Part shown: one piece after another, positions 1-64,000 of the stretch
How the letters are laid out: each line of letters begins with the position of its first letter
Position numbering within the stretch: the first letter of the stretch is position 1
Assembly: GCF_037991315.1 (NCBI RefSeq)
Contig: NZ_CP150300.1
Span: 5,642,001-5,706,000 of the forward strand
DNA: 64,000 bases
Reading direction: 5' to 3'
Source of the DNA: Paenibacillus sp. FSL H8-0079
GTDB lineage: Bacteria; Bacillota; Bacilli; Paenibacillales; Paenibacillaceae
Position numbers and translations under genes: made by a program
Notes under the pieces: generated by a model
What the model saw: the letters and a program-made list of their open reading frames with translations, nothing else
Database searches by the model: none
What the model was told of the DNA's origin: nothing

Positions 1-497
1 TCAATAGCCACGAGATTCATCTGTCCTTCCTCAATACGCAGTGCAGTCTCTGGCTTCAGCGCCAGCAACGATGAGATATCCTTATGACTGCGCTCTGTCG
101 CGTAACTTTCCAATGCACCACTGAGTGCAAAAATAAAGATCAGCATCGCACCTTCGTTCCAGTAACCAATGGCTGCTGCCCCGAGCGATGCGGCAATCAT
201 CAGCAGGTTTACATCCAGATCACGGTCCTTGACCAGTGTCTCGATGCCTTCCTTCGCTTTGGTCCAACCGCCAACGGCATACGCCACAATGTAGAGCATG
301 ATGGATAAGGTACCAAAATACGGTGCAGTTCCCCAAGCAATCAGCATCAATAGCCCGCTGCCCAATGCAGATTGCATCTCTTTATTCTGCAACATGGCTC
401 GAAAATCAGGCTTGCGCCCCCGGTTTGGGCCTGGTGTTTGGGATGAGCGCTGTTCTGCTTGTTTCTGTCTGTGTAGTGGTTGATGTATCGCTTGCAT
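1..497 (-). CDS. zosA: Heavy-metal P1B-type ATPase, N-terminal part (ZosA/PfeT-like)
   Basis: Partial gene: the reading frame starts at an ATG at 497 and is still open at the left edge, giving about 165 codons. An AAAGGAA ribosome site lies 10 bases before the start. There is no N-terminal metal-binding HMA domain. The visible part has the first transmembrane helices (about residues 45-80 and 95-130) and the segment ALESYATERSHKDISSLL, which from memory closely matches the start of the Bacillus subtilis ZosA/PfeT metal pump. That family exports ferrous iron (earlier reported as zinc uptake) using ATP. The phosphorylation site and ATP domain lie outside the window. Fur-type boxes upstream support an iron link. 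Function is inferred from similarity and regulation. Confidence 0.85.
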   Translation of the reverse strand, partial: MQAIHQPLHRQKQAEQRSSQTPGPNRGRKPDFRAMLQNKEMQSALGSGLLMLIAWGTAPYFGTLSIMLYIVAYAVGGWTKAKEGIETLVKDRDLDVNLLMIAASLGAAAIGYWNEGAMLIFIFALSGALESYATERSHKDISSLLALKPETALRIEEGQMNLVAI

Positions 498-569
498 ATG
501 AATCACGTTCCTTTCGAATGATAGGTTTGCGGATAGTGATTGTGCTCCAGTTCCGCTTCCAGAAATGAA

Positions 570-598
570 GTTGTATTGAGAATGAGAGCCATTGTTAA
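570..598 (-). promoter_or_regulatory. Putative promoter of the metal ATPase with overlapping Fur-type box
   Basis: On the minus strand TTAACA (598-593) and TACAAC (575-570) are spaced 17 bases apart. The sequence between 578 and 596 matches 13 of 19 positions of the classical Fur box. It lies about 80 bases before the ATPase start. This is a degenerate site, so a PerR or Fur assignment cannot be made from sequence alone. Confidence 0.45.
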
Positions 599-615
599 TG
601 CCCTAAAAATGACAT

Positions 616-644
616 ATGCTGCTGCGGGAATCCCGCAGCAGCAT
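616..644. other. Perfect 13-bp inverted repeat between two Fur-type boxes
   Basis: ATGCTGCTGCGGG (616-628) is followed after a three-base loop by its exact complement (632-644). A T-run occurs on the minus strand only after a further seven bases, so it is a poor intrinsic terminator. It could insulate the ATPase promoter or be a protein-binding site. The rest of the gap between 498 and 920 holds no supportable gene. Confidence 0.5.
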
Positions 645-677
645 GGTTTTGTGAATGATTTTGAAATAATCTCTAAT

Positions 678-696
678 GAGAATGATAATCATTTTT
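678..696. promoter_or_regulatory. Fur box
   Basis: GAGAATGATAATCATTTTT matches 16 of 19 positions of the classical GATAATGATAATCATTATC box. It lies about 180 bases upstream of the ATPase start and about 80 bases upstream of the promoter-overlapping box. No other gene starts near it, so it most likely acts on the ATPase. Confidence 0.65.
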
Positions 697-810
697 GCAC
701 TTATGCAATTGTTTTTACTCAATACAACTTTTAACCAGTATATGCCTGTGATTTACATTTGTAAATGGGCTTTTTTCGATGGTTACTCATAAATGCATAT
801 TCAAAAAGGA

Positions 811-842
811 AAAAAGCCGCTGTCCCGGAGGACAACGGCTTT
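811..842 (-). terminator. Terminator of metY
   Basis: A GC-rich stem (AAAGCCG..TGTCC and complement) is followed on the minus strand by six Ts, about 80 bases after the metY stop. Confidence 0.85.
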
Positions 843-920
843 AACCATCTATTGATATTTATATGACCTGTTTATGGGATATCACTTAAGTGATTGTTTA
901 CACATCCACCCAAATGCCAT

Positions 921-2363
<1,443 letters not shown>

Positions 2364-2392
2364 TTAATATGTAAATTATCGATTTCTGTACC

Positions 2393-2422
2393 AAAAAAAC
2401 CTTTGCCCTCGCAAAGGTTTTT
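2393..2422 (-). terminator. Terminator of the kdu cluster
   Basis: The stem AACCTTTGC/GCAAAGGTT is followed on the minus strand by seven Ts, just after the sugar isomerase gene. Confidence 0.85.
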
Positions 2423-2467
2423 CAGCTACTTTGGCTTCGGTATGCAATACCATATCTAGGTTTTTAC

Positions 2468-3313
2468 TTAAACTCGAACTGCACTCCATACTTCACGCAA
2501 ATGTTTGGCCGCAGGCACAGCTTCCTCCGCAGTTACGCCTTCAAGTGAAATATCAATATGTGGCTTATACGTTTTTAGCAATTCAAAAAATAACGGGTAA
2601 TCCAGTATGCCTGCCCCAGGTACCGGATTGAACTTCTCTCCCTGTGCATCAAAGGCTACATCTTTGGCATGGATCACAATCATGCGCTGATACAGCGATT
2701 CCATCACCTCGCGCAAGAAAGCCCCTTGATCTGCTGCATGTGGTTGTTTGATCAGATTGCACGGGTCGAATAGCATTCCCAGATTGGATGAAGGAACCTC
2801 TTTAAACAACCGTGTCATATGTTCATGGGTATGAAGGGTATGGGTAGATACAGGCTCAATCGCCGCATGCACACCCCACTTCTCCGCTTCCTCAGCCAAC
2901 TCCTCAACCGTTTCTTTCAGCACACTCCATGCCTTCTCTTCATATCCATCCGGATGTGTATCCTGATAGGTGTCCAAGCCCCCGGTCTCCGTTGCCACCA
3001 TGCTGCAACCAAAATCCCGGGCATAACGCAGATGCTCCTTGAATCGATCAATGTCCGCACGCCTTGTTACCGGATCAGGGTCAATCGGATTAATATAACA
3101 GCCCAGTACCGCAATCTTCACCCCGCGCTGTGCAAATTGATCTCCAATCTCATTCGCCAGCCCCGGGCTCAGTTTGCCATTCGATGAGTCCACATCGGAT
3201 AATGCTTTGGCAAGCGCCAGTTGTACGGAATTAAATCCGTTATCGGCAATCGTCTGCGCAAGCTGTGCTGTAGGCTGCTTGCCAAATGTATGTGCCAGAA
3301 TACCAAGTTTCAT
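2468..3313 (-). CDS. Sugar phosphate isomerase/epimerase (xylose isomerase-like TIM barrel)
   Basis: 281 residues of the AP endonuclease 2/xylose isomerase-like TIM barrel fold. Successive strand ends carry the acidic and histidine residues expected for divalent metal binding (TETGG near 110, AIEPVSTH near 155, LFDPCN near 185, VIHAKDV near 217, SLEGVT near 260). The start has AGGAGG 8 bases upstream. It is the last gene of the kduI, DeoR, kduD cluster, 37 bases behind kduD, so it probably acts on a keto- or deoxy-sugar produced by uronate breakdown. The exact substrate cannot be told from sequence. Confidence 0.8.
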   Translation of the reverse strand: MKLGILAHTFGKQPTAQLAQTIADNGFNSVQLALAKALSDVDSSNGKLSPGLANEIGDQFAQRGVKIAVLGCYINPIDPDPVTRRADIDRFKEHLRYARDFGCSMVATETGGLDTYQDTHPDGYEEKAWSVLKETVEELAEEAEKWGVHAAIEPVSTHTLHTHEHMTRLFKEVPSSNLGMLFDPCNLIKQPHAADQGAFLREVMESLYQRMIVIHAKDVAFDAQGEKFNPVPGAGILDYPLFFELLKTYKPHIDISLEGVTAEEAVPAAKHLREVWSAVRV

Positions 3314-3350
3314 CCCATTGCCTCCTTATGCTAATCCGATTATCAAGCGA

Positions 3351-4103
3351 TTAACGTGCCATCCAGCCGCCATCGACATTCAGCACATGACCATTCAGAT
3401 AATCCGAAGCGGCAGATGCCAGGAAGACAACCGGTCCTTTCAGATCTTCAGGAGTACCCCAACGTCCAGCAGGAATGCGGGCTGTGATATCCCGGTAACG
3501 ATTCTCATCTGCACGAATCTGGGTTGTATTATCCGTTTCCATGTAACCAGGTGCGATACCGTTAATCTGAATACCCTTGCCTGCCCACTCATTAGCGAGC
3601 GCTTTGGTTAAACCAGCAACGCCGTGTTTACTTGCCGTATAACCCGGCACATTGATCCCGCCTTGATAGGACAACATGGATGCAATATTAATGATTTTGC
3701 CGCTTCCGCGTTCAATCATATGTCTGCCAGCCAATTGGCTTAGGAAAAATACAGTGTTCAGGTTCAGGCCAATCACATCGTGCCAGTCCTGTCCTGCATG
3801 ATCAGCCGCAGGTGTGCGGCGAATGATTCCCGCATTGTTAACGAGAATGTCAATTCTGCCCTGGAACGCAAGCGCCTGCTCGAACACAGCCGACAACTTA
3901 TCTTCACGACTTAAATCCGCTTCAATCACATAGGCTTTGCGCCCAAGGGCTTCAATCGCAATTGCCGTTTCCGCAGGCTTGGAATAGGAGACCAGCACCA
4001 CATCAGCACCTGCTTCTGCCAGACCAATGGCCATCCCTTGTCCCAGTCCACCTGAGGTACCTGTAACTAGTGCAACTTGTCCGCTTAAATCAAATGGGTT
4101 CAT
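3351..4103 (-). CDS. kduD: 2-dehydro-3-deoxy-D-gluconate 5-dehydrogenase
   Basis: A short-chain dehydrogenase of 250 residues that reduces 5-keto-4-deoxy-sugar acid (DKII) to 2-keto-3-deoxygluconate with NAD(P)H. The glycine-rich motif TGTSGGLGQG sits at 14-23, NNAGI at 89-93, catalytic Ser142, Tyr155 and Lys159 (YTASK), and the C-terminus ends in the KduD-like VDGGWMAR. The partner isomerase KduI is encoded in the same cluster, which makes the KduD call stronger than the generic SDR call. Other SDR substrates remain possible. Confidence 0.88.
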   Translation of the reverse strand: MNPFDLSGQVALVTGTSGGLGQGMAIGLAEAGADVVLVSYSKPAETAIAIEALGRKAYVIEADLSREDKLSAVFEQALAFQGRIDILVNNAGIIRRTPAADHAGQDWHDVIGLNLNTVFFLSQLAGRHMIERGSGKIINIASMLSYQGGINVPGYTASKHGVAGLTKALANEWAGKGIQINGIAPGYMETDNTTQIRADENRYRDITARIPAGRWGTPEDLKGPVVFLASAASDYLNGHVLNVDGGWMAR

Positions 4104-4179
4104 GAATGATTCCTCCGCATGGTTTGATATGCAAACAATAGATCCGTCCGTTCTTTAATCCCATGAATCATGAATGAGG

Positions 4180-4941
4180 TTAACTTTGATAATCCACTGT
4201 GACACCGCTCTGCTCGTACAAGGCAGCCGTCTCTTCATCCAGACGACTGTCACTGATGATGTAGTCCAGTTCCGAACACTGAGCAAAAGTTCGCAGTGCA
4301 AATTGTCCGAATTTATAATGATCCACAACGCCGTATACCTGCTGCGAGGCGGATATCATTGCTTTTTTCAAAGGAACCAGATCTCCCGTGTAGATCGATA
4401 GCCCAAATTCCGGATGAAGGGCTGTCGTGGATATAAAGGCTTTATGAATGTTAAGACTGGATATAAACGCAGCCGTGTCATCCCCAACCAACATATTCCG
4501 TACACGAGCCCCGCCAGGCACAACCAGCCGCACCTGCTCCTTCTTGGTTAGCTCCGCAATGATGAATAGATCATTAGTGACTACCGTAATAGGCTGATTG
4601 TCGAGACGTTTGGCCATCTCCAGCGTGGTGCTGCCACCATCGAGAGCAACGATATCTCCAGGTCGAATGTAAGCAAGGGCACGTTCAGCAATCTCCGTCT
4701 TCTCTGGATGGTGCTTCTCTGTAACTCCACGGCTATTCAAGATGCCATACTGGTCATTCTGAGCCAGCATAGCTCCTCCATGGACACGTACGAGCAGCCC
4801 CATGCTCTCCAACTTGTCGAGATCCTCTCGTACAGTCTTCCCCGTCACCTGCAACAGCTCACTTAGATCACTGACGGTTACTTCCTGGCGCTCCAGCAGA
4901 GCCTCCATAATCTTTTCATGTCTTTTCAATGGATTCATCAT
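4180..4941 (-). CDS. DeoR-family transcriptional regulator
   Basis: About 253 residues with an N-terminal DeoR winged helix (residues 5-58; the helix-turn-helix is around 20-40, VSDLSELLQVTGKTVREDLDKL) and a C-terminal sugar-phosphate sensing domain with the DGGSTTLEMAKRL and VTNDLFIIAEL motifs of the DeoR/IolR group. The ATG at 4941 follows AGGAAG by 6 bases; ATG 4938 and TTG 4947 are alternatives. Its position between kduI and kduD suggests that it controls this cluster, probably as a repressor released by a sugar phosphate or KDG-type effector. The likely operator is the triple GTTCAT repeat upstream of kduI. Confidence 0.85.
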   Translation of the reverse strand: MMNPLKRHEKIMEALLERQEVTVSDLSELLQVTGKTVREDLDKLESMGLLVRVHGGAMLAQNDQYGILNSRGVTEKHHPEKTEIAERALAYIRPGDIVALDGGSTTLEMAKRLDNQPITVVTNDLFIIAELTKKEQVRLVVPGGARVRNMLVGDDTAAFISSLNIHKAFISTTALHPEFGLSIYTGDLVPLKKAMISASQQVYGVVDHYKFGQFALRTFAQCSELDYIISDSRLDEETAALYEQSGVTVDYQS

Positions 4942-5001
4942 AATCAACTTCCTATACTACCTGAGTTAAATGAGTAACAGTTTCACACGTACACTTCGGG
5001 T

Positions 5002-5150
5002 ACAGAAAACCTTCCGATCACTCTTATCCCCAAATTTTCTTTAATCCCTTATTTAAAGCGAGAAATTTGGTGATAAAGGTAAGCTTATGCTTCCGAAGCA
5101 GCTTTCTTACCAGAAAGCTTTTAGCTTCGCTTCTTCAGGTCCTTTCTGTC
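5002..5150. repeat. Dispersed hairpin repeat, copy 1
   Basis: This 149-base segment lies between kduI and the DeoR gene and is clearly related to 30738-30847. Both begin with ACAGAA..AACCTTCCGATC and end with GCTTCTTCAGGT..CTTTCTGTC, so the ends are inverted copies of GACAGAA. Inside, TTATCCCCAAATTT (5024-5037) pairs with AAATTTGGTGATAA (5063-5076). Copy 1 has about 40 extra bases (around 5080-5125) that form a second short hairpin (CTTTCTTAC/CAGAAAG). No protein is encoded. Confidence 0.75.
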
Positions 5151-5201
5151 CCCTCGTTCCAGTGTCTACTCTGTCAAATTAACTCAGACATCTGTAATTT
5201 A

Positions 5202-6041
5202 TTATTTCAGGTCTTTCATCGCTACGCCGTCCATATCTTCGAACGTCTGGTTCTCACCAGCCATCGCCCAACAGAAGGTGTAATTGCTTGTACCCACACC
5301 ACTGTGAATGGACCAGCTTGGCGAGATGATTGCCTGACGATCGCGTACAACCAGATGGCGTGTTTCGTTCGGTTCGCCCATCATGTGGAACACAACGCCG
5401 TCTTCAGGCAGATTCCAGTACAAGTATACTTCGGAACGGCGATTATGGGTATGTGCAGGCATGGTATTCCACATGTTGCCCTTGTCGAGTTCGGTAATGC
5501 CCATTACCAACTGACAGCTCTGGATTCCACCCTCGCCTTGGTGAATATATCGATAGATCGTACGCTCATTGGACGTTTCGATGCTGCCCAGATGATTCGG
5601 CTGAGCTTGTTCTTGTGTTGCTTTTACCGTTGGATAGGTGTGGTGAGCTGGTGTGGATACAAAATAGAATTGGGCAGGTTGAGCCTTGTCACTGCTCGTG
5701 AACACAACTTCCTTCACACCTCTACCGATGTAGAGACATTCCTTTGCCCCAATCTCATAGCCTTGTCCATCCGCTGTTACTGTTCCATGACCACCTACAT
5801 TAATGATACCGATTTCACGACGCTCCAGGAAAAAGTTCGTTCCGATATCCTTCAGGTTCACCTCAAGGGTAATATCCTTGCTCTCAGGTACAGCCGTTCC
5901 CACAATATAACGATCCACATGAGAATATACCGTTACCAATTCATCAGTTGCGAACAGTTGCTCCATCAAAAATTCCTCACGTAGGCGAGATGTATCATAC
6001 GTTTTCACTTCATTGGGGTGTGCAGCATAACGATTTTCCAT
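5202..6041 (-). CDS. kduI: 5-keto-4-deoxyuronate isomerase
   Basis: A cupin-fold zinc isomerase of 279 residues, matching the usual 276-280 of KduI, which converts 5-keto-4-deoxyuronate (from unsaturated uronates released by pectin or glycosaminoglycan lyases) to the KduD substrate. The zinc ligands fall where expected: His197, His199, Glu204 (AHTHNRRSE) and His246 (SIHSG). The N-terminus ENRYAAHPNEVKTYDT is typical. ATG 6041 has AAAGGAATGG upstream; an in-frame upstream start at 6110 would read through the operator repeats and is rejected. First gene of the kduI, DeoR, kduD, isomerase cluster. Confidence 0.93.
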   Translation of the reverse strand: MENRYAAHPNEVKTYDTSRLREEFLMEQLFATDELVTVYSHVDRYIVGTAVPESKDITLEVNLKDIGTNFFLERREIGIINVGGHGTVTADGQGYEIGAKECLYIGRGVKEVVFTSSDKAQPAQFYFVSTPAHHTYPTVKATQEQAQPNHLGSIETSNERTIYRYIHQGEGGIQSCQLVMGITELDKGNMWNTMPAHTHNRRSEVYLYWNLPEDGVVFHMMGEPNETRHLVVRDRQAIISPSWSIHSGVGTSNYTFCWAMAGENQTFEDMDGVAMKDLK

Positions 6042-6094
6042 TATTAATCCATTCCTTTCGTCATTTGAGTTGGTTGAGATTGATGTTGAATAAT

Positions 6095-6120
6095 GTTCAT
6101 ATAAGTTCATTTTAGTTCAT
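6095..6120. promoter_or_regulatory. Triple 10-bp direct repeat, probable DeoR-type operator
   Basis: GTTCAT occurs at 6095, 6105 and 6115, exactly 10 bases apart, 54-79 bases before the kduI start. Direct repeats in helical phase are characteristic of DeoR-family operators. A DeoR-family gene lies two genes away in the same cluster. Confidence 0.6.
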
Positions 6121-6200
6121 TATGTATCTTTTGTGTACCTTTATTTTCAAAAACATTTATATAATTAATCATTAATGATGTTTATTTCTTAAAAGAGAAC

Positions 6201-6246
6201 AAAAAAAGATCTCCGCAGTCTGTAAGACAGACCGGGAGATCTCTTT
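6201..6246 (-). terminator. Terminator of the quinol oxidase operon
   Basis: AGATCTCC..AGTCTGT pairs with ACAGAC..GGAGATCT and is followed on the minus strand by seven Ts, just downstream of cyoD. Confidence 0.92.
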
Positions 6247-6256
6247 AATCTACATA

Positions 6257-6586
6257 TTAATGTGCAACAGCGTTGTTAAGCATGATCCAGATCGAACCAA
6301 TCACGATAGTCATCATGATCAGCAAACCGAAGATAAGAGCCATAACATTCCAGCGTGGTTTCTCTGTTTCACGAATATGCATGAAGAAGAAGAGTTGAAC
6401 CACGAATTGAAGTGCTGCTGTACCAAGAACAACAATGAGTGTTCCTGTTCTTTCCATCATACCGTTGAGAACCACCACAAGTGGAATGATTGTCAGAACG
6501 ACGGACAGAATGAAGCCGATGACATAAGACTTCAGTGAACCATGTTGCTCATGACCGTGGGAATCATGTGAGTTGTGCCCTGACAT
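6257..6586 (-). CDS. cyoD: Quinol oxidase subunit IV
   Basis: 109 residues with three predicted membrane helices (about 19-41, 48-72, 79-103) and a His-rich N-terminus (HNSHDSHGHEQHG). It matches the CyoD/QoxD small subunit, including LFFFMHIRE in the second helix region. The subunit stabilises assembly of the binuclear centre rather than carrying cofactors. Its start codon directly abuts the stop of cyoC, indicating translational coupling. Last gene of the operon. Confidence 0.92.
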   Translation of the reverse strand: MSGHNSHDSHGHEQHGSLKSYVIGFILSVVLTIIPLVVVLNGMMERTGTLIVVLGTAALQFVVQLFFFMHIRETEKPRWNVMALIFGLLIMMTIVIGSIWIMLNNAVAH

Positions 6587-7207
6587 CTACATCACCCCCA
6601 TGAGATAGACGATCGACAGGAGGAAAATCCATACGACGTCCAAGAAGTGCCAGTACAAGCTGATAACGTTGATTTTACCGCGAGTAACATCAGTAATACC
6701 ACGTTTTTTCAGTTGGAACATGAGTCCAATCATCCAGATCAGACCAAGCGATACGTGAAGTCCGTGAGTACCCACAAGGGTGAAGAATGCGCCAGAAGCA
6801 GCACTCGTTGTGAAGCTAAACCCTTCATGAATCAACTCAATAAACTCATATACTTCCAGTGCGATAAAGCTTGCACCCAGAACGGCTGTAACAGCCAACC
6901 AACTGATTAATTGTTTTACTTTACCCTGGTTCATTGCCAGAACGGCAAGGCCGCTCGTAAATGAACTTGTGAGCAAGATAAATGTCTCGGCGATAACGCC
7001 AGGCATTTTGATCAATTCAGACAAAATCGGTCCGCCCGCCGTATTATCACGCAACACAATGAAGGTTGCGAACAATACGGAGAACAGGATAACGTCGGAA
7101 ATCAGGAAGAACCAGAATCCGAGAATTTTCATTTCCTGTGGATCATGATGTCCATGGTCGTGACCATGTGCATGATTCTCACCGTGCTTAGCGGCTGCTT
7201 GAGCCAT
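6587..7207 (-). CDS. cyoC: Quinol oxidase subunit III
   Basis: 206 residues with five predicted membrane helices and a His-rich N-terminal extension (HGENHAHGHDHGHHD). The heme-copper oxidase subunit III pattern is present (LGFWFFLISDVILFSVLFATFI near 28-50, GTHGLHVSLGL near 150, YWHFLDVVWIFLF-like segment near 185). The five-helix size is typical of quinol oxidases. It abuts cyoB directly (stop at 7208, start at 7207). Confidence 0.93.
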   Translation of the reverse strand: MAQAAAKHGENHAHGHDHGHHDPQEMKILGFWFFLISDVILFSVLFATFIVLRDNTAGGPILSELIKMPGVIAETFILLTSSFTSGLAVLAMNQGKVKQLISWLAVTAVLGASFIALEVYEFIELIHEGFSFTTSAASGAFFTLVGTHGLHVSLGLIWMIGLMFQLKKRGITDVTRGKINVISLYWHFLDVVWIFLLSIVYLMGVM

Positions 7208-9178
7208 CTATACCGACCCCCTTAACGACGCTTCGGTACGCTTAATTTCGTCGACCGGAATGTAATAATCCGTATCGTAAGAGAATGAACGGGCGATCAT
7301 GCATATGCCTACGCCAGCAAGTCCGAGAATCGCCATCCACAGCCAGCCGAATACGAAGCCGAAACCGGCAACGAACCAGAAGGAAGACATGATGAACGGA
7401 ATTGCAGAGTTCTTCGGCATATGAATCGGCTCAAGCGGTTGCTCAGGCGGATAGATGCCTTTGGCACGACGTTCTTTCTCTTCCCACCACTCATCAATAT
7501 CATCTCCGCGCGGTGTAATAGCAAAGTTATATTCAGGAGCTGGTGAAGGAATCGACCACTCGAGCGTACGACCATCCCATGGATCGGCGGAAGCTTTGAG
7601 TGTTTTATATTTGCGAATACCGTCTGCGATTTGTGCAACTTGGAACAGGAACCCGACACCCATCAGGAATGCCCCGATTGTGGATACGAAGTTCAGTTCC
7701 CACCAGCCAGTATCCCAGCCGTATGTGCTCAGACGACGTGTCATACCCATCAAACCGACAGCGTACTGCGGCATGAAGCAGACATAGAAACCAATATTCC
7801 AAGTCCAGAATGCCCATTTGCCCAGTTTCTCTGGAAGTTGGAAACCGAACATTTTAGGCCACCAGTAGTACAGACCTGCGAAGTATCCGAATACTACACC
7901 ACCGATCAATACTTGGTGGAAGTGGGCAATCAGGAAGTAACTGTTATGGAACTGGAAGTCAGCAGGAGCAACGGATAACAGAACGCCTGTCATACCCCCA
8001 ACAATAAAGCACGGGATAAAGGCAAGTGTCCACATCATCGGAGTCGCCATGCGTATCCTTCCTCGATACATGGTAAACAGCCAGTTAAATATCTTAACTC
8101 CTGTTGGAATAGCAATCAACATCGTGGTAACGGCGAAGAATGCATTCACGTCCGCTCCGGAACCCATCGTAAAGAAGTGATGCGCCCATGTGAAGAAGGA
8201 CAGGAAGCTGATGATTAACATTGCAAATACCATCGACTTGTAACCAAACAGTTTTTTCCGAGAGAAGGTACTTACAATCTCGGAGAACACACCGAATGCC
8301 GGCAAGACGACAATGTATACCTCAGGGTGACCCCACATCCAGATCAAGTTGATATACATCATTGGGTTACCGCCCAAATCAAGTGTGAAGAAATGCGCCC
8401 CGGCAAACCTGTCGAGGAATAGCAATGCAAGTGTCACGGTCAAGATTGGGAAAGCAAACAAGATGATAATACAAGTGGAGAATACCGACCATGTGAACAT
8501 CGGCAATTTCATCCATCTCATGCCTGGCGCACGCATTTTAATGATGGTAACCAGGAAGTTGATACCCGTAGCTAGGGAACCGATACCTGATATCTGTATA
8601 CCCCATATATAGAAGTTCTGTCCTACCCCCGGACTGTGTGACAGCTCCGATAGAGGCGGATAACTCAGCCATCCTGCATCCGGTGAACCACCGATAACGA
8701 AAGACAGGTTAAACAGCATTGCGCCCAAGAAGAACAGCCAGAAGCTGAGTGAATTCAGGAACGGGAACGCAACGTCTCTTGCTCCGATCTGTAGTGGTAC
8801 GATAACGTTAAATAGACCAAACATAAATGGCATCGCCATGAACAAGATCATGATCGTACCGTGAGTTGTGAAGACCTGATTATAGTGTTCAGGATTTAGA
8901 AATTCATTGTTAGGCATAGCCAGCTGAAGGCGCATCATTAGCGCATCCACACCACCACGGAACAACATGATAATGGAAGCGATGATATACATGATACCGA
9001 TCTTCTTGTGATCGACAGTCGTTAACCAGTTACGCCAGAGCCAGCCCCATTTTTTGAAATAAGTTAGCACCGCCACGATCGCAATCATTGTAATCCCGAT
9101 GGAAACCATCGCACCATAAATGAGCGGATCGCCGGTTACGAAAAACTCCGATGCAAACTCTTTAAGTCCCTCTAACAT
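7208..9178 (-). CDS. cyoB: Quinol oxidase subunit I (heme-copper oxidase catalytic subunit)
   Basis: 656 residues, as in CyoB/QoxB, with about 14-15 membrane helices. It reduces oxygen to water using quinol electrons and pumps protons. Visible ligands: His in TTHGTIMILFMAMP (low-spin heme), GHPEVYIVVLPAFG (CuB His, proton-channel Glu and the cross-linked Tyr), the HH pair in WAHHFFTMG (CuB), and HFHQVLIGG (heme ligands). The Glu in HPEVY places it in the A1 class. Start at 9178 follows AAAGGAGGCCCCCA-type spacing. Quinol rather than cytochrome c use is inferred from subunit II, which lacks CuA ligands. Confidence 0.95.
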   Translation of the reverse strand: MLEGLKEFASEFFVTGDPLIYGAMVSIGITMIAIVAVLTYFKKWGWLWRNWLTTVDHKKIGIMYIIASIIMLFRGGVDALMMRLQLAMPNNEFLNPEHYNQVFTTHGTIMILFMAMPFMFGLFNVIVPLQIGARDVAFPFLNSLSFWLFFLGAMLFNLSFVIGGSPDAGWLSYPPLSELSHSPGVGQNFYIWGIQISGIGSLATGINFLVTIIKMRAPGMRWMKLPMFTWSVFSTCIIILFAFPILTVTLALLFLDRFAGAHFFTLDLGGNPMMYINLIWMWGHPEVYIVVLPAFGVFSEIVSTFSRKKLFGYKSMVFAMLIISFLSFFTWAHHFFTMGSGADVNAFFAVTTMLIAIPTGVKIFNWLFTMYRGRIRMATPMMWTLAFIPCFIVGGMTGVLLSVAPADFQFHNSYFLIAHFHQVLIGGVVFGYFAGLYYWWPKMFGFQLPEKLGKWAFWTWNIGFYVCFMPQYAVGLMGMTRRLSTYGWDTGWWELNFVSTIGAFLMGVGFLFQVAQIADGIRKYKTLKASADPWDGRTLEWSIPSPAPEYNFAITPRGDDIDEWWEEKERRAKGIYPPEQPLEPIHMPKNSAIPFIMSSFWFVAGFGFVFGWLWMAILGLAGVGICMIARSFSYDTDYYIPVDEIKRTEASLRGSV

Positions 9179-9199
9179 TGGGGGCCTCCTTTCGAATCT

Positions 9200-10174
9200 T
9201 TAGTTAGCACTCTTGTCCTCGTCTTGATTGGACGTATCAGTTGCATTTTGAATGGCTCCAGAAGCTTCGCTTGAAGTTCCATGCTTACTGTGAGCACTTT
9301 GACCATCTACTACATACTTGGTCACAATATTTTGGAACAATCCTTCTGGGAAGGCAGAATAATAAGCAACATTGCTTGTTCCTGGCTCAGCCAGTGCATT
9401 GTAACCTTCTGTAGTCAATTCCTGGGAACTTTGTTTCACTTCAGCTACCCATTTGTCAAAATCTTCGTCCGATGTAGCATTCACATCAAAACGCATTTCT
9501 CCAAAATGCTCACCTGTGAAGTTAGCGCCTGAACCCCAGTACTTACCTTCATGATCTGCCTGCAGATACAAGGTCATCGCCATACCCGACATCGTATAAA
9601 TCTGTCCTCCAAGTTGCGGAATCCAGAATGAGTTCATCGGTGAATCCGCAGTGAGTTCAAATTTCACGGGCCGGTCTGCCGGAATATTCAGCGTGTTGAC
9701 CGTTGCAATCCCTTGCTCAGGATACATAAACAGCCATTTCCAATCCAGTGAAGACACTTGGATCGTAATTGGTGCTTTCTCGTGAGCTAACGGCTTCGAA
9801 GGCTCCAGATCATACGTGTAACGAACAGTAACAATGGCAAGCAGTCCAATAATGATAATTGGAACCGTCCACCAGATTGCCTCCGCCTTCGTACTATGAG
9901 ACCAGTTAGGCTCATAAGCAGCTTTGTTATCCGGCTTGTCGCGGTAACGCCATACGATTACGGCAGACAAAATGAGTACTGGCACAATGATGACAGCACA
10001 CAAAATTGTCGAGATGACAATCAAATCTCTCTGCGAAGCGCCAATTGGCCCCTTCGGATCCAGAACAACGTACTGCCCGCCTGCCAGCATTGGCCAGACA
10101 ATCAATGCAATTGTAACCAACGTCAGGACAACCGGAATGATAATCCGGATTAGCGACCTAGGTTTCTTGTTCAT
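9200..10174 (-). CDS. cyoA: Quinol oxidase subunit II, without lipobox cysteine
   Basis: 324 residues: signal/first helix at about 9-30, a second and third helix (about 51-73 and 98-118) and a periplasm-facing cupredoxin domain (about 130-250). The order LDPKGPIG, YEPNWSHSTKAEAIWWTVPI and LEPSKPLAHE matches CyoA. The CuA ligand set (two Cys, two His) is absent from the loop GQIYTMSGMAMTLYL, so the enzyme accepts quinol, not cytochrome c. Unlike the lipoprotein LxGC of Escherichia coli CyoA or Bacillus QoxA, this protein has LAGG at 30-33, so it should not be lipid-modified. The Ser/Asp/His-rich tail after about 290 is poorly conserved. Confidence 0.93.
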   Translation of the reverse strand: MNKKPRSLIRIIIPVVLTLVTIALIVWPMLAGGQYVVLDPKGPIGASQRDLIVISTILCAVIIVPVLILSAVIVWRYRDKPDNKAAYEPNWSHSTKAEAIWWTVPIIIIGLLAIVTVRYTYDLEPSKPLAHEKAPITIQVSSLDWKWLFMYPEQGIATVNTLNIPADRPVKFELTADSPMNSFWIPQLGGQIYTMSGMAMTLYLQADHEGKYWGSGANFTGEHFGEMRFDVNATSDEDFDKWVAEVKQSSQELTTEGYNALAEPGTSNVAYYSAFPEGLFQNIVTKYVVDGQSAHSKHGTSSEASGAIQNATDTSNQDEDKSAN

Positions 10175-10201
10175 TTTGATCCCCTCTCCTTAAATTCGCT
10201 C

Positions 10202-10219
10202 ATACTGAAAAATCAGTAT
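10202..10219. promoter_or_regulatory. Inverted repeat upstream of cyoA
   Basis: ATACTGA (10202-10208) and TCAGTAT (10213-10219) form a 7-bp dyad 28 bases before the cyoA start. It could be an operator or a small RNA hairpin in the leader. The rest of the gap to 10376 is AT-rich; it includes the palindrome TTGTTAACAA (10269-10278) and TGTGA..TCACA half sites (10302-10321) spaced 8 bases, one turn wider than a standard Fnr site. Confidence 0.4.
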
Positions 10220-10375
10220 ACTACTCTCTTCCTACTAAAGATATCAGAAATGAACAACTTTTTTGTTCTTGTTAACAAATTTGTCGATTTTACACCTTAA
10301 ATGTGTGAATTTTTTCTCACAAATCGCTTGCGTGGTTGATATTTGCTTATTGTAATCTTTACACATCAAGTCACA

Positions 10376-10433
10376 GAATAAAACCCTTTGCAGTCCCGTT
10401 GAACAGTGTCAACGAATCCGCAAAGGGCTTTAT
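10376..10433 (-). terminator. Terminator of the small membrane protein gene
   Basis: AATAAAACCCTTTGC pairs with GCAAAGGGCTTTATT and contains an inner CGTTGA/TCAACG hairpin. It is flanked by AT-rich arms in both directions, so it could also act on the plus strand. Confidence 0.75.
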
Positions 10434-10492
10434 TGACTGGATTCCGGGTACTTATCCAGTCTTATTATGAACGAATTAACGCAGGATTATAA

Positions 10493-10756
10493 TCAATCGG
10501 CGCCTTCGTCTTCCCGGCGTGTATGAACAAGGCCTATCGCTTTGGCAATAACGTAGATAAACACACTACCTACAAGGAATCCAATACCGACCATCAAGCC
10601 AAGATTACGATCATTAAAATCATTCAGATTGATCAGACACATGACCACTCCCGTAATGAGTGCGACCCATGCCAGAACTGTCATCGTCAAGACGGCGCGC
10701 CGCATATTTTTGTCTTTGCGCTCCAATTGGCTAACCATTGCTGTCTTCGATGCCAT
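10493..10756 (-). CDS. Small two-helix membrane protein, unknown function
   Basis: 87 residues from an ATG at 10756 preceded by AAAGGAAG. A basic N-terminus (MASKTAMVSQLERKDKNMRR) is followed by two hydrophobic helices (about 20-41 and 51-72) and a charged tail (HTRREDEGAD), giving an N-in C-in hairpin. An upstream in-frame start at 10813 would add 19 residues without a good ribosome site. It stands alone between two terminators. I do not recognise the family. Its place next to the quinol oxidase is not evidence of a joint function. Confidence 0.65.
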   Translation of the reverse strand: MASKTAMVSQLERKDKNMRRAVLTMTVLAWVALITGVVMCLINLNDFNDRNLGLMVGIGFLVGSVFIYVIAKAIGLVHTRREDEGAD

Positions 10757-10801
10757 AGTAAACACTTCCTTTTCCCTTTTTGTAAGTGCTTTCCTTATAC
10801 C

Positions 10802-10832
10802 AATATACCACATCAGTATGATTTTTAGTCAA
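10802..10832 (-). promoter_or_regulatory. Putative promoter with 19-base spacer
   Basis: TTGACT (10832-10827) and TATATT (10807-10802) are 19 bases apart, upstream of the small membrane protein gene. The wide spacer makes it weak or regulated. The remaining bases up to the next terminator at 11009 hold nothing I can support. Confidence 0.4.
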
Positions 10833-11008
10833 CAAATGTTCAAATTTTCTTCGCAATTTGGACACTTTATTTTAAATTCACCCGTTGACAAAACATTATT
10901 CGTTTCTTCCTCACTTCTTATAACCCAAAAATAGCCTCTTCATAACAGGAACTACACTTGACCTGATCAAACCTTTATGATCTCATCATTTTCACCTGTA
11001 ATAAAACA

Positions 11009-11051
11009 CAAAAAAGACGGCACATCGGAATACTCCAATGCTACCGTCTTT
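11009..11051 (-). terminator. Terminator of the GH95-GH1 unit
   Basis: AAAGACGG..CATTGGA on the minus strand pairs with TCCGATG..CCGTCTTT and is followed by a T-run. Confidence 0.85.
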
Positions 11052-11115
11052 CTCATCTTTAATAAGGTATCTATATAATTAGGAACTGCTTTCCCCTTAA
11101 AACCTGCCACCCAAT

Positions 11116-12477
11116 CTACTGGGGATTATGTTCGTTCCGTGTTTCCAGCCAATTATTCTTAATGACATTCTGATACCAGTAATAGCTCTCCTTCGGCGTT
11201 CTCACAAGTGAACGATAATCCATATGAACGAGACCGAAACGCATCCGGTAGCCTTCTGCCCATTCGAAATTATCCATCAATGACCACGCCATGTATCCTT
11301 TCAGGTTAATGCCATCATTAATGATGCGGTGAATCTGAGCCAAGTGCTGTTCATAATATGCAATCCGGCGATCATCATTAATTTTGCCATTCTCCAGATC
11401 ATCATTGATGCAGGCACCATTCTCCGTGATATATACATCCACATTGCCGTATTTCTGCAAGTAGTGCATGAATTCATACAAACCGCGTGATTCCACCGGC
11501 CAGCCAATATCGGTTTTGGTCAATCCCATATCGACTTCTTCCGATTGCAGAGCGCCTGCTTCCGGGTTGAAGCGATTGATTCCCATCGTATAGTAGTTAA
11601 TGCCGAGCAAATCGATCGGTTGCGAGATGATCTCCATATCGCCTTCCTGAATTGGCACCGTAGCTCCCGCTTCTGCGAACCAGTCCACCATAAATTGCGG
11701 ATAGGAGCCTTTGTAGATCGGGTCTAGGAACCAATCGGTATTGAGCGCGATTGATCGATCACACGCAGCCTGGTCCTCAGGAGATTTGCTGTACGGCTCT
11801 GCCCAGCATACGTTCGGAGCAATACCGATCTGTCCGGTTGTACCCAAACGACGGAAGGATTGAACGGCTTTACCGTGAGCGACCAGCAATCCATGAGCCA
11901 CATTGATTGACGTCTGCAGGTCTTTGTTTCCTGGCGCATGAATCCCGAGAAGGTTTGACAGGAACGCGATGCACCATGGTTCGTTGAATGTCAGCCAGAA
12001 GTTGATTTTGCCAGAGAATTCTTTGAAGATCACTTCGGCATATTTCACAAAAGCATCCACAGTTCTGCGGTTGCCCCAGCCTCCGTCATCCTCCAGCGTT
12101 TGCGGAAGATCCCAATGATACAGTGTGAGGAACGGTTCAATTCCAGCCTCGATCAATGCATCCACGAAGCGATGGTAGAAGTCCAGACCTTCCCGATTGA
12201 TCTCACCATCTCCGTCAGGAATAATACGCGGCCAGGCAATGGAGAACCGGTATGTATTAATCCCGAGTTTCTTCATCAGTTCGATGTCTTCCTCATACCG
12301 ATGGTAACTATCACACGCGACATCTCCATTATCTCCGTTATATACTTTGCCAGGAGTGCGTGCAAACGTATCCCAGATGGATACTCCACGTCCACCTTCC
12401 TGTGCCGCTCCTTCTATTTGATAGGAAGCTGTTGCTGTACCCCAGCGAAAATCTTGCGGAAATTTAAAAATGGTCAT
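11116..12477 (-). CDS. GH1 beta-glucosidase (BglA type)
   Basis: 453 residues without a signal peptide, so intracellular. A full-length family GH1 TIM barrel: the N-terminal FPQDFRWGTATASYQIEGA, acid/base Glu166 in TFNEP and nucleophile Glu352 in ITENGA, and the tail SLMDNFEWAEGYRMRFGLVHMDY with the glucose-binding Trp/Glu pair. It hydrolyses beta-glucosides or closely related beta-glycosides to monosaccharides. No phosphate-binding signature of 6-phospho-beta-glucosidases is evident, which fits ABC import of unphosphorylated sugar. It lies 16 bases after the GH95 gene and is co-transcribed. Confidence 0.93.
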   Translation of the reverse strand: MTIFKFPQDFRWGTATASYQIEGAAQEGGRGVSIWDTFARTPGKVYNGDNGDVACDSYHRYEEDIELMKKLGINTYRFSIAWPRIIPDGDGEINREGLDFYHRFVDALIEAGIEPFLTLYHWDLPQTLEDDGGWGNRRTVDAFVKYAEVIFKEFSGKINFWLTFNEPWCIAFLSNLLGIHAPGNKDLQTSINVAHGLLVAHGKAVQSFRRLGTTGQIGIAPNVCWAEPYSKSPEDQAACDRSIALNTDWFLDPIYKGSYPQFMVDWFAEAGATVPIQEGDMEIISQPIDLLGINYYTMGINRFNPEAGALQSEEVDMGLTKTDIGWPVESRGLYEFMHYLQKYGNVDVYITENGACINDDLENGKINDDRRIAYYEQHLAQIHRIINDGINLKGYMAWSLMDNFEWAEGYRMRFGLVHMDYRSLVRTPKESYYWYQNVIKNNWLETRNEHNPQ

Positions 12478-12493
12478 GGTTTACTCCTCCGTC

Positions 12494-14875
12494 TCATGAT
12501 GACACGCGGATCGTCTGTCCTGCGGTCATGGTTAAAATAATTACATAATCGCCCTGAGGCGTAAGCTCTGCCTTGGCTTGTTCATTTCCTTCTACACGCA
12601 GCGGATGAGCACTGCGAATGGTCAGCGAGTCACTTCGGTCTGCTTTGATGACCGCTGACGCAAGCTTGTTGTCCGCCCATGTTATGCCCACTGTATAGCC
12701 ACCTCTTGCACGAAGCCCTTCCACACGTCCTTGAGTCCAGAGGTCAGGCAATGCCGGAAGTAAATGTAACTCGTTCAAGTGACTCTGCAACAACATCTCG
12801 GCCATACCAGCCGTGCCTCCAAAGTTACCATCGATCTGGAACGGCGGATGATCGTCAAACAGATTCGGATGTGTGGATCGGGCCAGCAACGTACGCACAA
12901 ACTGATGTGCCTGGCTGCTATCCAACAGTCGTGCATACAGGTTGATCAACCATGCACAGCTCCATCCTGTATGCCCTCCCCCTTGTGAAATACGACGTTC
13001 AAGCGATACCCTTGCAGCTTCCACAAGTTCCGGTGTGTGCACTCGATTGATCTGCTCTCCCGGATACAGTCCATACAGATGGGAGACGTGACGATGCCCT
13101 GGCTCGGATTCGGCAAAATCCTTAAACCACTCCAGCAATTGTCCTTCGCTCCCAATTCGGAATGGATAGAGTTTGCCCAGAGCCTCACTCCAATCGCTTG
13201 CCAACGACTCATCTATATTTAGTTGCTTCGAGGCCTCAATACAGCGGCTGAACAGTTCACGAATCAAGCTCATATCCATCGTTGAAGCCATGGATATACT
13301 GCGTGCCTCTCCAGTTTCCGTAAGGAACTTGTTCTCGGGTGATGTGGATGGGATCGTCACCAGATAACCTTCCGGTCCTTCCACCAGCCAGTCGAGACAG
13401 AAGAGTGCAGCCTCTTTCATGATCGGATAGGCACGTTCCTCAAGAAAACGCTGATCCCCGGTAAATTGGTAATGCTCCCATAGATGCGAGGTCAGCCACA
13501 CGCCACCCATCGGCCAGAAAGCCCAGCTTGCATCACCGCCTGTCGGTGTCGAGGTTCTCCAGATATCCACGTTATGATGGGCAGTCCATCCACGAGCTCC
13601 ATACAGAATCCGCGCTGTTCGGCGTCCTGTATCACTGAGATCCGTCAGCATATCAAACAATGGCTCATGACATTCACTGAGATTGCACACTTCTGCCGGC
13701 CAGTAGTTCATTTCGGTGTTGATGTTGATCGTGTAATCACTGTGCCATGGCGGCTCCACCTGATGGTTCCAGATTCCCTGCAGATTGGCAGGCTGGCTTC
13801 CAGGGCGCGAACTCGCCATTAACAGATATCTTCCATATTGAAAATAAAGTGCCTCCAGCCCAGGGTCTTGATCCCCTGCCTGATAGGCCTGAAGCCGCTC
13901 ATCCGTAGGCAATTCGGCGTTAGCCGATACACCGAGATCAATAGAGACTCTGTTAAACAAAGCGTTATGATCTTCTACATGTCGTTCACGAAGGGCTTCC
14001 GTACCATGTGCGATTGCTTTAGAGATCGTATCCCTGCATTCCTTTTCCAGCACCAGGTTGTCCTTCACAGGCAACACATCGTAACTTTCAAAAGACGTAG
14101 CCGCCGCCAGATGGAAAACAACCTGATCAGCACCCTGAATATGCAGCTTGCCTTCCAGATTGGTGACCTTGGCCTGCTCGCCTGTTGCCGTAACTGCCAC
14201 ACGCACAGCATAAGCGGTTCCCCGATCCTCCTCATAGATGACGGATTCCGGGTGATCCCTGAAGTAATTGGACTCCACATGACTTGGGCACCGACTGAAC
14301 ATGGTGAGTGCATCTCCCGAAGTCTGAAGCTGATAAGGATGGGGACTGTCTAGCGTAATACTTACATTCACAGCACCCTTCCGATCAGCAGTCAATGTGC
14401 AGACCATCAGATCATCCGAAGCGCTGGCATATACTTCACGTACATAACGAGTTTCTTCCCATGAGTACGTCGTGGTGGCAATACCTGATTCCAGATCAAG
14501 CTCACGCTCAAATGAATCATACGAAAGATCATCCAGACCCTCATGGTTTAATAGGAAGTGACCCATCGGCTGATAGGCCTCCACATCACGACCTAGCATT
14601 TCACGGTTCAATAAATCCTCGGCTTCGCCATACTGCCCAGCCATAATCAACTCACGTGTCTGTTTTAAATACCGCTGACTACTGTATTGAATCGTATCCC
14701 GAGGAAATCCTGACCATAATGTATCTTCATTGAGCTGAATTCGTTCATCTGCTGCGCCACCGTACACCATGCCTCCAAGACGGCCGTTTCCGATGGGCAA
14801 TGCTTCTTCCCAGCGTTTTGCCGGTTGTCGATACCATAGACGATTGATTTTAGTTTGGTTATTGTGTTGGGACAT
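12494..14875 (-). CDS. GH95 alpha-L-fucosidase-like glycoside hydrolase
   Basis: 793 residues without a signal peptide. The N-terminal domain begins with [28 protein letters not shown], the hallmark of family GH95, followed by an (alpha/alpha)6 barrel. The catalytic region shows [13 protein letters not shown] (384-394; Asn pair assisting the general base) and STSPEN with Glu514 as the probable acid. GH95 enzymes invert and usually remove alpha-1,2-linked L-fucose; some members act on L-galactose. Start ATG 14875 has AGGAGC upstream. It is followed by the GH1 gene and preceded by an SBP terminator plus the locus operator, so it has its own promoter. Which deoxyhexose it prefers cannot be decided here. 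Confidence 0.9.
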
Positions 14876-14918
14876 GATTAGCTCCTGTTCCTAAATAAGC
14901 TGTATTATTCTCGATGAC

Positions 14919-14944
14919 ATAAAACGTTTTCGGTAAGTGCTTAC
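14919..14944. promoter_or_regulatory. Locus operator copy 1 (CGAAAACGTTTTAT) plus GTAAGTGCTTAC dyad
   Basis: ATAAAACGTTTTCG (14919-14932) is one of four exact copies of this 14-mer in the locus. The adjoining palindrome GTAAG-TG-CTTAC (14933-14944) recurs in a related form at 16960-16971. Both lie within 70 bases of the GH95 start. The core is cre-like (LacI/CcpA family). Confidence 0.65.
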
Positions 14945-15003
14945 AATAAGAAAATTATATGTGATTTCAAAATTTGCGTCAATGCAAATCATCACAACAT
15001 CCA

Positions 15004-15033
15004 CAAAAAAAAGGCCCCATATAGGGCCTTTCC
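15004..15033 (-). terminator. Terminator of solute-binding protein gene 1
   Basis: AAAGGCCC/GGGCCTTT with a short loop, followed by eight Ts on the minus strand. Confidence 0.9.
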
Positions 15034-15064
15034 TTGTGTAACCATGGATTGCAGACAATCTATA

Positions 15065-16762
15065 TTATTTTACGTCTTTTCCTGTCCACAGAGAGACACG
15101 TTCCTTAACCCAAACCGTAAATTGTTTCTCCATTTCAACTGCACCCGCTTTGTCCAAATCAGCCAGTAAAGCATCATAGGTTGCATCAAAGTTTGCTGGT
15201 GTAGTCAGAACAGCTTCCGGAATCCGTTTGCGGATGATATCCTGCGTTTTCTGGAAAGTTACTTCATAGTCTGTACCGGAAGGTACGGACATGTTATACG
15301 CTGCGCCCCAATCCTTAACTGGCAGATCTTCTTCAGCCGGATAGAACTCTTTCCATGTCGTAATCCCGTAAGCTTTCAGTGTTTCTTTCTCAGCAGCTGT
15401 GTAACCAGCTACAATCTGCTCAGGGAAGTTCGTTGTGTAGTAGTTATCGGTAGAATCTTTCACACCGTCACCGTATCTTGCACTAAATACATTATACATT
15501 CCAATTCCTGTTTCCTTGCTGAAATTGGAGTTGTCATTTGTTTTTCGATCTTGAACTTCATCTGGGATAACGCGTTGACCATCTTCTACGTTGTAGTGTT
15601 CGCCTTCAAGACCCCAGTTTCTCAATACCTGGCCTTCATCGGAAGCAAGCCAATCCATGAATTTAATGATACGCACTGGATCTTTGGCAGAAGTTGTGAT
15701 CCCGATGCCATAACCGTCAAATCCGGCTGGTTGGAACGTGTGATCCACAATTTCATCGTTAAGTGATACAGAGAAGTGAGCATATGTGGCGTCATCTTTG
15801 CCCGATGATTTAAGTGCGTTCTCCGCTTCTTGATAATTCCACTCTTGGTCAATCAGACCGAGGACACGGCCACTTGCAATTTTAGACTTATATTGGTCAT
15901 CCTTTTGAACAAATGCATCTTTGTCCAACAGGCCTTCATTGTACATTTTGTTCAACCAACGGAAATATTCTCTTTCCTCTGGACGTTTGTAGTGTAGTTT
16001 TGCTTCATACGTTTCAGGGTCAATGTAATATTCACCATCATCCGGTGCACCTGTTGCCTGGAAAGCTGGATTCGTTACCGTAATCATGATCTTCCAGTCA
16101 TCTGCATTCAATGTCAATGGAATGGTTGGCTGACCATCAATCGTTGGATGTTTTTCATAATAAGCTCTGAGTACGTTCTCGTAATCCTCAAGTGTCTTCA
16201 CTTCAGGGTACCCAAGCTCTTTCAATACTCTTTGCTGAATTTCAAATCCACCTGTAGCGTCAAACGTAACATTATCGACACCCATATTGGTTGGAATGGT
16301 ATATATCGCTTGATCTTCAAGACTGTATTTCAAACGGTTCATCTGTTCTCCATAGATTTTTTTCAGATTGGGAGCATGCTCCTCAATCAGATCCGTGAGA
16401 TCCAGCATCGCGCCTGCATCCACAAGCTTAGATAAGTTACCTTTAGGGTAGATCATATCAGGAAAGTCACCACTGGCAGCCATAAGCGCAATCTTCTGGT
16501 TACCACCATCGTTTACATCATACTCTGCTTCAATGGTAACGCCTGTTTGCTCCGTAATCTTTTTACCAACAGCATCTTGCATCTTGTTCCAGGTTGGACT
16601 AGCATCCGCCCCGAAGAATGTAACTGTGACCGGTTCGGTTCCGCTGGACTCCGAAGTCTCTTTGGTTCCCGAATTCCCACAGCCAGCTGTGACCAACATT
16701 GCACTTGCGAGCATCAACATTGCAAACGTCTTGGGTGTATTACCTTTCATTTTGCCTCTCAT
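15065..16762 (-). CDS. Extracellular sugar-binding lipoprotein, paralogue 1
   Basis: 565 residues: a signal peptide with lipobox LVTAGC (lipidated Cys28) and a large type-1 solute-binding domain of the LplA/YtcQ class used for oligosaccharides in Paenibacillus. It captures saccharide outside the membrane and hands it to permeases of the 21047-22948 type. It is very similar along its whole length to the next two genes, for example MLDLTDLIEEHAPNLKKIYG and ITVTNPAFQATGAPDDGEYY. The start at 16762 has GGGGGA upstream; ATG 16750 is an alternative. It is a single-gene unit with its own promoter and terminator, downstream of two locus operators. It has no dedicated permease. Confidence 0.92.
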   Translation of the reverse strand: MRGKMKGNTPKTFAMLMLASAMLVTAGCGNSGTKETSESSGTEPVTVTFFGADASPTWNKMQDAVGKKITEQTGVTIEAEYDVNDGGNQKIALMAASGDFPDMIYPKGNLSKLVDAGAMLDLTDLIEEHAPNLKKIYGEQMNRLKYSLEDQAIYTIPTNMGVDNVTFDATGGFEIQQRVLKELGYPEVKTLEDYENVLRAYYEKHPTIDGQPTIPLTLNADDWKIMITVTNPAFQATGAPDDGEYYIDPETYEAKLHYKRPEEREYFRWLNKMYNEGLLDKDAFVQKDDQYKSKIASGRVLGLIDQEWNYQEAENALKSSGKDDATYAHFSVSLNDEIVDHTFQPAGFDGYGIGITTSAKDPVRIIKFMDWLASDEGQVLRNWGLEGEHYNVEDGQRVIPDEVQDRKTNDNSNFSKETGIGMYNVFSARYGDGVKDSTDNYYTTNFPEQIVAGYTAAEKETLKAYGITTWKEFYPAEEDLPVKDWGAAYNMSVPSGTDYEVTFQKTQDIIRKRIPEAVLTTPANFDATYDALLADLDKAGAVEMEKQFTVWVKERVSLWTGKDVK

Positions 16763-16799
16763 TGTCTAGTTCCCCCTATTATTTATGAAGGTTTTATCT

Positions 16800-16819
16800 G
16801 TATAACAGGCTTATGCCTG
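16800..16819 (-). promoter_or_regulatory. Conserved promoter element of SBP gene 1
   Basis: GTATAACAGGCT (16800-16811) is shared exactly with 18823-18834, at 38 and 40 bases before the two SBP starts. Read on the minus strand it gives TGTTATACA, an extended -10 element, preceded by a CAGGC/GCCTG dyad. Confidence 0.55.
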
Positions 16820-16922
16820 AGGATACCACTTTTTTGAATGCGCTTTCGATACAGTCCATTATGGCTTTTTGTAAAGCTAGCGTCTCCATCGGTTTAAGCG
16901 ATAAAACATTCTGCTAACAAGC

Positions 16923-16971
16923 ATAAAACGTTTTCGCAATAACTATAAAACGCTTACTGAAAGTGCTTACA
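16923..16971. promoter_or_regulatory. Locus operator copy 2 and a variant copy
   Basis: ATAAAACGTTTTCG (16923-16936) is an exact copy of the locus 14-mer. A variant, ATAAAACGCTTACT, follows at 16945-16958, with AAGTGCTTACA at 16961-16971. The cluster is 160-210 bases upstream of SBP gene 1. Confidence 0.65.
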
Positions 16972-17010
16972 TGATAGATTATATGCTATCCACCACCCTA
17001 CGTCAACAAC

Positions 17011-17040
17011 AAAAAAAGCCCTTTCTCAAGGGCTTTTTTT
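17011..17040. terminator. Terminator of solute-binding protein gene 2
   Basis: AAAAAAAGCCCTT tctc AAGGGCTTTTTTT is symmetric and can work in both directions; the adjacent gene is on the minus strand. Confidence 0.93.
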
Positions 17041-17079
17041 GAAATGAAAACCATTGGCTTTTATGCCTTGTTTTCAATC

Positions 17080-18783
17080 TTATTTCACATCTTTTCCAGT
17101 CCACAGCGCAACACGTTCTTTGATCCAAACCGTATATTGTTTCTCCATTTCAACTGCACCCGCTTTATCGAGTTCAGCCAGGAGACTGTCATATACGCTG
17201 TCGAAGTTCTCAGGTTTGGCAAGGATGGCTTCCGGAATCCGTTTACGGATGATATCCTGCGTTTTCTGGAACGTTACGTTGTAATCCGTGTCGGAAGGTA
17301 CAGGCATGTTATATGCTGCGCCCCAGTCTTTCAGTTTCAGTTCATCTTCAGAAGGATAGAAATCTTTCCAAGTTGTAATACCATATGCTTTCAACGTTTC
17401 CTTCTCTGCTGGTGTGTAACTTGCTTGGATCTGTTCAGGGAAGTTCGTTGTGTAGAAGTTGTCTGTAGCATCTTTTACCCCATCACCGTATCTTGCGCTG
17501 AATATGTTGTACAATCCAACTCCCGTTTCTTTGGTGAAGTTCGAGTTGTCATTCGTTTTGCGCTCCTGAACCTCGTCAGGAATGATACGTTTGCCATCTT
17601 CTACGTTGTAGTGTTCGCCTTCAACACCCCAGTTTCTCAATACTTGACCTTCATCGGAAGCGAGCCAATCCATAAATTTGATGATACGAACCGGATCTTT
17701 GGCTGACGTTGTGATCCCGATACCATAACCATCAAATCCGGTTGGTTGGAACGTATGATCCACAATGTCCTTGTTCAGGGACACGGAGAAGTGAGCATAT
17801 GTGGCGTCATCTTTGCCCGCTGCTTTGAGAGCATTTTCAGCTTCACCATAGTTCCAGTCCTGGTCAATCAGACCGAGTACACGACCACTTGCAATTTTGG
17901 ATTTGTATTGATCATCTTTTTGAACAAAAGTATCTTTGTCGAGCAGTCCTTCATTATACATTTTGTTCAACCAACGGAAATACTCTTTTTCCTCAGGACG
18001 TTTGTAGTGAAGCATTGCTTCATACGTTTCAGGGTTAATGTAATATTCACCATCATCCGGTCCACCTGTTGCCTGGAAGGCAGGGTTCGTTACCGTGATC
18101 ATGATCTTCCAGTCATCTGCATTCAATGTCAGCGGAATGGTTGGTTGACCATCGATTGTTGGATGTTTTTCATAATACGTTCTAAGAACGTTCTCGTAAT
18201 CCTCAAGTGTTTTCACTTCAGGATATCCCAGCTCTTTCAAGACTCTTTGCTGGATTTCGAAACCGCCACCTGCATCAAATGCAACGTTATCTACACCCAT
18301 ATTCGTTGGAATAGCATAGATCGCCTGATCATCCAGACTGTATTTCAAACGATTCATCTGCTCACCATAGATTTTTTTCAGGTTTGGTGCATGTTCTTCA
18401 ATCAGGTCAGTCAGGTCCAGCATTGCGCCTGCATCCACTAGCTTCGACAAGTTACCTTTAGGAAAGATAATATCAGGGTAATCACCGCTGGCAGCCATTA
18501 AAGGAATCTTTTGGTCGCCACCATTATTCACATCATACTCTGCTTCAATTGTAACACCTGTTTGTTTGGTGATCTCTTGGCCCACTGCATCTTTCATGTT
18601 ATTCCAGCTTGGACTTGCATCTGCACCAAAGAATGTAAAGGTTACCGGGGTGGTCGTATCTCCAGAATCAACCGGCTTTTCTGAAGCGGTAGTTCCTCCT
18701 CCACTGCCGCTGCATCCTGCTGTAATTGCAAGAGCACTGGCTAACAGAAGCATTGCGAATGTTTTTGGTGTTTTGCCCTTCAT
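17080..18783 (-). CDS. Extracellular sugar-binding lipoprotein, paralogue 2
   Basis: 567 residues with lipobox ITAGC (Cys24) and the same LplA-class binding domain as its neighbours. It resembles paralogue 1 much more closely than paralogue 3: long stretches such as the PEERxYFRWLNKMYNEGLLDKD region and the C-terminal KERVALWTGKDVK are nearly identical, so these two probably arose by a recent duplication. Differences cluster in the linker after the lipobox and at scattered binding-domain sites. AAGGGGG lies before ATG 18783. It is flanked by its own promoter motif and terminator. The ligand is inferred to be an oligosaccharide processed by the GH95, GH2 and GH1 enzymes. Confidence 0.92.
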   Translation of the reverse strand: MKGKTPKTFAMLLLASALAITAGCSGSGGGTTASEKPVDSGDTTTPVTFTFFGADASPSWNNMKDAVGQEITKQTGVTIEAEYDVNNGGDQKIPLMAASGDYPDIIFPKGNLSKLVDAGAMLDLTDLIEEHAPNLKKIYGEQMNRLKYSLDDQAIYAIPTNMGVDNVAFDAGGGFEIQQRVLKELGYPEVKTLEDYENVLRTYYEKHPTIDGQPTIPLTLNADDWKIMITVTNPAFQATGGPDDGEYYINPETYEAMLHYKRPEEKEYFRWLNKMYNEGLLDKDTFVQKDDQYKSKIASGRVLGLIDQDWNYGEAENALKAAGKDDATYAHFSVSLNKDIVDHTFQPTGFDGYGIGITTSAKDPVRIIKFMDWLASDEGQVLRNWGVEGEHYNVEDGKRIIPDEVQERKTNDNSNFTKETGVGLYNIFSARYGDGVKDATDNFYTTNFPEQIQASYTPAEKETLKAYGITTWKDFYPSEDELKLKDWGAAYNMPVPSDTDYNVTFQKTQDIIRKRIPEAILAKPENFDSVYDSLLAELDKAGAVEMEKQYTVWIKERVALWTGKDVK

Positions 18784-18822
18784 GTGTAATCCCCCTTATG
18801 GATATAATGAAGCTGTATATTT

Positions 18823-18840
18823 GTATAACAGGCTGACCTG
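18823..18840 (-). promoter_or_regulatory. Conserved promoter element of SBP gene 2
   Basis: GTATAACAGGCT followed by GACCTG gives the same TGTTATACA plus CAGG/CCTG arrangement as the SBP gene 1 promoter, 40 bases before the start. A cre-like AAAAGCGCTTTCTT follows at 18894-18907. Confidence 0.55.
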
Positions 18841-19082
18841 CACATACCGTGACCAGATGAAACGAATGTAACATTTTTGTTTATCTAACATTAAAAGCGC
18901 TTTCTTAATGACAGTGAATGGATCTTCCAACACTTTAGTTCACTCGTCAACCTCTCAGTTGCCTTTGAACAAATCGGACAGGTTGTATGTCGTTTCCCCT
19001 GATGTACAAGTAAATGTAAGTGCTTTCATAATTGAATAATAATCGCTCCCATAGTCCTTGTCAATAGCGAATATACAAAATT

Positions 19083-19108
19083 GAAAACGTTTTTTGGAAA
19101 ACGTTTTA
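19083..19108. promoter_or_regulatory. Tandem pair of locus operator half-matches
   Basis: GAAAACGTTTT (19083-19093) and GAAAACGTTTTA (19097-19108) repeat with centres 14 bases apart, some 300 bases upstream of SBP gene 2 and just beyond the SBP gene 3 terminator. Confidence 0.6.
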
Positions 19109-19116
19109 GATATATA

Positions 19117-19143
19117 AAAGAACCCGGTTTCCCGGGTTCTTTC
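19117..19143 (-). terminator. Terminator of solute-binding protein gene 3
   Basis: AAGAACCCGG ttt CCCGGGTTCTT with a TTTTAT tail on the minus strand, 30 bases after the stop. Confidence 0.9.
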
Positions 19144-19170
19144 TCCGTTTGAATCTGACCAAACACCTGC

Positions 19171-20859
19171 TTATTTAGCTTCTTCGCCGCTCCACAATTG
19201 AACACGGTTTTGGACAAGCTCAGTGTATTGTTTTTCCATATCCTCTGCTCCTGCTTGGTTCACTTCTGCAATCATGCCGTCATAGATGGCATCGAACTGT
19301 TCAGGAGTACTCAGAATGGCTTCCGGTATACGTTTCCGGATGATATCCTGTGTTTTCTTGAAGATGACGTTGTAGTTAGAGTCACCTGGTGTTGGCAGAT
19401 TGTATGCTGCTCCCCATGGTTTGATTGGGAACTCATCTTCACTTGGGAACAGGTCTTTCCACGTAGTAGCACCGTATGCTTTGAGTGTTTCTTTCTCTGC
19501 ATCGGAATATGCTGCTACGATCTGTTCAGGGAAATTCGTAGTGTAGTAGTTATCCGTTGAATCCTTCACACCGTCTCCATAGTGACCGGACATATTGGTG
19601 TACAGTCCGATACCCGTTTCTTTCTGGAATACGGCTGCATTATTGGTTTTCTGGTCCTGAATGTCGGCAGGAATCACACGTTTGCCGTCCTTCACTTCAT
19701 ACTGTTTTCCTTCAATTCCCCAGTTCATCAGCACTTGCCCTTCTTCAGAAGCCAGGTAATCGAAGAATTTAATCGTACGAACCGGATCAGGATTCGTTGT
19801 CGTAATCCCTACACCCCAACCGGATACAAAACCAGGATCTTGGAAGGAATGATCCTTGATATCCTCTGACAGGGTTACCGGGAAGTGTGAATACGTTGCT
19901 TCCGTCTTGCCTGCGGATTTCAATGCATTTTCTGCATCGGAATATCCCCAATCCTGGTCAATGACACCCAGAACACGTCCACTTGCAATTTTGGATTTGT
20001 ATTGGTCTGTTTTTTGGATGAAGCTGTCCTGATCAAGCAATCCAGTGTTATACATATGGTTCAACCAGCGGAAGTACTCTTTTTCCTCTGGACGTTTGTA
20101 ATGCAGACTTGCTTCATACGTCTCTGGATCGATGTAGTATTCACCGTCATCCGGTGCACCTGTTGCTTGGAAGGCAGGGTTCGTTACGGTAATCATGATT
20201 CTCCAATCATCCGCGTCCAGTGTTAACGGGATGGTTGGCTGACCATCAATCGTTGGGTGTTTCTCTTTGTACGCCTTCAATACATTCTCGTAATCCTGAA
20301 GTGTACGTACTTCCGGGTATCCGAGTTCTTTCAGTACACGGTGCTGAATACCAAATCCGCCACCTGCATCAAAGTACTTTTGGTCTACCGCATAATACGT
20401 TGGTAAGACATAAATAGCCTGATCTTCATTACTGTATTTCAACCGGTCCATGTAATTACCATACAGCTTCTTCAGATTGGGAGCATATTGGTCGATCAGA
20501 TCTGTCAGATCGAGCATTGCCCCGGCATCCACCAGTTTGCTAAGTTCTCCTTTGGGTGACACGATATCCGGATAGTCTCCGCTCGCTGCCATTAAGGATA
20601 TTTTATCTTGACCACCACTAACGGCAAATTCACCGTTAAGGGTTATCCCTGTTTTTTCTGTAAGGACTTTGCCGATTTCATCCTTCATGCCATTCCAGTT
20701 CGGACTGGGATCGACACTAAAGAAATCGAACGTAAGTGGAGTTGTCTCTGCGCTTGTATCCTTAAAGGACGTATCACCGCCACTTCCTCCACCGCAACCT
20801 GCGAGCAAAGACATCGCAAGCACTGGAGCCAGTGCAATCTTCATTTTGGAACTTGCCAT
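19171..20859 (-). CDS. Extracellular sugar-binding lipoprotein, paralogue 3
   Basis: 562 residues with signal peptide and lipobox LLAGC (Cys22). It has the same LplA-class fold as paralogues 1 and 2 but is the most divergent, for instance DQYAPNLKKLYGNYMDRLKYSNEDQAIYVLPTYYAVDQ near 145-185 and a shifted C-terminus (LVQNRVQLWSGEEAK). It is the copy nearest the permeases (about 190 bases behind them, with only an RNA hairpin between), so it is probably the original partner of the transporter. GGGAGG lies before ATG 20859. The ligand is not determinable by eye. Confidence 0.92.
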   Translation of the reverse strand: MASSKMKIALAPVLAMSLLAGCGGGSGGDTSFKDTSAETTPLTFDFFSVDPSPNWNGMKDEIGKVLTEKTGITLNGEFAVSGGQDKISLMAASGDYPDIVSPKGELSKLVDAGAMLDLTDLIDQYAPNLKKLYGNYMDRLKYSNEDQAIYVLPTYYAVDQKYFDAGGGFGIQHRVLKELGYPEVRTLQDYENVLKAYKEKHPTIDGQPTIPLTLDADDWRIMITVTNPAFQATGAPDDGEYYIDPETYEASLHYKRPEEKEYFRWLNHMYNTGLLDQDSFIQKTDQYKSKIASGRVLGVIDQDWGYSDAENALKSAGKTEATYSHFPVTLSEDIKDHSFQDPGFVSGWGVGITTTNPDPVRTIKFFDYLASEEGQVLMNWGIEGKQYEVKDGKRVIPADIQDQKTNNAAVFQKETGIGLYTNMSGHYGDGVKDSTDNYYTTNFPEQIVAAYSDAEKETLKAYGATTWKDLFPSEDEFPIKPWGAAYNLPTPGDSNYNVIFKKTQDIIRKRIPEAILSTPEQFDAIYDGMIAEVNQAGAEDMEKQYTELVQNRVQLWSGEEAK

Positions 20860-20955
20860 AATGGTAATCCTCCCTGTTTCATATGTCTGTTTTGTCCGGG
20901 ACTTTTTTGTCCCTGTCTATAGCCTCATGAATACCACGCCGCAGCCCTATACGGT

Positions 20956-20982
20956 GAAGCGCAGACCACATGGCTGCGCTTC
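20956..20982. other. Intercistronic hairpin between permease and SBP gene 3
   Basis: GAAGCGCAG and CTGCGCTTC form a perfect 9-bp stem with a 9-base loop. On the minus strand no T-run follows, so it is not a terminator. Hairpins in this position often stabilise or process the mRNA so that binding protein and permease are made in unequal amounts. A second small dyad, GGGAC/GTCCC, is at 20898-20913. Confidence 0.55.
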
Positions 20983-21046
20983 GGGTATCCTGATGCTTCA
21001 TTTGTAGATGTACGGCCGCTCTATGTGGCAGCCTGTACCCACTTGT

Positions 21047-21949
21047 TTAACCTTTTACTGCGCCCAATGTCATACCGCCAACAAAGTACTTTTGAAGGAA
21101 TGGATATACAATGAGGATTGGAACCGTTACAACGATCGTAATCGCCATTTTGATCGATTCCGGTGAAATCTGTGTCATTTGCTGCGCCATATCATTCGCA
21201 TTTCGTCCAGCACCTGAGCCTTGCTGCGTACTTTGCAATACTTTCATCAGCTCATATTGGAGCGTGGTCAAATGTGCCTTTGAACCATTATACAGGTACG
21301 TATCGAACCATGCATTCCATTGACCTACAGCCAGGAACAATGCGATGGTAGCAAGCACTGGTTTACACAGTGGCAAGATGATTCTGTAATAGATTGTAAA
21401 GTCATTCGCTCCGTCCAGCTTCGCGGATTCCTGCAATGAGTATGGCAGGCCATCAATGAATGAACGGATGATGAATACGTTAAATGCACTGATCATACCA
21501 GGCAATACATATACCCAGAATGTACCGATCAGGTTCAAGTCACGCATCAGAATGTACACCGGAATCAGACCACCGGAGAAATACATCGTGAGCGCGAGCG
21601 TTGTGGAAACAAATTTTCTAAGTCCAAAATCAGGTCTGCTCAGTGTAAAGGCGATCATAGAGGAGCTGATCAATCCAAGCACGGTACCTACAAGTGTACG
21701 CAGAATGGAGATCTGCAAACCTTGTAGCAATCCATCATATTGGAAAATCGTTTTGTAGTTCTGTAATGTGAATTCGCGAGGCCACAAGTAAATTCCGCCA
21801 CGTACTGTATCTGTCGAGTTATTGAGTGAGATAGCTAGTACGTTAAGGAATGGATAAAGTGTTACAACCAGCACCATGGTCATCGCGAGGATGTTGAATA
21901 TATCGAACAGTTTATCGCCCCGAGTAGCATTGAATGCTTTGTTCGCCAT
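21047..21949 (-). CDS. Carbohydrate ABC transporter permease (LplC/YtcP type)
   Basis: 300 residues with six predicted membrane helices. It is the MalG-like subunit: MVLVVTLYPFLNVLAISLNN in helix 1, the EAA loop ESAKLDGANDFTIYYRIILPLCKP (about 185-210) that docks the ATPase, and the conserved tail QKYFVGGMTLGAVKG. It imports oligosaccharide together with the partner permease 15 bases upstream. No ATPase gene is in the locus; such systems usually share a general MsmX-like ATPase encoded elsewhere. Confidence 0.93.
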   Translation of the reverse strand: MANKAFNATRGDKLFDIFNILAMTMVLVVTLYPFLNVLAISLNNSTDTVRGGIYLWPREFTLQNYKTIFQYDGLLQGLQISILRTLVGTVLGLISSSMIAFTLSRPDFGLRKFVSTTLALTMYFSGGLIPVYILMRDLNLIGTFWVYVLPGMISAFNVFIIRSFIDGLPYSLQESAKLDGANDFTIYYRIILPLCKPVLATIALFLAVGQWNAWFDTYLYNGSKAHLTTLQYELMKVLQSTQQGSGAGRNANDMAQQMTQISPESIKMAITIVVTVPILIVYPFLQKYFVGGMTLGAVKG

Positions 21950-21964
21950 AATGTCGTCCCCTCC

Positions 21965-22948
21965 CTACATGATGCTTTCTTTTGTGAATTTTTTGAACAA
22001 GCCGTTCGCAGTAAACAAGAGGATGATACTGACAACGGAGTTGAATATACCTATGGCTGTACCATATGAGAATCGTCCCATATTCAAACCATAATTGAGC
22101 GCGTATAGATCAAGTACTTCCGAGTAGTCTGTGACCAGACTGTTGCCAAGCAAGAACTGCTTCTCGAAACCGATACTGATCAGATGCCCAATCGACATGA
22201 TGAAAAGTACAGAAATCGTGGTCCGTATGCCAGGCAGCGTAATATGCCACATCTGTCTCCAGCGGTTAGCTCCATCTACACGGGAAGCTTCATACAGCTC
22301 ATTGTCGATACCTGTAATCGCCGCCAGATAGATGATGGCATTCCAACCGGTTTCTTTCCACATATCTGAAGCGGTTACAATGTACCAGAACAAGTTACCC
22401 TTGGCCATGAATTGGATCGGTTGATCAATAATGTTCAGTCCTACCAAGAGATCGTTGATAATCCCTCCATCGGTGGAGAGCATCTTCGTAATGATCCCGG
22501 CTACAACGACCCAGGATACAAAGTGAGGCAGATATGATACCGTTTGCACGGCACGCTTGAAGAACATGCCTTTCATTTCATTTAAGAGAATAGCGAAGAA
22601 AATCGGCACGATAAAACCAACAACTAGTCCCATCAAGCTCATTGCAAGCGTATTCCGAAGTACCAGATAGAAACGATCATCACTGAACAGCTCTACAAAG
22701 TGTTTAAAGCCAACCCACTCTTGATCACCAAATGATCTGGCAGGTTTATAGTTTTGGAAAGCCATCGTCCATCCCCATAGTGGCAGATAGTTAAATACGA
22801 AAACCCAAGCTACGAATGGCAATGACATGAGATAGAGATATTTCTGCTGCTTCATTCTGTCCCAAATTCCGTTCCGCCGATTCTTTAAAGGCGGTTTGGG
22901 GTCACTGCTTCTGTTCGCGGAAGCGGATTTTTTTGTTAGCGTTTCCAT
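21965..22948 (-). CDS. Carbohydrate ABC transporter permease (LplB/YtcO type)
   Basis: 327 residues. A cytosolic N-terminus (about 45 residues) precedes six helices, with YLYLMSLPFVAWVFVFNYLPLWGWTMAFQNY as helix 1, typical of LplB, and an EAA loop EASRVDGANRWRQMWHITLPGIR (about 240-262). It forms the heterodimeric channel with the following gene. The ATG at 22948 is preceded by AGGGGGAACGG. The gap to 23155 contains a locus operator, so this two-permease unit has its own promoter, separate from the GH2 gene. Confidence 0.93.
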   Translation of the reverse strand: METLTKKSASANRSSDPKPPLKNRRNGIWDRMKQQKYLYLMSLPFVAWVFVFNYLPLWGWTMAFQNYKPARSFGDQEWVGFKHFVELFSDDRFYLVLRNTLAMSLMGLVVGFIVPIFFAILLNEMKGMFFKRAVQTVSYLPHFVSWVVVAGIITKMLSTDGGIINDLLVGLNIIDQPIQFMAKGNLFWYIVTASDMWKETGWNAIIYLAAITGIDNELYEASRVDGANRWRQMWHITLPGIRTTISVLFIMSIGHLISIGFEKQFLLGNSLVTDYSEVLDLYALNYGLNMGRFSYGTAIGIFNSVVSIILLFTANGLFKKFTKESIM

Positions 22949-23154
22949 CTCCGTTCCCCCTCCTCTGTTTTATAAAATAATCATACTCGATAGAGCGTTT
23001 TCAAAATACCATCTGGATTTTAGAGAAAATCATATAAAAATTAGATATAGACATATATAATCAGACATTAATTAGTTAAAATCAGTGATAATTCATACTT
23101 CACACTGCAATAAAAGTAATATAAAGGTAAATATCTATCTTAAATGGTAAATAT

Positions 23155-23170
23155 CGAAAACGTTTTATAG
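23155..23170. promoter_or_regulatory. Locus operator copy 3
   Basis: CGAAAACGTTTTAT (23155-23168) is an exact copy of the locus 14-mer, followed by TAATCGTTTACTTCAACG. It lies about 210 bases upstream of the permease start; AGAGCGTTTTCAAA at 22992-23005 is a nearer weak variant. Confidence 0.65.
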
Positions 23171-23198
23171 TAATCGTTTACTTCAACGAAACAGCATG

Positions 23199-23222
23199 CA
23201 AAAAGGACCCTTTCAGGTCCTT
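23199..23222 (-). terminator. Terminator of the GH2 gene
   Basis: AAGGACC/GGTCCTT with a TTTTTG tail on the minus strand, a few bases after the stop. Confidence 0.85.
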
Positions 23223-23227
23223 GTGAA

Positions 23228-26137
23228 TTACAATGTAAATTGAATCGTTTGCAGTTTAGCGATCCCGAGCAGTTGCGCAACAGATATGGAGGTTGCCGGT
23301 TGAAAGTGGTCTCCATGCAGATATGAAAGGATCTCCTGAAATAAGTAGGCGACTTCTGGACGCTTCATTAAAGACAGGTTAGTAAAAGGAAGTGTGGATA
23401 CCAATATCCTGCCCTTTCCTACTTTTGCTTCAAAGGCATAAGCAAGTCGTTTGGCCCGATGGAAATGGTCCACTACTTCAATCAGCGGCTCTACCCCGTG
23501 CAATGTATCCAAACATATCGCTGGTGTACCGTTCACCAGGTGATACCAATGCCAGTCTGATGCCCCATCATGCGGGAAGGAGCCCAATAGTGGTACCTGA
23601 TCCCTCAAAACCATACCCATCGTTGCACCAGGCTGTGTAGCGAACATGAGGTAATTCCAGAATACAGGCAGGTACTTGGTATCCACTGAATCATATAGCG
23701 CTTCTGAAGTTGGCTGTAACCACACACTCCCCCCGTTGACCACATAATCAACGACATTGGGTGTTAACGATTGAACGATAACCAAGTCAATCTCCCGATT
23801 TTTCAACAAACGAAATCCATCGATGTGATCTACGCAATCATCATGCGCTTCACCCAGGAATGGCTGCAACTCTGCTACGGTATTCCAAATACGCTTCGAA
23901 CCCGGATGGGATTGATAAAAAGGAAAAGACCAGCCATGCCATACATTGGCTACATGTCTCTCCGAATCGCCTGACCGTAACTCTGCCTCGATCCGAAAAG
24001 CTGCTGCTGCTTCACGAGGTGCAGTAGTGACGATGCTTCCCAATGACATGACGGACCCACATTGGATATCTCCGGTTTTCCATTCTCCTTCGGTAAGTAT
24101 CACATCATCGCTAATCAACTTCCACAGTATGGATGTGCCCTCAAGCGGATCTTTCCCATAGTGAGAGATGCGTACATCGACATGAATAGGTTCTCCGGCG
24201 TAGAATGTACGCTCCTTACAGCTTAACAACAGGACCATATCCGCATTGAAACGCATGAATTCTTCAGGTGTTGTAATGCCTTTGTCGTCCCAGAATACGT
24301 CCAGAATGCCTGTCGTAGCATGTCCCTGACCCGGAAAATCGCGGATGTCCAGCAGCTGTACGCCCGCAGCGTCCGGTGTTCGTCGAATCCGCTCCATGGC
24401 TTCTTTTAAGGAACGCACCAGATGTATACCGCTGGCCTGTTGAAAATGCTCCAGGTCCGCCATCATTCCTTTGTTAGACAACGATTCTTCGATCGGTCCT
24501 AACCAACTGGGGCGCAGAACGCCAGTATACTTGGCTCGCTCTTGGGGCCGCACATACATGGTGAACTGTGCATGTTCGTGTCCAATAACAGGTTGCTCTG
24601 CAAGCCGGGTGACTGCATGATAATCCAGCGTGGTATCCGGTACAGCTGATATAGTGGACTCCAGTGGGGGATGCCAGTTCAACGACTGAATATAATAATC
24701 TGCTTCCCGCCCTTGCGCCGGAAGCTGTCCAAAACCTGTATTGTCCGTATATAACCGAGTCGGGTCCATATCCCTTGCCCTCGATACCAAGGCATTGAGT
24801 TCAGGATGGCCATTCGGACCAATCAGTTCATTCCCCATGGAGAACATGACGAATGAAGGATGTCTGTGCAGTGACTGGAGCAACCCGTCCAGTTCTTGTG
24901 TCAGATAGGACAACACTTCCGCTGGCGCAGGATGATCAGGTTGCTCAAAGAAACGAGACCAATGTGGAAGTTCTGCTTGCACCAGCATGCCCTCTTCATC
25001 AGCTGCGTCCCAGAATGGTTCTGGTGCACTCCACCCATGCAGACGGACATGGTTGAATCCGTATGATCTGGCGACTCGAAACTGTTGAAGATAATGCTCC
25101 TTATCCCAGACGGGATAACCCGTCAGTGGAAAGATACAGCAATCAACGTACCCGCGAAGATACACCGGCGTTCCATTCAATTCAAGCTGCTTCCCATTTG
25201 TTGCAAAGGAACGAACACCAAATGATTGCTTCTGCTGGTCTAGTTCCTGTTCACCGTCATGCAGACGGACAACTGCTCTGTATAATTCAGGGGATTCATC
25301 CGACCATCTTGCGATAGACATCTCTGGCCCTAGTTCCAATCGCCACTGGTCTATTACTGCGTTGTTCCTAGCTGGAACTACTGAATTTATATCAACATGC
25401 GCAGGACCACTCAGCTCCACATGACAACTGTAACGATCAAGCCATGTGCCATCCGGATGCTGGATATCCACATGCAATTGCATGGCTTTAGCCAATCCAT
25501 TCGCGGGAGCGCTTACAGTACAATCAACCAGAATGGCTCCATTTTCAGCATCTGGTTGAATGCGTAACGTCTGTACTCGGCATGGGGGCAGAATGTCCAG
25601 ATAAACACCACCCGTGATTCCACCCCAGGCTGTGGCTGTATGCAATGAATGAATATGGCTGCCAGCCAGCGGAAGTTTCATCGTATTATCCACGCGGATC
25701 TCTATCCGATTAACTTCTCCCTGCTTCACCAGAGAGGTAACTTCCCACTGCTGTTGATTCACCAGACTATCTTGCTGTCCGGCATACTGCCCATTGATCC
25801 AAAGATTTGTGGTCCAGCGGACCCCTTCCAATCTGAATACATACTGGCAGTCAGAATCGTCTGATGGAACATGAATATCCTGAGCATACCAGGCTGAGCC
25901 TTCATACTCACGTACCTTGGTCCAGGTATCTAGTCTTTCGTATTCAGGCTCATCTCCATATCCTTGCTCTTCCCATGAACCGGAAATCTGAATGGCTTCC
26001 CAGACTGTGTCCTCACGTAGTGAAGGCAGAACTATCTTTTGTTCAACGAGTTTGTCAGACTCCAGTTCCAAACGAAACTGCCATGTTCCATTTAAGTTCA
26101 ATGTATGACGTACAGCACCTATATCAGACAAATTCAT
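23228..26137 (-). CDS. GH2 glycoside hydrolase (beta-galactosidase/glucuronidase type)
   Basis: 969 residues without signal peptide. The N-terminal GH2 sugar-binding domain (about 10-185, ending WGGITGGVYLDI) is followed by an immunoglobulin-like domain and the TIM barrel (from about 310, NGTPVYLRGY). Glu437 in MFSMGNEL is the acid/base and Glu521 in VIGHEHAQF the likely nucleophile. A long C-terminal region has a glutamine amidotransferase-like or carbohydrate-binding look (NREIDLVIVQSLTPNVVDYVVNGGSVWLQP). The start MNLSDIG at 26137 is chosen for the GAAGGGATGG site; ATG 26158 lacks one. Exact specificity within GH2 (galactoside, glucuronide, mannoside) is uncertain. Confidence 0.88.
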   Translation of the reverse strand: MNLSDIGAVRHTLNLNGTWQFRLELESDKLVEQKIVLPSLREDTVWEAIQISGSWEEQGYGDEPEYERLDTWTKVREYEGSAWYAQDIHVPSDDSDCQYVFRLEGVRWTTNLWINGQYAGQQDSLVNQQQWEVTSLVKQGEVNRIEIRVDNTMKLPLAGSHIHSLHTATAWGGITGGVYLDILPPCRVQTLRIQPDAENGAILVDCTVSAPANGLAKAMQLHVDIQHPDGTWLDRYSCHVELSGPAHVDINSVVPARNNAVIDQWRLELGPEMSIARWSDESPELYRAVVRLHDGEQELDQQKQSFGVRSFATNGKQLELNGTPVYLRGYVDCCIFPLTGYPVWDKEHYLQQFRVARSYGFNHVRLHGWSAPEPFWDAADEEGMLVQAELPHWSRFFEQPDHPAPAEVLSYLTQELDGLLQSLHRHPSFVMFSMGNELIGPNGHPELNALVSRARDMDPTRLYTDNTGFGQLPAQGREADYYIQSLNWHPPLESTISAVPDTTLDYHAVTRLAEQPVIGHEHAQFTMYVRPQERAKYTGVLRPSWLGPIEESLSNKGMMADLEHFQQASGIHLVRSLKEAMERIRRTPDAAGVQLLDIRDFPGQGHATTGILDVFWDDKGITTPEEFMRFNADMVLLLSCKERTFYAGEPIHVDVRISHYGKDPLEGTSILWKLISDDVILTEGEWKTGDIQCGSVMSLGSIVTTAPREAAAAFRIEAELRSGDSERHVANVWHGWSFPFYQSHPGSKRIWNTVAELQPFLGEAHDDCVDHIDGFRLLKNREIDLVIVQSLTPNVVDYVVNGGSVWLQPTSEALYDSVDTKYLPVFWNYLMFATQPGATMGMVLRDQVPLLGSFPHDGASDWHWYHLVNGTPAICLDTLHGVEPLIEVVDHFHRAKRLAYAFEAKVGKGRILVSTLPFTNLSLMKRPEVAYLFQEILSYLHGDHFQPATSISVAQLLGIAKLQTIQFTL

Positions 26138-26264
26138 ATCGTATAGCCATCCCTTCATCTGGAATCTTGTAAATCCAGTCTAAGATGTGAAGCATTCCGT
26201 GACCATTGCTTATCATGGGAAGTGCATGGACAATATGATGAATCTGGAGTATGTCCAGAAAATC

Positions 26265-26280
26265 CGAAAACGTTTTATAC
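26265..26280. promoter_or_regulatory. Locus operator copy 4
   Basis: CGAAAACGTTTTATAC carries the exact locus 14-mer at 26265-26278, 128 bases before the GH2 start and directly after the regulator gene. Confidence 0.65.
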
Positions 26281-26312
26281 AATGAGCATGGGCAAAGCCC
26301 ATTACTTCGTAC

Positions 26313-27911
26313 TTATTCTTCGTTTATATCAGTAGCCGAGTCTTTGGCAAGGGATTGTGTTCTTGCTTGTTTGTAAGCGGACGGGGATTCCCCTACATAC
26401 TTCTTGAACTTACCGTGGAAATAGTCCACGTTCGCATATCCCACTCTCGCCGCGACCTGATGGACCTTCAGTCCTTCATCCAACAATTCCTTGGCTTTCT
26501 CCATACGCACCTTGTCCAGAAATACATTGAAGTACTCTCCTGTATGATTCTTGAACAACTTGCCGAGGTAACTGCTGTTATAGTTAAACACTTCTGCCAG
26601 TACTTCGAGCTTGAGATTTTCACCAGGATTACGCTGGATAAATTCAATCATCTGTTTCAGTACAGTATCCTTGCTGCCTCCACCCATACGTTGAATAAGT
26701 CGATTCAAGTGTTCAGCCGTCATGACTTTGAGATCAGGCATCGTGAATTGGTGATAGACTTCGTTAATCAGAACCGAATGTTCTTGCATAATGGAGTGCA
26801 TATGTTGATTCGTCGCTGCGAGCTTGTTGATTGCCAGGGAAAATACCTGTGAGAACGCCGTCTTAATGGCTTGCTCTGTACGATGATATGGAACCAGACG
26901 CTCTTCCATCTCACCTAGTACTCGCATGACTGATTCACTACTACGGATGTCCAAGGCATAATACAGCTTGTCCGCGAGTTCTTCCTCATCTGGTTCATGC
27001 GTTCCATCTACAGCTTCGACTCTTGGCTCACTAACGTCTTCGCTTTCGCTACCTTCATTCCATAGAATAATGCGCTGCTCCGTGAACAAAAATCGTTCCC
27101 CAAGTGTGCGATTGGCCTGCGTGTATGACCGCGCAATCTCAGCCGTGGAATGTACTGGTTCTCCTGCAGCACCATACATGTGAATATCCCATTCTCCCAG
27201 TAGCCCTTCCAGCTCAACATATAGATTCCTTGCAGATGACTCGGATGTGATCGTTTCCTTACTTAACAGACCCAGACCAGAATGGAATGAGAATACGATG
27301 CCTCGATCTTTCTGGTCAAAAGCTTCAATCAGTTTGCGTTTCATAACACTGCCCCGTTGCAGATCTGGCGCCGAATGTATCTCAAGCAGCACAATCTGAT
27401 AGTGAGGCCAGTGCAGACCCAAGCTATCATCTTCCATGCTGCCTGCACCCTCCAGACTATCAAAGAGCAAAGCCTCAATCTGATGCTCCCTATAGGCGGT
27501 ATCCTCACCTGCATGACGTGCCAGCGTCTCCCGTTCACGGGTCAGGATCGTAGCAATACGCTCCAGCTCACCAATAATCTCTTCCTCATCCACAGGTTTG
27601 AGCAGATAACCATCCACACCGAAACTGATGGCTTTTTTGGCATAATCAAAATCCGCATATCCGCTCAATATCAAAAAGTGCGAATCCGGATGATTCCGGC
27701 GCACTTCTTCAATAACATCCAGCCCGGTCATCCCGGGCATACGAATATCAATAATCGTCAGATCAGGCTCCAATTCCTCAAACCGGGAGATGGCCTCACG
27801 CCCGCTGGCAGCTGTAGCGATAACCTGAAATCCGTATTTTTCCCACTCGATAATGGTGGTCAGTCCCTCACGTATGCTCGGTTCGTCATCCACCAAAAAT
27901 ACTTTATACAT
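26313..27911 (-). CDS. Response regulator, AraC-type (YesN family)
   Basis: 532 residues. An N-terminal receiver domain (1-125; phospho-acceptor Asp55 in TIIDIRMPG, Lys at LLKP near 105) is joined through a long linker to a C-terminal AraC/XylS DNA-binding domain with two helix-turn-helix motifs (about 425-525, AARVGYANVDYFHGKFKKYVGESPSAYK). It should activate the transporter and hydrolase genes when phosphorylated by the kinase. ATG 27911 follows GGAGGGG and overlaps the kinase stop by eight bases, so translation is coupled; an upstream ATG at 27986 is inside the kinase gene. Confidence 0.93.
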   Translation of the reverse strand: MYKVFLVDDEPSIREGLTTIIEWEKYGFQVIATAASGREAISRFEELEPDLTIIDIRMPGMTGLDVIEEVRRNHPDSHFLILSGYADFDYAKKAISFGVDGYLLKPVDEEEIIGELERIATILTRERETLARHAGEDTAYREHQIEALLFDSLEGAGSMEDDSLGLHWPHYQIVLLEIHSAPDLQRGSVMKRKLIEAFDQKDRGIVFSFHSGLGLLSKETITSESSARNLYVELEGLLGEWDIHMYGAAGEPVHSTAEIARSYTQANRTLGERFLFTEQRIILWNEGSESEDVSEPRVEAVDGTHEPDEEELADKLYYALDIRSSESVMRVLGEMEERLVPYHRTEQAIKTAFSQVFSLAINKLAATNQHMHSIMQEHSVLINEVYHQFTMPDLKVMTAEHLNRLIQRMGGGSKDTVLKQMIEFIQRNPGENLKLEVLAEVFNYNSSYLGKLFKNHTGEYFNVFLDKVRMEKAKELLDEGLKVHQVAARVGYANVDYFHGKFKKYVGESPSAYKQARTQSLAKDSATDINEE

Positions 27912-29694
27912 GTTGGTCCCCTCCTGCTGGCAAAGTGAAAGAAACCTCTGTTCCTTCCCCATATACACTCGTAATCTGCAATCCATATGGCTCCCCGTAC
28001 GTCAGTGTTAAGCGTTGATGTACATTACGCATGCCGATCCGACTCTTCTCCTGTTCCTCTGGTCCACAGATGAACTGCACTACCTCAGCCAGTCGTTCTG
28101 GCGTTATGCCTGCACCATCGTCATCCACACGGATCTGCACAATGTTCTCTACTAAACGAATACTTATATTCACACGAACTGTACCCTCTTTGTTCTCCAG
28201 ACCATGAACAATCGCATTCTCAACCAGAGGTTGAATAATCAAAGGCGGAATGTACATCTTCTCCACCTCAGGATCGATATGGATCTGGAACGCAAGTCGG
28301 TCGCCGTAACGAAATTTCTGAATTTCTAAATAGGAACGTACCATCTCAAGTTCAGCCCGGAAGGTTGTTTTTCCACTGCCAATCTCCAGACTCTTGCGCA
28401 TCAGCTTGCCCAGCAGCCTGACGATGTTGGCAATCTCTGCTTCTCCCTTAATATGCGCTTTCATGCGAATGGACTCCAAAGCATTAAACAAGAAATGAGG
28501 ATTGATTTGGCTCGCCATCATTTTCAGTTTAATCTCTTTCTGGGCGATTTCCAATTGATTGTTCTGTTCGGTCGCTTCTACCACCTGCGTCATGAGTTCA
28601 TTGATACTTTTCACCATATAGTTAAACTGTCGTGACAGTTGTCCGATCTCATCGTTGCCATCAATTCTCGAAGTCACGTTCAGGTCGCCTAATGCAAGCT
28701 TGTTAAGGTGTTTACTCAGACGCAGCAATCGGTTCGAAGTGAGGAACGAGATGATATATACGAATAATAGGGCGATAACCAGCACAAGGATAATAAAAAT
28801 CATGCCGATCATGCTAACGGTGTTGGCGTCTTTGACTATATTTTTGGTGGCAAAAACCGAAATAACCTTCAGGCTGTTCATGCTCGATCCAGGGCCCAGT
28901 TCATCAATAACAATGTTGGAGGGTTCCCCCTGAAAGTCAGCTTCTATGGTGCCTTTAGCCTGATTCTGCAGATCGACGCCAAAATCAAGTTCGTTCAGCG
29001 TTTTACCGACCAGCTCGGTATTCTTGGCTGCAACCACATAGCCCTGCTCATCCGTAATCAACGTCTCGAACTGCTCTTGACGCAACAATCCATTCAGCTC
29101 ATCCTGATTGATCACAATCATCAGCACACCCTCAGTCCGATATTCGGCAAAAGGTACTTTGCGTACCAGGCTAAGCTTGTGTACAGGATTATCTCCCTTG
29201 TCTGGAATGTAAAACCACCCGATGCTGGTCGTTTTCAATGCCTGCTGATACCAGTAACTCTCTTCGGTCTGCTTGTCTACCGGGATGAATTCGAGGTTGT
29301 TGATCAGTGTCGGATTGGTCGAGTAAAACCGAATGCCGGCAACTTCACGGTACAGACGCCTGTATTCTTGAAAATCTTTGTATGCGAGATAAGCCGACGT
29401 CAGCTGCACAACACTCTCGTAACGTTTATTCACGATCTCCTTGAGATCCGCATTAAACATTAAAAGGTTGGATATGTCGGTTGGCACACGCAGCATGGTT
29501 GCCGTCTGGCTCTTGATCTTGTCCACATTGATGATCGTCTGCCCAATCGCGTTATCCAGGGCTTGCTGGCGAAAATAACTGGTCACCGCCAGACCGACAA
29601 TCAGGACCGGAATCATGACAACCAATACATAGGAAATGAGCAATTTATGCTTTAATTTGAGATTATTCGTGGTTCGTATTAACCTTTTAAACAT
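27904..29694 (-). CDS. Sensor histidine kinase, YesM family
   Basis: 596 residues. TM1 (about 18-40), an extracellular dCache-like sensor (about 45-285), TM2 (about 295-318), HAMP (320-372), then a His_kinase domain with His400 in SQINPHFLFNALESIR and an HATPase_c domain (about 480-590, VENAIVHGLENKEG, VDDDGAG). It senses an extracellular sugar or a loaded binding protein and phosphorylates the AraC-type regulator encoded next. First gene of the glycan locus. The promoter region upstream is unremarkable; GTAAGCGCTTATAC near 29716-29730 may be a cre-like site. Confidence 0.94.
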   Translation of the reverse strand: MFKRLIRTTNNLKLKHKLLISYVLVVMIPVLIVGLAVTSYFRQQALDNAIGQTIINVDKIKSQTATMLRVPTDISNLLMFNADLKEIVNKRYESVVQLTSAYLAYKDFQEYRRLYREVAGIRFYSTNPTLINNLEFIPVDKQTEESYWYQQALKTTSIGWFYIPDKGDNPVHKLSLVRKVPFAEYRTEGVLMIVINQDELNGLLRQEQFETLITDEQGYVVAAKNTELVGKTLNELDFGVDLQNQAKGTIEADFQGEPSNIVIDELGPGSSMNSLKVISVFATKNIVKDANTVSMIGMIFIILVLVIALLFVYIISFLTSNRLLRLSKHLNKLALGDLNVTSRIDGNDEIGQLSRQFNYMVKSINELMTQVVEATEQNNQLEIAQKEIKLKMMASQINPHFLFNALESIRMKAHIKGEAEIANIVRLLGKLMRKSLEIGSGKTTFRAELEMVRSYLEIQKFRYGDRLAFQIHIDPEVEKMYIPPLIIQPLVENAIVHGLENKEGTVRVNISIRLVENIVQIRVDDDGAGITPERLAEVVQFICGPEEQEKSRIGMRNVHQRLTLTYGEPYGLQITSVYGEGTEVSFTLPAGGDQHV

Positions 29695-29876
29695 GTCTGC
29701 ACCTTCCGTCGTCTGTATAAGCGCTTACATATAAAGAGCAGGATCAGGATGCCCTGTCCTTTTAATTCATCATACCACATAACCGCGAAAATTCGGATTG
29801 TCATCTAACCTCTAACAGAAGAGGCCGCCATTAACATGGCGACCGGGCTTACCGAATTATTTCTGCTGACAGAAGT

Positions 29877-30150
29877 TTAGTGACTCCTAGATGGGCGAAA
29901 TCCATATCCTTTGGCACGCCATGCAACAATCAAAGCCACCAGTGATAAAACCAAGATGGCCCAGTTAAATGACGAAGCTCCCCATTGATTCAGAAGAACA
30001 CCTCCCACCATTCCCCCAAGGGCAATAGCCAGATTCCAAACGGTTGTATTAATCGGCATGACGAGATCCACACCCTGTTCGCCCGTAGCTTGAGCAAGTG
30101 CAGTCTGCAACAGGGTAGCCGCACCGCCAAATGTCAGACCCCATCCAGCC
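29877..30150 (-). pseudogene. C-terminal remnant of an MFS transporter
   Basis: The frame reads AGWGLTFGGAATLLQTALAQATGEQGVDLVMPINTTVWNLAI-type sequence, the last two to three helices of a drug or sugar efflux MFS protein, ending at a stop at 29877. Going upstream it hits a stop codon (TAA near 30160) and the remaining nine or so helices are missing: the OsmC gene's terminator follows directly. No start with a ribosome site is visible. A deletion has therefore removed most of the gene. Confidence 0.75.
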
Positions 30151-30188
30151 TGACTTTACTTACGAACTGTTGATGGGTTAGAAACACC

Positions 30189-30217
30189 AAAAAGACACTC
30201 CCACGATTGGAAGTGCC
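30189..30217 (-). terminator. Terminator of the osmC-like gene
   Basis: GGCACTTCCA atcg TGGGAGTGTC followed by TTTTT on the minus strand. Confidence 0.8.
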
Positions 30218-30246
30218 TGCTCAGTGTAGAATTTGTACGTGTGCTG

Positions 30247-30669
30247 TTAAGGACGAGGTGTGCTTACTCCATTCAGAATCAGTTTCGGATGAATATCGGC
30301 GCTCAGCGAAGCGGAGACTGCACAATATTTCTCTTCGGCCATTTGGATGGCTTTCCAGATGCGATAATCCGGGATATCTCCATCGACCTTGAAGATCAGA
30401 TCAATGGATGTGAAACCTTTAGGCATCTCTTCGCTTCGTGTGCCTTGCGCTTCAATCTCAATCGATTCAATTTTGTCCAGGAAAGCGTCCAAAATCATCG
30501 TGATATCGATTCCCATACAGCCGCCGAGACCAGCGAGTAACAATTCCATCGGGGTCGCACCCTTGCTGTCACCACCATAAGCAGCAGTGGCATCCATACC
30601 AACGGCGTAGCCAGAGGGTCCTTCGGAAGTAAACGCGCGTTTGCCTTTCCATACGGTTGTTACATTCAT
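30247..30669 (-). CDS. OsmC-family peroxidase-like protein
   Basis: 140 residues of the OsmC/Ohr fold. The two conserved cysteines are Cys51 (LGGCMGIDI) and Cys115 (EEKYCAVSASL), the thiol pair that reduces organic hydroperoxides in this family. The short form with PMELLLAGLGGCMG resembles the YhfA/OsmC-like subgroup rather than Ohr. It acts in the cytoplasm. Single-gene unit with its own terminator. The precise substrate is not known for this subgroup. Confidence 0.88.
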   Translation of the reverse strand: MNVTTVWKGKRAFTSEGPSGYAVGMDATAAYGGDSKGATPMELLLAGLGGCMGIDITMILDAFLDKIESIEIEAQGTRSEEMPKGFTSIDLIFKVDGDIPDYRIWKAIQMAEEKYCAVSASLSADIHPKLILNGVSTPRP

Positions 30670-30737
30670 GATGTTATCCTTCTTTCTTACAATAGTTTAA
30701 GTTCAAGCGAAAAAGGTTTGCACTTGCCACTCCGATG

Positions 30738-30847
30738 ACAGAATAACCTTCCGATCGCTGTTATCCCCAGATTTTTTTGATTCCCTTCTTCAAGGGGAAA
30801 ATCAGGGGATAAAGGCGCACGCTCCGCTTCTTCAGGTTTCTTCTGTC
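30738..30847. repeat. Dispersed hairpin repeat, copy 2
   Basis: 110-base relative of 5002-5150, here between the osmC-like gene and the amino acid ABC ATPase gene. TTATCCCCAGATTTT (30761-30775) pairs with AAAATCAGGGGATAA (30798-30812) with a single A/A mismatch. Compared with copy 1 one A-T pair has become G-C, so pairing is kept while sequence changes. The ends carry inverted ACAGAA/TTCTGT. Confidence 0.75.
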
Positions 30848-30928
30848 CTCTCCGTTCTTGTGCAAAAAGTTTAGTTGAACTGATATCGTTCATGACCTTA
30901 AATACCCGCTCCGAGTACGTTCGTTCAT

Positions 30929-30943
30929 CCGATCGCTGTTATC
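30929..30943. repeat. Fragment of the dispersed repeat
   Basis: CCGATCGCTGTTATC is identical to 30751-30765 inside copy 2 and lies five bases beyond the stop codon of the ABC ATPase gene. Only this edge of the element is present, consistent with a decayed or truncated third copy. Confidence 0.5.
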
Positions 30944-30947
30944 TTTA

Positions 30948-31694
30948 TCAAAATTCAGTAATTTGTTGCAAGAAACGACGGGTGCGTTCCTGCTTCGGCT
31001 GTTCAAAGAACGCCTGTGGACTTGCCTCTTCCACGATCGATCCATCCGCCATAAAGACGATTTTGTTCGCCACATTCCGGGCAAACTTCAATTCATGTGT
31101 CACGACGAGCATCGTCATGCCTTCCTCTGCCAGCTCCTTCATTACGGAAAGCACCTCTCCGACAAGTTCAGGGTCAAGGGCTGAAGTAGGCTCATCAAAC
31201 AGCATCACTTCCGGTTCCATCGCGAGTGCACGTGCAATGGCGACTCGCTGCTGTTGTCCACCGGACAATCGGGATGGATACGCATCCTGCTTGTCAGAGA
31301 GCCCAACCCGATCCAGCAGAATCCGGCCGCGTTCGGCCGCTTCGTCACGTTTGATTTTTTTCACCGTAACTAGGCCTTCCATCACATTGCCCAGCACTGT
31401 CTTGTGCGGATACAGATTGAACTGCTGAAATACCATGCCGGTCTGGCGACGAATCTCTAGTACCCGTGCACGTTGGACTCGCAGCGGATCTGCGCTGTTG
31501 ACCACAACACCGTTCACTTCAATCTGTCCTCCGGACAACTCTTCCAGTCCATTCAGGCAGCGCAGCAAGGTACTCTTGCCGGAGCCACTCGGTCCGAGCA
31601 ATACAACAATATCTTTGGCATCGACATGCAGATCGATGTTCGTAAGTACTTCGTTCTTTTGAAAACGTTTGGTAAGTCCGGTTGTTGTAATCAT
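30948..31694 (-). CDS. Polar amino acid ABC transporter ATPase
   Basis: 248 residues. Walker A GPSGSGKS (about 34-41), signature LSGGQQQRVAIARAL, Walker B VMLFDEP and the switch His in VVTHEL are all intact. It is of the GlnQ/HisP/TcyC class that energises uptake of polar amino acids. It ends with a double stop TGATAA. It lies 16 bases after the permease. Cystine or glutamine are the usual substrates for such three-gene sets; I cannot choose between them. Confidence 0.93.
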   Translation of the reverse strand: MITTTGLTKRFQKNEVLTNIDLHVDAKDIVVLLGPSGSGKSTLLRCLNGLEELSGGQIEVNGVVVNSADPLRVQRARVLEIRRQTGMVFQQFNLYPHKTVLGNVMEGLVTVKKIKRDEAAERGRILLDRVGLSDKQDAYPSRLSGGQQQRVAIARALAMEPEVMLFDEPTSALDPELVGEVLSVMKELAEEGMTMLVVTHELKFARNVANKIVFMADGSIVEEASPQAFFEQPKQERTRRFLQQITEF

Positions 31695-31710
31695 CGCTTC
31701 TCTCCTCCTA

Positions 31711-32355
31711 TCAGTAAGCGCGGGCCAACCGGCGCTCCACTTGTTCCAGAATGGCCGAGAAGCCGATACTCATAATCCAGTAGATCACACCGATGGCCAG
31801 ATAAAAAGGCATATTCAATGCATATTGTGATACCAGCAGCTGTGCTGAACGCAACAACTCGGTAACACCGATGGCTGCCACGAGTGATGTTTCCTTCAAC
31901 ATGCCAATAAAGGTGTTCCCCATCGGCGGAATCGCAATGCGCACAGCCTGAGGGAAGATAATGCGTCTCATCGCTTGAGCCGGGGTCATTCCCGTTGCGT
32001 ATGCAGCTTCCGTCTGTCCTTTAGGCACAGCCTGAATGGCTCCACGGAACGTCTCCGACAGAAATGCACCTGCATTCAGACTCAGTCCCAGACATGCTGC
32101 GGTGAGCGATCCCAGGGTCACTCCATAATCGACCAATCCGTAATAAATGACGAATAATTGCACCAGCAGCGGGGTTCCCCGCATGATAGATACATAAAAC
32201 CTTGCGATCAACCTAAGCCACATCGGTCCCTTCAGACGAGCAATCGCAACAAGCACCCCGATGATAAAGGCAAAAAACATGGAGATCACAGTTACATACA
32301 GCGTATAATAAGCCCCCTTCAGAAAGAAGGGGATATTCTCAAATACCAGTTCCAT
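31711..32355 (-). CDS. Polar amino acid ABC transporter permease
   Basis: 214 residues, HisM/GlnP-like, with five predicted helices. The EAA loop reads EAAYATGMTPAQAMRRIIFPQAVRIAIPP (about 137-165) and RGTPLLVQLFVIYYGL (about 60-75) is the family signature. It forms a homodimeric pore for the ATPase encoded next. The gene starts 32 bases after the binding protein stop. Confidence 0.93.
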   Translation of the reverse strand: MELVFENIPFFLKGAYYTLYVTVISMFFAFIIGVLVAIARLKGPMWLRLIARFYVSIMRGTPLLVQLFVIYYGLVDYGVTLGSLTAACLGLSLNAGAFLSETFRGAIQAVPKGQTEAAYATGMTPAQAMRRIIFPQAVRIAIPPMGNTFIGMLKETSLVAAIGVTELLRSAQLLVSQYALNMPFYLAIGVIYWIMSIGFSAILEQVERRLARAY

Positions 32356-32387
32356 GGGTCAAATCTTCCCTTCGCCTTGCAGGTTCA

Positions 32388-33239
32388 TTATTGCGCAGGC
32401 TCTTCACCAAACCATTTTTTGAAAATGGTATCGTACGTGCCATCATCTTTCATGCCTTTGAGGGCATCATTCAGTGCAGCCACGAGTTCCGGGTTGTCTT
32501 TGCGTACTGCAATTCCTGCTTGGTCACTCTTAATCGCTTCACCTACAGCTTTGATATTTAATCCGTTGGCATCCACAATCGGCTTCAGCGCGTACATGTT
32601 GTTGATTGTCGCGTCAATCCGCCCGGCATTCAGGTCTTTAAGTGAAGAGATGACATCGTCATAGGTTTTAATCGTGAAGTCGCCCACTTTCGGCAACACT
32701 TCATTACGCAGATATGATTCATCATTCGTACCCAGACCTACGCCAATCGTTTTACCTTTGAAATCCTCCAGCTTGGTAATATCGTTATTGTCTTCCTTTA
32801 CGATGATTTTAACTTGGTTCGTAATATACGGATCACTGAAATCCAGTACTTTCTTACGATCATCGGTAATGGTCATCTGGCTGATGATGGCATCCAGCTT
32901 TTTGGCTTGCAGACTTGGTGTCAGACCGGAGAACTCCTGGGATACAAATTCAACCTCTACACCCAGACGCTTCGCAACCTCACGTGCGATATCAGCATCG
33001 TAGCCATCCATTTCTTTCTTATCGTTCAGGAAGTTGTATGGTGCGTATGTGCCCATCATGCCCACTTTGATAACGCCAGCAGACTTGATCTGCTCCAGTT
33101 CATTGCTTGCCTGTGCACCGTTCGTGCCTCCATTGTCTGTTGCTTTACTTCCACAAGCGCTAAGTACCAGCACGGTCATCAGCAGAATCGCTGTCAAAGA
33201 CCAGCCTTTACGAGTTTTCGATCCATATGTGTTGTTCAT
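32388..33239 (-). CDS. Polar amino acid-binding lipoprotein
   Basis: 283 residues: a signal peptide with lipobox VLSAC (Cys29) and a class 3 solute-binding domain (GVIKVGMMGTYAPYNF, DGYDADIAREVAKRLG, AIISQMTITDDRKKVLDFSDPY). It captures the amino acid outside the membrane for the permease and ATPase genes that follow. The set SBP-permease-ATPase forms one operon on the minus strand, with the TetR gene 116 bases upstream on the same strand. Confidence 0.93.
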   Translation of the reverse strand: MNNTYGSKTRKGWSLTAILLMTVLVLSACGSKATDNGGTNGAQASNELEQIKSAGVIKVGMMGTYAPYNFLNDKKEMDGYDADIAREVAKRLGVEVEFVSQEFSGLTPSLQAKKLDAIISQMTITDDRKKVLDFSDPYITNQVKIIVKEDNNDITKLEDFKGKTIGVGLGTNDESYLRNEVLPKVGDFTIKTYDDVISSLKDLNAGRIDATINNMYALKPIVDANGLNIKAVGEAIKSDQAGIAVRKDNPELVAALNDALKGMKDDGTYDTIFKKWFGEEPAQ

Positions 33240-33355
33240 TACATTAACTTCCTCTCATTCGTATATTCATCTCTTGATGTACATTGGGTTACTTCGTTGT
33301 CATTAAACCGCAGTTGTACCCATTATTCCCTGTTACTTGCTTAATCATGTGAATC

Positions 33356-33988
33356 TTATGTGCCCAGGAGTCCGTAAAACTCAAAACTTGCTGCTTCAGC
33401 TGCCAGCGATGAAGCTGTCATGGCTGAGAACTTGCTGTGCAACTCATCAGAGCCGAACAACCAGCGCGATATCATACCCTCAATCATGCTAACCAACAAT
33501 GCAGCCCGAAGCGGCACATCCATGTCCTGAGGCAACATGCCGAGTTCGATGGCACGTTCCATATTGTGACGGAACGCTGTCTCGACGCCATTACGTGTCT
33601 CCTCGACCAGACGTTGTACGGATTCTTCGGTCACGATGCCTTTGAGCAGCAACTCCATAAAATAACGATTCTTTGCAGCAAAGGAAAACATGTCGGTGAA
33701 CAGCCTTTCCGATGCTTTCACCATATCCTCTATTGATCCGGCATCCTTGCGGTAACCTTGCCCAATTGCCTCAAGCAACTTCTCCTTGCCCGTTAATACA
33801 ATCTCCGAAGCAATGGCTTCTTTACTCTTGAAGTGCCAGTAGAACGTTCCTTGCGCAACACCAGCTTCACGGACGATATCGGAAATTTTCGTCTGATGGT
33901 AGCCTTGAGTCGCAAACCGCTCCATCGCTATGCGAATTATCTGGTCCCGGCGTTCTTCACCGGGTTCCAAACTGTTAATTTTGGTCAT
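33356..33988 (-). CDS. TetR/AcrR-family transcriptional regulator
   Basis: 210 residues. The N-terminal TetR helix-turn-helix spans about 15-60 (RDQIIRIAMERFATQGYHQTKISDIVREAGVAQGTFYWHFKSKEAI), followed by an all-helical ligand domain of the YfiR/AcrR_C type. It is transcribed away from uppP and towards the amino acid transporter. A short tandem TCAG/GTCA motif just upstream (34008-34025) may be its own operator. Ligand unknown. Confidence 0.9.
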   Translation of the reverse strand: MTKINSLEPGEERRDQIIRIAMERFATQGYHQTKISDIVREAGVAQGTFYWHFKSKEAIASEIVLTGKEKLLEAIGQGYRKDAGSIEDMVKASERLFTDMFSFAAKNRYFMELLLKGIVTEESVQRLVEETRNGVETAFRHNMERAIELGMLPQDMDVPLRAALLVSMIEGMISRWLFGSDELHSKFSAMTASSLAAEAASFEFYGLLGT

Positions 33989-34007
33989 TCATGTAACCCT
34001 CCCGATT

Positions 34008-34043
34008 GATCAGTCAGTCAGTTAATTAATATCCTATGGGATA
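34008..34043. promoter_or_regulatory. Possible TetR operator region between the TetR gene and uppP
   Basis: TGATCAGTCAGTCAGTTAA (34008-34026) contains tandem TCAG units, and TATCC/GGATA (34030-34034, 34039-34043) forms a small dyad. Both lie 20-55 bases before the TetR start, where autoregulatory sites are common. Confidence 0.4.
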
Positions 34044-34202
34044 ACTAGGTTTTTGTCAATATAGTTTTAAACAAATGGTTACAAGCATAAGTTGAAGTTG
34101 AGTGCATTTGTGATCATAATAGGTGATAGTCTTGTTCAGATGAACAGGCATGGTCAAGCAGGACAGCCTGTGCTGTCACCTGCATTTCAAGGAGGAAGAG
34201 AA

Positions 34203-35012
34203 TTGGACATTATATCATCCATTATTATGGGCATCATCGAAGGTTTGACTGAGTTTTTGCCCGTGTCCTCTACTGGACACATGATTCTGACTGCCCACTT
34301 GCTGGGTTTATCGGAGGACAACGAGTCAGTCAAAACGTTTGAGGTGGTTGTTCAACTCGGAGCTGTACTTGCTGTTGTAGTACTGTACTGGAACAAATTC
34401 ATTGATATGTTCCGCTTCACCGGTGGGACAAGGTCGTATTCCCGCCGCCTCAATCTGGGACATATCTTCCTGGCGATGGTTCCTGCCGTAGTCATCGGAC
34501 TTGTATTCCGCGACTGGATCAAAGCACATTTATTTGGTCCGGAGACAGTGCTGTACAGCCTCGTTATTGGTGGTATATTGATGATTGTAGCCGAACGCTG
34601 GAGTCGCAAGAGTGCACGGATTACTACCCATGATGTCGATGATATTTCCTACAAACAGGCATTCGTGGTAGGACTATTTCAGATATTGGCGTTATGGCCA
34701 GGCTTCTCCCGTTCCGGGTCAACGATCTCAGGTGGTCTCTTTGCAGGGGTAAGCCGTGTAGCCGCTGCCGAGTTCACATTCCTCGTGTCTGTGCCGATTA
34801 TGATTGGTGCTACTGGATATGACCTGTACAAGAGTATCGATCACCTGAACGGCAGTGATTTCCCGATCTTCGCAATTGGATTCATCGCTGCGTTCATCGT
34901 CGCCATGCTGGCGATCAAGACGTTCTTGTCCATTTTGAAAAAATTGAGCCTGACCGTCTTCGCTGTATATCGCTTCGTCTTGGCAGCTGTCTTCTTTATT
35001 ATTTTGATGTAA
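34203..35012 (+). CDS. uppP: Undecaprenyl-diphosphatase
   Basis: 269 residues from a TTG start at 34203 that follows AAGGAGGAAGAGAA; the longer frame from 34092 adds a non-conserved tail. An integral membrane BacA/UppP enzyme that dephosphorylates undecaprenyl diphosphate to recycle the peptidoglycan carrier lipid and gives bacitracin tolerance. The two signature regions are EGLTEFLPVSSTGH (Glu13, Glu17, Ser22, His26) and PGFSRSGSTISGG near 160-175. About eight helices. It is monocistronic with a strong terminator. Confidence 0.93.
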   Translation: MDIISSIIMGIIEGLTEFLPVSSTGHMILTAHLLGLSEDNESVKTFEVVVQLGAVLAVVVLYWNKFIDMFRFTGGTRSYSRRLNLGHIFLAMVPAVVIGLVFRDWIKAHLFGPETVLYSLVIGGILMIVAERWSRKSARITTHDVDDISYKQAFVVGLFQILALWPGFSRSGSTISGGLFAGVSRVAAAEFTFLVSVPIMIGATGYDLYKSIDHLNGSDFPIFAIGFIAAFIVAMLAIKTFLSILKKLSLTVFAVYRFVLAAVFFIILM

Positions 35013-35050
35013 TCACTACAAAATCAATTCATTAAGACAGGCAAAATCAA

Positions 35051-35095
35051 TGGCGGCCTCACATTCCATTCGGAACGAGGCCGCCATATTTTATA
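35051..35095 (+). terminator. Terminator of uppP
   Basis: ATGGCGGCCTC pairs with GAGGCCGCCAT, followed by ATTTTAT. The rest of 35096-35283 holds nothing I can support. Confidence 0.85.
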
Positions 35096-35283
35096 TCCTG
35101 AGCTATGCTTCTGTTGCTTCATGATTCTGTTACTGCTTCAGAGACAGAAATATCTGTAATTAGAAGAAGTCTTATTCTTCATTACTTCCTTCTTTGCTCG
35201 GGTGGGTCATTGATGATACCTACGAGGTATACTATGTATCATGGACAACCAGATTCATATTCACTTCTAAAAAGCAGTCTGGC

Positions 35284-35466
35284 TTAGTACCACTCTTTCA
35301 CTTGAATGTTCCGGTGTTTCTTCCGATACTTTAATCTCTCAAGCAGTTTATATCTATTCTCCTTTTGTTCCTGCAGCAACTGCTTCACTCCGATCATCAA
35401 TAATCGGTATCTTCGGTCATCATTGTGACTTAATTGGTGCATTTCTTCAAAAATTTCATTCTTCAT
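35284..35466 (-). CDS. Small basic protein, unknown function
   Basis: About 60 residues from ATG 35466 (or 65 from GTG 35481), rich in Lys, Arg and Glu: MKNEIFEEMHQLSHNDDRRYRLLMIGVK and so on. It is predicted to be mostly helical and amphipathic. A GGAG lies rather far upstream of the ATG. No terminator follows. I do not recognise a family, and the frame could be fortuitous. Confidence 0.45.
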   Translation of the reverse strand: MKNEIFEEMHQLSHNDDRRYRLLMIGVKQLLQEQKENRYKLLERLKYRKKHRNIQVKEWY

Positions 35467-35599
35467 ACGAATCTTGTTCACTCCAAATATTCAGTTTGTT
35501 CTACCAGTATACATGGGTGAACTGAACAAATTCTAAACAAACGCTGTTCCTCAGTTTCACTTATTCGTATGCACATCATCCGGGCTGGATTGAAACAGA

Positions 35600-35634
35600 A
35601 AAACCCCTTCTTGTCGCGGGACAAGAAGGGGTCT
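35600..35634 (-). terminator. Terminator of the thioredoxin-like gene
   Basis: ACCCCTTCTTGTC gcgg GACAAGAAGGGGT is a perfect 13-bp stem followed by TTTTTC on the minus strand. Confidence 0.95.
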
Positions 35635-35642
35635 TCGTATGC

Positions 35643-35969
35643 TTAAACTTTAGATTCAAGCGTCTCCAGGTACTCGGAGATTTGAGCAGGTGTTTTCGCC
35701 CATTTGCTGTGCAGATGTGCGATTTTCTTGCCGTTCTGGAAAACGAGCAGGCTTGGAATGCCGCGTACGCCATTCTCTTCGGCAAACGGCTGGAACTTTT
35801 CTGCATCCAGGGCATAGAAGGTTTTATCCGTATGCTGGTCGATAACATCCCCGATAAAGCGATCCAGGTTTTTGCAATCCGGACACCAGGTTGTATCAAA
35901 TTTAATGACGGTAAAACCATCAGAGTTAATTGTATCAAGATATTGTTGTTCACTTTGAATTCTTTCCAT
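35643..35969 (-). CDS. Thioredoxin-like protein (YtpP type)
   Basis: 108 residues with a thioredoxin fold and the redox motif WCPDC (Cys29, Cys32), the cis-proline in RGIPSLLVF near 70. Length and motif match the YtpP group of Bacillales, whose members act in cytoplasmic thiol-disulfide exchange. The Pro-Asp dipeptide in the active site differs from the CGPC of classical thioredoxin. Single-gene unit. Confidence 0.9.
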   Translation of the reverse strand: MERIQSEQQYLDTINSDGFTVIKFDTTWCPDCKNLDRFIGDVIDQHTDKTFYALDAEKFQPFAEENGVRGIPSLLVFQNGKKIAHLHSKWAKTPAQISEYLETLESKV

Positions 35970-36054
35970 ATGTCTTCTCTCCTTTGGTTGTTCTTTTTTG
36001 GACTGATCTTCATTGTACCTCGTATAGTTACAATTGAAAATAGGCTTATTGGCG

Positions 36055-36963
36055 TTATCGATGCTGCTTGTACAGATTAGCGGGACTTAGCTCCCGTATT
36101 TCCTGAATTTCCGCAGCTGTGAGCGCGGGTGAATTCGAAGCGGCGATATTGTGCAGCAACTGGTCTCTTGAACTGGCACCAGGGACAACTGCTGCTACGG
36201 CAGGATGGGATAACGCGTAGCGAATAGCTGTCTGAGCCATGCTGCGTTGATCCGTGACCAGACGACTTAGCCCTTGCCGAATGGTGTATAGTTGCTCTGC
36301 CGTATAGTCCAGATAACCTTTATCTGCCTTGGCAGATCCGGAATCGGCGAGCACACCGCTAGCCACAGGTCCACGGGCAATTACGCTGATCCCCTTTTGT
36401 TCCAATAAAGGTAGCACCTCTTCTTCCGCTCTGCGGTCAGCAACACTGTACTGGTTCATCACACTGACGATGGAAGCCCTCTCCACATATTCCCGAATTA
36501 CATTGGGACGAATGGAAGAGATACCGTAATACCGGATGAGTCCTTCTTTCTTCAACTCCTCAAACGCTTCGATCGTCTCCTCGATGGGGTCGTCCAAGGT
36601 TCCGCCATGCAGCTGATACAGGTCGATATAATCGGTCTGCAGCCGATTCAGACTTTCATGTACAGCCTGCTTGATATAGGCTTTGGACGGGTCCCACGAC
36701 CAGCCCTCTTTGCCGGGAATACGACGATTACCTACTTTGGTCGCCACAATGACTTGGTCCCGACGTCCCTTAATAGCTTGTCCTACAATTTCTTCATTAC
36801 GCCCTTCGTCATACAGATCGGCTGTATCCAGCAGATTAACCCCGTGATCCAGAGCCTCATGAATCAGACCTATAGCGGGCTCCATATTGGTTCCGAGCGA
36901 CATACAGCCCAGCCCAATCTCAGACACCATCAGTTCGGATGTGCCCAGACGATTTTTTTTCAT
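36055..36963 (-). CDS. Aldo/keto reductase
   Basis: 302 residues from ATG 36963, which has GGAAGGAGAT upstream; the longer frame from 37029 is not supported. A TIM-barrel oxidoreductase using NADPH, with the catalytic tetrad Asp46, Tyr51, Lys76 and His119 in place and the coenzyme-binding C-terminal half (QTAIRYALSHPAVAAVVPGASS). The subgroup resembles the YqkF/YccK-type reductases of Bacillales. The substrate is a carbonyl compound that cannot be specified. No partner genes. Confidence 0.9.
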   Translation of the reverse strand: MKKNRLGTSELMVSEIGLGCMSLGTNMEPAIGLIHEALDHGVNLLDTADLYDEGRNEEIVGQAIKGRRDQVIVATKVGNRRIPGKEGWSWDPSKAYIKQAVHESLNRLQTDYIDLYQLHGGTLDDPIEETIEAFEELKKEGLIRYYGISSIRPNVIREYVERASIVSVMNQYSVADRRAEEEVLPLLEQKGISVIARGPVASGVLADSGSAKADKGYLDYTAEQLYTIRQGLSRLVTDQRSMAQTAIRYALSHPAVAAVVPGASSRDQLLHNIAASNSPALTAAEIQEIRELSPANLYKQHR

Positions 36964-37065
36964 ATGTGCATCTCCTTCCATACGTTCTGCAAGTATCCAT
37001 TGTATCATTCTTATTGGTAAAAATCGCATGCCTCACCAAAAGCAAAAGGTAGCTTTCGATTGCAC

Positions 37066-37099
37066 AAAAAAAACCTGGAACGACTTCATCTCCAGGTCT
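37066..37099 (-). terminator. Terminator of the 56-residue gene
   Basis: ACCTGGA and TCCAGGT enclose an 11-base loop, followed by eight Ts on the minus strand. Confidence 0.8.
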
Positions 37100-37144
37100 C
37101 TCATGATCATTTTTAAATTCAATCGATAGGCGAACTATCGAAAT

Positions 37145-37315
37145 CTATTTCACTTCCACGCGTGGTCTGGTTTTACTTCTTCCATTCGACGAATTGGAGC
37201 TTTTCATCATACCCGAGACGGTGCTAAACAGCTTATCTCTTGCTTGTTTGTTCCTCATCAGATAAGTCACGCCTGCCCCAAGGGCCGTCATAATTATTCC
37301 TCTTCTTTTAGACAT
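37145..37315 (-). CDS. Small basic protein of 56 residues, unknown function
   Basis: The frame from ATG 37315 to TAG 37145 reads MSKRRGIIMTALGAGV followed by TYLMRNKQARDKLFSTV and a Ser/Asn/Arg-rich tail. AGGAGGAGAAGCAC precedes the ATG, an excellent ribosome site, and a terminator follows 45 bases after the stop, so this is a real gene. It begins with a short hydrophobic stretch (about 7-20) and may be a peripheral or single-pass membrane protein; the general look resembles YtxH-like or DUF3918-like small proteins, but I do not claim that. Confidence 0.7.
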   Translation of the reverse strand: MSKRRGIIMTALGAGVTYLMRNKQARDKLFSTVSGMMKSSNSSNGRSKTRPRVEVK

Positions 37316-37407
37316 GTGCTTCTCCTCCTTCAGGATAAATGTACATCGTGTCTTGTTTGACCATTACCCTGTGGGAGCAAAACGAAACGAAGTACAAGTT
37401 TGATCGC

Positions 37408-37452
37408 TAAAAAAAAAGATGACCTCCGAATTAAAATTCAGCGGTCATCTTC
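37408..37452 (-). terminator. Terminator of gpmA
   Basis: GATGACC..GAATT pairs with AATTC..GGTCATC and is followed on the minus strand by nine Ts. Confidence 0.9.
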
Positions 37453-37532
37453 CAATCGTCCTGTTGAAACATTAACCGAACGAGATATATCATACAAGTT
37501 TTCGTACAATCAAGACAGAAGTCCATGTCCAA

Positions 37533-38276
37533 TTAATCGGACGGCGTTGCCACATGGGTCATTTCTTCATGTTTGTAGGTCGAACCATCCGCGGTCAGAT
37601 AGAAATGGCCGATCGGATGCAGATCTTCATCCAACTCATAGACAAGCGGAATGCCTGTCGGGATGTTGAGCGCCATCACGTCTGCTTCGGACAATTGGTC
37701 CAGATGCATGACGAGTGAACGGAGCGTATTACCATGCGCAGAGATCAGCACTCTTTTGCCAGCTGACACCATCGGTTTAATCTCCGCATTCCAGTAATCC
37801 AGTAAACGCTTCGATGTATCCATCAGATTCTCCGTAAACGGGATCGTGCAATCGAGCCGCTTGTACTTGTCCAGATCCTGCACATATCGATCATCGGTTT
37901 TGTCCAAAGCGGGAGGAGATACGCTAACAGAGCGTCTCCATTCCTTTACTTGGTCTTCGCCATACTTCAAGGCAGTCTGCTGTTTGTTCAATCCTTGCAG
38001 TGCACCATAATGGCGTTCATTCAGCTGCCAGGTCTTCGTAATGGGAATCCACATGAGGTCCATCTCATCCAGCGCAATATCGAGTGTTCGAATAGAACGT
38101 TTCAGCACAGATGCATAGGCGTAATCAAAATCAAACCCCTGTTCCTTCATGATCTTCCCTGCTTTACGAGCTTCTGCGTAACCATCCGTCGTCAGATCCA
38201 CATCTGTCCAACCGGTAAATCGATTCTCCACATTCCACATGCTCTGTCCATGGCGAATCAAAACAACTCTGTACAT
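37533..38276 (-). CDS. gpmA: 2,3-bisphosphoglycerate-dependent phosphoglycerate mutase
   Basis: 247 residues, the dPGM size. It interconverts 3- and 2-phosphoglycerate in glycolysis. The phospho-histidine motif is [10 protein letters not shown] (His9), followed by [10 protein letters not shown] with the catalytic Glu and SAHGNTLRS with the second His. The insert from about 110 to 140 ([22 protein letters not shown]) distinguishes it from short PhoE-type phosphatases. It stands alone and is not linked to other glycolysis genes here. Firmicutes also use a cofactor-independent enzyme, so it may be a second mutase. Confidence 0.92.
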
Positions 38277-38338
38277 AAACGTGAACCTCCTTCCATGGAA
38301 ACATTACCCGTAAATCCAACTAGATATGCTTCATCACA

Positions 38339-38911
38339 TTAATAATAGGGTGCCATCATCAGGTATACCACGACACCTGTAGAGCTGACATACAGCCAGA
38401 TTGGCATAGTCCAACGTGCAATTTTGCGGTGTTTCTTCAATTGATTCGTCCAACCCCACACAAGTGTGAACAACGCCAATGGAACAATGAGGGCTGCCAG
38501 TATACTATGGGTGATCAGAATGAAGAAATAGATGGAACGAATGATGCCCTCGCCGCCGTATTTGGACGTCTCTGGTGAGAGGTAATGAAACGTCAGATAT
38601 GTCACGAGGAATAACAGTGTCGTTGAGAATGCAGCAAGAATAAATCGTTTGTGCAGCTTCACATTCCGCTTGATAATAGCAATAAGCGCTGCGAGTAGGA
38701 AGATGAAGGTAAAGCTGTTAAACACAGCATTAAACCGTGGCAACACCGTAATATCAAAGGTTACATCACCTTTGTAGCCAATCGATGGTGCGAAGAACAA
38801 TAATAAAATAATGACATTAGCAAGAATGGAAATCGTGATAATGATGCCTGCGAAATTTTTATTGCTCGTCGGGGATGGAATGTTCGGCTCCCCTTTGTTA
38901 TTTTTGCCCAA
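38339..38911 (-). CDS. DUF420 membrane protein (YozB-like)
   Basis: 190 residues with five predicted membrane helices. The sequence after residue 20 shows the DUF420 pattern with HKRFILAAF near 92 and FYFFILITHSILAALIVPLAL near 130, including the conserved His residues in the helices that in relatives are linked to respiratory oxidase assembly. It starts with TTG at 38911 after GAGGAGGATTTTGCA; no ATG fits. The function is not established; a role beside cytochrome oxidase is inferred from family context only. Confidence 0.82.
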   Translation of the reverse strand: MGKNNKGEPNIPSPTSNKNFAGIIITISILANVIILLLFFAPSIGYKGDVTFDITVLPRFNAVFNSFTFIFLLAALIAIIKRNVKLHKRFILAAFSTTLLFLVTYLTFHYLSPETSKYGGEGIIRSIYFFILITHSILAALIVPLALFTLVWGWTNQLKKHRKIARWTMPIWLYVSSTGVVVYLMMAPYY

Positions 38912-38951
38912 TGCAAAATCCTCCTCATATCCTACTTCTATGTTCTATATC

Positions 38952-38980
38952 ATTATATCTCGGCAATTCCGGGCTGTTAA
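38952..38980 (-). promoter_or_regulatory. Promoter of the DUF420 gene
   Basis: TTAACA (38980-38975) and TATAAT (38957-38952) with a 17-base spacer on the minus strand, about 40 bases before the TTG start. Confidence 0.7.
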
Positions 38981-39067
38981 GTGACAACACTCTGAACAAA
39001 AACCGCTGCACTCCCCTATAAAATGCCCCTTTGCGGCCATTTTCAATCAAATCCGATCCAGCTCCCA

Positions 39068-39096
39068 TTTACCGAATCCTTCATTTGTGGTATAAT
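39068..39096 (+). promoter_or_regulatory. Promoter of the antiporter leader RNA
   Basis: TTTACC (39068-39073) and TATAAT (39091-39096) are 17 bases apart. A transcript from about 39103 would carry a leader of some 185 bases before the antiporter ATG at 39289. Confidence 0.65.
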
Positions 39097-39102
39097 TAAC
39101 GC

Positions 39103-39288
39103 AATTAATCACATACGCGTTCAAAACGGAGGAGCCTGTCACCAAGGGCCCTCTTTGTCTTTTTTTAGGCATAAAAGCGGCACTCTTACAAGCGCCGTTT
39201 TTATGCCTTTTTTTGTACTTAAGGCTTGGAATGATCCCCCCTTGGACAGGTAAACCTATAAACGCTACTGCTGGAGAGGAGCACATCT
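39103..39288 (+). promoter_or_regulatory. Structured leader RNA of the antiporter gene
   Basis: Between promoter and gene lie a T-run (39161-39167), a strong terminator-type hairpin with its own T-run (39168-39217), and a long outer stem: CCTGTC-AC-CAAGGG (39136-39149) pairs with CCCTTGGACAGG (39239-39250), twelve pairs interrupted only by a two-base bulge. The outer stem can form only in read-through transcripts. This is what a transcription attenuator or riboswitch would look like, but it matches no class that I can name. Confidence 0.55.
39168..39217 (+). terminator. Terminator within the antiporter leader
   Basis: AGGCATAAAA..CGGC pairs with GCCG..TTTTATGCCT and is followed by seven Ts on the plus strand; the minus strand lacks a T-run. 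It lies between a promoter and the gene it precedes. Confidence 0.8.
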
Positions 39289-40479
39289 ATGGAATTTATT
39301 TTGGTTCTTGCACTTATTTTGATCTTTACGAAGCTCGCCGGAGACTTGTCTGTAAGACTGGGTCAACCTTCGGTATTGGGGAAACTGATTGTTGGTGTCA
39401 TTCTTGGACCTGCCCTGCTCGGATGGGTTCAACAAAGTGATTTCGTGCATTATATGGCCGAGATCGGGGTATTACTTTTGATGTTCATTGCCGGACTGGA
39501 AACAGATCTGGAGCAATTGAAGAAAAACTGGAAAGCAGCCTTTGCGGTTGCTGTGGGCGGTATTATTTTACCATTTATCGGAGGATACGGTTCGGCCATA
39601 GCCTTCGGGATGTCACAGACACACGCACTGTTCTTTGGACTTTTATTCTGTGCCACATCCGTCAGTATATCGGTTCAGACACTGAAAGACATGGATCAAC
39701 TCAGCTCTCGTGAGGGTACAACAATCCTTGGTGCAGCTGTCGTCGATGATGTCCTGGTCGTCGTTATTCTCGCCGTTATGATGAGCTTGTTAGGTACAGG
39801 TGGAGGAGACACTTCAATCACTCTGCTAATTGGTAAAAAGCTGTTATTCTTTGTGATCATCATCGCTGCCAGCTGGTTCCTTGTTCCACGCATCATGAAG
39901 TGGATGGCACCACTGAAGGTAACCGAAACCGTCATTACTGCGGGACTAATCATTTGTTTCGGATTCTCCTACTTTGCAGAGTGGATGGGTGTTGCTGGAA
40001 TCATTGGTGCATTTGCCGCTGGTATCGCCATCTCTCAAACTAACTTCAAACATGAAGTCGAAACAAAACTGGAACCGATTGCCTACGGAATTTTTGTTCC
40101 GGTGTTTTTTGTCAGTATCGGCTTAAATGTCACCTTTGATGGTGTAGGTTCACAGATTTGGTTTATTATCGTTATAAGCCTCATCGCCATTGTAACCAAA
40201 CTTATCGGTGGAGGAGCCGGTGCACGACTGACCGGATTTAATATGGCATCTTCATTAGCCATTGGCTCAGGAATGATTTCAAGAGGTGAGGTTGCGCTCA
40301 TTATCGCTTCAACCGGACTTGCTTCCGGATTACTTGATCCGGAATACTTCACGAGCGTCGTGATCATGGTCATTGTAACTACACTGGTCACTCCACCACT
40401 CCTCAAAATCACCTTTGCTCGCAAAAAAGGGGAAAAGCGAGTTGAACGAGGAATTGAAGAATCTCATTTAAGTGGGTAA
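39289..40479 (+). CDS. Cation/proton antiporter (CPA2 family)
   Basis: 396 residues with about 12-13 membrane helices, no regulatory TrkA-N domain at the C-terminus. The KefB/NapA-like exchanger domain has the ion-binding pair Asp153-Asp154 (VVDDVLVVV) and MFIAGLETDL near 65-74, which points to an electrogenic CPA2 exchanger of Na+ or K+ for protons. GAGAGGAGC lies before the ATG. It is monocistronic, read from the leader RNA, and ends at a strong terminator. Whether Na+, K+ or Li+ is exported cannot be read from the sequence. Confidence 0.9.
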   Translation: MEFILVLALILIFTKLAGDLSVRLGQPSVLGKLIVGVILGPALLGWVQQSDFVHYMAEIGVLLLMFIAGLETDLEQLKKNWKAAFAVAVGGIILPFIGGYGSAIAFGMSQTHALFFGLLFCATSVSISVQTLKDMDQLSSREGTTILGAAVVDDVLVVVILAVMMSLLGTGGGDTSITLLIGKKLLFFVIIIAASWFLVPRIMKWMAPLKVTETVITAGLIICFGFSYFAEWMGVAGIIGAFAAGIAISQTNFKHEVETKLEPIAYGIFVPVFFVSIGLNVTFDGVGSQIWFIIVISLIAIVTKLIGGGAGARLTGFNMASSLAIGSGMISRGEVALIIASTGLASGLLDPEYFTSVVIMVIVTTLVTPPLLKITFARKKGEKRVERGIEESHLSG

Positions 40480-40566
40480 CTGTAGTTAATTGAAAGGTAT
40501 TGAAATCATTCTGCTTTTAAAGCTATACTTGATTTAGATATGCAATATGTTGGTCGTGAAGCACAC

Positions 40567-40626
40567 GCCGCTTTGATCCATTCTTTCCTTCAACGCGAAG
40601 GTTGGAAATGGTCAGAGCGGCTTTTT
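40567..40626 (+). terminator. Terminator of the antiporter gene
   Basis: GCCGCTTTGA..CCAT..TTCC pairs with GGAA..ATGG..TCAGAGCGGC and is followed by TTTTTGT. Nothing else can be supported between 40480 and 40690. Confidence 0.85.
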
Positions 40627-40691
40627 GTATTTTCACAAAATTATCCGTCCGTACCCGTTACTCACTCAAGTTAGCTAAACTCGTAAAAAAC

Positions 40692-40725
40692 AAAAAAAGA
40701 CCACCTTACACTCAAGAGGTCTTCG
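40692..40725 (-). terminator. Terminator of the dedA operon
   Basis: AAGACC..GGTCTT stem followed by seven Ts on the minus strand. Confidence 0.85.
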
Positions 40726-40759
40726 ATCTTTGCCCGTTGTTGCAACAGGCTGTCCCATT

Positions 40760-41245
40760 TTAAGTTAACACACCAACATAAAAACCAATCGAGATAAAGA
40801 CAACACACCATACAAATGCACCAATGCCCGATACGAGAACGTACCTGCCCATTGCCATCTTGCTAATCCCGGAGAAACAGCACATTAGATGACGAATGCC
40901 TGGAATGAAGTAACCCAGGATGATGGACCAATAACCATATTTGAGGAACCACGACTCCACCCTGCTGAATCGTTTGGCGTTGACGCCGACCCACTTGCCG
41001 TATTTTTCAACCAGCGGCCTGCCCGCCTTCTTGCCGATCATATAGCTGAGCAGCCCCCCGGTAAATGCGCCACCGAAACTGACGGCTATGGATACGGAAT
41101 AGTTTAATACCGAGATGGAGGCGAGATATCCGACAAACGTCATCATCACCTCATCCGGAATCGGCATGCCAATGACACCAAGAGCCAGTAGTCCGTATAT
41201 TGCGAAATATCCATATTGACCAATAAATTCTTTAGCAAATTCCAT
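40760..41245 (-). CDS. DedA-family membrane protein
   Basis: 161 residues from ATG 41245, which has AAGGAGC upstream; the ORF can be extended to 41287 but without a ribosome site. Four or five helices with the SNARE-associated/VTT signature GGAFTGGLLSYMIGKKAG (about 55-72) and GYFIPGIRHLMCCFSG (about 110-125). DedA proteins flip phospholipid or undecaprenyl phosphate, support proton-dependent envelope homeostasis and affect resistance to cationic peptides. It is 13 bases after pssA and ends the operon started by the two-component system. Confidence 0.88.
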   Translation of the reverse strand: MEFAKEFIGQYGYFAIYGLLALGVIGMPIPDEVMMTFVGYLASISVLNYSVSIAVSFGGAFTGGLLSYMIGKKAGRPLVEKYGKWVGVNAKRFSRVESWFLKYGYWSIILGYFIPGIRHLMCCFSGISKMAMGRYVLVSGIGAFVWCVVFISIGFYVGVLT

Positions 41246-41258
41246 ACTGACTCGCTCC

Positions 41259-41804
41259 TTATTTCGGTTCCACAATATCCTTCTCATGAGAGGCTAGCAC
41301 TTGTTTTAGTGATGGGAATCGGATTTGGCTCACCATGAGACCGGATAGTACAATAATGACAAGATAAGCTACACCATGCGTGAAATAAGGACTCCAAAGT
41401 GCGAAAAAGGACATCAGCCCCCCTGCAAATGTAATCGGCATCCCGACAAAACCACTGCTTGCTGTCTTCTGACAGTTATAACGAGCCAGGCGCAACGCAC
41501 CGCAAACCGGAAACAATGCGGTCAGTGCCATCCCCAGCACGCTCACTTCATTCATGGAGTTCAAGTACAGAATCAGCACGGGGGCTGTTCCGAATGAAAC
41601 TACATCTGCGAGCGAATCCAGGGCTTTGCCGAACTCACCCTCACAATGCAATTTGCGGGCCGCAAACCCGTCAAACAGATCAAAGAACATCGCTACCCAT
41701 ATCATCATCACAGCCAGGGCGAATTCACCATGAATAGCCATAATGACTGCCAGCATGCCTGAACTCAGATTCCCCAAGGTTAAAATCGATGGTAAAGACT
41801 TCAT
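41259..41804 (-). CDS. pssA: CDP-diacylglycerol-serine O-phosphatidyltransferase
   Basis: 181 residues, six predicted helices. The CDP-alcohol phosphotransferase motif is complete: Asp42, Asp45-Gly46, Ala49-Arg50, Gly59, Asp63 and Asp67. It makes phosphatidylserine from CDP-diacylglycerol and serine, the first step to phosphatidylethanolamine. The short length matches Bacillus PssA. It is 21 bases after the kinase gene and followed by dedA, not by psd, so the PE branch enzyme is elsewhere. Confidence 0.92.
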   Translation of the reverse strand: MKSLPSILTLGNLSSGMLAVIMAIHGEFALAVMMIWVAMFFDLFDGFAARKLHCEGEFGKALDSLADVVSFGTAPVLILYLNSMNEVSVLGMALTALFPVCGALRLARYNCQKTASSGFVGMPITFAGGLMSFFALWSPYFTHGVAYLVIIVLSGLMVSQIRFPSLKQVLASHEKDIVEPK

Positions 41805-41825
41805 AAGATTTGACTCCCTTTCGTA

Positions 41826-43574
41826 CTAGGCTTTAGGAAAAATAATATAAAAACGGACTCCATCCGGTGTATTCTCCACTCCATAATTGCATCCATGCAG
41901 ATCAAGAATCTGCTTCGCAATGGCCAGGCCGAGCCCGGTCCCCCCCATTTTGCGATTACGTGAACGCTCGACCCGATAGAACCTCTCCCATATGAACTGC
42001 CGCTCAGCTTCAGCAATCTGCTCGCCCTTGTTCTCAATGGAAATGTGAACCAAACCGTCACGTCTACTGATCTCAATAGTTATATCGGTATGTGGTATCG
42101 CATGACGTATAGCATTCATCATGATATTGAAAATAACTTGCTCCAGCTTGCTTCGGTCACCCTCCACCGTCTGCTCTGTTGTGGATACAAGCACCACATC
42201 CAAACCTTTGTCCTTCAGCTGCGGACCCAGACGGCCAGCGATATCTTCAATCATGTCAGCCAGTGCAACAGCATCCGTATTCAACTGAACCGCAGAAGAT
42301 TCCAGTCGCACCAGATCTAGCATCTCTTCAACCATCATTTCCATTTTGATCGTCTCATCGGCGATGATCTCAATGTAACGCTCCCTCTTGCTCTCACTCA
42401 CACCATCTTTCAGCCCTTCGGAATAACCCTTAATAATGCTGATTGGTGTCTTGAGTTCATGTGATGCATCGGCAAAAAACTTGCGTTGACGCTGTTCAAT
42501 CTGCTGCTTCATTTCCATATCTGTACGCATCTGCGTGTTGGCCTGCCTCAGCTCTTCCAATGTCTGACCCAAGGTCCCTGATAATGCATTCAGACTATTG
42601 GACAGACTGCCAATTTCGTCATTACGCCGGATGGGTGATTTCACCGTGAAATCCAGCGTAGACATTTTCTTGGCGACATGGTTCAGAGCCAGCAGCGGCT
42701 TTGTTACGATTCGGGACAGAAGCAATGCCAGTAACAGAATCAATATAAATGCGCCAATACCAAAATACCCATAGAACAAACGTGTTGCCTCGTTCGCTTC
42801 CCTCATCTCCTGTAGAGAGGTAAGCGAGAAAATCAATTGTTGCTCGGGCCCGGAACGATGCACTGGAGCAATGGTGATGACGTTCCGAACACCGCTCCAA
42901 CTATCCGTCCATTCTTCATTGAGCATTTTGCCATTCGCCAAAGCAAGTTGGTCTTCCGTGGACAAAGGGAACCGGCTATCCAGTGCCTGCACCAGCAGTC
43001 CCTGTCTCTGACTCCACGTTGCCAGATTAGGGAGAACTACCTCGGTCAATACGCCTGACCATTCCTTTACCGGTTCAATTGATTCCTGAAAGCTTTCTGT
43101 TCCCCATGCGGCAGAATTGGCATCCTGGATTTTGAATGGGTAGACCATGGACCCGCTTGCCGGGCCTCGTACCGTCAATTCCTGCCCATATTTCAGATGG
43201 GATGTAATCCAGCCTGCATTCTCACTATTGATAAATAAGGACAAGGACACCTTCACGTGACTCCCGTCCTCCTGAAGCAGCGTAATGTGGAACGGGTCAT
43301 TAACCAGTCTTCCGGCATTCGTCAGAATGACCAGATGGGACTGATTCTGACGCATGAATTTCCCGGTTTCCTTAGCAAGCTGCAAATCATTCCAATGTCC
43401 ATTGGAATATTGCTGTTCGAACTTGGACAGCTTTTTCTTCATACTGCTGACCTTCTGATGCTGATAAAAGTCGGGAAACCAGACCAACTGGGCAAATACC
43501 GTCGTTCCGTATAGGAGAACCAGACATCCTGCCATAACCAAGAAAAGCTTCATCGTTACGCCATTTCTTCTCAT
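41826..43574 (-). CDS. Sensor histidine kinase (OmpR-partner type)
   Basis: 582 residues from ATG 43574, whose ATGA overlaps the response regulator stop. TM1 (about 8-30), a large extracellular domain (about 31-265), TM2 (about 267-290), HAMP (291-345), HisKA with His372 in FADASHELKTPISIIKGYSEGLKDG, and HATPase_c (about 470-580, MNAIRHA, GTGLGLAIAKQILDLHG). The long extracellular domain suggests an envelope or ligand signal. Followed by pssA and dedA, so it probably responds to membrane lipid state. Confidence 0.9.
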   Translation of the reverse strand: MRRNGVTMKLFLVMAGCLVLLYGTTVFAQLVWFPDFYQHQKVSSMKKKLSKFEQQYSNGHWNDLQLAKETGKFMRQNQSHLVILTNAGRLVNDPFHITLLQEDGSHVKVSLSLFINSENAGWITSHLKYGQELTVRGPASGSMVYPFKIQDANSAAWGTESFQESIEPVKEWSGVLTEVVLPNLATWSQRQGLLVQALDSRFPLSTEDQLALANGKMLNEEWTDSWSGVRNVITIAPVHRSGPEQQLIFSLTSLQEMREANEATRLFYGYFGIGAFILILLLALLLSRIVTKPLLALNHVAKKMSTLDFTVKSPIRRNDEIGSLSNSLNALSGTLGQTLEELRQANTQMRTDMEMKQQIEQRQRKFFADASHELKTPISIIKGYSEGLKDGVSESKRERYIEIIADETIKMEMMVEEMLDLVRLESSAVQLNTDAVALADMIEDIAGRLGPQLKDKGLDVVLVSTTEQTVEGDRSKLEQVIFNIMMNAIRHAIPHTDITIEISRRDGLVHISIENKGEQIAEAERQFIWERFYRVERSRNRKMGGTGLGLAIAKQILDLHGCNYGVENTPDGVRFYIIFPKA

Positions 43575-44251
43575 GCTTCTGCCTCGAAACGATATCCTGT
43601 GCCAATCACAGTCCGAATGCACTTGGCTTCATCACCCAATTTGCTGCGCAGCTTCTTGATGTGAGTATCCACAACACGTGAGTCCCCTTCAAAATCAAAG
43701 CCCCAGATCCGATTCAGGATGGCATCCCGGGACAATACAATACCTGCATTTCGTACCAAATAGAGCAACAGATCATACTCTTTCGGCGCAAGCTCCACTT
43801 CAGTGCCGTCCTTCTCCAGTCGCCGAGCCCATGGATCAAGGGTTACCTGTCCGAAGCGAATCACACCCTGCTCTCGTCCAAATGAACCTTCAACCCGCTT
43901 CATTAATGTCTCTGCACGTGCAACCAGCACACGTGGACTGAATGGCTTCGTGACATAATCATCTACTCCGAGCTGGAATCCATGAATTTTATCGTCATCC
44001 TCGGATCTCGCAGTCAGCATGATAATAGGTACGGTGGATTGGGAGCGAATATGCCCGCATAATGTCCATCCATCCATTTCAGGCATCAAAACATCCAGAA
44101 TAACCAGATCTACCTCATGCAGAGCCAACAGTTCCAATGCCTGTACTCCATGTTCTGCTTCGATGACGTTCCATTGTTCTTTTATGAAATAATCGGCCAC
44201 AATCTCACGAATGCGGCTTTCATCTTCCACCAGAAGCACTGTTCTGATCAT
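43571..44251 (-). CDS. Response regulator, OmpR family
   Basis: 226 residues from ATG 44251 with AAAGGAG upstream. Receiver domain (1-120) with Asp53 (VILDVLMPEMDGW) and a C-terminal winged helix (about 130-226, APKEYDLLLYLVRNAGIVLSRDAILNRIWG). It pairs with the kinase that overlaps it by four bases and is expected to regulate this operon. The upstream frame to 44320 is not supported. Confidence 0.92.
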   Translation of the reverse strand: MIRTVLLVEDESRIREIVADYFIKEQWNVIEAEHGVQALELLALHEVDLVILDVLMPEMDGWTLCGHIRSQSTVPIIMLTARSEDDDKIHGFQLGVDDYVTKPFSPRVLVARAETLMKRVEGSFGREQGVIRFGQVTLDPWARRLEKDGTEVELAPKEYDLLLYLVRNAGIVLSRDAILNRIWGFDFEGDSRVVDTHIKKLRSKLGDEAKCIRTVIGTGYRFEAEA

Positions 44252-44392
44252 GGCCGAATCTCCTTTTCGATTTCTGATGATAACATACCTATTCCATGTG
44301 TCGTTCATGTGTCCAGACATCTTTTGGAATGAACCCCATGATATATACGATTAATATAAGCCAAAAGTTACTAATTTTTATCAAAATTCGCA

Positions 44393-44437
44393 CAAAAAAG
44401 AAGCCGTCAACGAGCAATCTTCTGCTCATTGACAGCT
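44393..44437 (-). terminator. Terminator of pdxK
   Basis: GTCAATGAGCA gaagat TGCTCGTTGAC is an 11-bp stem followed on the minus strand by GGCTTCTTTTTTG. Confidence 0.85.
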
Positions 44438-44501
44438 ACTTAAATGAAATCGAAGTGTGTTATCCAAAAGTGATGAGCTACTGCGCGCTCACTGGTAACA
44501 C

Positions 44502-45314
44502 TTAGCGTTGGTGCTCCAGACGGTGTGCCACATGCAGTGTCGGGCCAACAAAACGGTTCAGCGGGAATCCGCCGGCAATCGCTTTGGTCACGAAGGCTTT
44601 ACCTTCACGAACAGCCTCTTTCACTGAAAGACCACGAGCCAATCCTGCGGTAATCGCCGCAGACGTCGTGCAGCCCGCACCATGCGTATATCCGGAGCCG
44701 ACAACATCGGCTTCAAACCATTCGTAGTTGGTTCCATCATAGAGTAGATCCATTGCTTTACCCGGGCTAATTACACCTCTGTCCTTGATCAGAACATGCT
44801 TTGAGCCATGGGCATGAATTGCTGCTGCCGCTGCTTCCATCTGTTCTTTAGAGCGAATCGGTCCACTCTTCGCCAGTTGGGATGCTTCGAACAGATTAGG
44901 TGTAACCAGATCGGCACCTGGCAGCAGGAATTCGATCATTGCTTCCGTATTTTCCGGTTGCAGTACTTCGTCCGTACCTTTGCAGACCATTACCGGATCG
45001 ATCACGATCTGTGGCAGACCACTGCGGCGAATATGCTTCGCTACCAGTTCAATAATATCTACAGAACCGAGCATACCTGTCTTCATTGCATCAAAACCGA
45101 TGCCATCAAGAACAGTGCGAAGCTGCGCTTCTACTACATTTAATTCCACAGGAAAGACCTGGTGATCCCATGTATCGGGCTCCATTGCCACAACCGTAGT
45201 CAGTACGGTCATACCATACACACCCAGCTCCTGAAAAGTTTTCAAATCAGCTTGAATCCCTGCACCGCCGCTCGTGTCCGAGCCAGCTATTGTTAATGTT
45301 TTTGGAATCGTCAT
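44502..45314 (-). CDS. pdxK: Pyridoxal/pyridoxine kinase of the ThiD-like class
   Basis: 270 residues of the ribokinase fold. Databases usually name this group bifunctional HMP kinase/HMP-P kinase, but the features match the Bacillus subtilis PdxK class: HQVFPV, DPVMVCKGTDEVL, YTHGAGC and NRFVGPT near the C-terminus. The two cysteines of the dual-cysteine mechanism described for this class are present as Cys111 and Cys215. It phosphorylates pyridoxal or related B6 vitamers with ATP; HMP kinase activity is possible. It stands alone between terminators and is not among thi genes, which also favours PdxK. Confidence 0.85.
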   Translation of the reverse strand: MTIPKTLTIAGSDTSGGAGIQADLKTFQELGVYGMTVLTTVVAMEPDTWDHQVFPVELNVVEAQLRTVLDGIGFDAMKTGMLGSVDIIELVAKHIRRSGLPQIVIDPVMVCKGTDEVLQPENTEAMIEFLLPGADLVTPNLFEASQLAKSGPIRSKEQMEAAAAAIHAHGSKHVLIKDRGVISPGKAMDLLYDGTNYEWFEADVVGSGYTHGAGCTTSAAITAGLARGLSVKEAVREGKAFVTKAIAGGFPLNRFVGPTLHVAHRLEHQR

Positions 45315-45419
45315 GGTAGTTGCATTCTCCTTTGTGTCTCAGTTGACATTATCCTATCCCTTGTACGAGCGGATGTCAATGGCATCTGAAGCCACACAGA
45401 GCATGGTTTTCCGAATGAA

Positions 45420-46127
45420 TCAATTCACATCTTTGGTCTCCAAACGAACCATGGACATCGAAGCAATCCATATACCTACAGCTCCAAGGGTCAGCGGGAT
45501 AACAATAAGCGAATGAATGGAAACTTCCGACCCGTTGAATCCGGAGCAGACAATCGAAACTAGCAAAATGGACGAGACCATTGTCGCTGTAACAGAATGC
45601 TTACGCATACCGAAGAATAGGGGAATGAGTGCCATACACGCAGCCGATAAAGAACTGATACTGTACTTCACCAGAAGTCCCAACATATCCCGATTGCTCA
45701 GTGATTCAGGAATGAAGGAGTAGAATTGATTAACAATCAACAGCAGTGAACCCATCAACAGATCGGTAACCATAATCATCACAAATGTAAAACCAAACAC
45801 GATAATCAATTTGGCCGCGATGATTTTATGACGCTGGATGGGATAGGTGAACATGACGTTCATGGTTTTATTTCGATACTCACTGATCACCAGCTTGGAT
45901 AATAAAGCTCCTGCAAATATGATGAAGGTCGCTCTCACAAATGTATCGATAATTATAAAGGCGGTCTGGTAATCGGCATAGGCATAATCTTCTGCTCCCA
46001 CATCCATGAATCCAATCATAATCAGGAAAAGAAGAATGGCTATGTTGGCAATACCTGCACCTGCAAAATTACGTGCAAAGCGGTGCTTCCGCATCTCAAG
46101 TCTGATTAGTTTAAGCAACGTCTTCAT
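45420..46127 (-). CDS. ABC-2 type transporter permease (bacitracin/lantibiotic exporter type)
   Basis: 235 residues with six predicted helices in the ABC-2 fold (LVISEYRNKTMNVMFTYPIQRHKIIAAKLI near 80-108 is the coupling region). It resembles BcrB/YydJ-like permeases that pair with BcrA-type ATPases to expel or sense antimicrobial peptides. It overlaps the ATPase gene by 17 bases, so translation is coupled. Last gene of the RR-HK-ATPase-permease operon. Confidence 0.85.
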   Translation of the reverse strand: MKTLLKLIRLEMRKHRFARNFAGAGIANIAILLFLIMIGFMDVGAEDYAYADYQTAFIIIDTFVRATFIIFAGALLSKLVISEYRNKTMNVMFTYPIQRHKIIAAKLIIVFGFTFVMIMVTDLLMGSLLLIVNQFYSFIPESLSNRDMLGLLVKYSISSLSAACMALIPLFFGMRKHSVTATMVSSILLVSIVCSGFNGSEVSIHSLIVIPLTLGAVGIWIASMSMVRLETKDVN

Positions 46128-47034
46128 CCCCTTTTACCAACTTCATGAAGTGTTCTTCCAGGGAATGAGCCCGTTTGGATATCGATTCGATCTCAATGCC
46201 GTGTTGAATCAGCTTGGTGTTCAGTTCCGATGGAATGATTCCCGGATCATAGATTCGTAACGTTTGGTCATCGACCAGTTTATAATTACTCAAACCAAGC
46301 TGGTGTTCAATGACATAAGTCGCTTTGCGGATATCTACCGCCTGTAACTCGATGTACTCATTTTGACTTCCACGAATGCTCTCCATCGATACTTCCTCCA
46401 CCAAGCGACCGCCGCGAATGACACCAACCGTGTCCGCAATTTGCTCTATCTCGCCAAGAATGTGACTAGAGACCAACAGGGTAATGCGATACTCATTGCT
46501 AAGGCGCTTGAACAAATCTCGCATCTCCCGGATCCCTACAGGGTCCAATCCGTTGATCGGTTCATCCAAAATGAGCAGTTCGGGTGTGGTTATGAGTGCA
46601 CGAGCCAATCCCAGCCTCTGTTTCATACCCAGCGAGAAGTCCTTGACCGGTTTCTTGCCCGTATCCTTCAGCCCTACCGTTTCCATCGTGTTGTCGATGA
46701 TCTTTTTGTTGTGAAATCCCATGTATTCACAGTGAAGCTCCAGATTCTCGCGAGCAGACAGTCTATCATAGAAAAAAGGATATTCAATAATGCTGCCCAT
46801 TCGTTTCAACACTTCATAGGATGTAGGTGTAAGCTTCTCCCCAAACAGTTCAACTTCCCCTGTTGTTGGTTTGACGAGATTGGTCAGCATCTTCATGATG
46901 GTTGTTTTGCCTGCACCATTCGGACCGAGAAACCCATAGATCTCACCTTGCTTAATATTCATATTGACGTTGGATACAACCTCTACCCCTTCATATACTT
47001 TGGTCACATCTATCGTTCGTGCGATATAAGTCAT
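46111..47034 (-). CDS. ABC transporter ATPase (BcrA type)
   Basis: 307 residues from ATG 47034 with AAAGGAG upstream; the frame can be extended to 47115 but without a site. Walker A GPNGAGKT (about 39-46), signature FSLGMKQRLGLARAL, Walker B LLILDEPINGLDP, His in VSSHILGEIEQIAD, then a C-terminal extension of about 80 residues typical of peptide-exporting BcrA/LanF ATPases. It powers the permease encoded next. A two-component system precedes it, giving the classical regulated exporter arrangement. Confidence 0.9.
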   Translation of the reverse strand: MTYIARTIDVTKVYEGVEVVSNVNMNIKQGEIYGFLGPNGAGKTTIMKMLTNLVKPTTGEVELFGEKLTPTSYEVLKRMGSIIEYPFFYDRLSARENLELHCEYMGFHNKKIIDNTMETVGLKDTGKKPVKDFSLGMKQRLGLARALITTPELLILDEPINGLDPVGIREMRDLFKRLSNEYRITLLVSSHILGEIEQIADTVGVIRGGRLVEEVSMESIRGSQNEYIELQAVDIRKATYVIEHQLGLSNYKLVDDQTLRIYDPGIIPSELNTKLIQHGIEIESISKRAHSLEEHFMKLVKGDEDVA

Positions 47035-47160
47035 CGTCTTGTTCTCCTTTACGTCCCCTGTCCGGGTTCCTATATCTGTATTGTAAAGAGAAAAGTCTGC
47101 TTTTTTATTAATCAAATCTTACAAAAACCTTAAGCTTGACCGAAAATGCCAAAACAGGCT

Positions 47161-48093
47161 CTACCTGGCCTTTAACGTAACCGAAAATACAGTCCGTTGA
47201 TGTGGCACACTATGTAAATGAATACTTCCACCCATCCGCTCCACTAGCCGCTTCGTGATGGTCAGACCAAGGCCGCTGCCCTGATAGAGTCGATTGCGGG
47301 AATCCTCCAGTGTATACATGCGTTCGAACACACGACTATGCTCACTTTCGGGAATTCCCTTCCCTTGGTCCCAGATTTGTAGCATCACAGGTCCACCTGT
47401 CGAATGTTCGAGCGTTAGCCCCAGCACCTTACCCTCTGCCCCATATTTCATCCCATTGGTCATGAGATTATCCAGCACACGCTCCAGTGCTTCTTCATTT
47501 CCTTGCACGAAGATATCATCATCAGGTATATCCAGCTCCACATGCAACCCGAGATTGGTCAACATTTCATAAAAGGAGATCATCTTCAACCGGCATAATT
47601 CGCTTATATTAACTCGACTAAGCACCAGTTCCGTGTCTCCAGATTCCAGCTTTGCCAGATCGAAAAAGGAATGGATCAAACGCAAAACTTCCTGCGCCTT
47701 ATCTTGTATTTTCTCTGTCATAACTTTCCGTTCCTGATTGGTCAATGATGGACTGTGCAGCAAGGTCTCACTATAACCCAGTACAACCGTAAGCGGCGTT
47801 TTCAGATCATGCGAGATGTTGGAGAGCATATTGCGCATCTCCTTCTCCTGGTTCGCATAACCGGCCGTCGCACGGTGCGCATGGTCCAGCAGCTGGTTCA
47901 TGTCTTTCAGAAGTTGGCTAACTTGATCATCACTGTTGAATACAAGCAAACGCTCAAAGGTGCCTTGATCCAAAATAGCGGATATTTTCTCGTGAATATA
48001 AGACAGGTGTTGGCTGCGTTTCCTCAATCTCATCCACATTCCAATGACCACAATGACTAGAATAACTATTGTACTGGCAAAAATCAGTGTCAT
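47161..48093 (-). CDS. Sensor histidine kinase, small single-helix type
   Basis: 310 residues with one N-terminal helix (about 3-22), so almost no extracellular part. HisKA with His95 in SNISHDLKTPLTVVLGYSETLL and HATPase_c (about 190-305, DNLMTNGMKYG, GSGLGLTITKRL). Intramembrane-sensing kinases of this shape usually obtain their signal from the associated ABC transporter. Its ATG overlaps the response regulator stop (ATGA). The ATPase gene follows after 126 bases. Confidence 0.9.
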   Translation of the reverse strand: MTLIFASTIVILVIVVIGMWMRLRKRSQHLSYIHEKISAILDQGTFERLLVFNSDDQVSQLLKDMNQLLDHAHRATAGYANQEKEMRNMLSNISHDLKTPLTVVLGYSETLLHSPSLTNQERKVMTEKIQDKAQEVLRLIHSFFDLAKLESGDTELVLSRVNISELCRLKMISFYEMLTNLGLHVELDIPDDDIFVQGNEEALERVLDNLMTNGMKYGAEGKVLGLTLEHSTGGPVMLQIWDQGKGIPESEHSRVFERMYTLEDSRNRLYQGSGLGLTITKRLVERMGGSIHLHSVPHQRTVFSVTLKAR

Positions 48094-48806
48094 GTCTGCT
48101 CCGCCTCCAGCTTATATCCGATGCCCCAGAGTGTCTTGATATACTGGGGAGCCGAAGGGTCCACCTCCAATTTTTCACGCAGACGACGCATATGTACGTT
48201 AATGATATTTTCGTCTCCATAATAATGATCATTCCAGACCGAAGCGTAGATTTGGGCCTTCGTGAACACTTTGCCGGGATGAGTAACCAATAGCTTCAGA
48301 ATGCCAAATTCCTTGGAGGTCAGCTTGACGGGTGTACCTTCACGCTCCACCTCGTATGTCTCCATGTCGACCACAAGTCCTCCGAGGTGAATACGCTGAT
48401 CTTTAGTCACTTCAGCCACAGGCTGTGCGGTATAATTGGCGCGGCGAATCGCAGCTTTAATACGGGCAGTCAGCTCGATTAATGAGAAGGGTTTGCTCAA
48501 ATAATCGTCAGCGCCAAAACCCAGACCCAGTGCTTTGTCCACCTCCCCATCCTTCGCAGACAGAATAAGCACAGGCACCAAACTGACCGCCCGAATGGTC
48601 TGCAGCACATCCATCCCACTCTTGCGGGGCAGCATCAAATCCAAAATAACCAGGTCATACCCAGGTTGTGATTGGCTGAACTGACGCTCTGCTTCTAATC
48701 CGTCATATGCATACGTGACGTCGTATCCCTCTTTTTCCAGATAAGGTCCGACCATCTCACTAATTGAACGATCATCTTCAACAAGCAATAAGCGTTGACT
48801 TGACAC
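48090..48806 (-). CDS. Response regulator, OmpR family
   Basis: 238 residues from a GTG at 48806 preceded by GGAGGGG; the upstream frame from 48866 lacks a ribosome site. Receiver domain with Asp56 (DLVILDLMLPRKSG) and an OmpR winged helix (about 135-235, LTSKEFGILKLLVTHPGKVFTKAQIYASVW). It is the partner of the single-helix kinase and probably activates the exporter genes that follow it. Confidence 0.92.
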   Translation of the reverse strand: MSSQRLLLVEDDRSISEMVGPYLEKEGYDVTYAYDGLEAERQFSQSQPGYDLVILDLMLPRKSGMDVLQTIRAVSLVPVLILSAKDGEVDKALGLGFGADDYLSKPFSLIELTARIKAAIRRANYTAQPVAEVTKDQRIHLGGLVVDMETYEVEREGTPVKLTSKEFGILKLLVTHPGKVFTKAQIYASVWNDHYYGDENIINVHMRRLREKLEVDPSAPQYIKTLWGIGYKLEAEQT

Positions 48807-48874
48807 AAGTTCCCCTCCAACATGAACATTTTTCTTTATTACCTCACAGTTTGTTTGAATTGGCAATGATATAC

Positions 48875-48929
48875 GAAAAAACCTGACAGGAGCAACACTT
48901 TGGTATAAAGTGTGTTTCCTGCCAGGTCT
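48875..48929 (-). terminator. Terminator of the degV gene
   Basis: ACCTGGCAGG..ACACTTT and AAAGTGT..CCTGTCAGGT form a long stem followed by TTTTTT on the minus strand. Confidence 0.9.
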
Positions 48930-48959
48930 ATGAGCGACTATAGATGAAGGCTTGTGCGT

Positions 48960-49811
48960 CTAATCTCTATATCCGTTCTCGCTGTGTATCCAGCACAGTC
49001 CAATGGTTCCTGCACCTGCATGGATACTCACCACAGGGATAAACGGCATGATTTCGGTCTTTAATCTGGGCAGCAGAGCAGCAATCTGTTTTTTGATTGT
49101 GACAGCTTCTTCCTGATTGTTCGCATGCATAATGCACACATGCTTTACTTTCTCCACATCCAGCTTGAGCATATCCAGCATGCGCTCTTTCGTCCGCTTG
49201 AACGTGCGAATCTTCTCATTCACAACCACTTTGCCCTCTTCGAATCGAAGCAACAGATGGATCTTGAGCAGTTGACTGATGATCAGCTGTGTGCCCGACA
49301 CCCGCCCACTGCGGTGAAGATGCTGAAGACTGGCCGGTATGAGGTAAAAGGACATGTTATCAATCATCTGTTCAATATTTACTTTGATCTCGGCAGCCGA
49401 ACATCCCTGTTTCTGCCATTCCAGTCCTTGCATAATCATCTCACGGTGAGGATAGGCACCTGCCTTCGAATCAATTGCGGTCACCGTCACTCCTGCAATC
49501 TCTGCAGCCTGCATGGACGTATGCAGCGTTCCGCTAAGCTCTGTAGAGCAATGAATCGTAATAATCTCATCGTACTTGTCTTTGAGCGACTCATACAGTT
49601 CAATGAATTCGCCAATGGGTGGCTGCGAACTGCTCGCACGTGAAGCCTCCGCAAGTTTCTCATAGAACATTTCAGATGTAATGTCATCGGTTTCCCGGTA
49701 ACATTCTTCTCCAAATACGATGCGCAGCGGTACGATATAGATATGATTTTGCTCCGCAAAAACGGGATCCAGTGTACTAGTACTATCGGTGACCCATGCA
49801 ATTTTCTTCAT
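48960..49811 (-). CDS. DegV-family fatty acid-binding protein
   Basis: 283 residues. The DegV/FakB fold: VTDSTSTLD (about 7-15) for the carboxylate-binding Ser/Thr, ASSSQPPIGEF near 58-68, STELSGTLHTSMQAA, and RSGRVSG (about 167-173). FakB-like proteins bind a fatty acid and present it to the kinase FakA for phosphorylation before phospholipid synthesis. The nearby pssA genes are in a separate operon. Monocistronic. Confidence 0.9.
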   Translation of the reverse strand: MKKIAWVTDSTSTLDPVFAEQNHIYIVPLRIVFGEECYRETDDITSEMFYEKLAEASRASSSQPPIGEFIELYESLKDKYDEIITIHCSTELSGTLHTSMQAAEIAGVTVTAIDSKAGAYPHREMIMQGLEWQKQGCSAAEIKVNIEQMIDNMSFYLIPASLQHLHRSGRVSGTQLIISQLLKIHLLLRFEEGKVVVNEKIRTFKRTKERMLDMLKLDVEKVKHVCIMHANNQEEAVTIKKQIAALLPRLKTEIMPFIPVVSIHAGAGTIGLCWIHSENGYRD

Positions 49812-50013
49812 GACATCCTTCTCTCTTGCCGGATTGTTCGTTCTGTATCCTCAATCGTCAAGCACAAGCCCGGCGGTTTATTTAAAATTTGAATATTTCA
49901 CATTGTAAACGTTTGCGATACTACCTCTCAATTATAAATGAACGGACAGACCGTTGTCTTGTGGCGCAATCATGAACACCCCTGTTAATACCATTATTAG
50001 CTAAAAAAATGTC

Positions 50014-50042
50014 TTGCCTGTGAAGGAATAAATTGGTATGCT
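50014..50042 (+). promoter_or_regulatory. Putative promoter of the ABC exporter operon
   Basis: TTGCCT (50014-50019) and TATGCT (50037-50042) are 17 bases apart, 75 bases before the first gene start. A cre-like TGTAAACGTTTGCG lies at 49905-49918. Otherwise the 49812-50116 gap shows nothing. Confidence 0.45.
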
Positions 50043-50116
50043 GTTGTCCTTCTCTCTTTTTCGCCTTGACTGAAGTGAACGGAAACGCCGTTCAATCCAC
50101 TTATCGGAGGTGTCAC

Positions 50117-50893
50117 ATGCTTTATTTCACTCTGGCTTCCAAAGCCTACTCCCGGAATCTGCAATACCGCGGGGCACACATGGTACATAACTTGGCAAGC
50201 GCCATGTTTGGTTACATGTATGCCTGCCTCTGGATCGGCATCGGGGCCGACCATACTCTCGGAGAATATGGGACACAGGGGATGATCAGTTACATTGCGT
50301 TCACGCAATCCTCTCTCTGGATCTCGGGTTTTCTCACGAACGGATTGGGTATTCCCTTATCCGTCAGGACAGGGCAGATCGCACTGGATCTGATGAGGCC
50401 TGTTCATCTGTTCACCCACCTGATGGCACGCGAATGGGGGCAGATTGCCTACCAGTTTGTGTACAAAAGCATCCCGATCTACCTGCTCTTCTCCATTGTC
50501 TTTTCCCTGCATTGGCCCTCAGACGTTTCAACACTATTCTATGCCGCACTTGGTCTTGCCGGCGCCGCATACTTATCCATCTGTATGAACTACATCATTG
50601 GTGCTACGTCGATGTGGACCACGGAGTCCTCTTGGCTTCACTGGGGCAATCACGCGATGATGAATCTGCTGGCTGGTTTTTTCATTCCGCTGGAATGGCT
50701 ACCGAACTGGCTTGAACAACTTGCCTGGATATCACCCTACCCTTTCCTGCTCTATGTACCTACCCGAATCTATCTTGGTTTCGAAGATGGCTCCTTGTTA
50801 TGGGGAACCTTGCTTTGGTGTGTCTTTATGACGTTGATCTGTCTTGCCATCACCCAAGTGTTACGTCGTAAAGTGGAGGTACAAGGCGGATGA
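50117..50893 (+). CDS. ABC-2 type permease, first subunit (DUF990 family)
   Basis: 258 residues from ATG 50117 with CGGAGG upstream; the longer frame from 50033 is not supported. Six predicted helices of the ABC-2 fold. The pattern (AYSRNLQYRGAHMVHNLASAMFG, LDLMRPV, WLPNWLEQLAWISPYPFLLYVPTRIY) is that of DUF990-type permeases found in pairs with a NatA-like ATPase. The exported substrate is not known. It overlaps the next gene by four bases. Confidence 0.85.
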   Translation: MLYFTLASKAYSRNLQYRGAHMVHNLASAMFGYMYACLWIGIGADHTLGEYGTQGMISYIAFTQSSLWISGFLTNGLGIPLSVRTGQIALDLMRPVHLFTHLMAREWGQIAYQFVYKSIPIYLLFSIVFSLHWPSDVSTLFYAALGLAGAAYLSICMNYIIGATSMWTTESSWLHWGNHAMMNLLAGFFIPLEWLPNWLEQLAWISPYPFLLYVPTRIYLGFEDGSLLWGTLLWCVFMTLICLAITQVLRRKVEVQGG

Positions 50894-51690
50894 AACGGAC
50901 TTCCTGGTTCAATTTATATAAAATGCTCATTCGAACAAGCATCCGCAGTCGGATGCAATACAAGTTCAATTTCATCATGGCGTCCGTACTGGCCGCTTTA
51001 ATTCAGATCTCCGAGTTTCTGATGGTTGCTCTCGTGTTGCACAAATTCGGAGCCATTAAAGGCTGGTCCCTCCATGAGATCGGTTATCTCTTCGCCATCA
51101 TGACGTTATCCAAAACACTGTACCGCACATTCGGCAACGAAGTTCACCATCTGGAAAAATATTTGGTGGGCGGTGAGCTTGATCAACTGTTAACCCGTCC
51201 CATGCCCGTATTGCTGGCACTGCTTCCGCAAAACTTCCGCATTATGGCTGGGGAAGTCTTGCAAGGTGGGTTCATTCTCTGCTGGTCTCTGGCAAGCATG
51301 ATGCACAGCGGACAGATCGGCTGGACTGCCATTCCGTTCTCCCTGTTCATTATCCTAACGGGGGCAGTCATTCTCTTTTCCATCGGACTCGCTACCGCTA
51401 CACTCGGATTCTGGACCACCCGCATCGAGGAATTACAGACGATCACGGAAGATGCAGCACGAACGGCTGCCCAATATCCGCTAACGTTATATCCCAAGTG
51501 GATGTCTGGCATTCTGCTAACGGTGATTCCGGTAGGATTCGTCAACTATATTCCGTCACTCTATCTGCTGCGTGGTGAAGGAGGAGCGTGGGTCCTTGTA
51601 GTTGTTGCGGCGGTTGCCGTACTGAGCTTGGCTGCAAGTCTGCGTTTCTGGCAATTCGGTATGACCAAATATCAAAGTACAGGTAGCTAA
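50890..51690 (+). CDS. ABC-2 type permease, second subunit (DUF990 family)
   Basis: 266 residues with six helices, a sibling of the gene before (LDQLLTRPMPVLLALLPQNF, PLTLYPKWMSGILLTVIPVGFVNYIPSLYLL). The start ATG overlaps the stop of the first permease (ATGA). Two different permease subunits and one ATPase form a heteromeric exporter. Confidence 0.85.
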   Translation: MKRTSWFNLYKMLIRTSIRSRMQYKFNFIMASVLAALIQISEFLMVALVLHKFGAIKGWSLHEIGYLFAIMTLSKTLYRTFGNEVHHLEKYLVGGELDQLLTRPMPVLLALLPQNFRIMAGEVLQGGFILCWSLASMMHSGQIGWTAIPFSLFIILTGAVILFSIGLATATLGFWTTRIEELQTITEDAARTAAQYPLTLYPKWMSGILLTVIPVGFVNYIPSLYLLRGEGGAWVLVVVAAVAVLSLAASLRFWQFGMTKYQSTGS

Positions 51691-51706
51691 GGAGGCGAAA
51701 CGAATC

Positions 51707-52681
51707 ATGAACATGATCACAGCACGGCATCTGCAAAAGGAATTCAAGACCCCTGTTATTCGCGAAGGACGTTTCTCTGGATTACGTACGTTATTTTCAC
51801 GTGAATATGTGTCCAAGGAAGCGGTACGCGATATCAGTTTTGATATCGGCCCAGGTGAGTTTGTGGGTTACATCGGTCCGAACGGGGCTGGCAAGTCTAC
51901 TACGATCAAAATGTTGACAGGTATCCTGCACCCAACCTCGGGTGAAGTAAGGCTTGACGGTATGAATCCACATCAGGACAGGCGCAGAACCGTTGGTCGA
52001 CTGGGCGTTGTGTTTGGACAGCGCAGCCAGCTCTGGTGGGATCTGCCCGTGAAAGATTCATATGATATTCTGGCCGAGATGTACGGCGTGCGTGCCGAGG
52101 ATAAAAAGAAACGGCTGTCCCAGTTCGCCGAGCTGCTGGACCTTGAATCGTTCTGGACCACGCCTGTCCGTAAGCTTTCGCTTGGACAACGCATGCGTGC
52201 GGATCTCGCAGCTTCCATGCTGCATGATCCGGAATTGCTTTTTCTCGATGAACCGACGATCGGACTGGATGTGAACGCAAAGCGGAACATTCGCCAATTT
52301 CTACGCACATTAAATGAAACGTTTGGCAAAACGATTTTGCTGACTACACATGACATGGACGACATTGAGCAGTTATGTAGCCGGGTCATGGTGATTAACC
52401 ATGGTCAACTCACATATGACGGTACGATCTCATCGCTTCGCGAAACCATCGGACTTCCTACGTTGATTCGGGTAACGTTCCGGGGAGCGTTTCACATCCC
52501 GGATGTTATATCGTCCGCGATACAGATTACAACAGTGGAAGGACAGATCGTCACCATTGAGGTGAACCGGAAGGAATGGAGCACAATGGACATTCTGAAA
52601 CAGTTGGAACACTGGGGTGAGATTGAAGATGTAGAGATGAAAGAACCTGATTTTGAAGATATCATTCATCGGGTATACTAG
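51707..52681 (+). CDS. ABC transporter ATPase (NatA-like)
   Basis: 324 residues. Walker A GPNGAGKS (about 56-63), Q-loop VFGQRSQLWWDLP, signature LSLGQRMRADLAASML, Walker B LLFLDEPTIGLDV, His in TTHDMDDIEQL and a C-terminal domain of about 80 residues. It starts 16 bases after the second permease with a good AAGGAGG site and completes the exporter. Confidence 0.9.
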   Translation: MNMITARHLQKEFKTPVIREGRFSGLRTLFSREYVSKEAVRDISFDIGPGEFVGYIGPNGAGKSTTIKMLTGILHPTSGEVRLDGMNPHQDRRRTVGRLGVVFGQRSQLWWDLPVKDSYDILAEMYGVRAEDKKKRLSQFAELLDLESFWTTPVRKLSLGQRMRADLAASMLHDPELLFLDEPTIGLDVNAKRNIRQFLRTLNETFGKTILLTTHDMDDIEQLCSRVMVINHGQLTYDGTISSLRETIGLPTLIRVTFRGAFHIPDVISSAIQITTVEGQIVTIEVNRKEWSTMDILKQLEHWGEIEDVEMKEPDFEDIIHRVY

Positions 52682-52777
52682 CTTGCCTATTTTGTGATGA
52701 AATTGGATGAAGACCTGTTCTCCTGCCGTTACTTGAAAGAGGGACATGACGTACTGTAATAGCGGAGGTGAAGCGTC

Positions 52778-53455
52778 ATGCTTGTGACCAAACATGTACT
52801 GGCAGCATCCAGCGCACACGCTACTCCCTATTACATCGTACGTGGCATGATGCCGGGACCGGTGATGTTCATTACATCCGGGGTTCACGGGAATGAAACG
52901 GCGAGTATGGCCGCTGCACAAAAGCTCGCAGATGATTGTGCGACGGGTCGTCGTGTCATTCAGCGAGGGCTGCTGATTATCGTGCCACGCGTGAACCAAA
53001 AAGCCTACGCAAAGAAAATCAGAGGCAAGCCAGATCTGAATCGTACGTTTCCACGCCGTATGTCGGGCAAGTCCAAGCATCCATTGGCTGCGGCGGTTTT
53101 TCAGCTGGCGCGTGAACATCGGACCGATTGGTGGCTCGATCTGCATGAAGCCAACGGCCTATCGCAGCTTAGTTCGCGAGTGCTCGGACAGACGCTGATT
53201 ACCAATCCCGGCAGTCGGACAATTCCGGCTTGCCGAAGAGTTATCGAACGTATGAATCGGTCGATTGCGATTCGTGATCGTCATTTTAACCTCAAGCAGC
53301 ATGAATTACCGGGATCTGCCCGTACAGCGGCTTCAAGGCTATTGCAAGCTCGTTCTGTTACGGTGGAGACCTGTTGGAGTCTGAAACGCGCGACCCGTAT
53401 CAAGTATCAGACGGAGATTGTGCATCATTTTCTGCGTGAAGCGGGTATGTCATGA
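52778..53455 (+). CDS. Zinc carboxypeptidase/deacylase-like protein (AstE/AspA family)
   Basis: 225 residues without signal peptide. The M14/AstE zinc-binding motif is visible as GVHGNETAS (His and Glu near 36-39) and DLHEANG near 121, with the second His partly replaced. Members remove acyl groups from amino acids or small metabolites. The protein is shorter than typical AstE (about 320), so some peripheral elements are missing. It lies 96 bases downstream of the exporter with its own ribosome site, and ends at a strong terminator. Substrate unknown. Confidence 0.7.
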   Translation: MLVTKHVLAASSAHATPYYIVRGMMPGPVMFITSGVHGNETASMAAAQKLADDCATGRRVIQRGLLIIVPRVNQKAYAKKIRGKPDLNRTFPRRMSGKSKHPLAAAVFQLAREHRTDWWLDLHEANGLSQLSSRVLGQTLITNPGSRTIPACRRVIERMNRSIAIRDRHFNLKQHELPGSARTAASRLLQARSVTVETCWSLKRATRIKYQTEIVHHFLREAGMS

Positions 53456-53484
53456 TTGAGATCATGAAGATAGAACTAAAAGAA

Positions 53485-53536
53485 ACCTCGAACAGAGAGC
53501 ACCCGAAGTACATCCTCAGGGCTCTCTGTTCGAGGT
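53485..53536. terminator. Bidirectional terminator between convergent genes
   Basis: ACCTCGAACAGAGAGC (53485-53500) is the exact complement of GCTCTCTGTTCGAGGT (53521-53536), a 16-bp stem with T-rich sequence after it on the plus strand. It separates converging transcription units. Confidence 0.85.
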
Positions 53537-53583
53537 GTTAAATTTTGTTCCTCATTTCCATTACTCTAATAACACTTCTGCGT

Positions 53584-54639
53584 TTATCTCTGCATCATGG
53601 CTTCCAGTATTTTATTACCCACAGGGTCTAGCGGCATGAGGAGATAAAGGTCTTTTTTAGTTATAAACTTGAATATCGCATCCAGATACTCATCCACAAT
53701 AGAGGCTGATCCAAAACAATAATTGGACAATAACACGACGCCTATCCCCTGTTGCTTATTTATAGCCAAATAACTGGAGAAACCAAATGTGCTACCGTTA
53801 TGCCAGAGTATATTCTGATCTGAGATATGATCACTAAACCAAGCGTAATGATGGGTCGAATCTCCAATCATTACAGGAATGTGACTTTGTTGTATTGCAA
53901 AGGCTGGCGGATGATCTTCATTCAGATTGGCCTGTACAAATAAACACATATCGTGAAGAGATGACTTGATCGCCCCCGCGCCTTCATGTACACCAGTATC
54001 CCAGTGAGGCATGTTTTTCCCCGTTGACGTATGTCCATCTACAAATCTGCCAGCCTGTTCTGCATTCAGCATGGCAGCTGTCTCCGTCATGTTTAATGGA
54101 CCTGTGATATATTTGTTCAGAAGATCGTCATATGTACTGCCTGATACTTTACATAGGATATAACCCAGTAAGCCCACGCCGGTATTGGAATACTCAAATG
54201 AACCCATCTGATCCGTAAAGTCAGCATCCGATAAAAAAGCAAGTAAATCATCCTCCGTATAATTTGAATACGGATTGTATCGGTTTTTCTTCGAGGACAG
54301 GTTTGTGGCAACTCCGGGTAATCCAGAGGTATGCGTCGCAAGACTTTTTAAAGTAACCTTATTCAAATAATCGTTTTTACCGTTGTGTATGTACTTACCA
54401 ACCGTGTCATCCGTGGAAAGTTGCTGTTGACGTTCCAATTCTAATAGAAGGATCGATGTAAAAAGTTTGGTTACAGAGCCGATTTCGAACAACCTGTGTT
54501 CAGCAGCAGCTGCGCTCTTCTTTTTGGGATTGCCCAATGAATGATATTCGATATCGCCCTTTGTAATCATGCCAATCTCAAGATGCAGATGTTTCTTGCC
54601 TTTGATGTAATCGGATACAAAACCTTGTAAATCCCTCAT
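53584..54639 (-). CDS. Serine hydrolase, beta-lactamase class C-like
   Basis: 351 residues from ATG 54639 with AAAAGGAG upstream; the longer frame from 54702 is not supported. The active-site SxxK is Ser55-Val-Thr-Lys58, the YxN element Tyr150-Ser-Asn152, and WHNGSTFG corresponds to the KTG box. No signal peptide is visible, so it is probably intracellular, unlike true beta-lactamases; esterase or D-amino-acid peptidase activity is the more likely role. The product of the last 85 residues differs from the family. Confidence 0.85.
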   Translation of the reverse strand: MRDLQGFVSDYIKGKKHLHLEIGMITKGDIEYHSLGNPKKKSAAAAEHRLFEIGSVTKLFTSILLLELERQQQLSTDDTVGKYIHNGKNDYLNKVTLKSLATHTSGLPGVATNLSSKKNRYNPYSNYTEDDLLAFLSDADFTDQMGSFEYSNTGVGLLGYILCKVSGSTYDDLLNKYITGPLNMTETAAMLNAEQAGRFVDGHTSTGKNMPHWDTGVHEGAGAIKSSLHDMCLFVQANLNEDHPPAFAIQQSHIPVMIGDSTHHYAWFSDHISDQNILWHNGSTFGFSSYLAINKQQGIGVVLLSNYCFGSASIVDEYLDAIFKFITKKDLYLLMPLDPVGNKILEAMMQR

Positions 54640-54786
54640 AGAAAATGTTACTCCTTTTTTGGTGTAAATTTCATTATTGGAATATTGACTTTCGTTAACC
54701 ACTATATTTTGGAAAACTTCACTATGTATTCGTTTAAAACTTCTAATTCCCTGCTCGTTAGTTAATGCTTGTTTTCTCCTAAACAG

Positions 54787-54812
54787 GAAAAGAGCCGCGA
54801 TTACGGCTCTTT
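54787..54812 (-). terminator. Terminator overlapping the end of the MerR gene
   Basis: AAAGAGCCG taatcg CGGCTCTTT, with a TTTTCC tail on the minus strand. Its upstream arm includes the last codons of the MerR gene. Confidence 0.85.
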
Positions 54813-55202
54813 CTTTGTCACCCTGAACGACTCAATATAGTTGTGGATATCATCTTCTGGCGTCTTGAGCAATCTGGCCAGATGAATCTGCATCTGTTCA
54901 AGGTGATTAATATGCTTCTGAATATCAGCGATTCGGTCAGAGACGAGGGTTTTCAGCGTATCACTCTCCATATCTTCCTGGCTGAGAAGTTGCAGGGTCT
55001 CTTGTATTTCCTTTAAGGAGTAACCCAACAGCTGGGCATCCTTAATGAACTTAATTTTGACCAAATAATCCTCGGTATACACCCGATATCCGTTGGAGGA
55101 ACGACGGGGAGTAGGCAGAATCCCGCTATCCTCATAATAACGGAGGGTTGCCATACTCACACCGGTACGTTTGGCCAACGTTCCTCTTGTCATGGTTTCC
55201 AT
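54801..55202 (-). CDS. MerR-family transcriptional regulator
   Basis: 133 residues from ATG 55202 with GGAGGGG upstream. N-terminal winged helix of the MerR type (about 5-70, TLAKRTGVSMATLRYYEDSGILPTPRRSSNGYRVYTEDYLVKIKFIKDAQLLGYSLKEIQ) and a coiled-coil dimerisation segment after 85. No metal-binding cysteines, so it belongs to the multidrug or redox branch. It follows the esterase gene after 26 bases and is read from the same promoter, so it is probably autoregulated through the dyad at 56757-56772. Confidence 0.9.
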   Translation of the reverse strand: METMTRGTLAKRTGVSMATLRYYEDSGILPTPRRSSNGYRVYTEDYLVKIKFIKDAQLLGYSLKEIQETLQLLSQEDMESDTLKTLVSDRIADIQKHINHLEQMQIHLARLLKTPEDDIHNYIESFRVTKKEP

Positions 55203-55228
55203 GCCTACCCCTCCACCTTTCTGTGGAA

Positions 55229-56716
55229 TCATTGTGCTTGTTCGTTGCGTATCTTGGTATATTGGGCATCATAGGTGGCCTCGGGAAATTTCACCGAAGA
55301 CCCTTGCAGCAATGGTTGCTCTTCCCCTTTGAGATAACGGTCAAAGAATGCCAACGCATAGGTTCTTGTTATATCCACATTATGTTCTGGCTTCATGCCT
55401 CTGGCAAACATTTTCGGTGAGATTAATGAAATATCCGTAAAGCTTTGATGGAAGAAATTCTCCACCGTCAGATAATAGGTATCATTCAGACTGCTCGTCA
55501 TCACTCGATCCAGATCCGGCTCAAACTCGGGGTAAAACACTTTTTCTTTGGACGAAGCATTCGGATCGAAACTTTTGGCCGTTCCACCCGACATGATATA
55601 CATAAACGGCTGTTTCAGGGCTGTCGTGGATACGGTCCCCCAGAATCCGCCTTCCAGGCTAAGTCCTGCTTGGAATCGCTCATCCTGCACCAGTGCTTCC
55701 GCTGTCGTTGCCCCACCATAGGAATGACCCATGATGCCTACATGATCCAAATCAAGCTTGCCTTCGATCAATTGATTCGGGTCATGTGAGTTCCACTGGG
55801 TAAGCGTATCAAGCACAAATCTTGCATCAGCTGCACGAATACCTATGCCTTCTACATTATATTGATACAATTCCTCTGACGTTGCAAAATCAGGGTCTGC
55901 CTCATAGGAGACTGCACGTCCGTCAGGGAAAGTCACTCGTGCTGACGTATACGGGTGATCTATACCCACCACAATGTAGCCGTGGCTTACGAGCTCCTCA
56001 ATCATTGTCATACTCTGAAAACGGGCTGAGCGGATACCCGGGGAGAATAGCAGTACCGGATAATTGCTGTGGACGGCGGACATCTCAGCTCCTTTTACCA
56101 CATGTGTTGGAATGGTATCCAGATAACTGAACACCTGAGACGGAATGCCGAACACCAGACTAATCGCTTCTCCCAGTTCACTCGGGTAATGCTCCAGTGG
56201 CAGCCCTTGAGCGGCCTTCTGATCTACCGGGTACCACACATTAATCATAAGTTCACGCTTGTCTCCAGCCTCGGGTGTTTTGGTCTCTTCGCGAGATTCA
56301 TCCACCAGGTGTTGAGAGAACGTTCCAATCGCAAATGTGCCGGTAGGTTCAGGCATCGTAAAGGCAGGTAACAGCCAGGTCAGTATGAAGGAACCTGCAC
56401 TGAAAGCCAAAACCATAATCGATGCCAGCGTCATCTTAATCCATGAACGACGGTTGAATTTCTGTGCGCTCTGAACATAACGGCCACTGCGGTATGATTT
56501 CATGAGTTGAATGATTAACATTATGAATAATACAAATCCAACAAGATACGTTGGTATCATCTGTACGCGAAATGAATTGATTAAGCCATGCAGAAGTACT
56601 GCCAGGACCAGGGCTGAAAGTATACCCACTGTCATTGCCCTGCGCTTCGGAAACACCAGCATGAGTAACGTAGCAGCTACGGTTACCAATACTAAAACCC
56701 ATTCTAAAATTCTCAT
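55229..56716 (-). CDS. Membrane-anchored esterase (PAF acetylhydrolase II-like)
   Basis: 495 residues. Four hydrophobic helices (about 5-22, 28-48, 55-72, 93-117) precede an extracellular alpha/beta hydrolase domain of the platelet-activating factor acetylhydrolase type (VWYPV, GIDHPY, GHSYGG with nucleophile Ser332, and FFDRYLKG near the end). It is expected to hydrolyse short ester chains or oxidised lipids at the outer face of the membrane. GGAGGC lies before ATG 56716. It heads an operon with the MerR regulator. Confidence 0.85.
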   Translation of the reverse strand: MRILEWVLVLVTVAATLLMLVFPKRRAMTVGILSALVLAVLLHGLINSFRVQMIPTYLVGFVLFIMLIIQLMKSYRSGRYVQSAQKFNRRSWIKMTLASIMVLAFSAGSFILTWLLPAFTMPEPTGTFAIGTFSQHLVDESREETKTPEAGDKRELMINVWYPVDQKAAQGLPLEHYPSELGEAISLVFGIPSQVFSYLDTIPTHVVKGAEMSAVHSNYPVLLFSPGIRSARFQSMTMIEELVSHGYIVVGIDHPYTSARVTFPDGRAVSYEADPDFATSEELYQYNVEGIGIRAADARFVLDTLTQWNSHDPNQLIEGKLDLDHVGIMGHSYGGATTAEALVQDERFQAGLSLEGGFWGTVSTTALKQPFMYIMSGGTAKSFDPNASSKEKVFYPEFEPDLDRVMTSSLNDTYYLTVENFFHQSFTDISLISPKMFARGMKPEHNVDITRTYALAFFDRYLKGEEQPLLQGSSVKFPEATYDAQYTKIRNEQAQ

Positions 56717-56746
56717 TATTCAGCCTCCAATATTCTTGATAAAAAA

Positions 56747-56778
56747 AGAATAAACCTTGAAGTATACTTCAAAGTCAA
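56747..56778 (-). promoter_or_regulatory. MerR-type promoter with palindromic operator in a long spacer
   Basis: On the minus strand TTGACT (56778-56773) is followed by the perfect palindrome TTGAAGTATACTTCAA (56772-56757) and then TATTCT (56752-56747), a spacer of 20 bases (19 with the shifted TTATTC). MerR regulators activate such promoters by DNA distortion. The target is the esterase-merR operon. Confidence 0.7.
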
Positions 56779-56829
56779 GGCTGAATATATGAACGAAAAC
56801 TCGATAAATGAGGCCAATATAAGTACATT

Positions 56830-56895
56830 AAAACACCCGGTGAATATACCCTATATGCAACCCGAATGGAGTTGTACGGTATATTCATCGGGTGA
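56830..56895 (-). terminator. Terminator of the YtkA-like gene
   Basis: CACCCG..TGAATATACC pairs with GGTATATTCA..CGGGTG, followed by TTTTAAT on the minus strand. Confidence 0.85.
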
Positions 56896-56905
56896 CCACA
56901 AATGA

Positions 56906-57355
56906 CTATTCTACGGTTACCTTTGTTCGAGGCATGGTATGCATCGCTCCTGAGGTTACATGCGCCTGAACGACATACACTCCGGGTTCCTGAAACGCAT
57001 GTTTTACTTCATATATACCCTCGCCTATAGATAAAGCCTTCGTCGCTCCCCGAGATTCAAGCTCTTCGGCACTCATCATTCCTTGATCAAATGAAGGTGC
57101 TTCGGGTTCATCCTGTTCATTCCATACCTGAAACTGTACATGATCCGCATCATTTACAGGTTGCTCTCCCTGTGTCAGCTTGATCTGCAAGGCGACCTCT
57201 TCATTCACTTTCGCCTTATCCGGCATCATGAGTTTCACCCGGATCATCTCCGGCATCTCCCCGGAAGCAGACTGTTCCTCATAGGAGCAGCCAGCGACCA
57301 AAAGGATTAGCACCAGAAAGGGCATGAACCAACGAGCTTGTCCGCTCATCACCAT
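56906..57355 (-). CDS. YtkA-like (FixH-type) lipoprotein
   Basis: 149 residues from ATG 57355 (ATG 57349 is an alternative with better spacing). Lipobox LLVAGC with Cys23, then a YtkA-type immunoglobulin-like domain (about 35-149, VKLMMPDKAKVNEEVALQIKLTQGEQPV, GIYEVKHAFQEPGVYVVQAHVTSGAMHTMP). The family is linked to copper or respiratory complexes in related organisms, without a defined reaction. It is 13 bases after bdbC and shares its transcript. Confidence 0.85.
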   Translation of the reverse strand: MVMSGQARWFMPFLVLILLVAGCSYEEQSASGEMPEMIRVKLMMPDKAKVNEEVALQIKLTQGEQPVNDADHVQFQVWNEQDEPEAPSFDQGMMSAEELESRGATKALSIGEGIYEVKHAFQEPGVYVVQAHVTSGAMHTMPRTKVTVE

Positions 57356-57368
57356 CTATCCTTTCTTA

Positions 57369-57818
57369 TCAAGAAGATTTTGGTGTTTTGCCGATGCCCC
57401 ACAGCATCACGATGATGATAATAAATGCAATTAGTGCCAGTAATGGGATGGTGATAAAACCAAACCAGTTCAAATAGTCGGTATAACATGGAACCTTACC
57501 GCACGCCACGGCATTGCCTGTAGCCGAAAAAATACGCTGAATCGTTACATGGTATAACGAAATGCCGCCACCGATAAAACTAAGTGGGAGTACGTATTTC
57601 GTGATGCCCACGTCATCCTTAAAGTAGGCAATGCCCAGCAAGATCGTTAGTGGATACATGAATATGCGCTGGTACCAGCACAGATCACATGGAAGAAAGC
57701 CCTTGATCTCACTGAAATAGAGACTGCCCCCTGTTGCAATAACGGAAACGGCCCAGGCAACAAATAACCGGGTATCCACACTTTTCGCTGGACGCTCCGA
57801 TTTTGATGATGTACTCAT
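57369..57818 (-). CDS. bdbC: Disulfide oxidoreductase, DsbB/BdbC type
   Basis: 149 residues from ATG 57818 with GAGGGGG upstream; the longer frame to 57860 is not supported. Four helices, with the redox pairs Cys44-Cys47 (CDLC, followed by WYQR) and Cys106-Cys111 (CGKVPC) on the extracellular loops. It passes electrons from a thiol partner (BdbD/DsbA-like) to quinone. It sits before a YtkA-like gene, which hints at a role in folding an exported redox protein. Confidence 0.92.
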   Translation of the reverse strand: MSTSSKSERPAKSVDTRLFVAWAVSVIATGGSLYFSEIKGFLPCDLCWYQRIFMYPLTILLGIAYFKDDVGITKYVLPLSFIGGGISLYHVTIQRIFSATGNAVACGKVPCYTDYLNWFGFITIPLLALIAFIIIIVMLWGIGKTPKSS

Positions 57819-57951
57819 TCCTCTGTCCCCCTCTTCATTTTGCTTATGCCAAATTATCATACCTCATTCTAGACTCCATCGGCTATTCAAGCTGTTATGT
57901 AGGTCATTACTCGATAATTATACCAAATATTTGGAACTTTTGGGTGAATAC

Positions 57952-57982
57952 AAAAAAGCTGCCGTATGGGGCAGCTCTTTTT
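57952..57982 (-). terminator. Terminator of the stalk-domain protein gene
   Basis: AAAAAGCTGCC gtatg GGCAGCTCTTTTT, with T-runs in both directions. Confidence 0.9.
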
Positions 57983-58007
57983 GTTTTAATCTTGTTTCAC
58001 TCTACTA

Positions 58008-59636
58008 TTACATCGATTTAGTCAGCGTAATGGAACCATCTTTTTGTGCCCATTTCACGTCCCAGTTCAGAAGTTCAGCAATGAAGCGCAGAGGAACTTG
58101 CGTACGTCCATCTTTGTTTACAAATACAGTTGCACCCACATTTTTCTTCACGCCGTTCACTTCCATAACGTTGTTGTTCACCCAGAATTCAAGGGTATCA
58201 TCGCCAGCCATCACCGTTACTTGTTGTGCTTTTTTGTCCCATTTCACCGTTGCGCCAATACCTTCACTCAGGAAACGCAATGGAATGTATGTTGTGTTTT
58301 TCCAAAGCACTGGTGTGGTATCCATGTTGGTTGTTTTATCGTTAATTTTCAGCATTTTGCTGTTCAGTTGCATCCACACCGTTGTCATATCTGGCGCTGG
58401 TGCTGGTGTTGCTGGCTCTTGGAATTTGTCGTTGAATTGAGTCACGATGGCGTTACCCAGAGCTTGACCTACACCGAACATCACTTTGAAGCCTTCACGA
58501 TTCGTTGTGTACGAAGCATCATAGTTACCTGCTGCATATTGATTCAATACGTTTTGTACTTGATTTTCATGCGTTGTCAGAGCTTGTTGTCCTGCTGCTT
58601 TTGGCAGATTGCCAGCTGTTGCAGAATCCAGGAATGTAGCGAACTCTGTTGTAAACCCATCAATACGTTTCTCTACTGCTGCACGAGCGGTAGCATCGTT
58701 GTTTTTAACAGCTTTTACATAGTCGCTTTGTGCGTTAACGTGGTTCGTTACCCAAATTTTCTCGAAAGCATTGGCACCGTCGTTACCGTAAACGGAAGCA
58801 ATTGCGGCTTTGAAGTCAGCTGTGTTTCCAGCTTCAGCTGTAACCAATGCGTTGGAAGCTGCTGTGCGTCCATCGAATTCCTCTTGCATTTGCAGAGCCG
58901 AGAGCGCAAAGTGCTCGGAAGCCAGGTGGTTGAGTGCAGATCTCAGATCAGCTGCTTTTGTATCCGCTTTGGTATTTTCGAATTTCTCAGGCATTTGTGT
59001 CGTAATCGCTGTGGAGAGTGCTTTACTTACGTCGAACATTTCTTTGAAACCTTCACGGTAAGCCTTGTATGCATCAGCATAATCTCCAGCTACATACTCA
59101 TCGAATACTTTTTGCACGAGATCTTCATGTACTTTCAGCGCCTGTTTGGCTGCTGCTTTTGGCAATTTGCCTTCGGTTGCTGTGCTCAGGAATGTGGAGA
59201 ACTCTTCCACGAATCCGTTGATGTTATCCTGTGCTTGTTTGATGCCAGCCTGGTTACCCATTTTGGTTGCTTTCACAAGATCATCTGTGTATTTGTTATG
59301 AGCGCGGAAGATGCGTTCGAATTCTTTGGCACCTGCATCACCATATAGGGAAGCGATTGCCGGTTGCATATCCAGTGCATTTTGGTCGAGTGCTTTGTAA
59401 GCTGCGTCTGCGTCTTTTGCTCCATCATATGCTTTAGCCATTGCGGTTACTGCGAGTGCAAAGTGCTCGGACAACAGGTGGTCCAGGTTCGCTCTCAGGT
59501 CAGCCGCAGGTGTGTTCACGGATGCTTTCATCATTGTCATCGGTGTCTGTGGTGCGGAAGCTGCTCCAGCGATCCCCGGCATCAACAGTGTCAAGCTAAG
59601 TACAGGTGCGATAAACTTCTTCATTTTCATTTTCAT
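58008..59636 (-). CDS. Secreted protein with two helical repeats and a stalk domain
   Basis: 542 residues. A signal peptide (about 1-26, ending AGAASA) precedes two tandem repeats of some 180 residues (about 45-220 and 228-405), each with ADLRxxLxHLxSEHFAL, ASLYGDxGAxEFERI-like and VHEDLVQKV-like blocks. A copper amine oxidase N-terminal (stalk) domain follows (about 425-541, VNGVKKNVGATVFVNKDGRTQVPLRFIAE). GAGGAG lies before the ATG. The helical repeat is not an enzyme domain I know; a surface or spore-wall role is possible. It is preceded by a terminator-type hairpin in its leader. Confidence 0.75.
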   Translation of the reverse strand: MKMKMKKFIAPVLSLTLLMPGIAGAASAPQTPMTMMKASVNTPAADLRANLDHLLSEHFALAVTAMAKAYDGAKDADAAYKALDQNALDMQPAIASLYGDAGAKEFERIFRAHNKYTDDLVKATKMGNQAGIKQAQDNINGFVEEFSTFLSTATEGKLPKAAAKQALKVHEDLVQKVFDEYVAGDYADAYKAYREGFKEMFDVSKALSTAITTQMPEKFENTKADTKAADLRSALNHLASEHFALSALQMQEEFDGRTAASNALVTAEAGNTADFKAAIASVYGNDGANAFEKIWVTNHVNAQSDYVKAVKNNDATARAAVEKRIDGFTTEFATFLDSATAGNLPKAAGQQALTTHENQVQNVLNQYAAGNYDASYTTNREGFKVMFGVGQALGNAIVTQFNDKFQEPATPAPAPDMTTVWMQLNSKMLKINDKTTNMDTTPVLWKNTTYIPLRFLSEGIGATVKWDKKAQQVTVMAGDDTLEFWVNNNVMEVNGVKKNVGATVFVNKDGRTQVPLRFIAELLNWDVKWAQKDGSITLTKSM

Positions 59637-59739
59637 TACGTATTCACTCCTCGATTATGTTTTGTGTATAATTTCTTTCCTCGTCGTCGTCTTCATAGGG
59701 TGTAACGCAGGCTTCTCCATTCTGGATCACTCTGTGGGC

Positions 59740-59778
59740 AAAAAAATTCGCAGCCTTCAGTGAAGAAAGCCGCGAATG
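59740..59778 (-). terminator. Terminator upstream of the stalk-domain gene
   Basis: ATTCGC.GC pairs with GC.GCGAAT and is followed by TTTTTTTG on the minus strand, about 100 bases before the gene start. The 59779-59964 region has no supportable gene on the minus strand. Confidence 0.7.
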
Positions 59779-59964
59779 CCTGTTGTATCAAGGTTTTTTT
59801 AGAATTAAAAAATATAAAATTGTAGTGATCTTTCCGATCCAAGACCACATACATACTGTAATATAGATACTTCATTTTCCTTTATTTCTCAATTAAAGCT
59901 TACATCAAAGGTTATCCTGAAGTACAATGAAGAGAATCATATCATTCGTGAAGGGGGTCCATTC

Positions 59965-60171
59965 ATGACCTGGTTGCCTTATGTTTTAATTGTGGGTATC
60001 GCCTTATTTGGAGGCATTGCTACCATGATCATCGGAAATTCGAAAGCCAATCAGACCAGTAATCCCGAATATGATCGCCGCACAAAGCAAAACCTCAGTA
60101 AACTTTCCTATGTATACGTTGGTGCGATTGTACTTGGTTTTGGTGGACTAATCCTTTATCTTTTTAACTAA
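59965..60171 (+). CDS. Small two-helix membrane protein, unknown function
   Basis: 68 residues with two hydrophobic helices (about 5-23 and 49-66) and a polar loop rich in Asn, Lys and Arg (NSKANQTSNPEYDRRTKQNLSKL). AAGGGGGT precedes the ATG at the right distance. No terminator or partner gene. Similar short proteins are common in Bacillales and remain undescribed. Confidence 0.7.
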   Translation: MTWLPYVLIVGIALFGGIATMIIGNSKANQTSNPEYDRRTKQNLSKLSYVYVGAIVLGFGGLILYLFN

Positions 60172-60371
60172 AATGTTTCGATTTAGCAAAGAATACTCTC
60201 AACCATGCCAAGCAACTTCAGGTTTCGTTCTACATTCTCCATATACATGCACATGTTTACAAGTTGGAGATAATTCAGAATTATTCTGGATATGTTCGGG
60301 GTTTAATATAAAGCCATAAGGGACAGCGAGCCCATAAAAACATAATAAACCCCAACTTGAAGGAGAGATAT

Positions 60372-61481
60372 ATGATGAAAAAAAACATGAAGAAATCCGT
60401 AGCAACGATGATGGTACTGGGCATGACTTTAACAGGAGCAACGGGCGTATTCGCCGGAACGCAGTTGGAAAAAATCTCTGCATACCTTAACCATGGAATC
60501 AGCTTTAATGTCGATGGCGCGGCTTACTCACCAACGGATGGCAATGGCAACAAACTTGCGCCAATTACTTATAACAACTCTACTTACCTGCCCGTACGAG
60601 CGCTTGCCGATGCACTGCATGTGCCTGTATCCTATGACGGCAAAAAAGAACAGGTCATTATTGGCCAAGCAACAAGCAATCCATCAGCCATGACGAATGT
60701 AACGTATAGCGCAGCACAAAAAGAGGCCATTCAAAAGGCTTTTGCACAATTCGATGGTTTCGAGACAGCTTATGCACCTCAGCAGATGATTGCAGGTGAC
60801 ACGTTCAAAAGTGTAGGTGCTGGTGGCGACGGAGTCAGCTTTGTCTTCAATCATATGAAAGTGGATGTGTCTCCAAGAGATTATTCGGACGGTTATACGA
60901 GCAAAGACGTGAAACTGTCCAATGGTGTTATTGCCAAATGGTACACACCAGACCAAACGGGCATGCTCACATTCCAACTGGATGATCGCTACGTTACCCT
61001 TAGCTCCCCGGATCATAAGCTGAGCCAAGCTCAGTTGCAACAAGTCGCTGTCTCTGTTCAAAAAGCCAACAGCAACAATGATCAAGGAATCACTGCATTT
61101 GCTGATGTGAACTATAGCAAACAACAATTGGATAATATTCGCAAAGCATTTGCGAAGTTTGACGGGTTCACAACAGCCTATGCCCCACAACATATGGTTG
61201 CTGGAGATACGTTCAAAAGCGTAGGTGCGGGTGGGGATGGTGTAAACTTTGTTTTCAATCGTATGAATGTAACGGTATCCCCTAAAGATTATTCGTTCAG
61301 CTATGATGGCAAAACGGTAAAACTGCCTAATGGCGTATCAGCCAAATGGTATACACCAGACCAAACGGATATGCTCACATTCAAGCTGGATGATCGTTAT
61401 GTAACCATCAGCTCGCCGAATAACCAATTGACTCACACTCAACTGGAGCAAATGGCGGTATCTGTACAAAAAGTGAAATAA
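60372..61481 (+). CDS. Secreted stalk-domain protein with duplicated C-terminal domain
   Basis: 369 residues from ATG 60372 with AAGGAGA upstream. Signal peptide (about 1-28, GVFA), a copper amine oxidase N-terminal domain (about 30-100, PITYNNSTYLPVRALADAL) and two tandem repeats of about 125 residues (about 108-230 and 245-369), each with GDTFKSVGAGGDGVxFVFNxM and KWYTPDQTxMLTFxLDDRYVTxSSP. The repeats are very similar and also match in DNA. Function unknown; probably surface exposed. Confidence 0.75.
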   Translation: MMKKNMKKSVATMMVLGMTLTGATGVFAGTQLEKISAYLNHGISFNVDGAAYSPTDGNGNKLAPITYNNSTYLPVRALADALHVPVSYDGKKEQVIIGQATSNPSAMTNVTYSAAQKEAIQKAFAQFDGFETAYAPQQMIAGDTFKSVGAGGDGVSFVFNHMKVDVSPRDYSDGYTSKDVKLSNGVIAKWYTPDQTGMLTFQLDDRYVTLSSPDHKLSQAQLQQVAVSVQKANSNNDQGITAFADVNYSKQQLDNIRKAFAKFDGFTTAYAPQHMVAGDTFKSVGAGGDGVNFVFNRMNVTVSPKDYSFSYDGKTVKLPNGVSAKWYTPDQTDMLTFKLDDRYVTISSPNNQLTHTQLEQMAVSVQKVK

Positions 61482-61490
61482 AAAAAATAA

Positions 61491-61542
61491 ACACACATCA
61501 TTTCGGTCCCACTCTATGAGTTGGGGCTGATTTGATGTGTGT
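61491..61542. terminator. Terminator between the two converging genes
   Basis: ACACACATCA..GTCCCA pairs with TGGGGC..TGATGTGTGT, followed by TTTATTTTTTTT on the minus strand; it serves the minus-strand gene and probably the converging gene as well. Confidence 0.8.
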
Positions 61543-61614
61543 TACGTATGCTCAAACTCTGCACAAAGACCTCTTCCTGTTCGTCTGTCCCTATCCTGCA
61601 ATTAACCCTCTGCC

Positions 61615-61953
61615 TTATTCATGACCTGGCGAAGCCAGTAATACCGATTTCTGTATAATCACCATAAATCCCACAGAACAAACAATGCCAAATACGCCTC
61701 GGAACAATACATAATTCAGTTGGAGTCTGCGTGGGGCAGCAATCAGGGCAATCGCCCATATATTCATAAAGGCTAGCGGTGGCAAGAGAATATACGTATA
61801 CAGCGATTGGAACGGGACACTGAACACGGGAATAAGCAGAAATACGTTAAGAAAAAACAGGACAAGTATGCCTGCACTCAGCCGAATGCCATCTACCGCA
61901 TAGATAACATAAGGTGAATCATCATACGGTTCTGAACGTTTATTGTTCGCCAT
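61615..61953 (-). CDS. Membrane protein, unknown function
   Basis: 112 residues from ATG 61953 with CAAGGAAG upstream; the frame to 61986 lacks a ribosome site. A polar N-terminus (ANNKRSEPYDDSPYVIYAVDG) precedes three predicted helices (about 21-43, 50-75, 85-105). No family recognised. It follows the FGE-like gene after 35 bases and may be co-transcribed. Confidence 0.7.
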   Translation of the reverse strand: MANNKRSEPYDDSPYVIYAVDGIRLSAGILVLFFLNVFLLIPVFSVPFQSLYTYILLPPLAFMNIWAIALIAAPRRLQLNYVLFRGVFGIVCSVGFMVIIQKSVLLASPGHE

Positions 61954-61988
61954 TATAGCTCTTCCTTGATAGATTCGTTTCGTCATGA

Positions 61989-63053
61989 CTACAATGCCAG
62001 TTCAGCCAAACGAATAACCCTGCGATACATCATCGCATCCATCAAATCCTCCCAGTCGAGTTCACTGGCATTAACGTCTCGATAATAGACCGCAGCAGCA
62101 GGCAAGAACCCGACCAACGGCCCTGTTCCACCACATATCAGGCTCCCACCGTCTCCGCCTTTGGGCATCACGTCTCCAGCCGAATCGAGCGTAAGCTCAT
62201 ACTTGTAGGGATCACCCGCAAATTGCACTCCGAAAAAATTCGGCAATTCCAGATCATAAGGACGATCATCCTTTTCTTCACCCCGTGAAGAGGCCATCTC
62301 TACCGATCCATCCACAATTTCATCCACGCCTTCCAGACTTCCAAAGTGCTTCAATCTCATCGTATAGTCGAAGCTGTCACCCCAGGGAAATAACGTACGA
62401 CAACCTCCACCATAGATATACTCCCATTCGTCTTCAGTCAGCAAACCAAAACCCGCCGCAGCTTCCTCCCTCACAACGTCTTCCAACTCTATTCCTTCGT
62501 TGAACCACAGGATTCGGACTTCATTCTCACTTTGGCGAATCAGACGAAATTGTTGATGCAATTCATATTCACGGATCTCCGACTGCTTAAACTGCTCCAG
62601 TACTGAGGGAAAATCAGGATCTTTTTGCGCGTGTGCTTCCTCCTCAGACACTTCAATCCAGCCAAGCGAAATCAGTTCGCATTCCACAAGCATCGGCGCA
62701 ATATTCACTTCTCTCACAGGTGACATTTGACTCACCAGAAACGAATCCACGTTCTCCACACCATACTCACTGACCGTTTCATGCAGGTCTGCTGAGGTTT
62801 CTTCGTTCATTCCATGCTGCCAACGATCCCAGCCGAGTGTTACTTGATCCCCAGGCACAAACACAAATCTCAGCCCATCCTCCGTAAATACAGCCGTCTC
62901 CATCCGCTGACCGAATCGTTCAAATGTCTCGAGCCCCTCATATACCATACCGTCTGGTAACTGACGAACAAGCTTACGCATCCAAGCCTCTTTGTCCTGA
63001 GCATTCAACGCCTGCCACATGTCTCGTCTCAATGCCTCCACAACTTCCCCCAC
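61989..63053 (-). CDS. FGE-sulfatase-like (SUMF1-fold) protein
   Basis: 354 residues, GTG start at 63053 the most likely. The C-terminal half holds the FGE-like signature LLTEDEWEYIYGGGCRTLFPWGD (204-226) and N-terminal RFVFVPGDQVTLGWDRW resembles the first FGE segment. The cysteine pair and calcium-site arrangement of true formylglycine-generating enzyme is not seen, so a catalytic role is doubtful; some family members bind iron or carry out other oxidations. The N-terminal 60 residues are not conserved. It precedes a membrane protein and follows the partial gene by 78 bases. Confidence 0.6.
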   Translation of the reverse strand: MGEVVEALRRDMWQALNAQDKEAWMRKLVRQLPDGMVYEGLETFERFGQRMETAVFTEDGLRFVFVPGDQVTLGWDRWQHGMNEETSADLHETVSEYGVENVDSFLVSQMSPVREVNIAPMLVECELISLGWIEVSEEEAHAQKDPDFPSVLEQFKQSEIREYELHQQFRLIRQSENEVRILWFNEGIELEDVVREEAAAGFGLLTEDEWEYIYGGGCRTLFPWGDSFDYTMRLKHFGSLEGVDEIVDGSVEMASSRGEEKDDRPYDLELPNFFGVQFAGDPYKYELTLDSAGDVMPKGGDGGSLICGGTGPLVGFLPAAAVYYRDVNASELDWEDLMDAMMYRRVIRLAELAL

Positions 63054-63131
63054 CTTTCCTTATGCACTTTCACTTCTCTAAAATGTTTTACTAGCTGGCA
63101 CAGCACAATCTTACTTGTGTTGTTTACATTT

Positions 63132-64000
63132 TCACTTCCCTGCATCCTGCAACAGTTCCAGCAATAATTCCTTCCGTCTTCCCTCCGCTTTACGAGCAAG
63201 CGTTGTGAGCTTCTCCACCTTGCCAAAGATCGGATAGAGTACACGTTCCGCTTCATAATACTCAAGTTCTTGAATCTGTCTAACCAACAGTTCGAGTATT
63301 TCCTCATTCTCCAGTTCGGGCTGAATCTTCAGCTTCAGACTATCGGTCGAACGACGTAAGCTGGCGACTAACGCAGGTATAGATTGGGCCGTTACACCCT
63401 GTTTTTCCACAAATGACGCAATGAACTTATCCTGAATCAACTGATGCTCATCATCCACTTCACCCATGTAATATTCAACCAGCGGGAAATACCGCTCATC
63501 CACGAGCCCCAGTCCAAAGGTTGCATAACTGCCTGGCATACAGCTCTTCTCTCCCTCGGTATCCTCATAAAACTCGAACTCTTGGATAGCCTCACGCGCA
63601 TACTCTTCCAGGAGTGGATGCAACTCCGAGTACTCCAGTGCATTAGCAAAGAATCGGTGGGTATCCGACTTCGCGAGCCCTTTAATCGGCAAATACTGCT
63701 TTACGGCAGATTTGAGCTTGATCTTATAACCTTTCGGAAAGCCCTGCTTCAATAAATGAATAATAAAGGTAAGTGCCTGCTGATAGGCACCAGCCTCTTC
63801 CTTACGAATGTGAATGGTCATCAGAGCAAATACATCATTCGCTTTGCATTCCACTTCTTCCGTTTTCACATGAATATATTCCTTCGCATACGTCCCGCTA
63901 CCTTCTGTCATCATACGTGCCGCACGTTTGCTACCGAGTTGCTTCGCGAGCTCCAAGAAAGTCAGACCTTTGGGTTTGCTATAACTCGGCTCAAAACGTA
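63132..64000 (-). CDS. Protein of unknown function, 5' end beyond the window (DUF6138-like?)
   Basis: The frame is open through the right edge of the window: upstream of the first usable Met it continues as RFEPSYSKPKGLTFLELAKQLGSKRAARMM. At least 289 residues, all-helical in appearance, with no signal peptide. I recall a resemblance to DUF6138 proteins of Bacillales but cannot verify it. The gene ends 78 bases before the FGE-like gene, so the two may be co-transcribed. Confidence 0.5.
   Translation of the reverse strand, partial: RFEPSYSKPKGLTFLELAKQLGSKRAARMMTEGSGTYAKEYIHVKTEEVECKANDVFALMTIHIRKEEAGAYQQALTFIIHLLKQGFPKGYKIKLKSAVKQYLPIKGLAKSDTHRFFANALEYSELHPLLEEYAREAIQEFEFYEDTEGEKSCMPGSYATFGLGLVDERYFPLVEYYMGEVDDEHQLIQDKFIASFVEKQGVTAQSIPALVASLRRSTDSLKLKIQPELENEEILELLVRQIQELEYYEAERVLYPIFGKVEKLTTLARKAEGRRKELLLELLQDAGK

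Follow-up and report, generated by a model that had tools for sequence, protein, structure and literature searches.

The window analyzed here, a 64,000-nucleotide stretch of the genome of Paenibacillus sp. FSL H8-0079, holds a glycan locus of glycosidase, solute-binding protein and ABC permease genes, together with an AraC-type response regulator and a histidine kinase (Table 1). The GH95 enzyme belongs to an alpha-L-fucosidase/galactosidase family, and the 562-amino-acid protein, which has no match in Pfam or NCBIfam, is, judging by its place among the genes, probably a third binding protein. A DeoR-type gene lies at 4180-4947, about 6 kb past the GH1 gene. An Rfam scan of positions 9000-31000 returned nothing at gathering score.

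Table 1. Genes, putative operator copies and neighboring elements of the glycan locus, in window coordinates
Feature	Position	Strand	Remarks
GH1 beta-glucosidase	11116..12477	-	TIGR03356 over cut-off
GH95 glycosidase	12494..14875	-	
Putative operator copy 1	14919..14932	-	CGAAAACGTTTTAT on gene strand; 43 bp before GH95 start codon
cre-like TGTAAGCACTTAC	14933..14945	-	Abuts copy 1; conserved in gap alignment
Predicted sigma-A promoter, GH95	14954..14982	-	TTGACG 14977-14982, 17-bp spacer, TATAAT 14954-14959; by eye
Solute-binding protein SBP_A	15065..16762	-	
Putative operator copy 2	16923..16936	-	160 bp before SBP_A start
cre-like TGTAAGCACTTTCA	16958-16971	-	Partial copy AGTAAGCGTTTTAT at 16945-16958
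Predicted sigma-A promoter, SBP_A	16978..17006	-	TTGACG 17001-17006, 17-bp spacer, TATAAT 16978-16983; by eye
Solute-binding protein SBP_B	17080..18783	-	
cre-like GAAAGCGCTTTTAA	18891-18904		
Predicted SBP_B promoter			TTGACA 19059-19064, TATTAT 19036-19041
Tandem near-copy pair	19082-19095, 19096-19109		AAAACGTTTT cores; upstream of predicted SBP_B promoter; 298 and 312 bp before start codon
562-aa protein	19171..20859	-	
Two ABC permease genes	21047..22948	-	PermC 21047-21949, PermB 21965-22948
Predicted PermB -10	22980-22985		TATGAT; weak -35 GGTATT after CTAA element
Weaker motif relative TGAAAACGCTCTAT	22990..23003	-	Within PermB promoter spacer
Putative response-regulator element	23005..23045	-	TCTAATTTTTATATGATTTTCTCTAAAATC, before PermB; CTAA repeats 21 bp apart
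Putative operator copy 3	23155..23168	+	Inverted relative to genes; 206 bp before PermB
cre-like GTAAACGATTAC	23170-23181		Adjoins copy 3
GH2 glycosidase	23228..26158	-	Nearest NCBIfam model exo-beta-1,4-galactosidase, below cut-off
Putative operator copy 4	26265..26278	+	Inverted; 106 bp before GH2 gene
AraC-type response regulator	26313-27986	-	
Histidine kinase	27904-29694	-	
cre-type TGTAAGCGCTTATA	29716..29729	-	Before histidine kinase gene

There are just four exact copies of the 14-mer CGAAAACGTTTTAT in the window, two per strand and each in a gap between genes of the glycan locus, at the positions that a sequence-only reading had given. A search of the whole genome (6,708,762 bp) returned the same four copies and no more, as against 0.076 expected by chance under a simple composition model, and shuffles of the window yielded none; the random genome-wide scatter that would have spoken against the motif is not seen for the exact sequence. 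The tandem pair of near-copies proposed by that reading is confirmed, at 19082-19095 and 19096-19109, but the stretch at 18894-18907, also taken for a near-copy, differs from the motif at 8 or 9 positions and overlaps a cre-like sequence. Outside the locus there are three one-mismatch copies (at 3019084, 3102656 and 5535141). Every one of the window's six AAAACGTTTT cores falls in a gap, gaps occupying 8.3% of the gene cluster, and these six are among only 16 in the genome. At each of the six sites the core is an even-length semi-palindrome with a central CG and asymmetric flanking bases, the two sides of the 14-mer being unequal (CG on one, TA on the other).

Copies 1 and 2 lie just 3' of near-consensus predicted promoters, at about +16 to +29 and +36 to +49 from the predicted GH95 and SBP_A transcription starts, respectively, and next to cre-like sites, an arrangement that suggests a role in repression. 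The GH95 promoter is conserved in the gap alignment of relatives. No promoter was identified upstream of copies 3 or 4 or of the tandem pair. The weaker relative TGAAAACGCTCTAT is identical in the eight group A representatives printed and does not occur in that form among the other 15. Before PermB, the CTAA-repeat element is a probable site of the local response regulator; it occurs in loci with as well as without the 14-mer, and its TCTAATT string is missing from 2 of 23 chosen representatives.

The motif is deeply conserved, and the absence from the corresponding gaps of relatives that would have refuted it is not what is seen, since many carry it there: the exact 13-mer CGAAAACGTTTTA is present in the gaps of 40 of 70 related loci and absent from those of the other 30. 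In the alignment of the SBP_A>GH95 gap it appears in all 19 sequences, in some of which about 80 additional bases separate it from the cre-like site, and many relatives retain one or both members of the tandem pair. Among the 143 group A gap sites, the AAAACGTTTT core is nearly invariant and the flanks are variable, although counting only sites with a CG center and at most two mismatches favors such invariance. This retention despite changing flanks and spacing indicates that the 14-mer is probably a protein-binding site. Ranked by conservation among 14-base windows, it stands near the top of the SBP_A>GH95 gap (2 of 175 windows are as good or better) and more modestly in the other three gaps (44/140, 55/265 and 62/303 windows score as well), where other conserved elements sit. 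The idea that the motif occurs only at sugar loci is true of the exact copies in this genome but not of all matches in relatives.

The best-supported reading, to which we assign a probability of roughly 0.6, is that the 14-mer serves as operator for a dedicated LacI-family repressor whose gene lies elsewhere in the genome; this agrees with the locus-specific sites, the central CG and a half-site shared with PurR. A survey of the LacI family found even palindromes for 1251 of 1303 regulators, usually centered on CG, and placed more than 75% of sites 30-140 bp ahead of the start codon (PMC4052901). All six cores of the window precede genes of one sugar pathway, at distances partly beyond that range. 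Against a LacI operator speak the asymmetry of the 14-mer, as published LacI operators are mostly conserved inverted repeats (PMC4052901), and the 30 related loci that manage without it. The window contains no LacI gene, as the sequence-only reading had observed: the genome has 22 PF00356 matches (21 over cut-off), all elsewhere. Nor did a search with the genome's own LacI proteins (E 1e-15) detect any LacI gene in 69 related loci with up to 10 kb on each side; its matches were receiver domains, brought in by a response regulator (L029) that PF00356 touches below cut-off. Inspection by eye of 3-kb stretches at the three one-mismatch copies likewise showed no LacI gene. If this reading is correct, the repressor would keep the genes for import and glycosidases silent until an inducer derived from an oligosaccharide, by inference a beta-glucan or xyloglucan-type sugar, appears; CcpA control through the separate cre-like sites would be added to this repression, and the permeases would be activated by the local two-component system.

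The earlier proposal of a shifted CcpA specificity, under which CcpA with HPr-Ser-P would bind the 14-mer as a weak or locus-adapted cre box, fares less well, and we consider it unlikely. The resemblance is genuine: the 14-mer and cre share the central CG and AA at the same half-site positions, two copies lie downstream of predicted promoters, and the published sites, as excerpted, include a Bacillus subtilis weak cre consensus TGAAARCGYTTTCW and the acoR site TGAAAGCGCTTTAT, both close to the 14-mer (PMC3463425), CcpA-bound GAGAAAACGTTTTAGT and GTGAAAACGTTTTAAA in group A Streptococcus (PMC8359418) and the Clostridium difficile cre RRGAAAANGTTTTCWW (PMC3510511). CcpA was, moreover, found in each of the six genomes for which the LacI genes were read. 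The exact copies match the cre consensus at G2 but have C for T at position 1 and A for C at position 13, and C occupies position 1 at 76% of the group A sites and at 97% of those in group B. None of the 37 distinct canonical cre sites in this genome has the AAAACGTTTT core, distinct cre-like sites adjoin copies of the 14-mer, and the exact 14-mer is limited to one locus rather than spread over catabolic genes in the manner of cre. Two genomes (G015 and G019) encode CcpA proteins 94-95% identical to that of this genome and have the permease gene, yet no motif surrounds PermB. It is the separate canonical cre sites and the 14 relatives that keep the permease without the motif that make a shifted CcpA less likely.

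A regulator of another family with a suitable phyletic pattern (e.g., ROK, GntR or DeoR) is a still slimmer prospect: LacI-family genes alone were screened, no LacI candidate fits perfectly and the window has its DeoR-type gene, but the central CG and the half-site like that of PurR favor LacI. Least likely is binding by the local AraC-type response regulator, which is encoded within the locus and is at least 50% identical to the window's regulator in motif-bearing loci that have one (mostly lower in others), but which is a poor candidate because its DNA-binding domain, including both recognition helices, is nearly the same in motif-free loci such as L340 and L349, so that the motif is not present everywhere this domain serves the locus; a separate CTAA-repeat element precedes PermB in loci of both kinds, and a site downstream of two predicted promoters would be odd for an activator.

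Returning to a dedicated LacI-family repressor, our leading candidate, tentative as it is, is L013, a LacI gene near prkA (G000:C1:2040282-2041286) that is unlinked to the locus. Of 59 genus members, 45 encode it at no less than 79% identity, and the motif is at the locus in all 45 (26 with exact 14-mers no more than 8.1 kb from PermB, 18 from fetched loci, and G059, whose PermB is split, established separately). The remaining 14 genus members have PermB (75-82%) and, up to 10 kb on each side of it, no motif within one mismatch. Three of these motif-free genomes have an L013 homolog of 59-65% identity with the same recognition helix (65% and adjoining prkA in G017 and G037; 59% and elsewhere in G014); they lack the motif at the locus and any genome match to CGAAAACGTTTWN{0,1}A, and such homologs speak against L013. 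The co-occurrence of L013 and motif also follows a few clades and, thus, represents few independent events. In the 330 bp upstream of L013, in its own genome and in G043, there is no motif match better than 5 mismatches. Other LacI genes were set aside: L008, L009, L019, L020, L021 and L022 by eye, for other palindromes nearby; L014 for want of an ortholog in G005, a genome that carries the exact motif at the locus; and L026, which shows a pattern like that of L013 in the compared genomes (its absence from G015 resting on 15 of that genome's 21 LacI genes) but flanks its own ABC transporter genes.

A broader version is doubtful: L013, unlinked and not autoregulated, would be the master repressor of a regulon for plant beta-glucans, acting through one asymmetric operator atop the two-component activator and CcpA. 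Its members, on the same doubtful footing, would be the import locus and an esterase-GH74 cluster, with GH42, GH3, GH5 and GH81 genes in relatives. In six genomes, a variant, CGAAAACGTTTAA, is found some 2.9-3.5 kb upstream of the GH74 match. Placement of the motif directly before GH74 genes was rejected, the stretches scanned at 30 GH74 loci showing the exact 13-mer at one locus and a two-mismatch copy at ten. In this genome, nine of the ten off-locus AAAACGTTTT cores were read, and most are in or near unrelated genes, two being L021 palindromes; the AGAAAACGTTTTAG that precedes a GH94 gene comes from this mostly unrelated list and, therefore, is not counted as regulon evidence. The question bears on how a Paenibacillus glycan locus that has its own two-component system is silenced, and conserved operators with a named candidate repressor make a possible beta-glucan regulon directly testable; if true, a LacI protein would be serving a distant locus instead of its neighbors.

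The targets of PurR are not sugar genes, and its site, unlike the 14-mer, is symmetric. The half-site CGAAAACG of the 14-mer nonetheless equals that of the Escherichia coli PurR operator, being contained in the site acGaAAACGTTTtCgt of the PurR-DNA complex (1PNR), and the string CGAAAACGTTTT occurs in the literature searched as the PurR structure site (PMC4655474). The portions of the literature searched, PMC4867992 included, hold no report of the 14-mer as an operator. In gene content, the locus resembles the xyloglucan oligosaccharide locus of Ruminiclostridium cellulolyticum, which also combines an ABC importer, cytoplasmic glycosidases and an AraC-type two-component system, although the enzymes of that cluster are GH31, GH3 and GH42 and the excerpted account does not mention a LacI-type operator (PMC4780118). 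Like the local LacI sugar regulons of RegPrecise, as partially excerpted, the motif is an even semi-palindrome with a central CG at several promoters of one pathway; unlike theirs, its presumed regulator is not encoded next to the targets (of LacI regulators, nearly 90% are local and 72% are autoregulated) and the site is markedly asymmetric (PMC4052901). The putative operator is ordinary in kind; as a regulon it would be new.

The 14-mer forms a site set that is real, conserved and specific, and a LacI-type repressor encoded away from the locus most likely recognizes it as its operator. The four exact copies of CGAAAACGTTTTAT placed by the sequence-only reading in the gaps of one glycan locus are all present, two per strand, and a genome-wide search (6,708,762 bp, one contig) extends its claim that the window holds no others to the whole genome, for which a composition model predicts 0.076 copies; shuffles of the window gave 0 matches. 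One-mismatch copies occur at three distant places. The palindromic core AAAACGTTTT is found 16 times in the genome, and the 6 at the glycan locus all fall in gaps, which account for 1,544 of the gene cluster's 18,579 bases. The tandem near-copies described from the sequence were confirmed, at 19082-19109, but the near-copy listed at 18894-18907 proved not to be one.

The cluster, entirely on the minus strand, encodes three glycosidases (GH1, GH95 and GH2), two binding proteins (SBP_A and SBP_B), two permeases, a 562-aa protein that matches no family, and a two-component system (AraC-type response regulator and histidine kinase). Among the genes checked to either side are those for cytochrome oxidase, a KduI/IolB-type, a DeoR-type and an OsmC-like gene, and an ABC transporter. 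GH1 scores above the NCBIfam beta-glucosidase cut-off, and the nearest NCBIfam model for GH2 is exo-beta-1,4-galactosidase (score below cut-off). The GH1 and GH2 assignments, together with some off-locus sites, suggest decorated beta-glucan oligosaccharides, e.g., of xyloglucan, as the substrate, although the cluster has no GH31 alpha-xylosidase.

Searching genome contigs with the 562-aa protein gave 298 relatives, and keeping the best 80 matches yielded 69 loci; with the window counted, the exact 13-mer CGAAAACGTTTTA stands in one or more gaps of 40 of 70 loci and is missing from the gaps of the other 30. In the SBP_A-GH95 gap, the 13-mer is kept in all 19 aligned sequences, even in those where it lies about 80 bases from the cre-like site. 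Groups were drawn after the sites had been inspected and are description, not a test: group A (the window, L030-L051, L060 and L067-L070) has the 13-mer in 28/28 loci, and group B has the regulator and kinase in 10/12, the exceptions (L062 and L065, which share strains with L055 and L053) being binding-protein clusters with no permease found within reach.

Features of the locus (window positions) and side observations elsewhere in the genome (contig C1)
Feature	Position	Description
GH95 predicted promoter	14977-14982, 14954-14959	TTGACG, TATAAT; 17-bp spacer; near-consensus
Copy 1	14919-14932	Downstream of predicted GH95 promoter
SBP_A predicted promoter	17001-17006, 16978-16983	TTGACG, TATAAT; 17-bp spacer; near-consensus
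Copy 2	16923-16936	Downstream of predicted SBP_A promoter
Copy 3		Inverted; 206 bp before PermB (ABC permease)
Copy 4		Inverted; 106 bp before GH2
Tandem pair	19082-19109	Upstream of SBP_B -35 box
Cre-like elements	14933-14945, 16958-16971, 19015-19028	TG(T/A)AAGCACTT(A/T)C; just 3' of predicted -10 box
SBP_B-SBP_A gap repeat	16901-16958	GTTTTAT three times, 22-bp spacing
PermB upstream element	22980-23045	TCTAATTTTTATATGATTTTCTCTAAAATC, CTAA repeats 21 bp apart, then weak -35 and TATGAT
Regulator-GH2 gap block	26203-26240	ATAT.GTCCATG..CTTCC....ATAAGCAATGG; conserved; no Rfam match
LacI gene L021 (L141)	C1:3046358 and 3047480	TATAAAAACGTTTTTATA palindrome before, AATAAAAACGTTTTTATA after; ABC permease gene adjoining
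LacI gene L019 (L139)	C1:6090000-6103000	TCGAAACGTTTCGA palindrome on both sides
GH94 gene (L373)	C1:936684	AGAAAACGTTTTAG shortly before, 3' of TATAAT

Copies 1 and 2, each behind a cre-like TGTAAGCACTTWC, are arranged as a road-block repressor would use them. We infer repression, rather than observe it, because only these two suit a road-block; copies 3 and 4 and the tandem pair would need looping or another role. The three cre-like elements in the table are centered on CA, not CG, and possibly constitute a second dedicated operator.

The main rival is CcpA, which would bind the 14-mer as a cre-type site. Excerpts of published work describe degenerate weak cre boxes in B. subtilis (PMC3463425), streptococcal CcpA binding to, e.g., GAGAAAACGTTTTAGT (PMC8359418) and a C. 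difficile CcpA preference for RRGAAAANGTTTTCWW (PMC3510511). Positions 1 and 13 of the 14-mer, however, do not fit the cre consensus, and none of the 37 distinct TGWAANCGNTWWCA sites in the genome (47 rows, versus 6 for the reversed control) contains the AAAACGTTTT core. The local response regulator is disfavored as the reader of the 14-mer: its DNA-binding domain is nearly identical at loci with and without the 14-mer, and PermB has a separate element, whose TCTAATT string recurs in 21 of 23 chosen representatives, 14-mer-free loci included (absent in L341 and L091). Because both element and domain also occur without the 14-mer, the regulator more likely targets TCTAATTTTTATATGATTTTCTCTAAAATC.

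For a LacI-type repressor encoded elsewhere, we compared the 21 LacI-family genes above cut-off in this genome with those of G043 (18 genes), G005 (14) and G021 (11), which bear the motif, and of two motif-free genomes, in which PermB is present with no 14-mer around it (G015, 15/21 genes; G019, 15/16). Reciprocal best matches above 50% identity in all three bearers were found for L009, L011 (CcpA), L013, L020, L025 and L026. At this coverage of G015 and G019, L013 and L026 have a reciprocal partner in neither, and L009 and L025 each have one in a single genome of the two; a separate search of genus members confirmed the absence of L013 from G015. At 79% identity or more, L013 occurs in 45 of 59 genus members, every one of which bears the motif at the locus; this was established for 26 from exact copies no farther than 8.1 kb from PermB on its contig, for G059 separately and for 18 from fetched loci. 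The remaining 14 possess PermB (75-82%) and show no copy with one mismatch or fewer in the surrounding stretch, which spans only 11 kb in G004 (contig end) and shows fewer locus genes in G046.

Three of these 14 (G014, G017 and G037) nevertheless carry an L013 homolog with the same recognition helix, adjoining prkA in two, yet the motif is missing from their locus and the looser pattern CGAAAACGTTTWN{0,1}A from their whole genome, which speaks against L013. In a midpoint-rooted permease tree of 40 loci (G046 dropped for gaps, support values left aside), motif-bearing loci are not one clade, G021 and L053/L054 being placed elsewhere, and the L013-motif contrast still rests on few events. The L013 gene lies after a protoglobin-type gene and prkA. 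On its other side is a GH10 xylanase gene in this genome and, in G056, a two-component system together with a binding protein; its neighborhood thus does include sugar genes. No 14-mer copy lies upstream of it. L013 is the leading candidate reader of the 14-mer; that it is the unlinked, non-autoregulated master repressor of a plant beta-glucan regulon we consider unlikely, at roughly one chance in four. Two other LacI genes, L021 and L019, are flanked by palindromes of their own, and L021 with its palindromes appears to be a separate local regulon.

The looser pattern has five matches in this genome, four at the locus and one at 2403075, versus two for the reversed control. The match at 2403075 closely precedes an esterase gene, after which come a GDSL esterase, an SMP-30 lactonase and, beyond a gap, a GH74-type gene (we read as "GH74" a BNR/Sortilin-type protein that has cellulose-binding domains), and the same variant lies 2.9 to 3.5 kb before the GH74 match in at least five other genomes. 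Among 11 places examined from many off-locus matches in L013-bearing genomes, this one included, 7 lie ahead of or close to carbohydrate genes (the esterase-GH74 cluster, GH74-type genes in G056 and G021, GH42 and, at ~700 bp, GH3 in G021, GH5 in G010 at its predicted start, and GH81 in G011), and 4 are elsewhere (ahead of an alcohol dehydrogenase gene in G001 and G056, within a gene in G005 and between unrelated genes in G024). The three places examined in G038, G084 and G094, which have no L013 at the 79% level, are not at sugar genes. CGAAAACGTTTAA precedes the alcohol dehydrogenase-type gene in both G056 (L371) and G001 (L369). The GH94-associated AGAAAACGTTTTAG is a possible further target, or chance; having come from another, mostly negative list of sites, this gene is not counted in the regulon. 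The proposed regulon is new; its type is already familiar.
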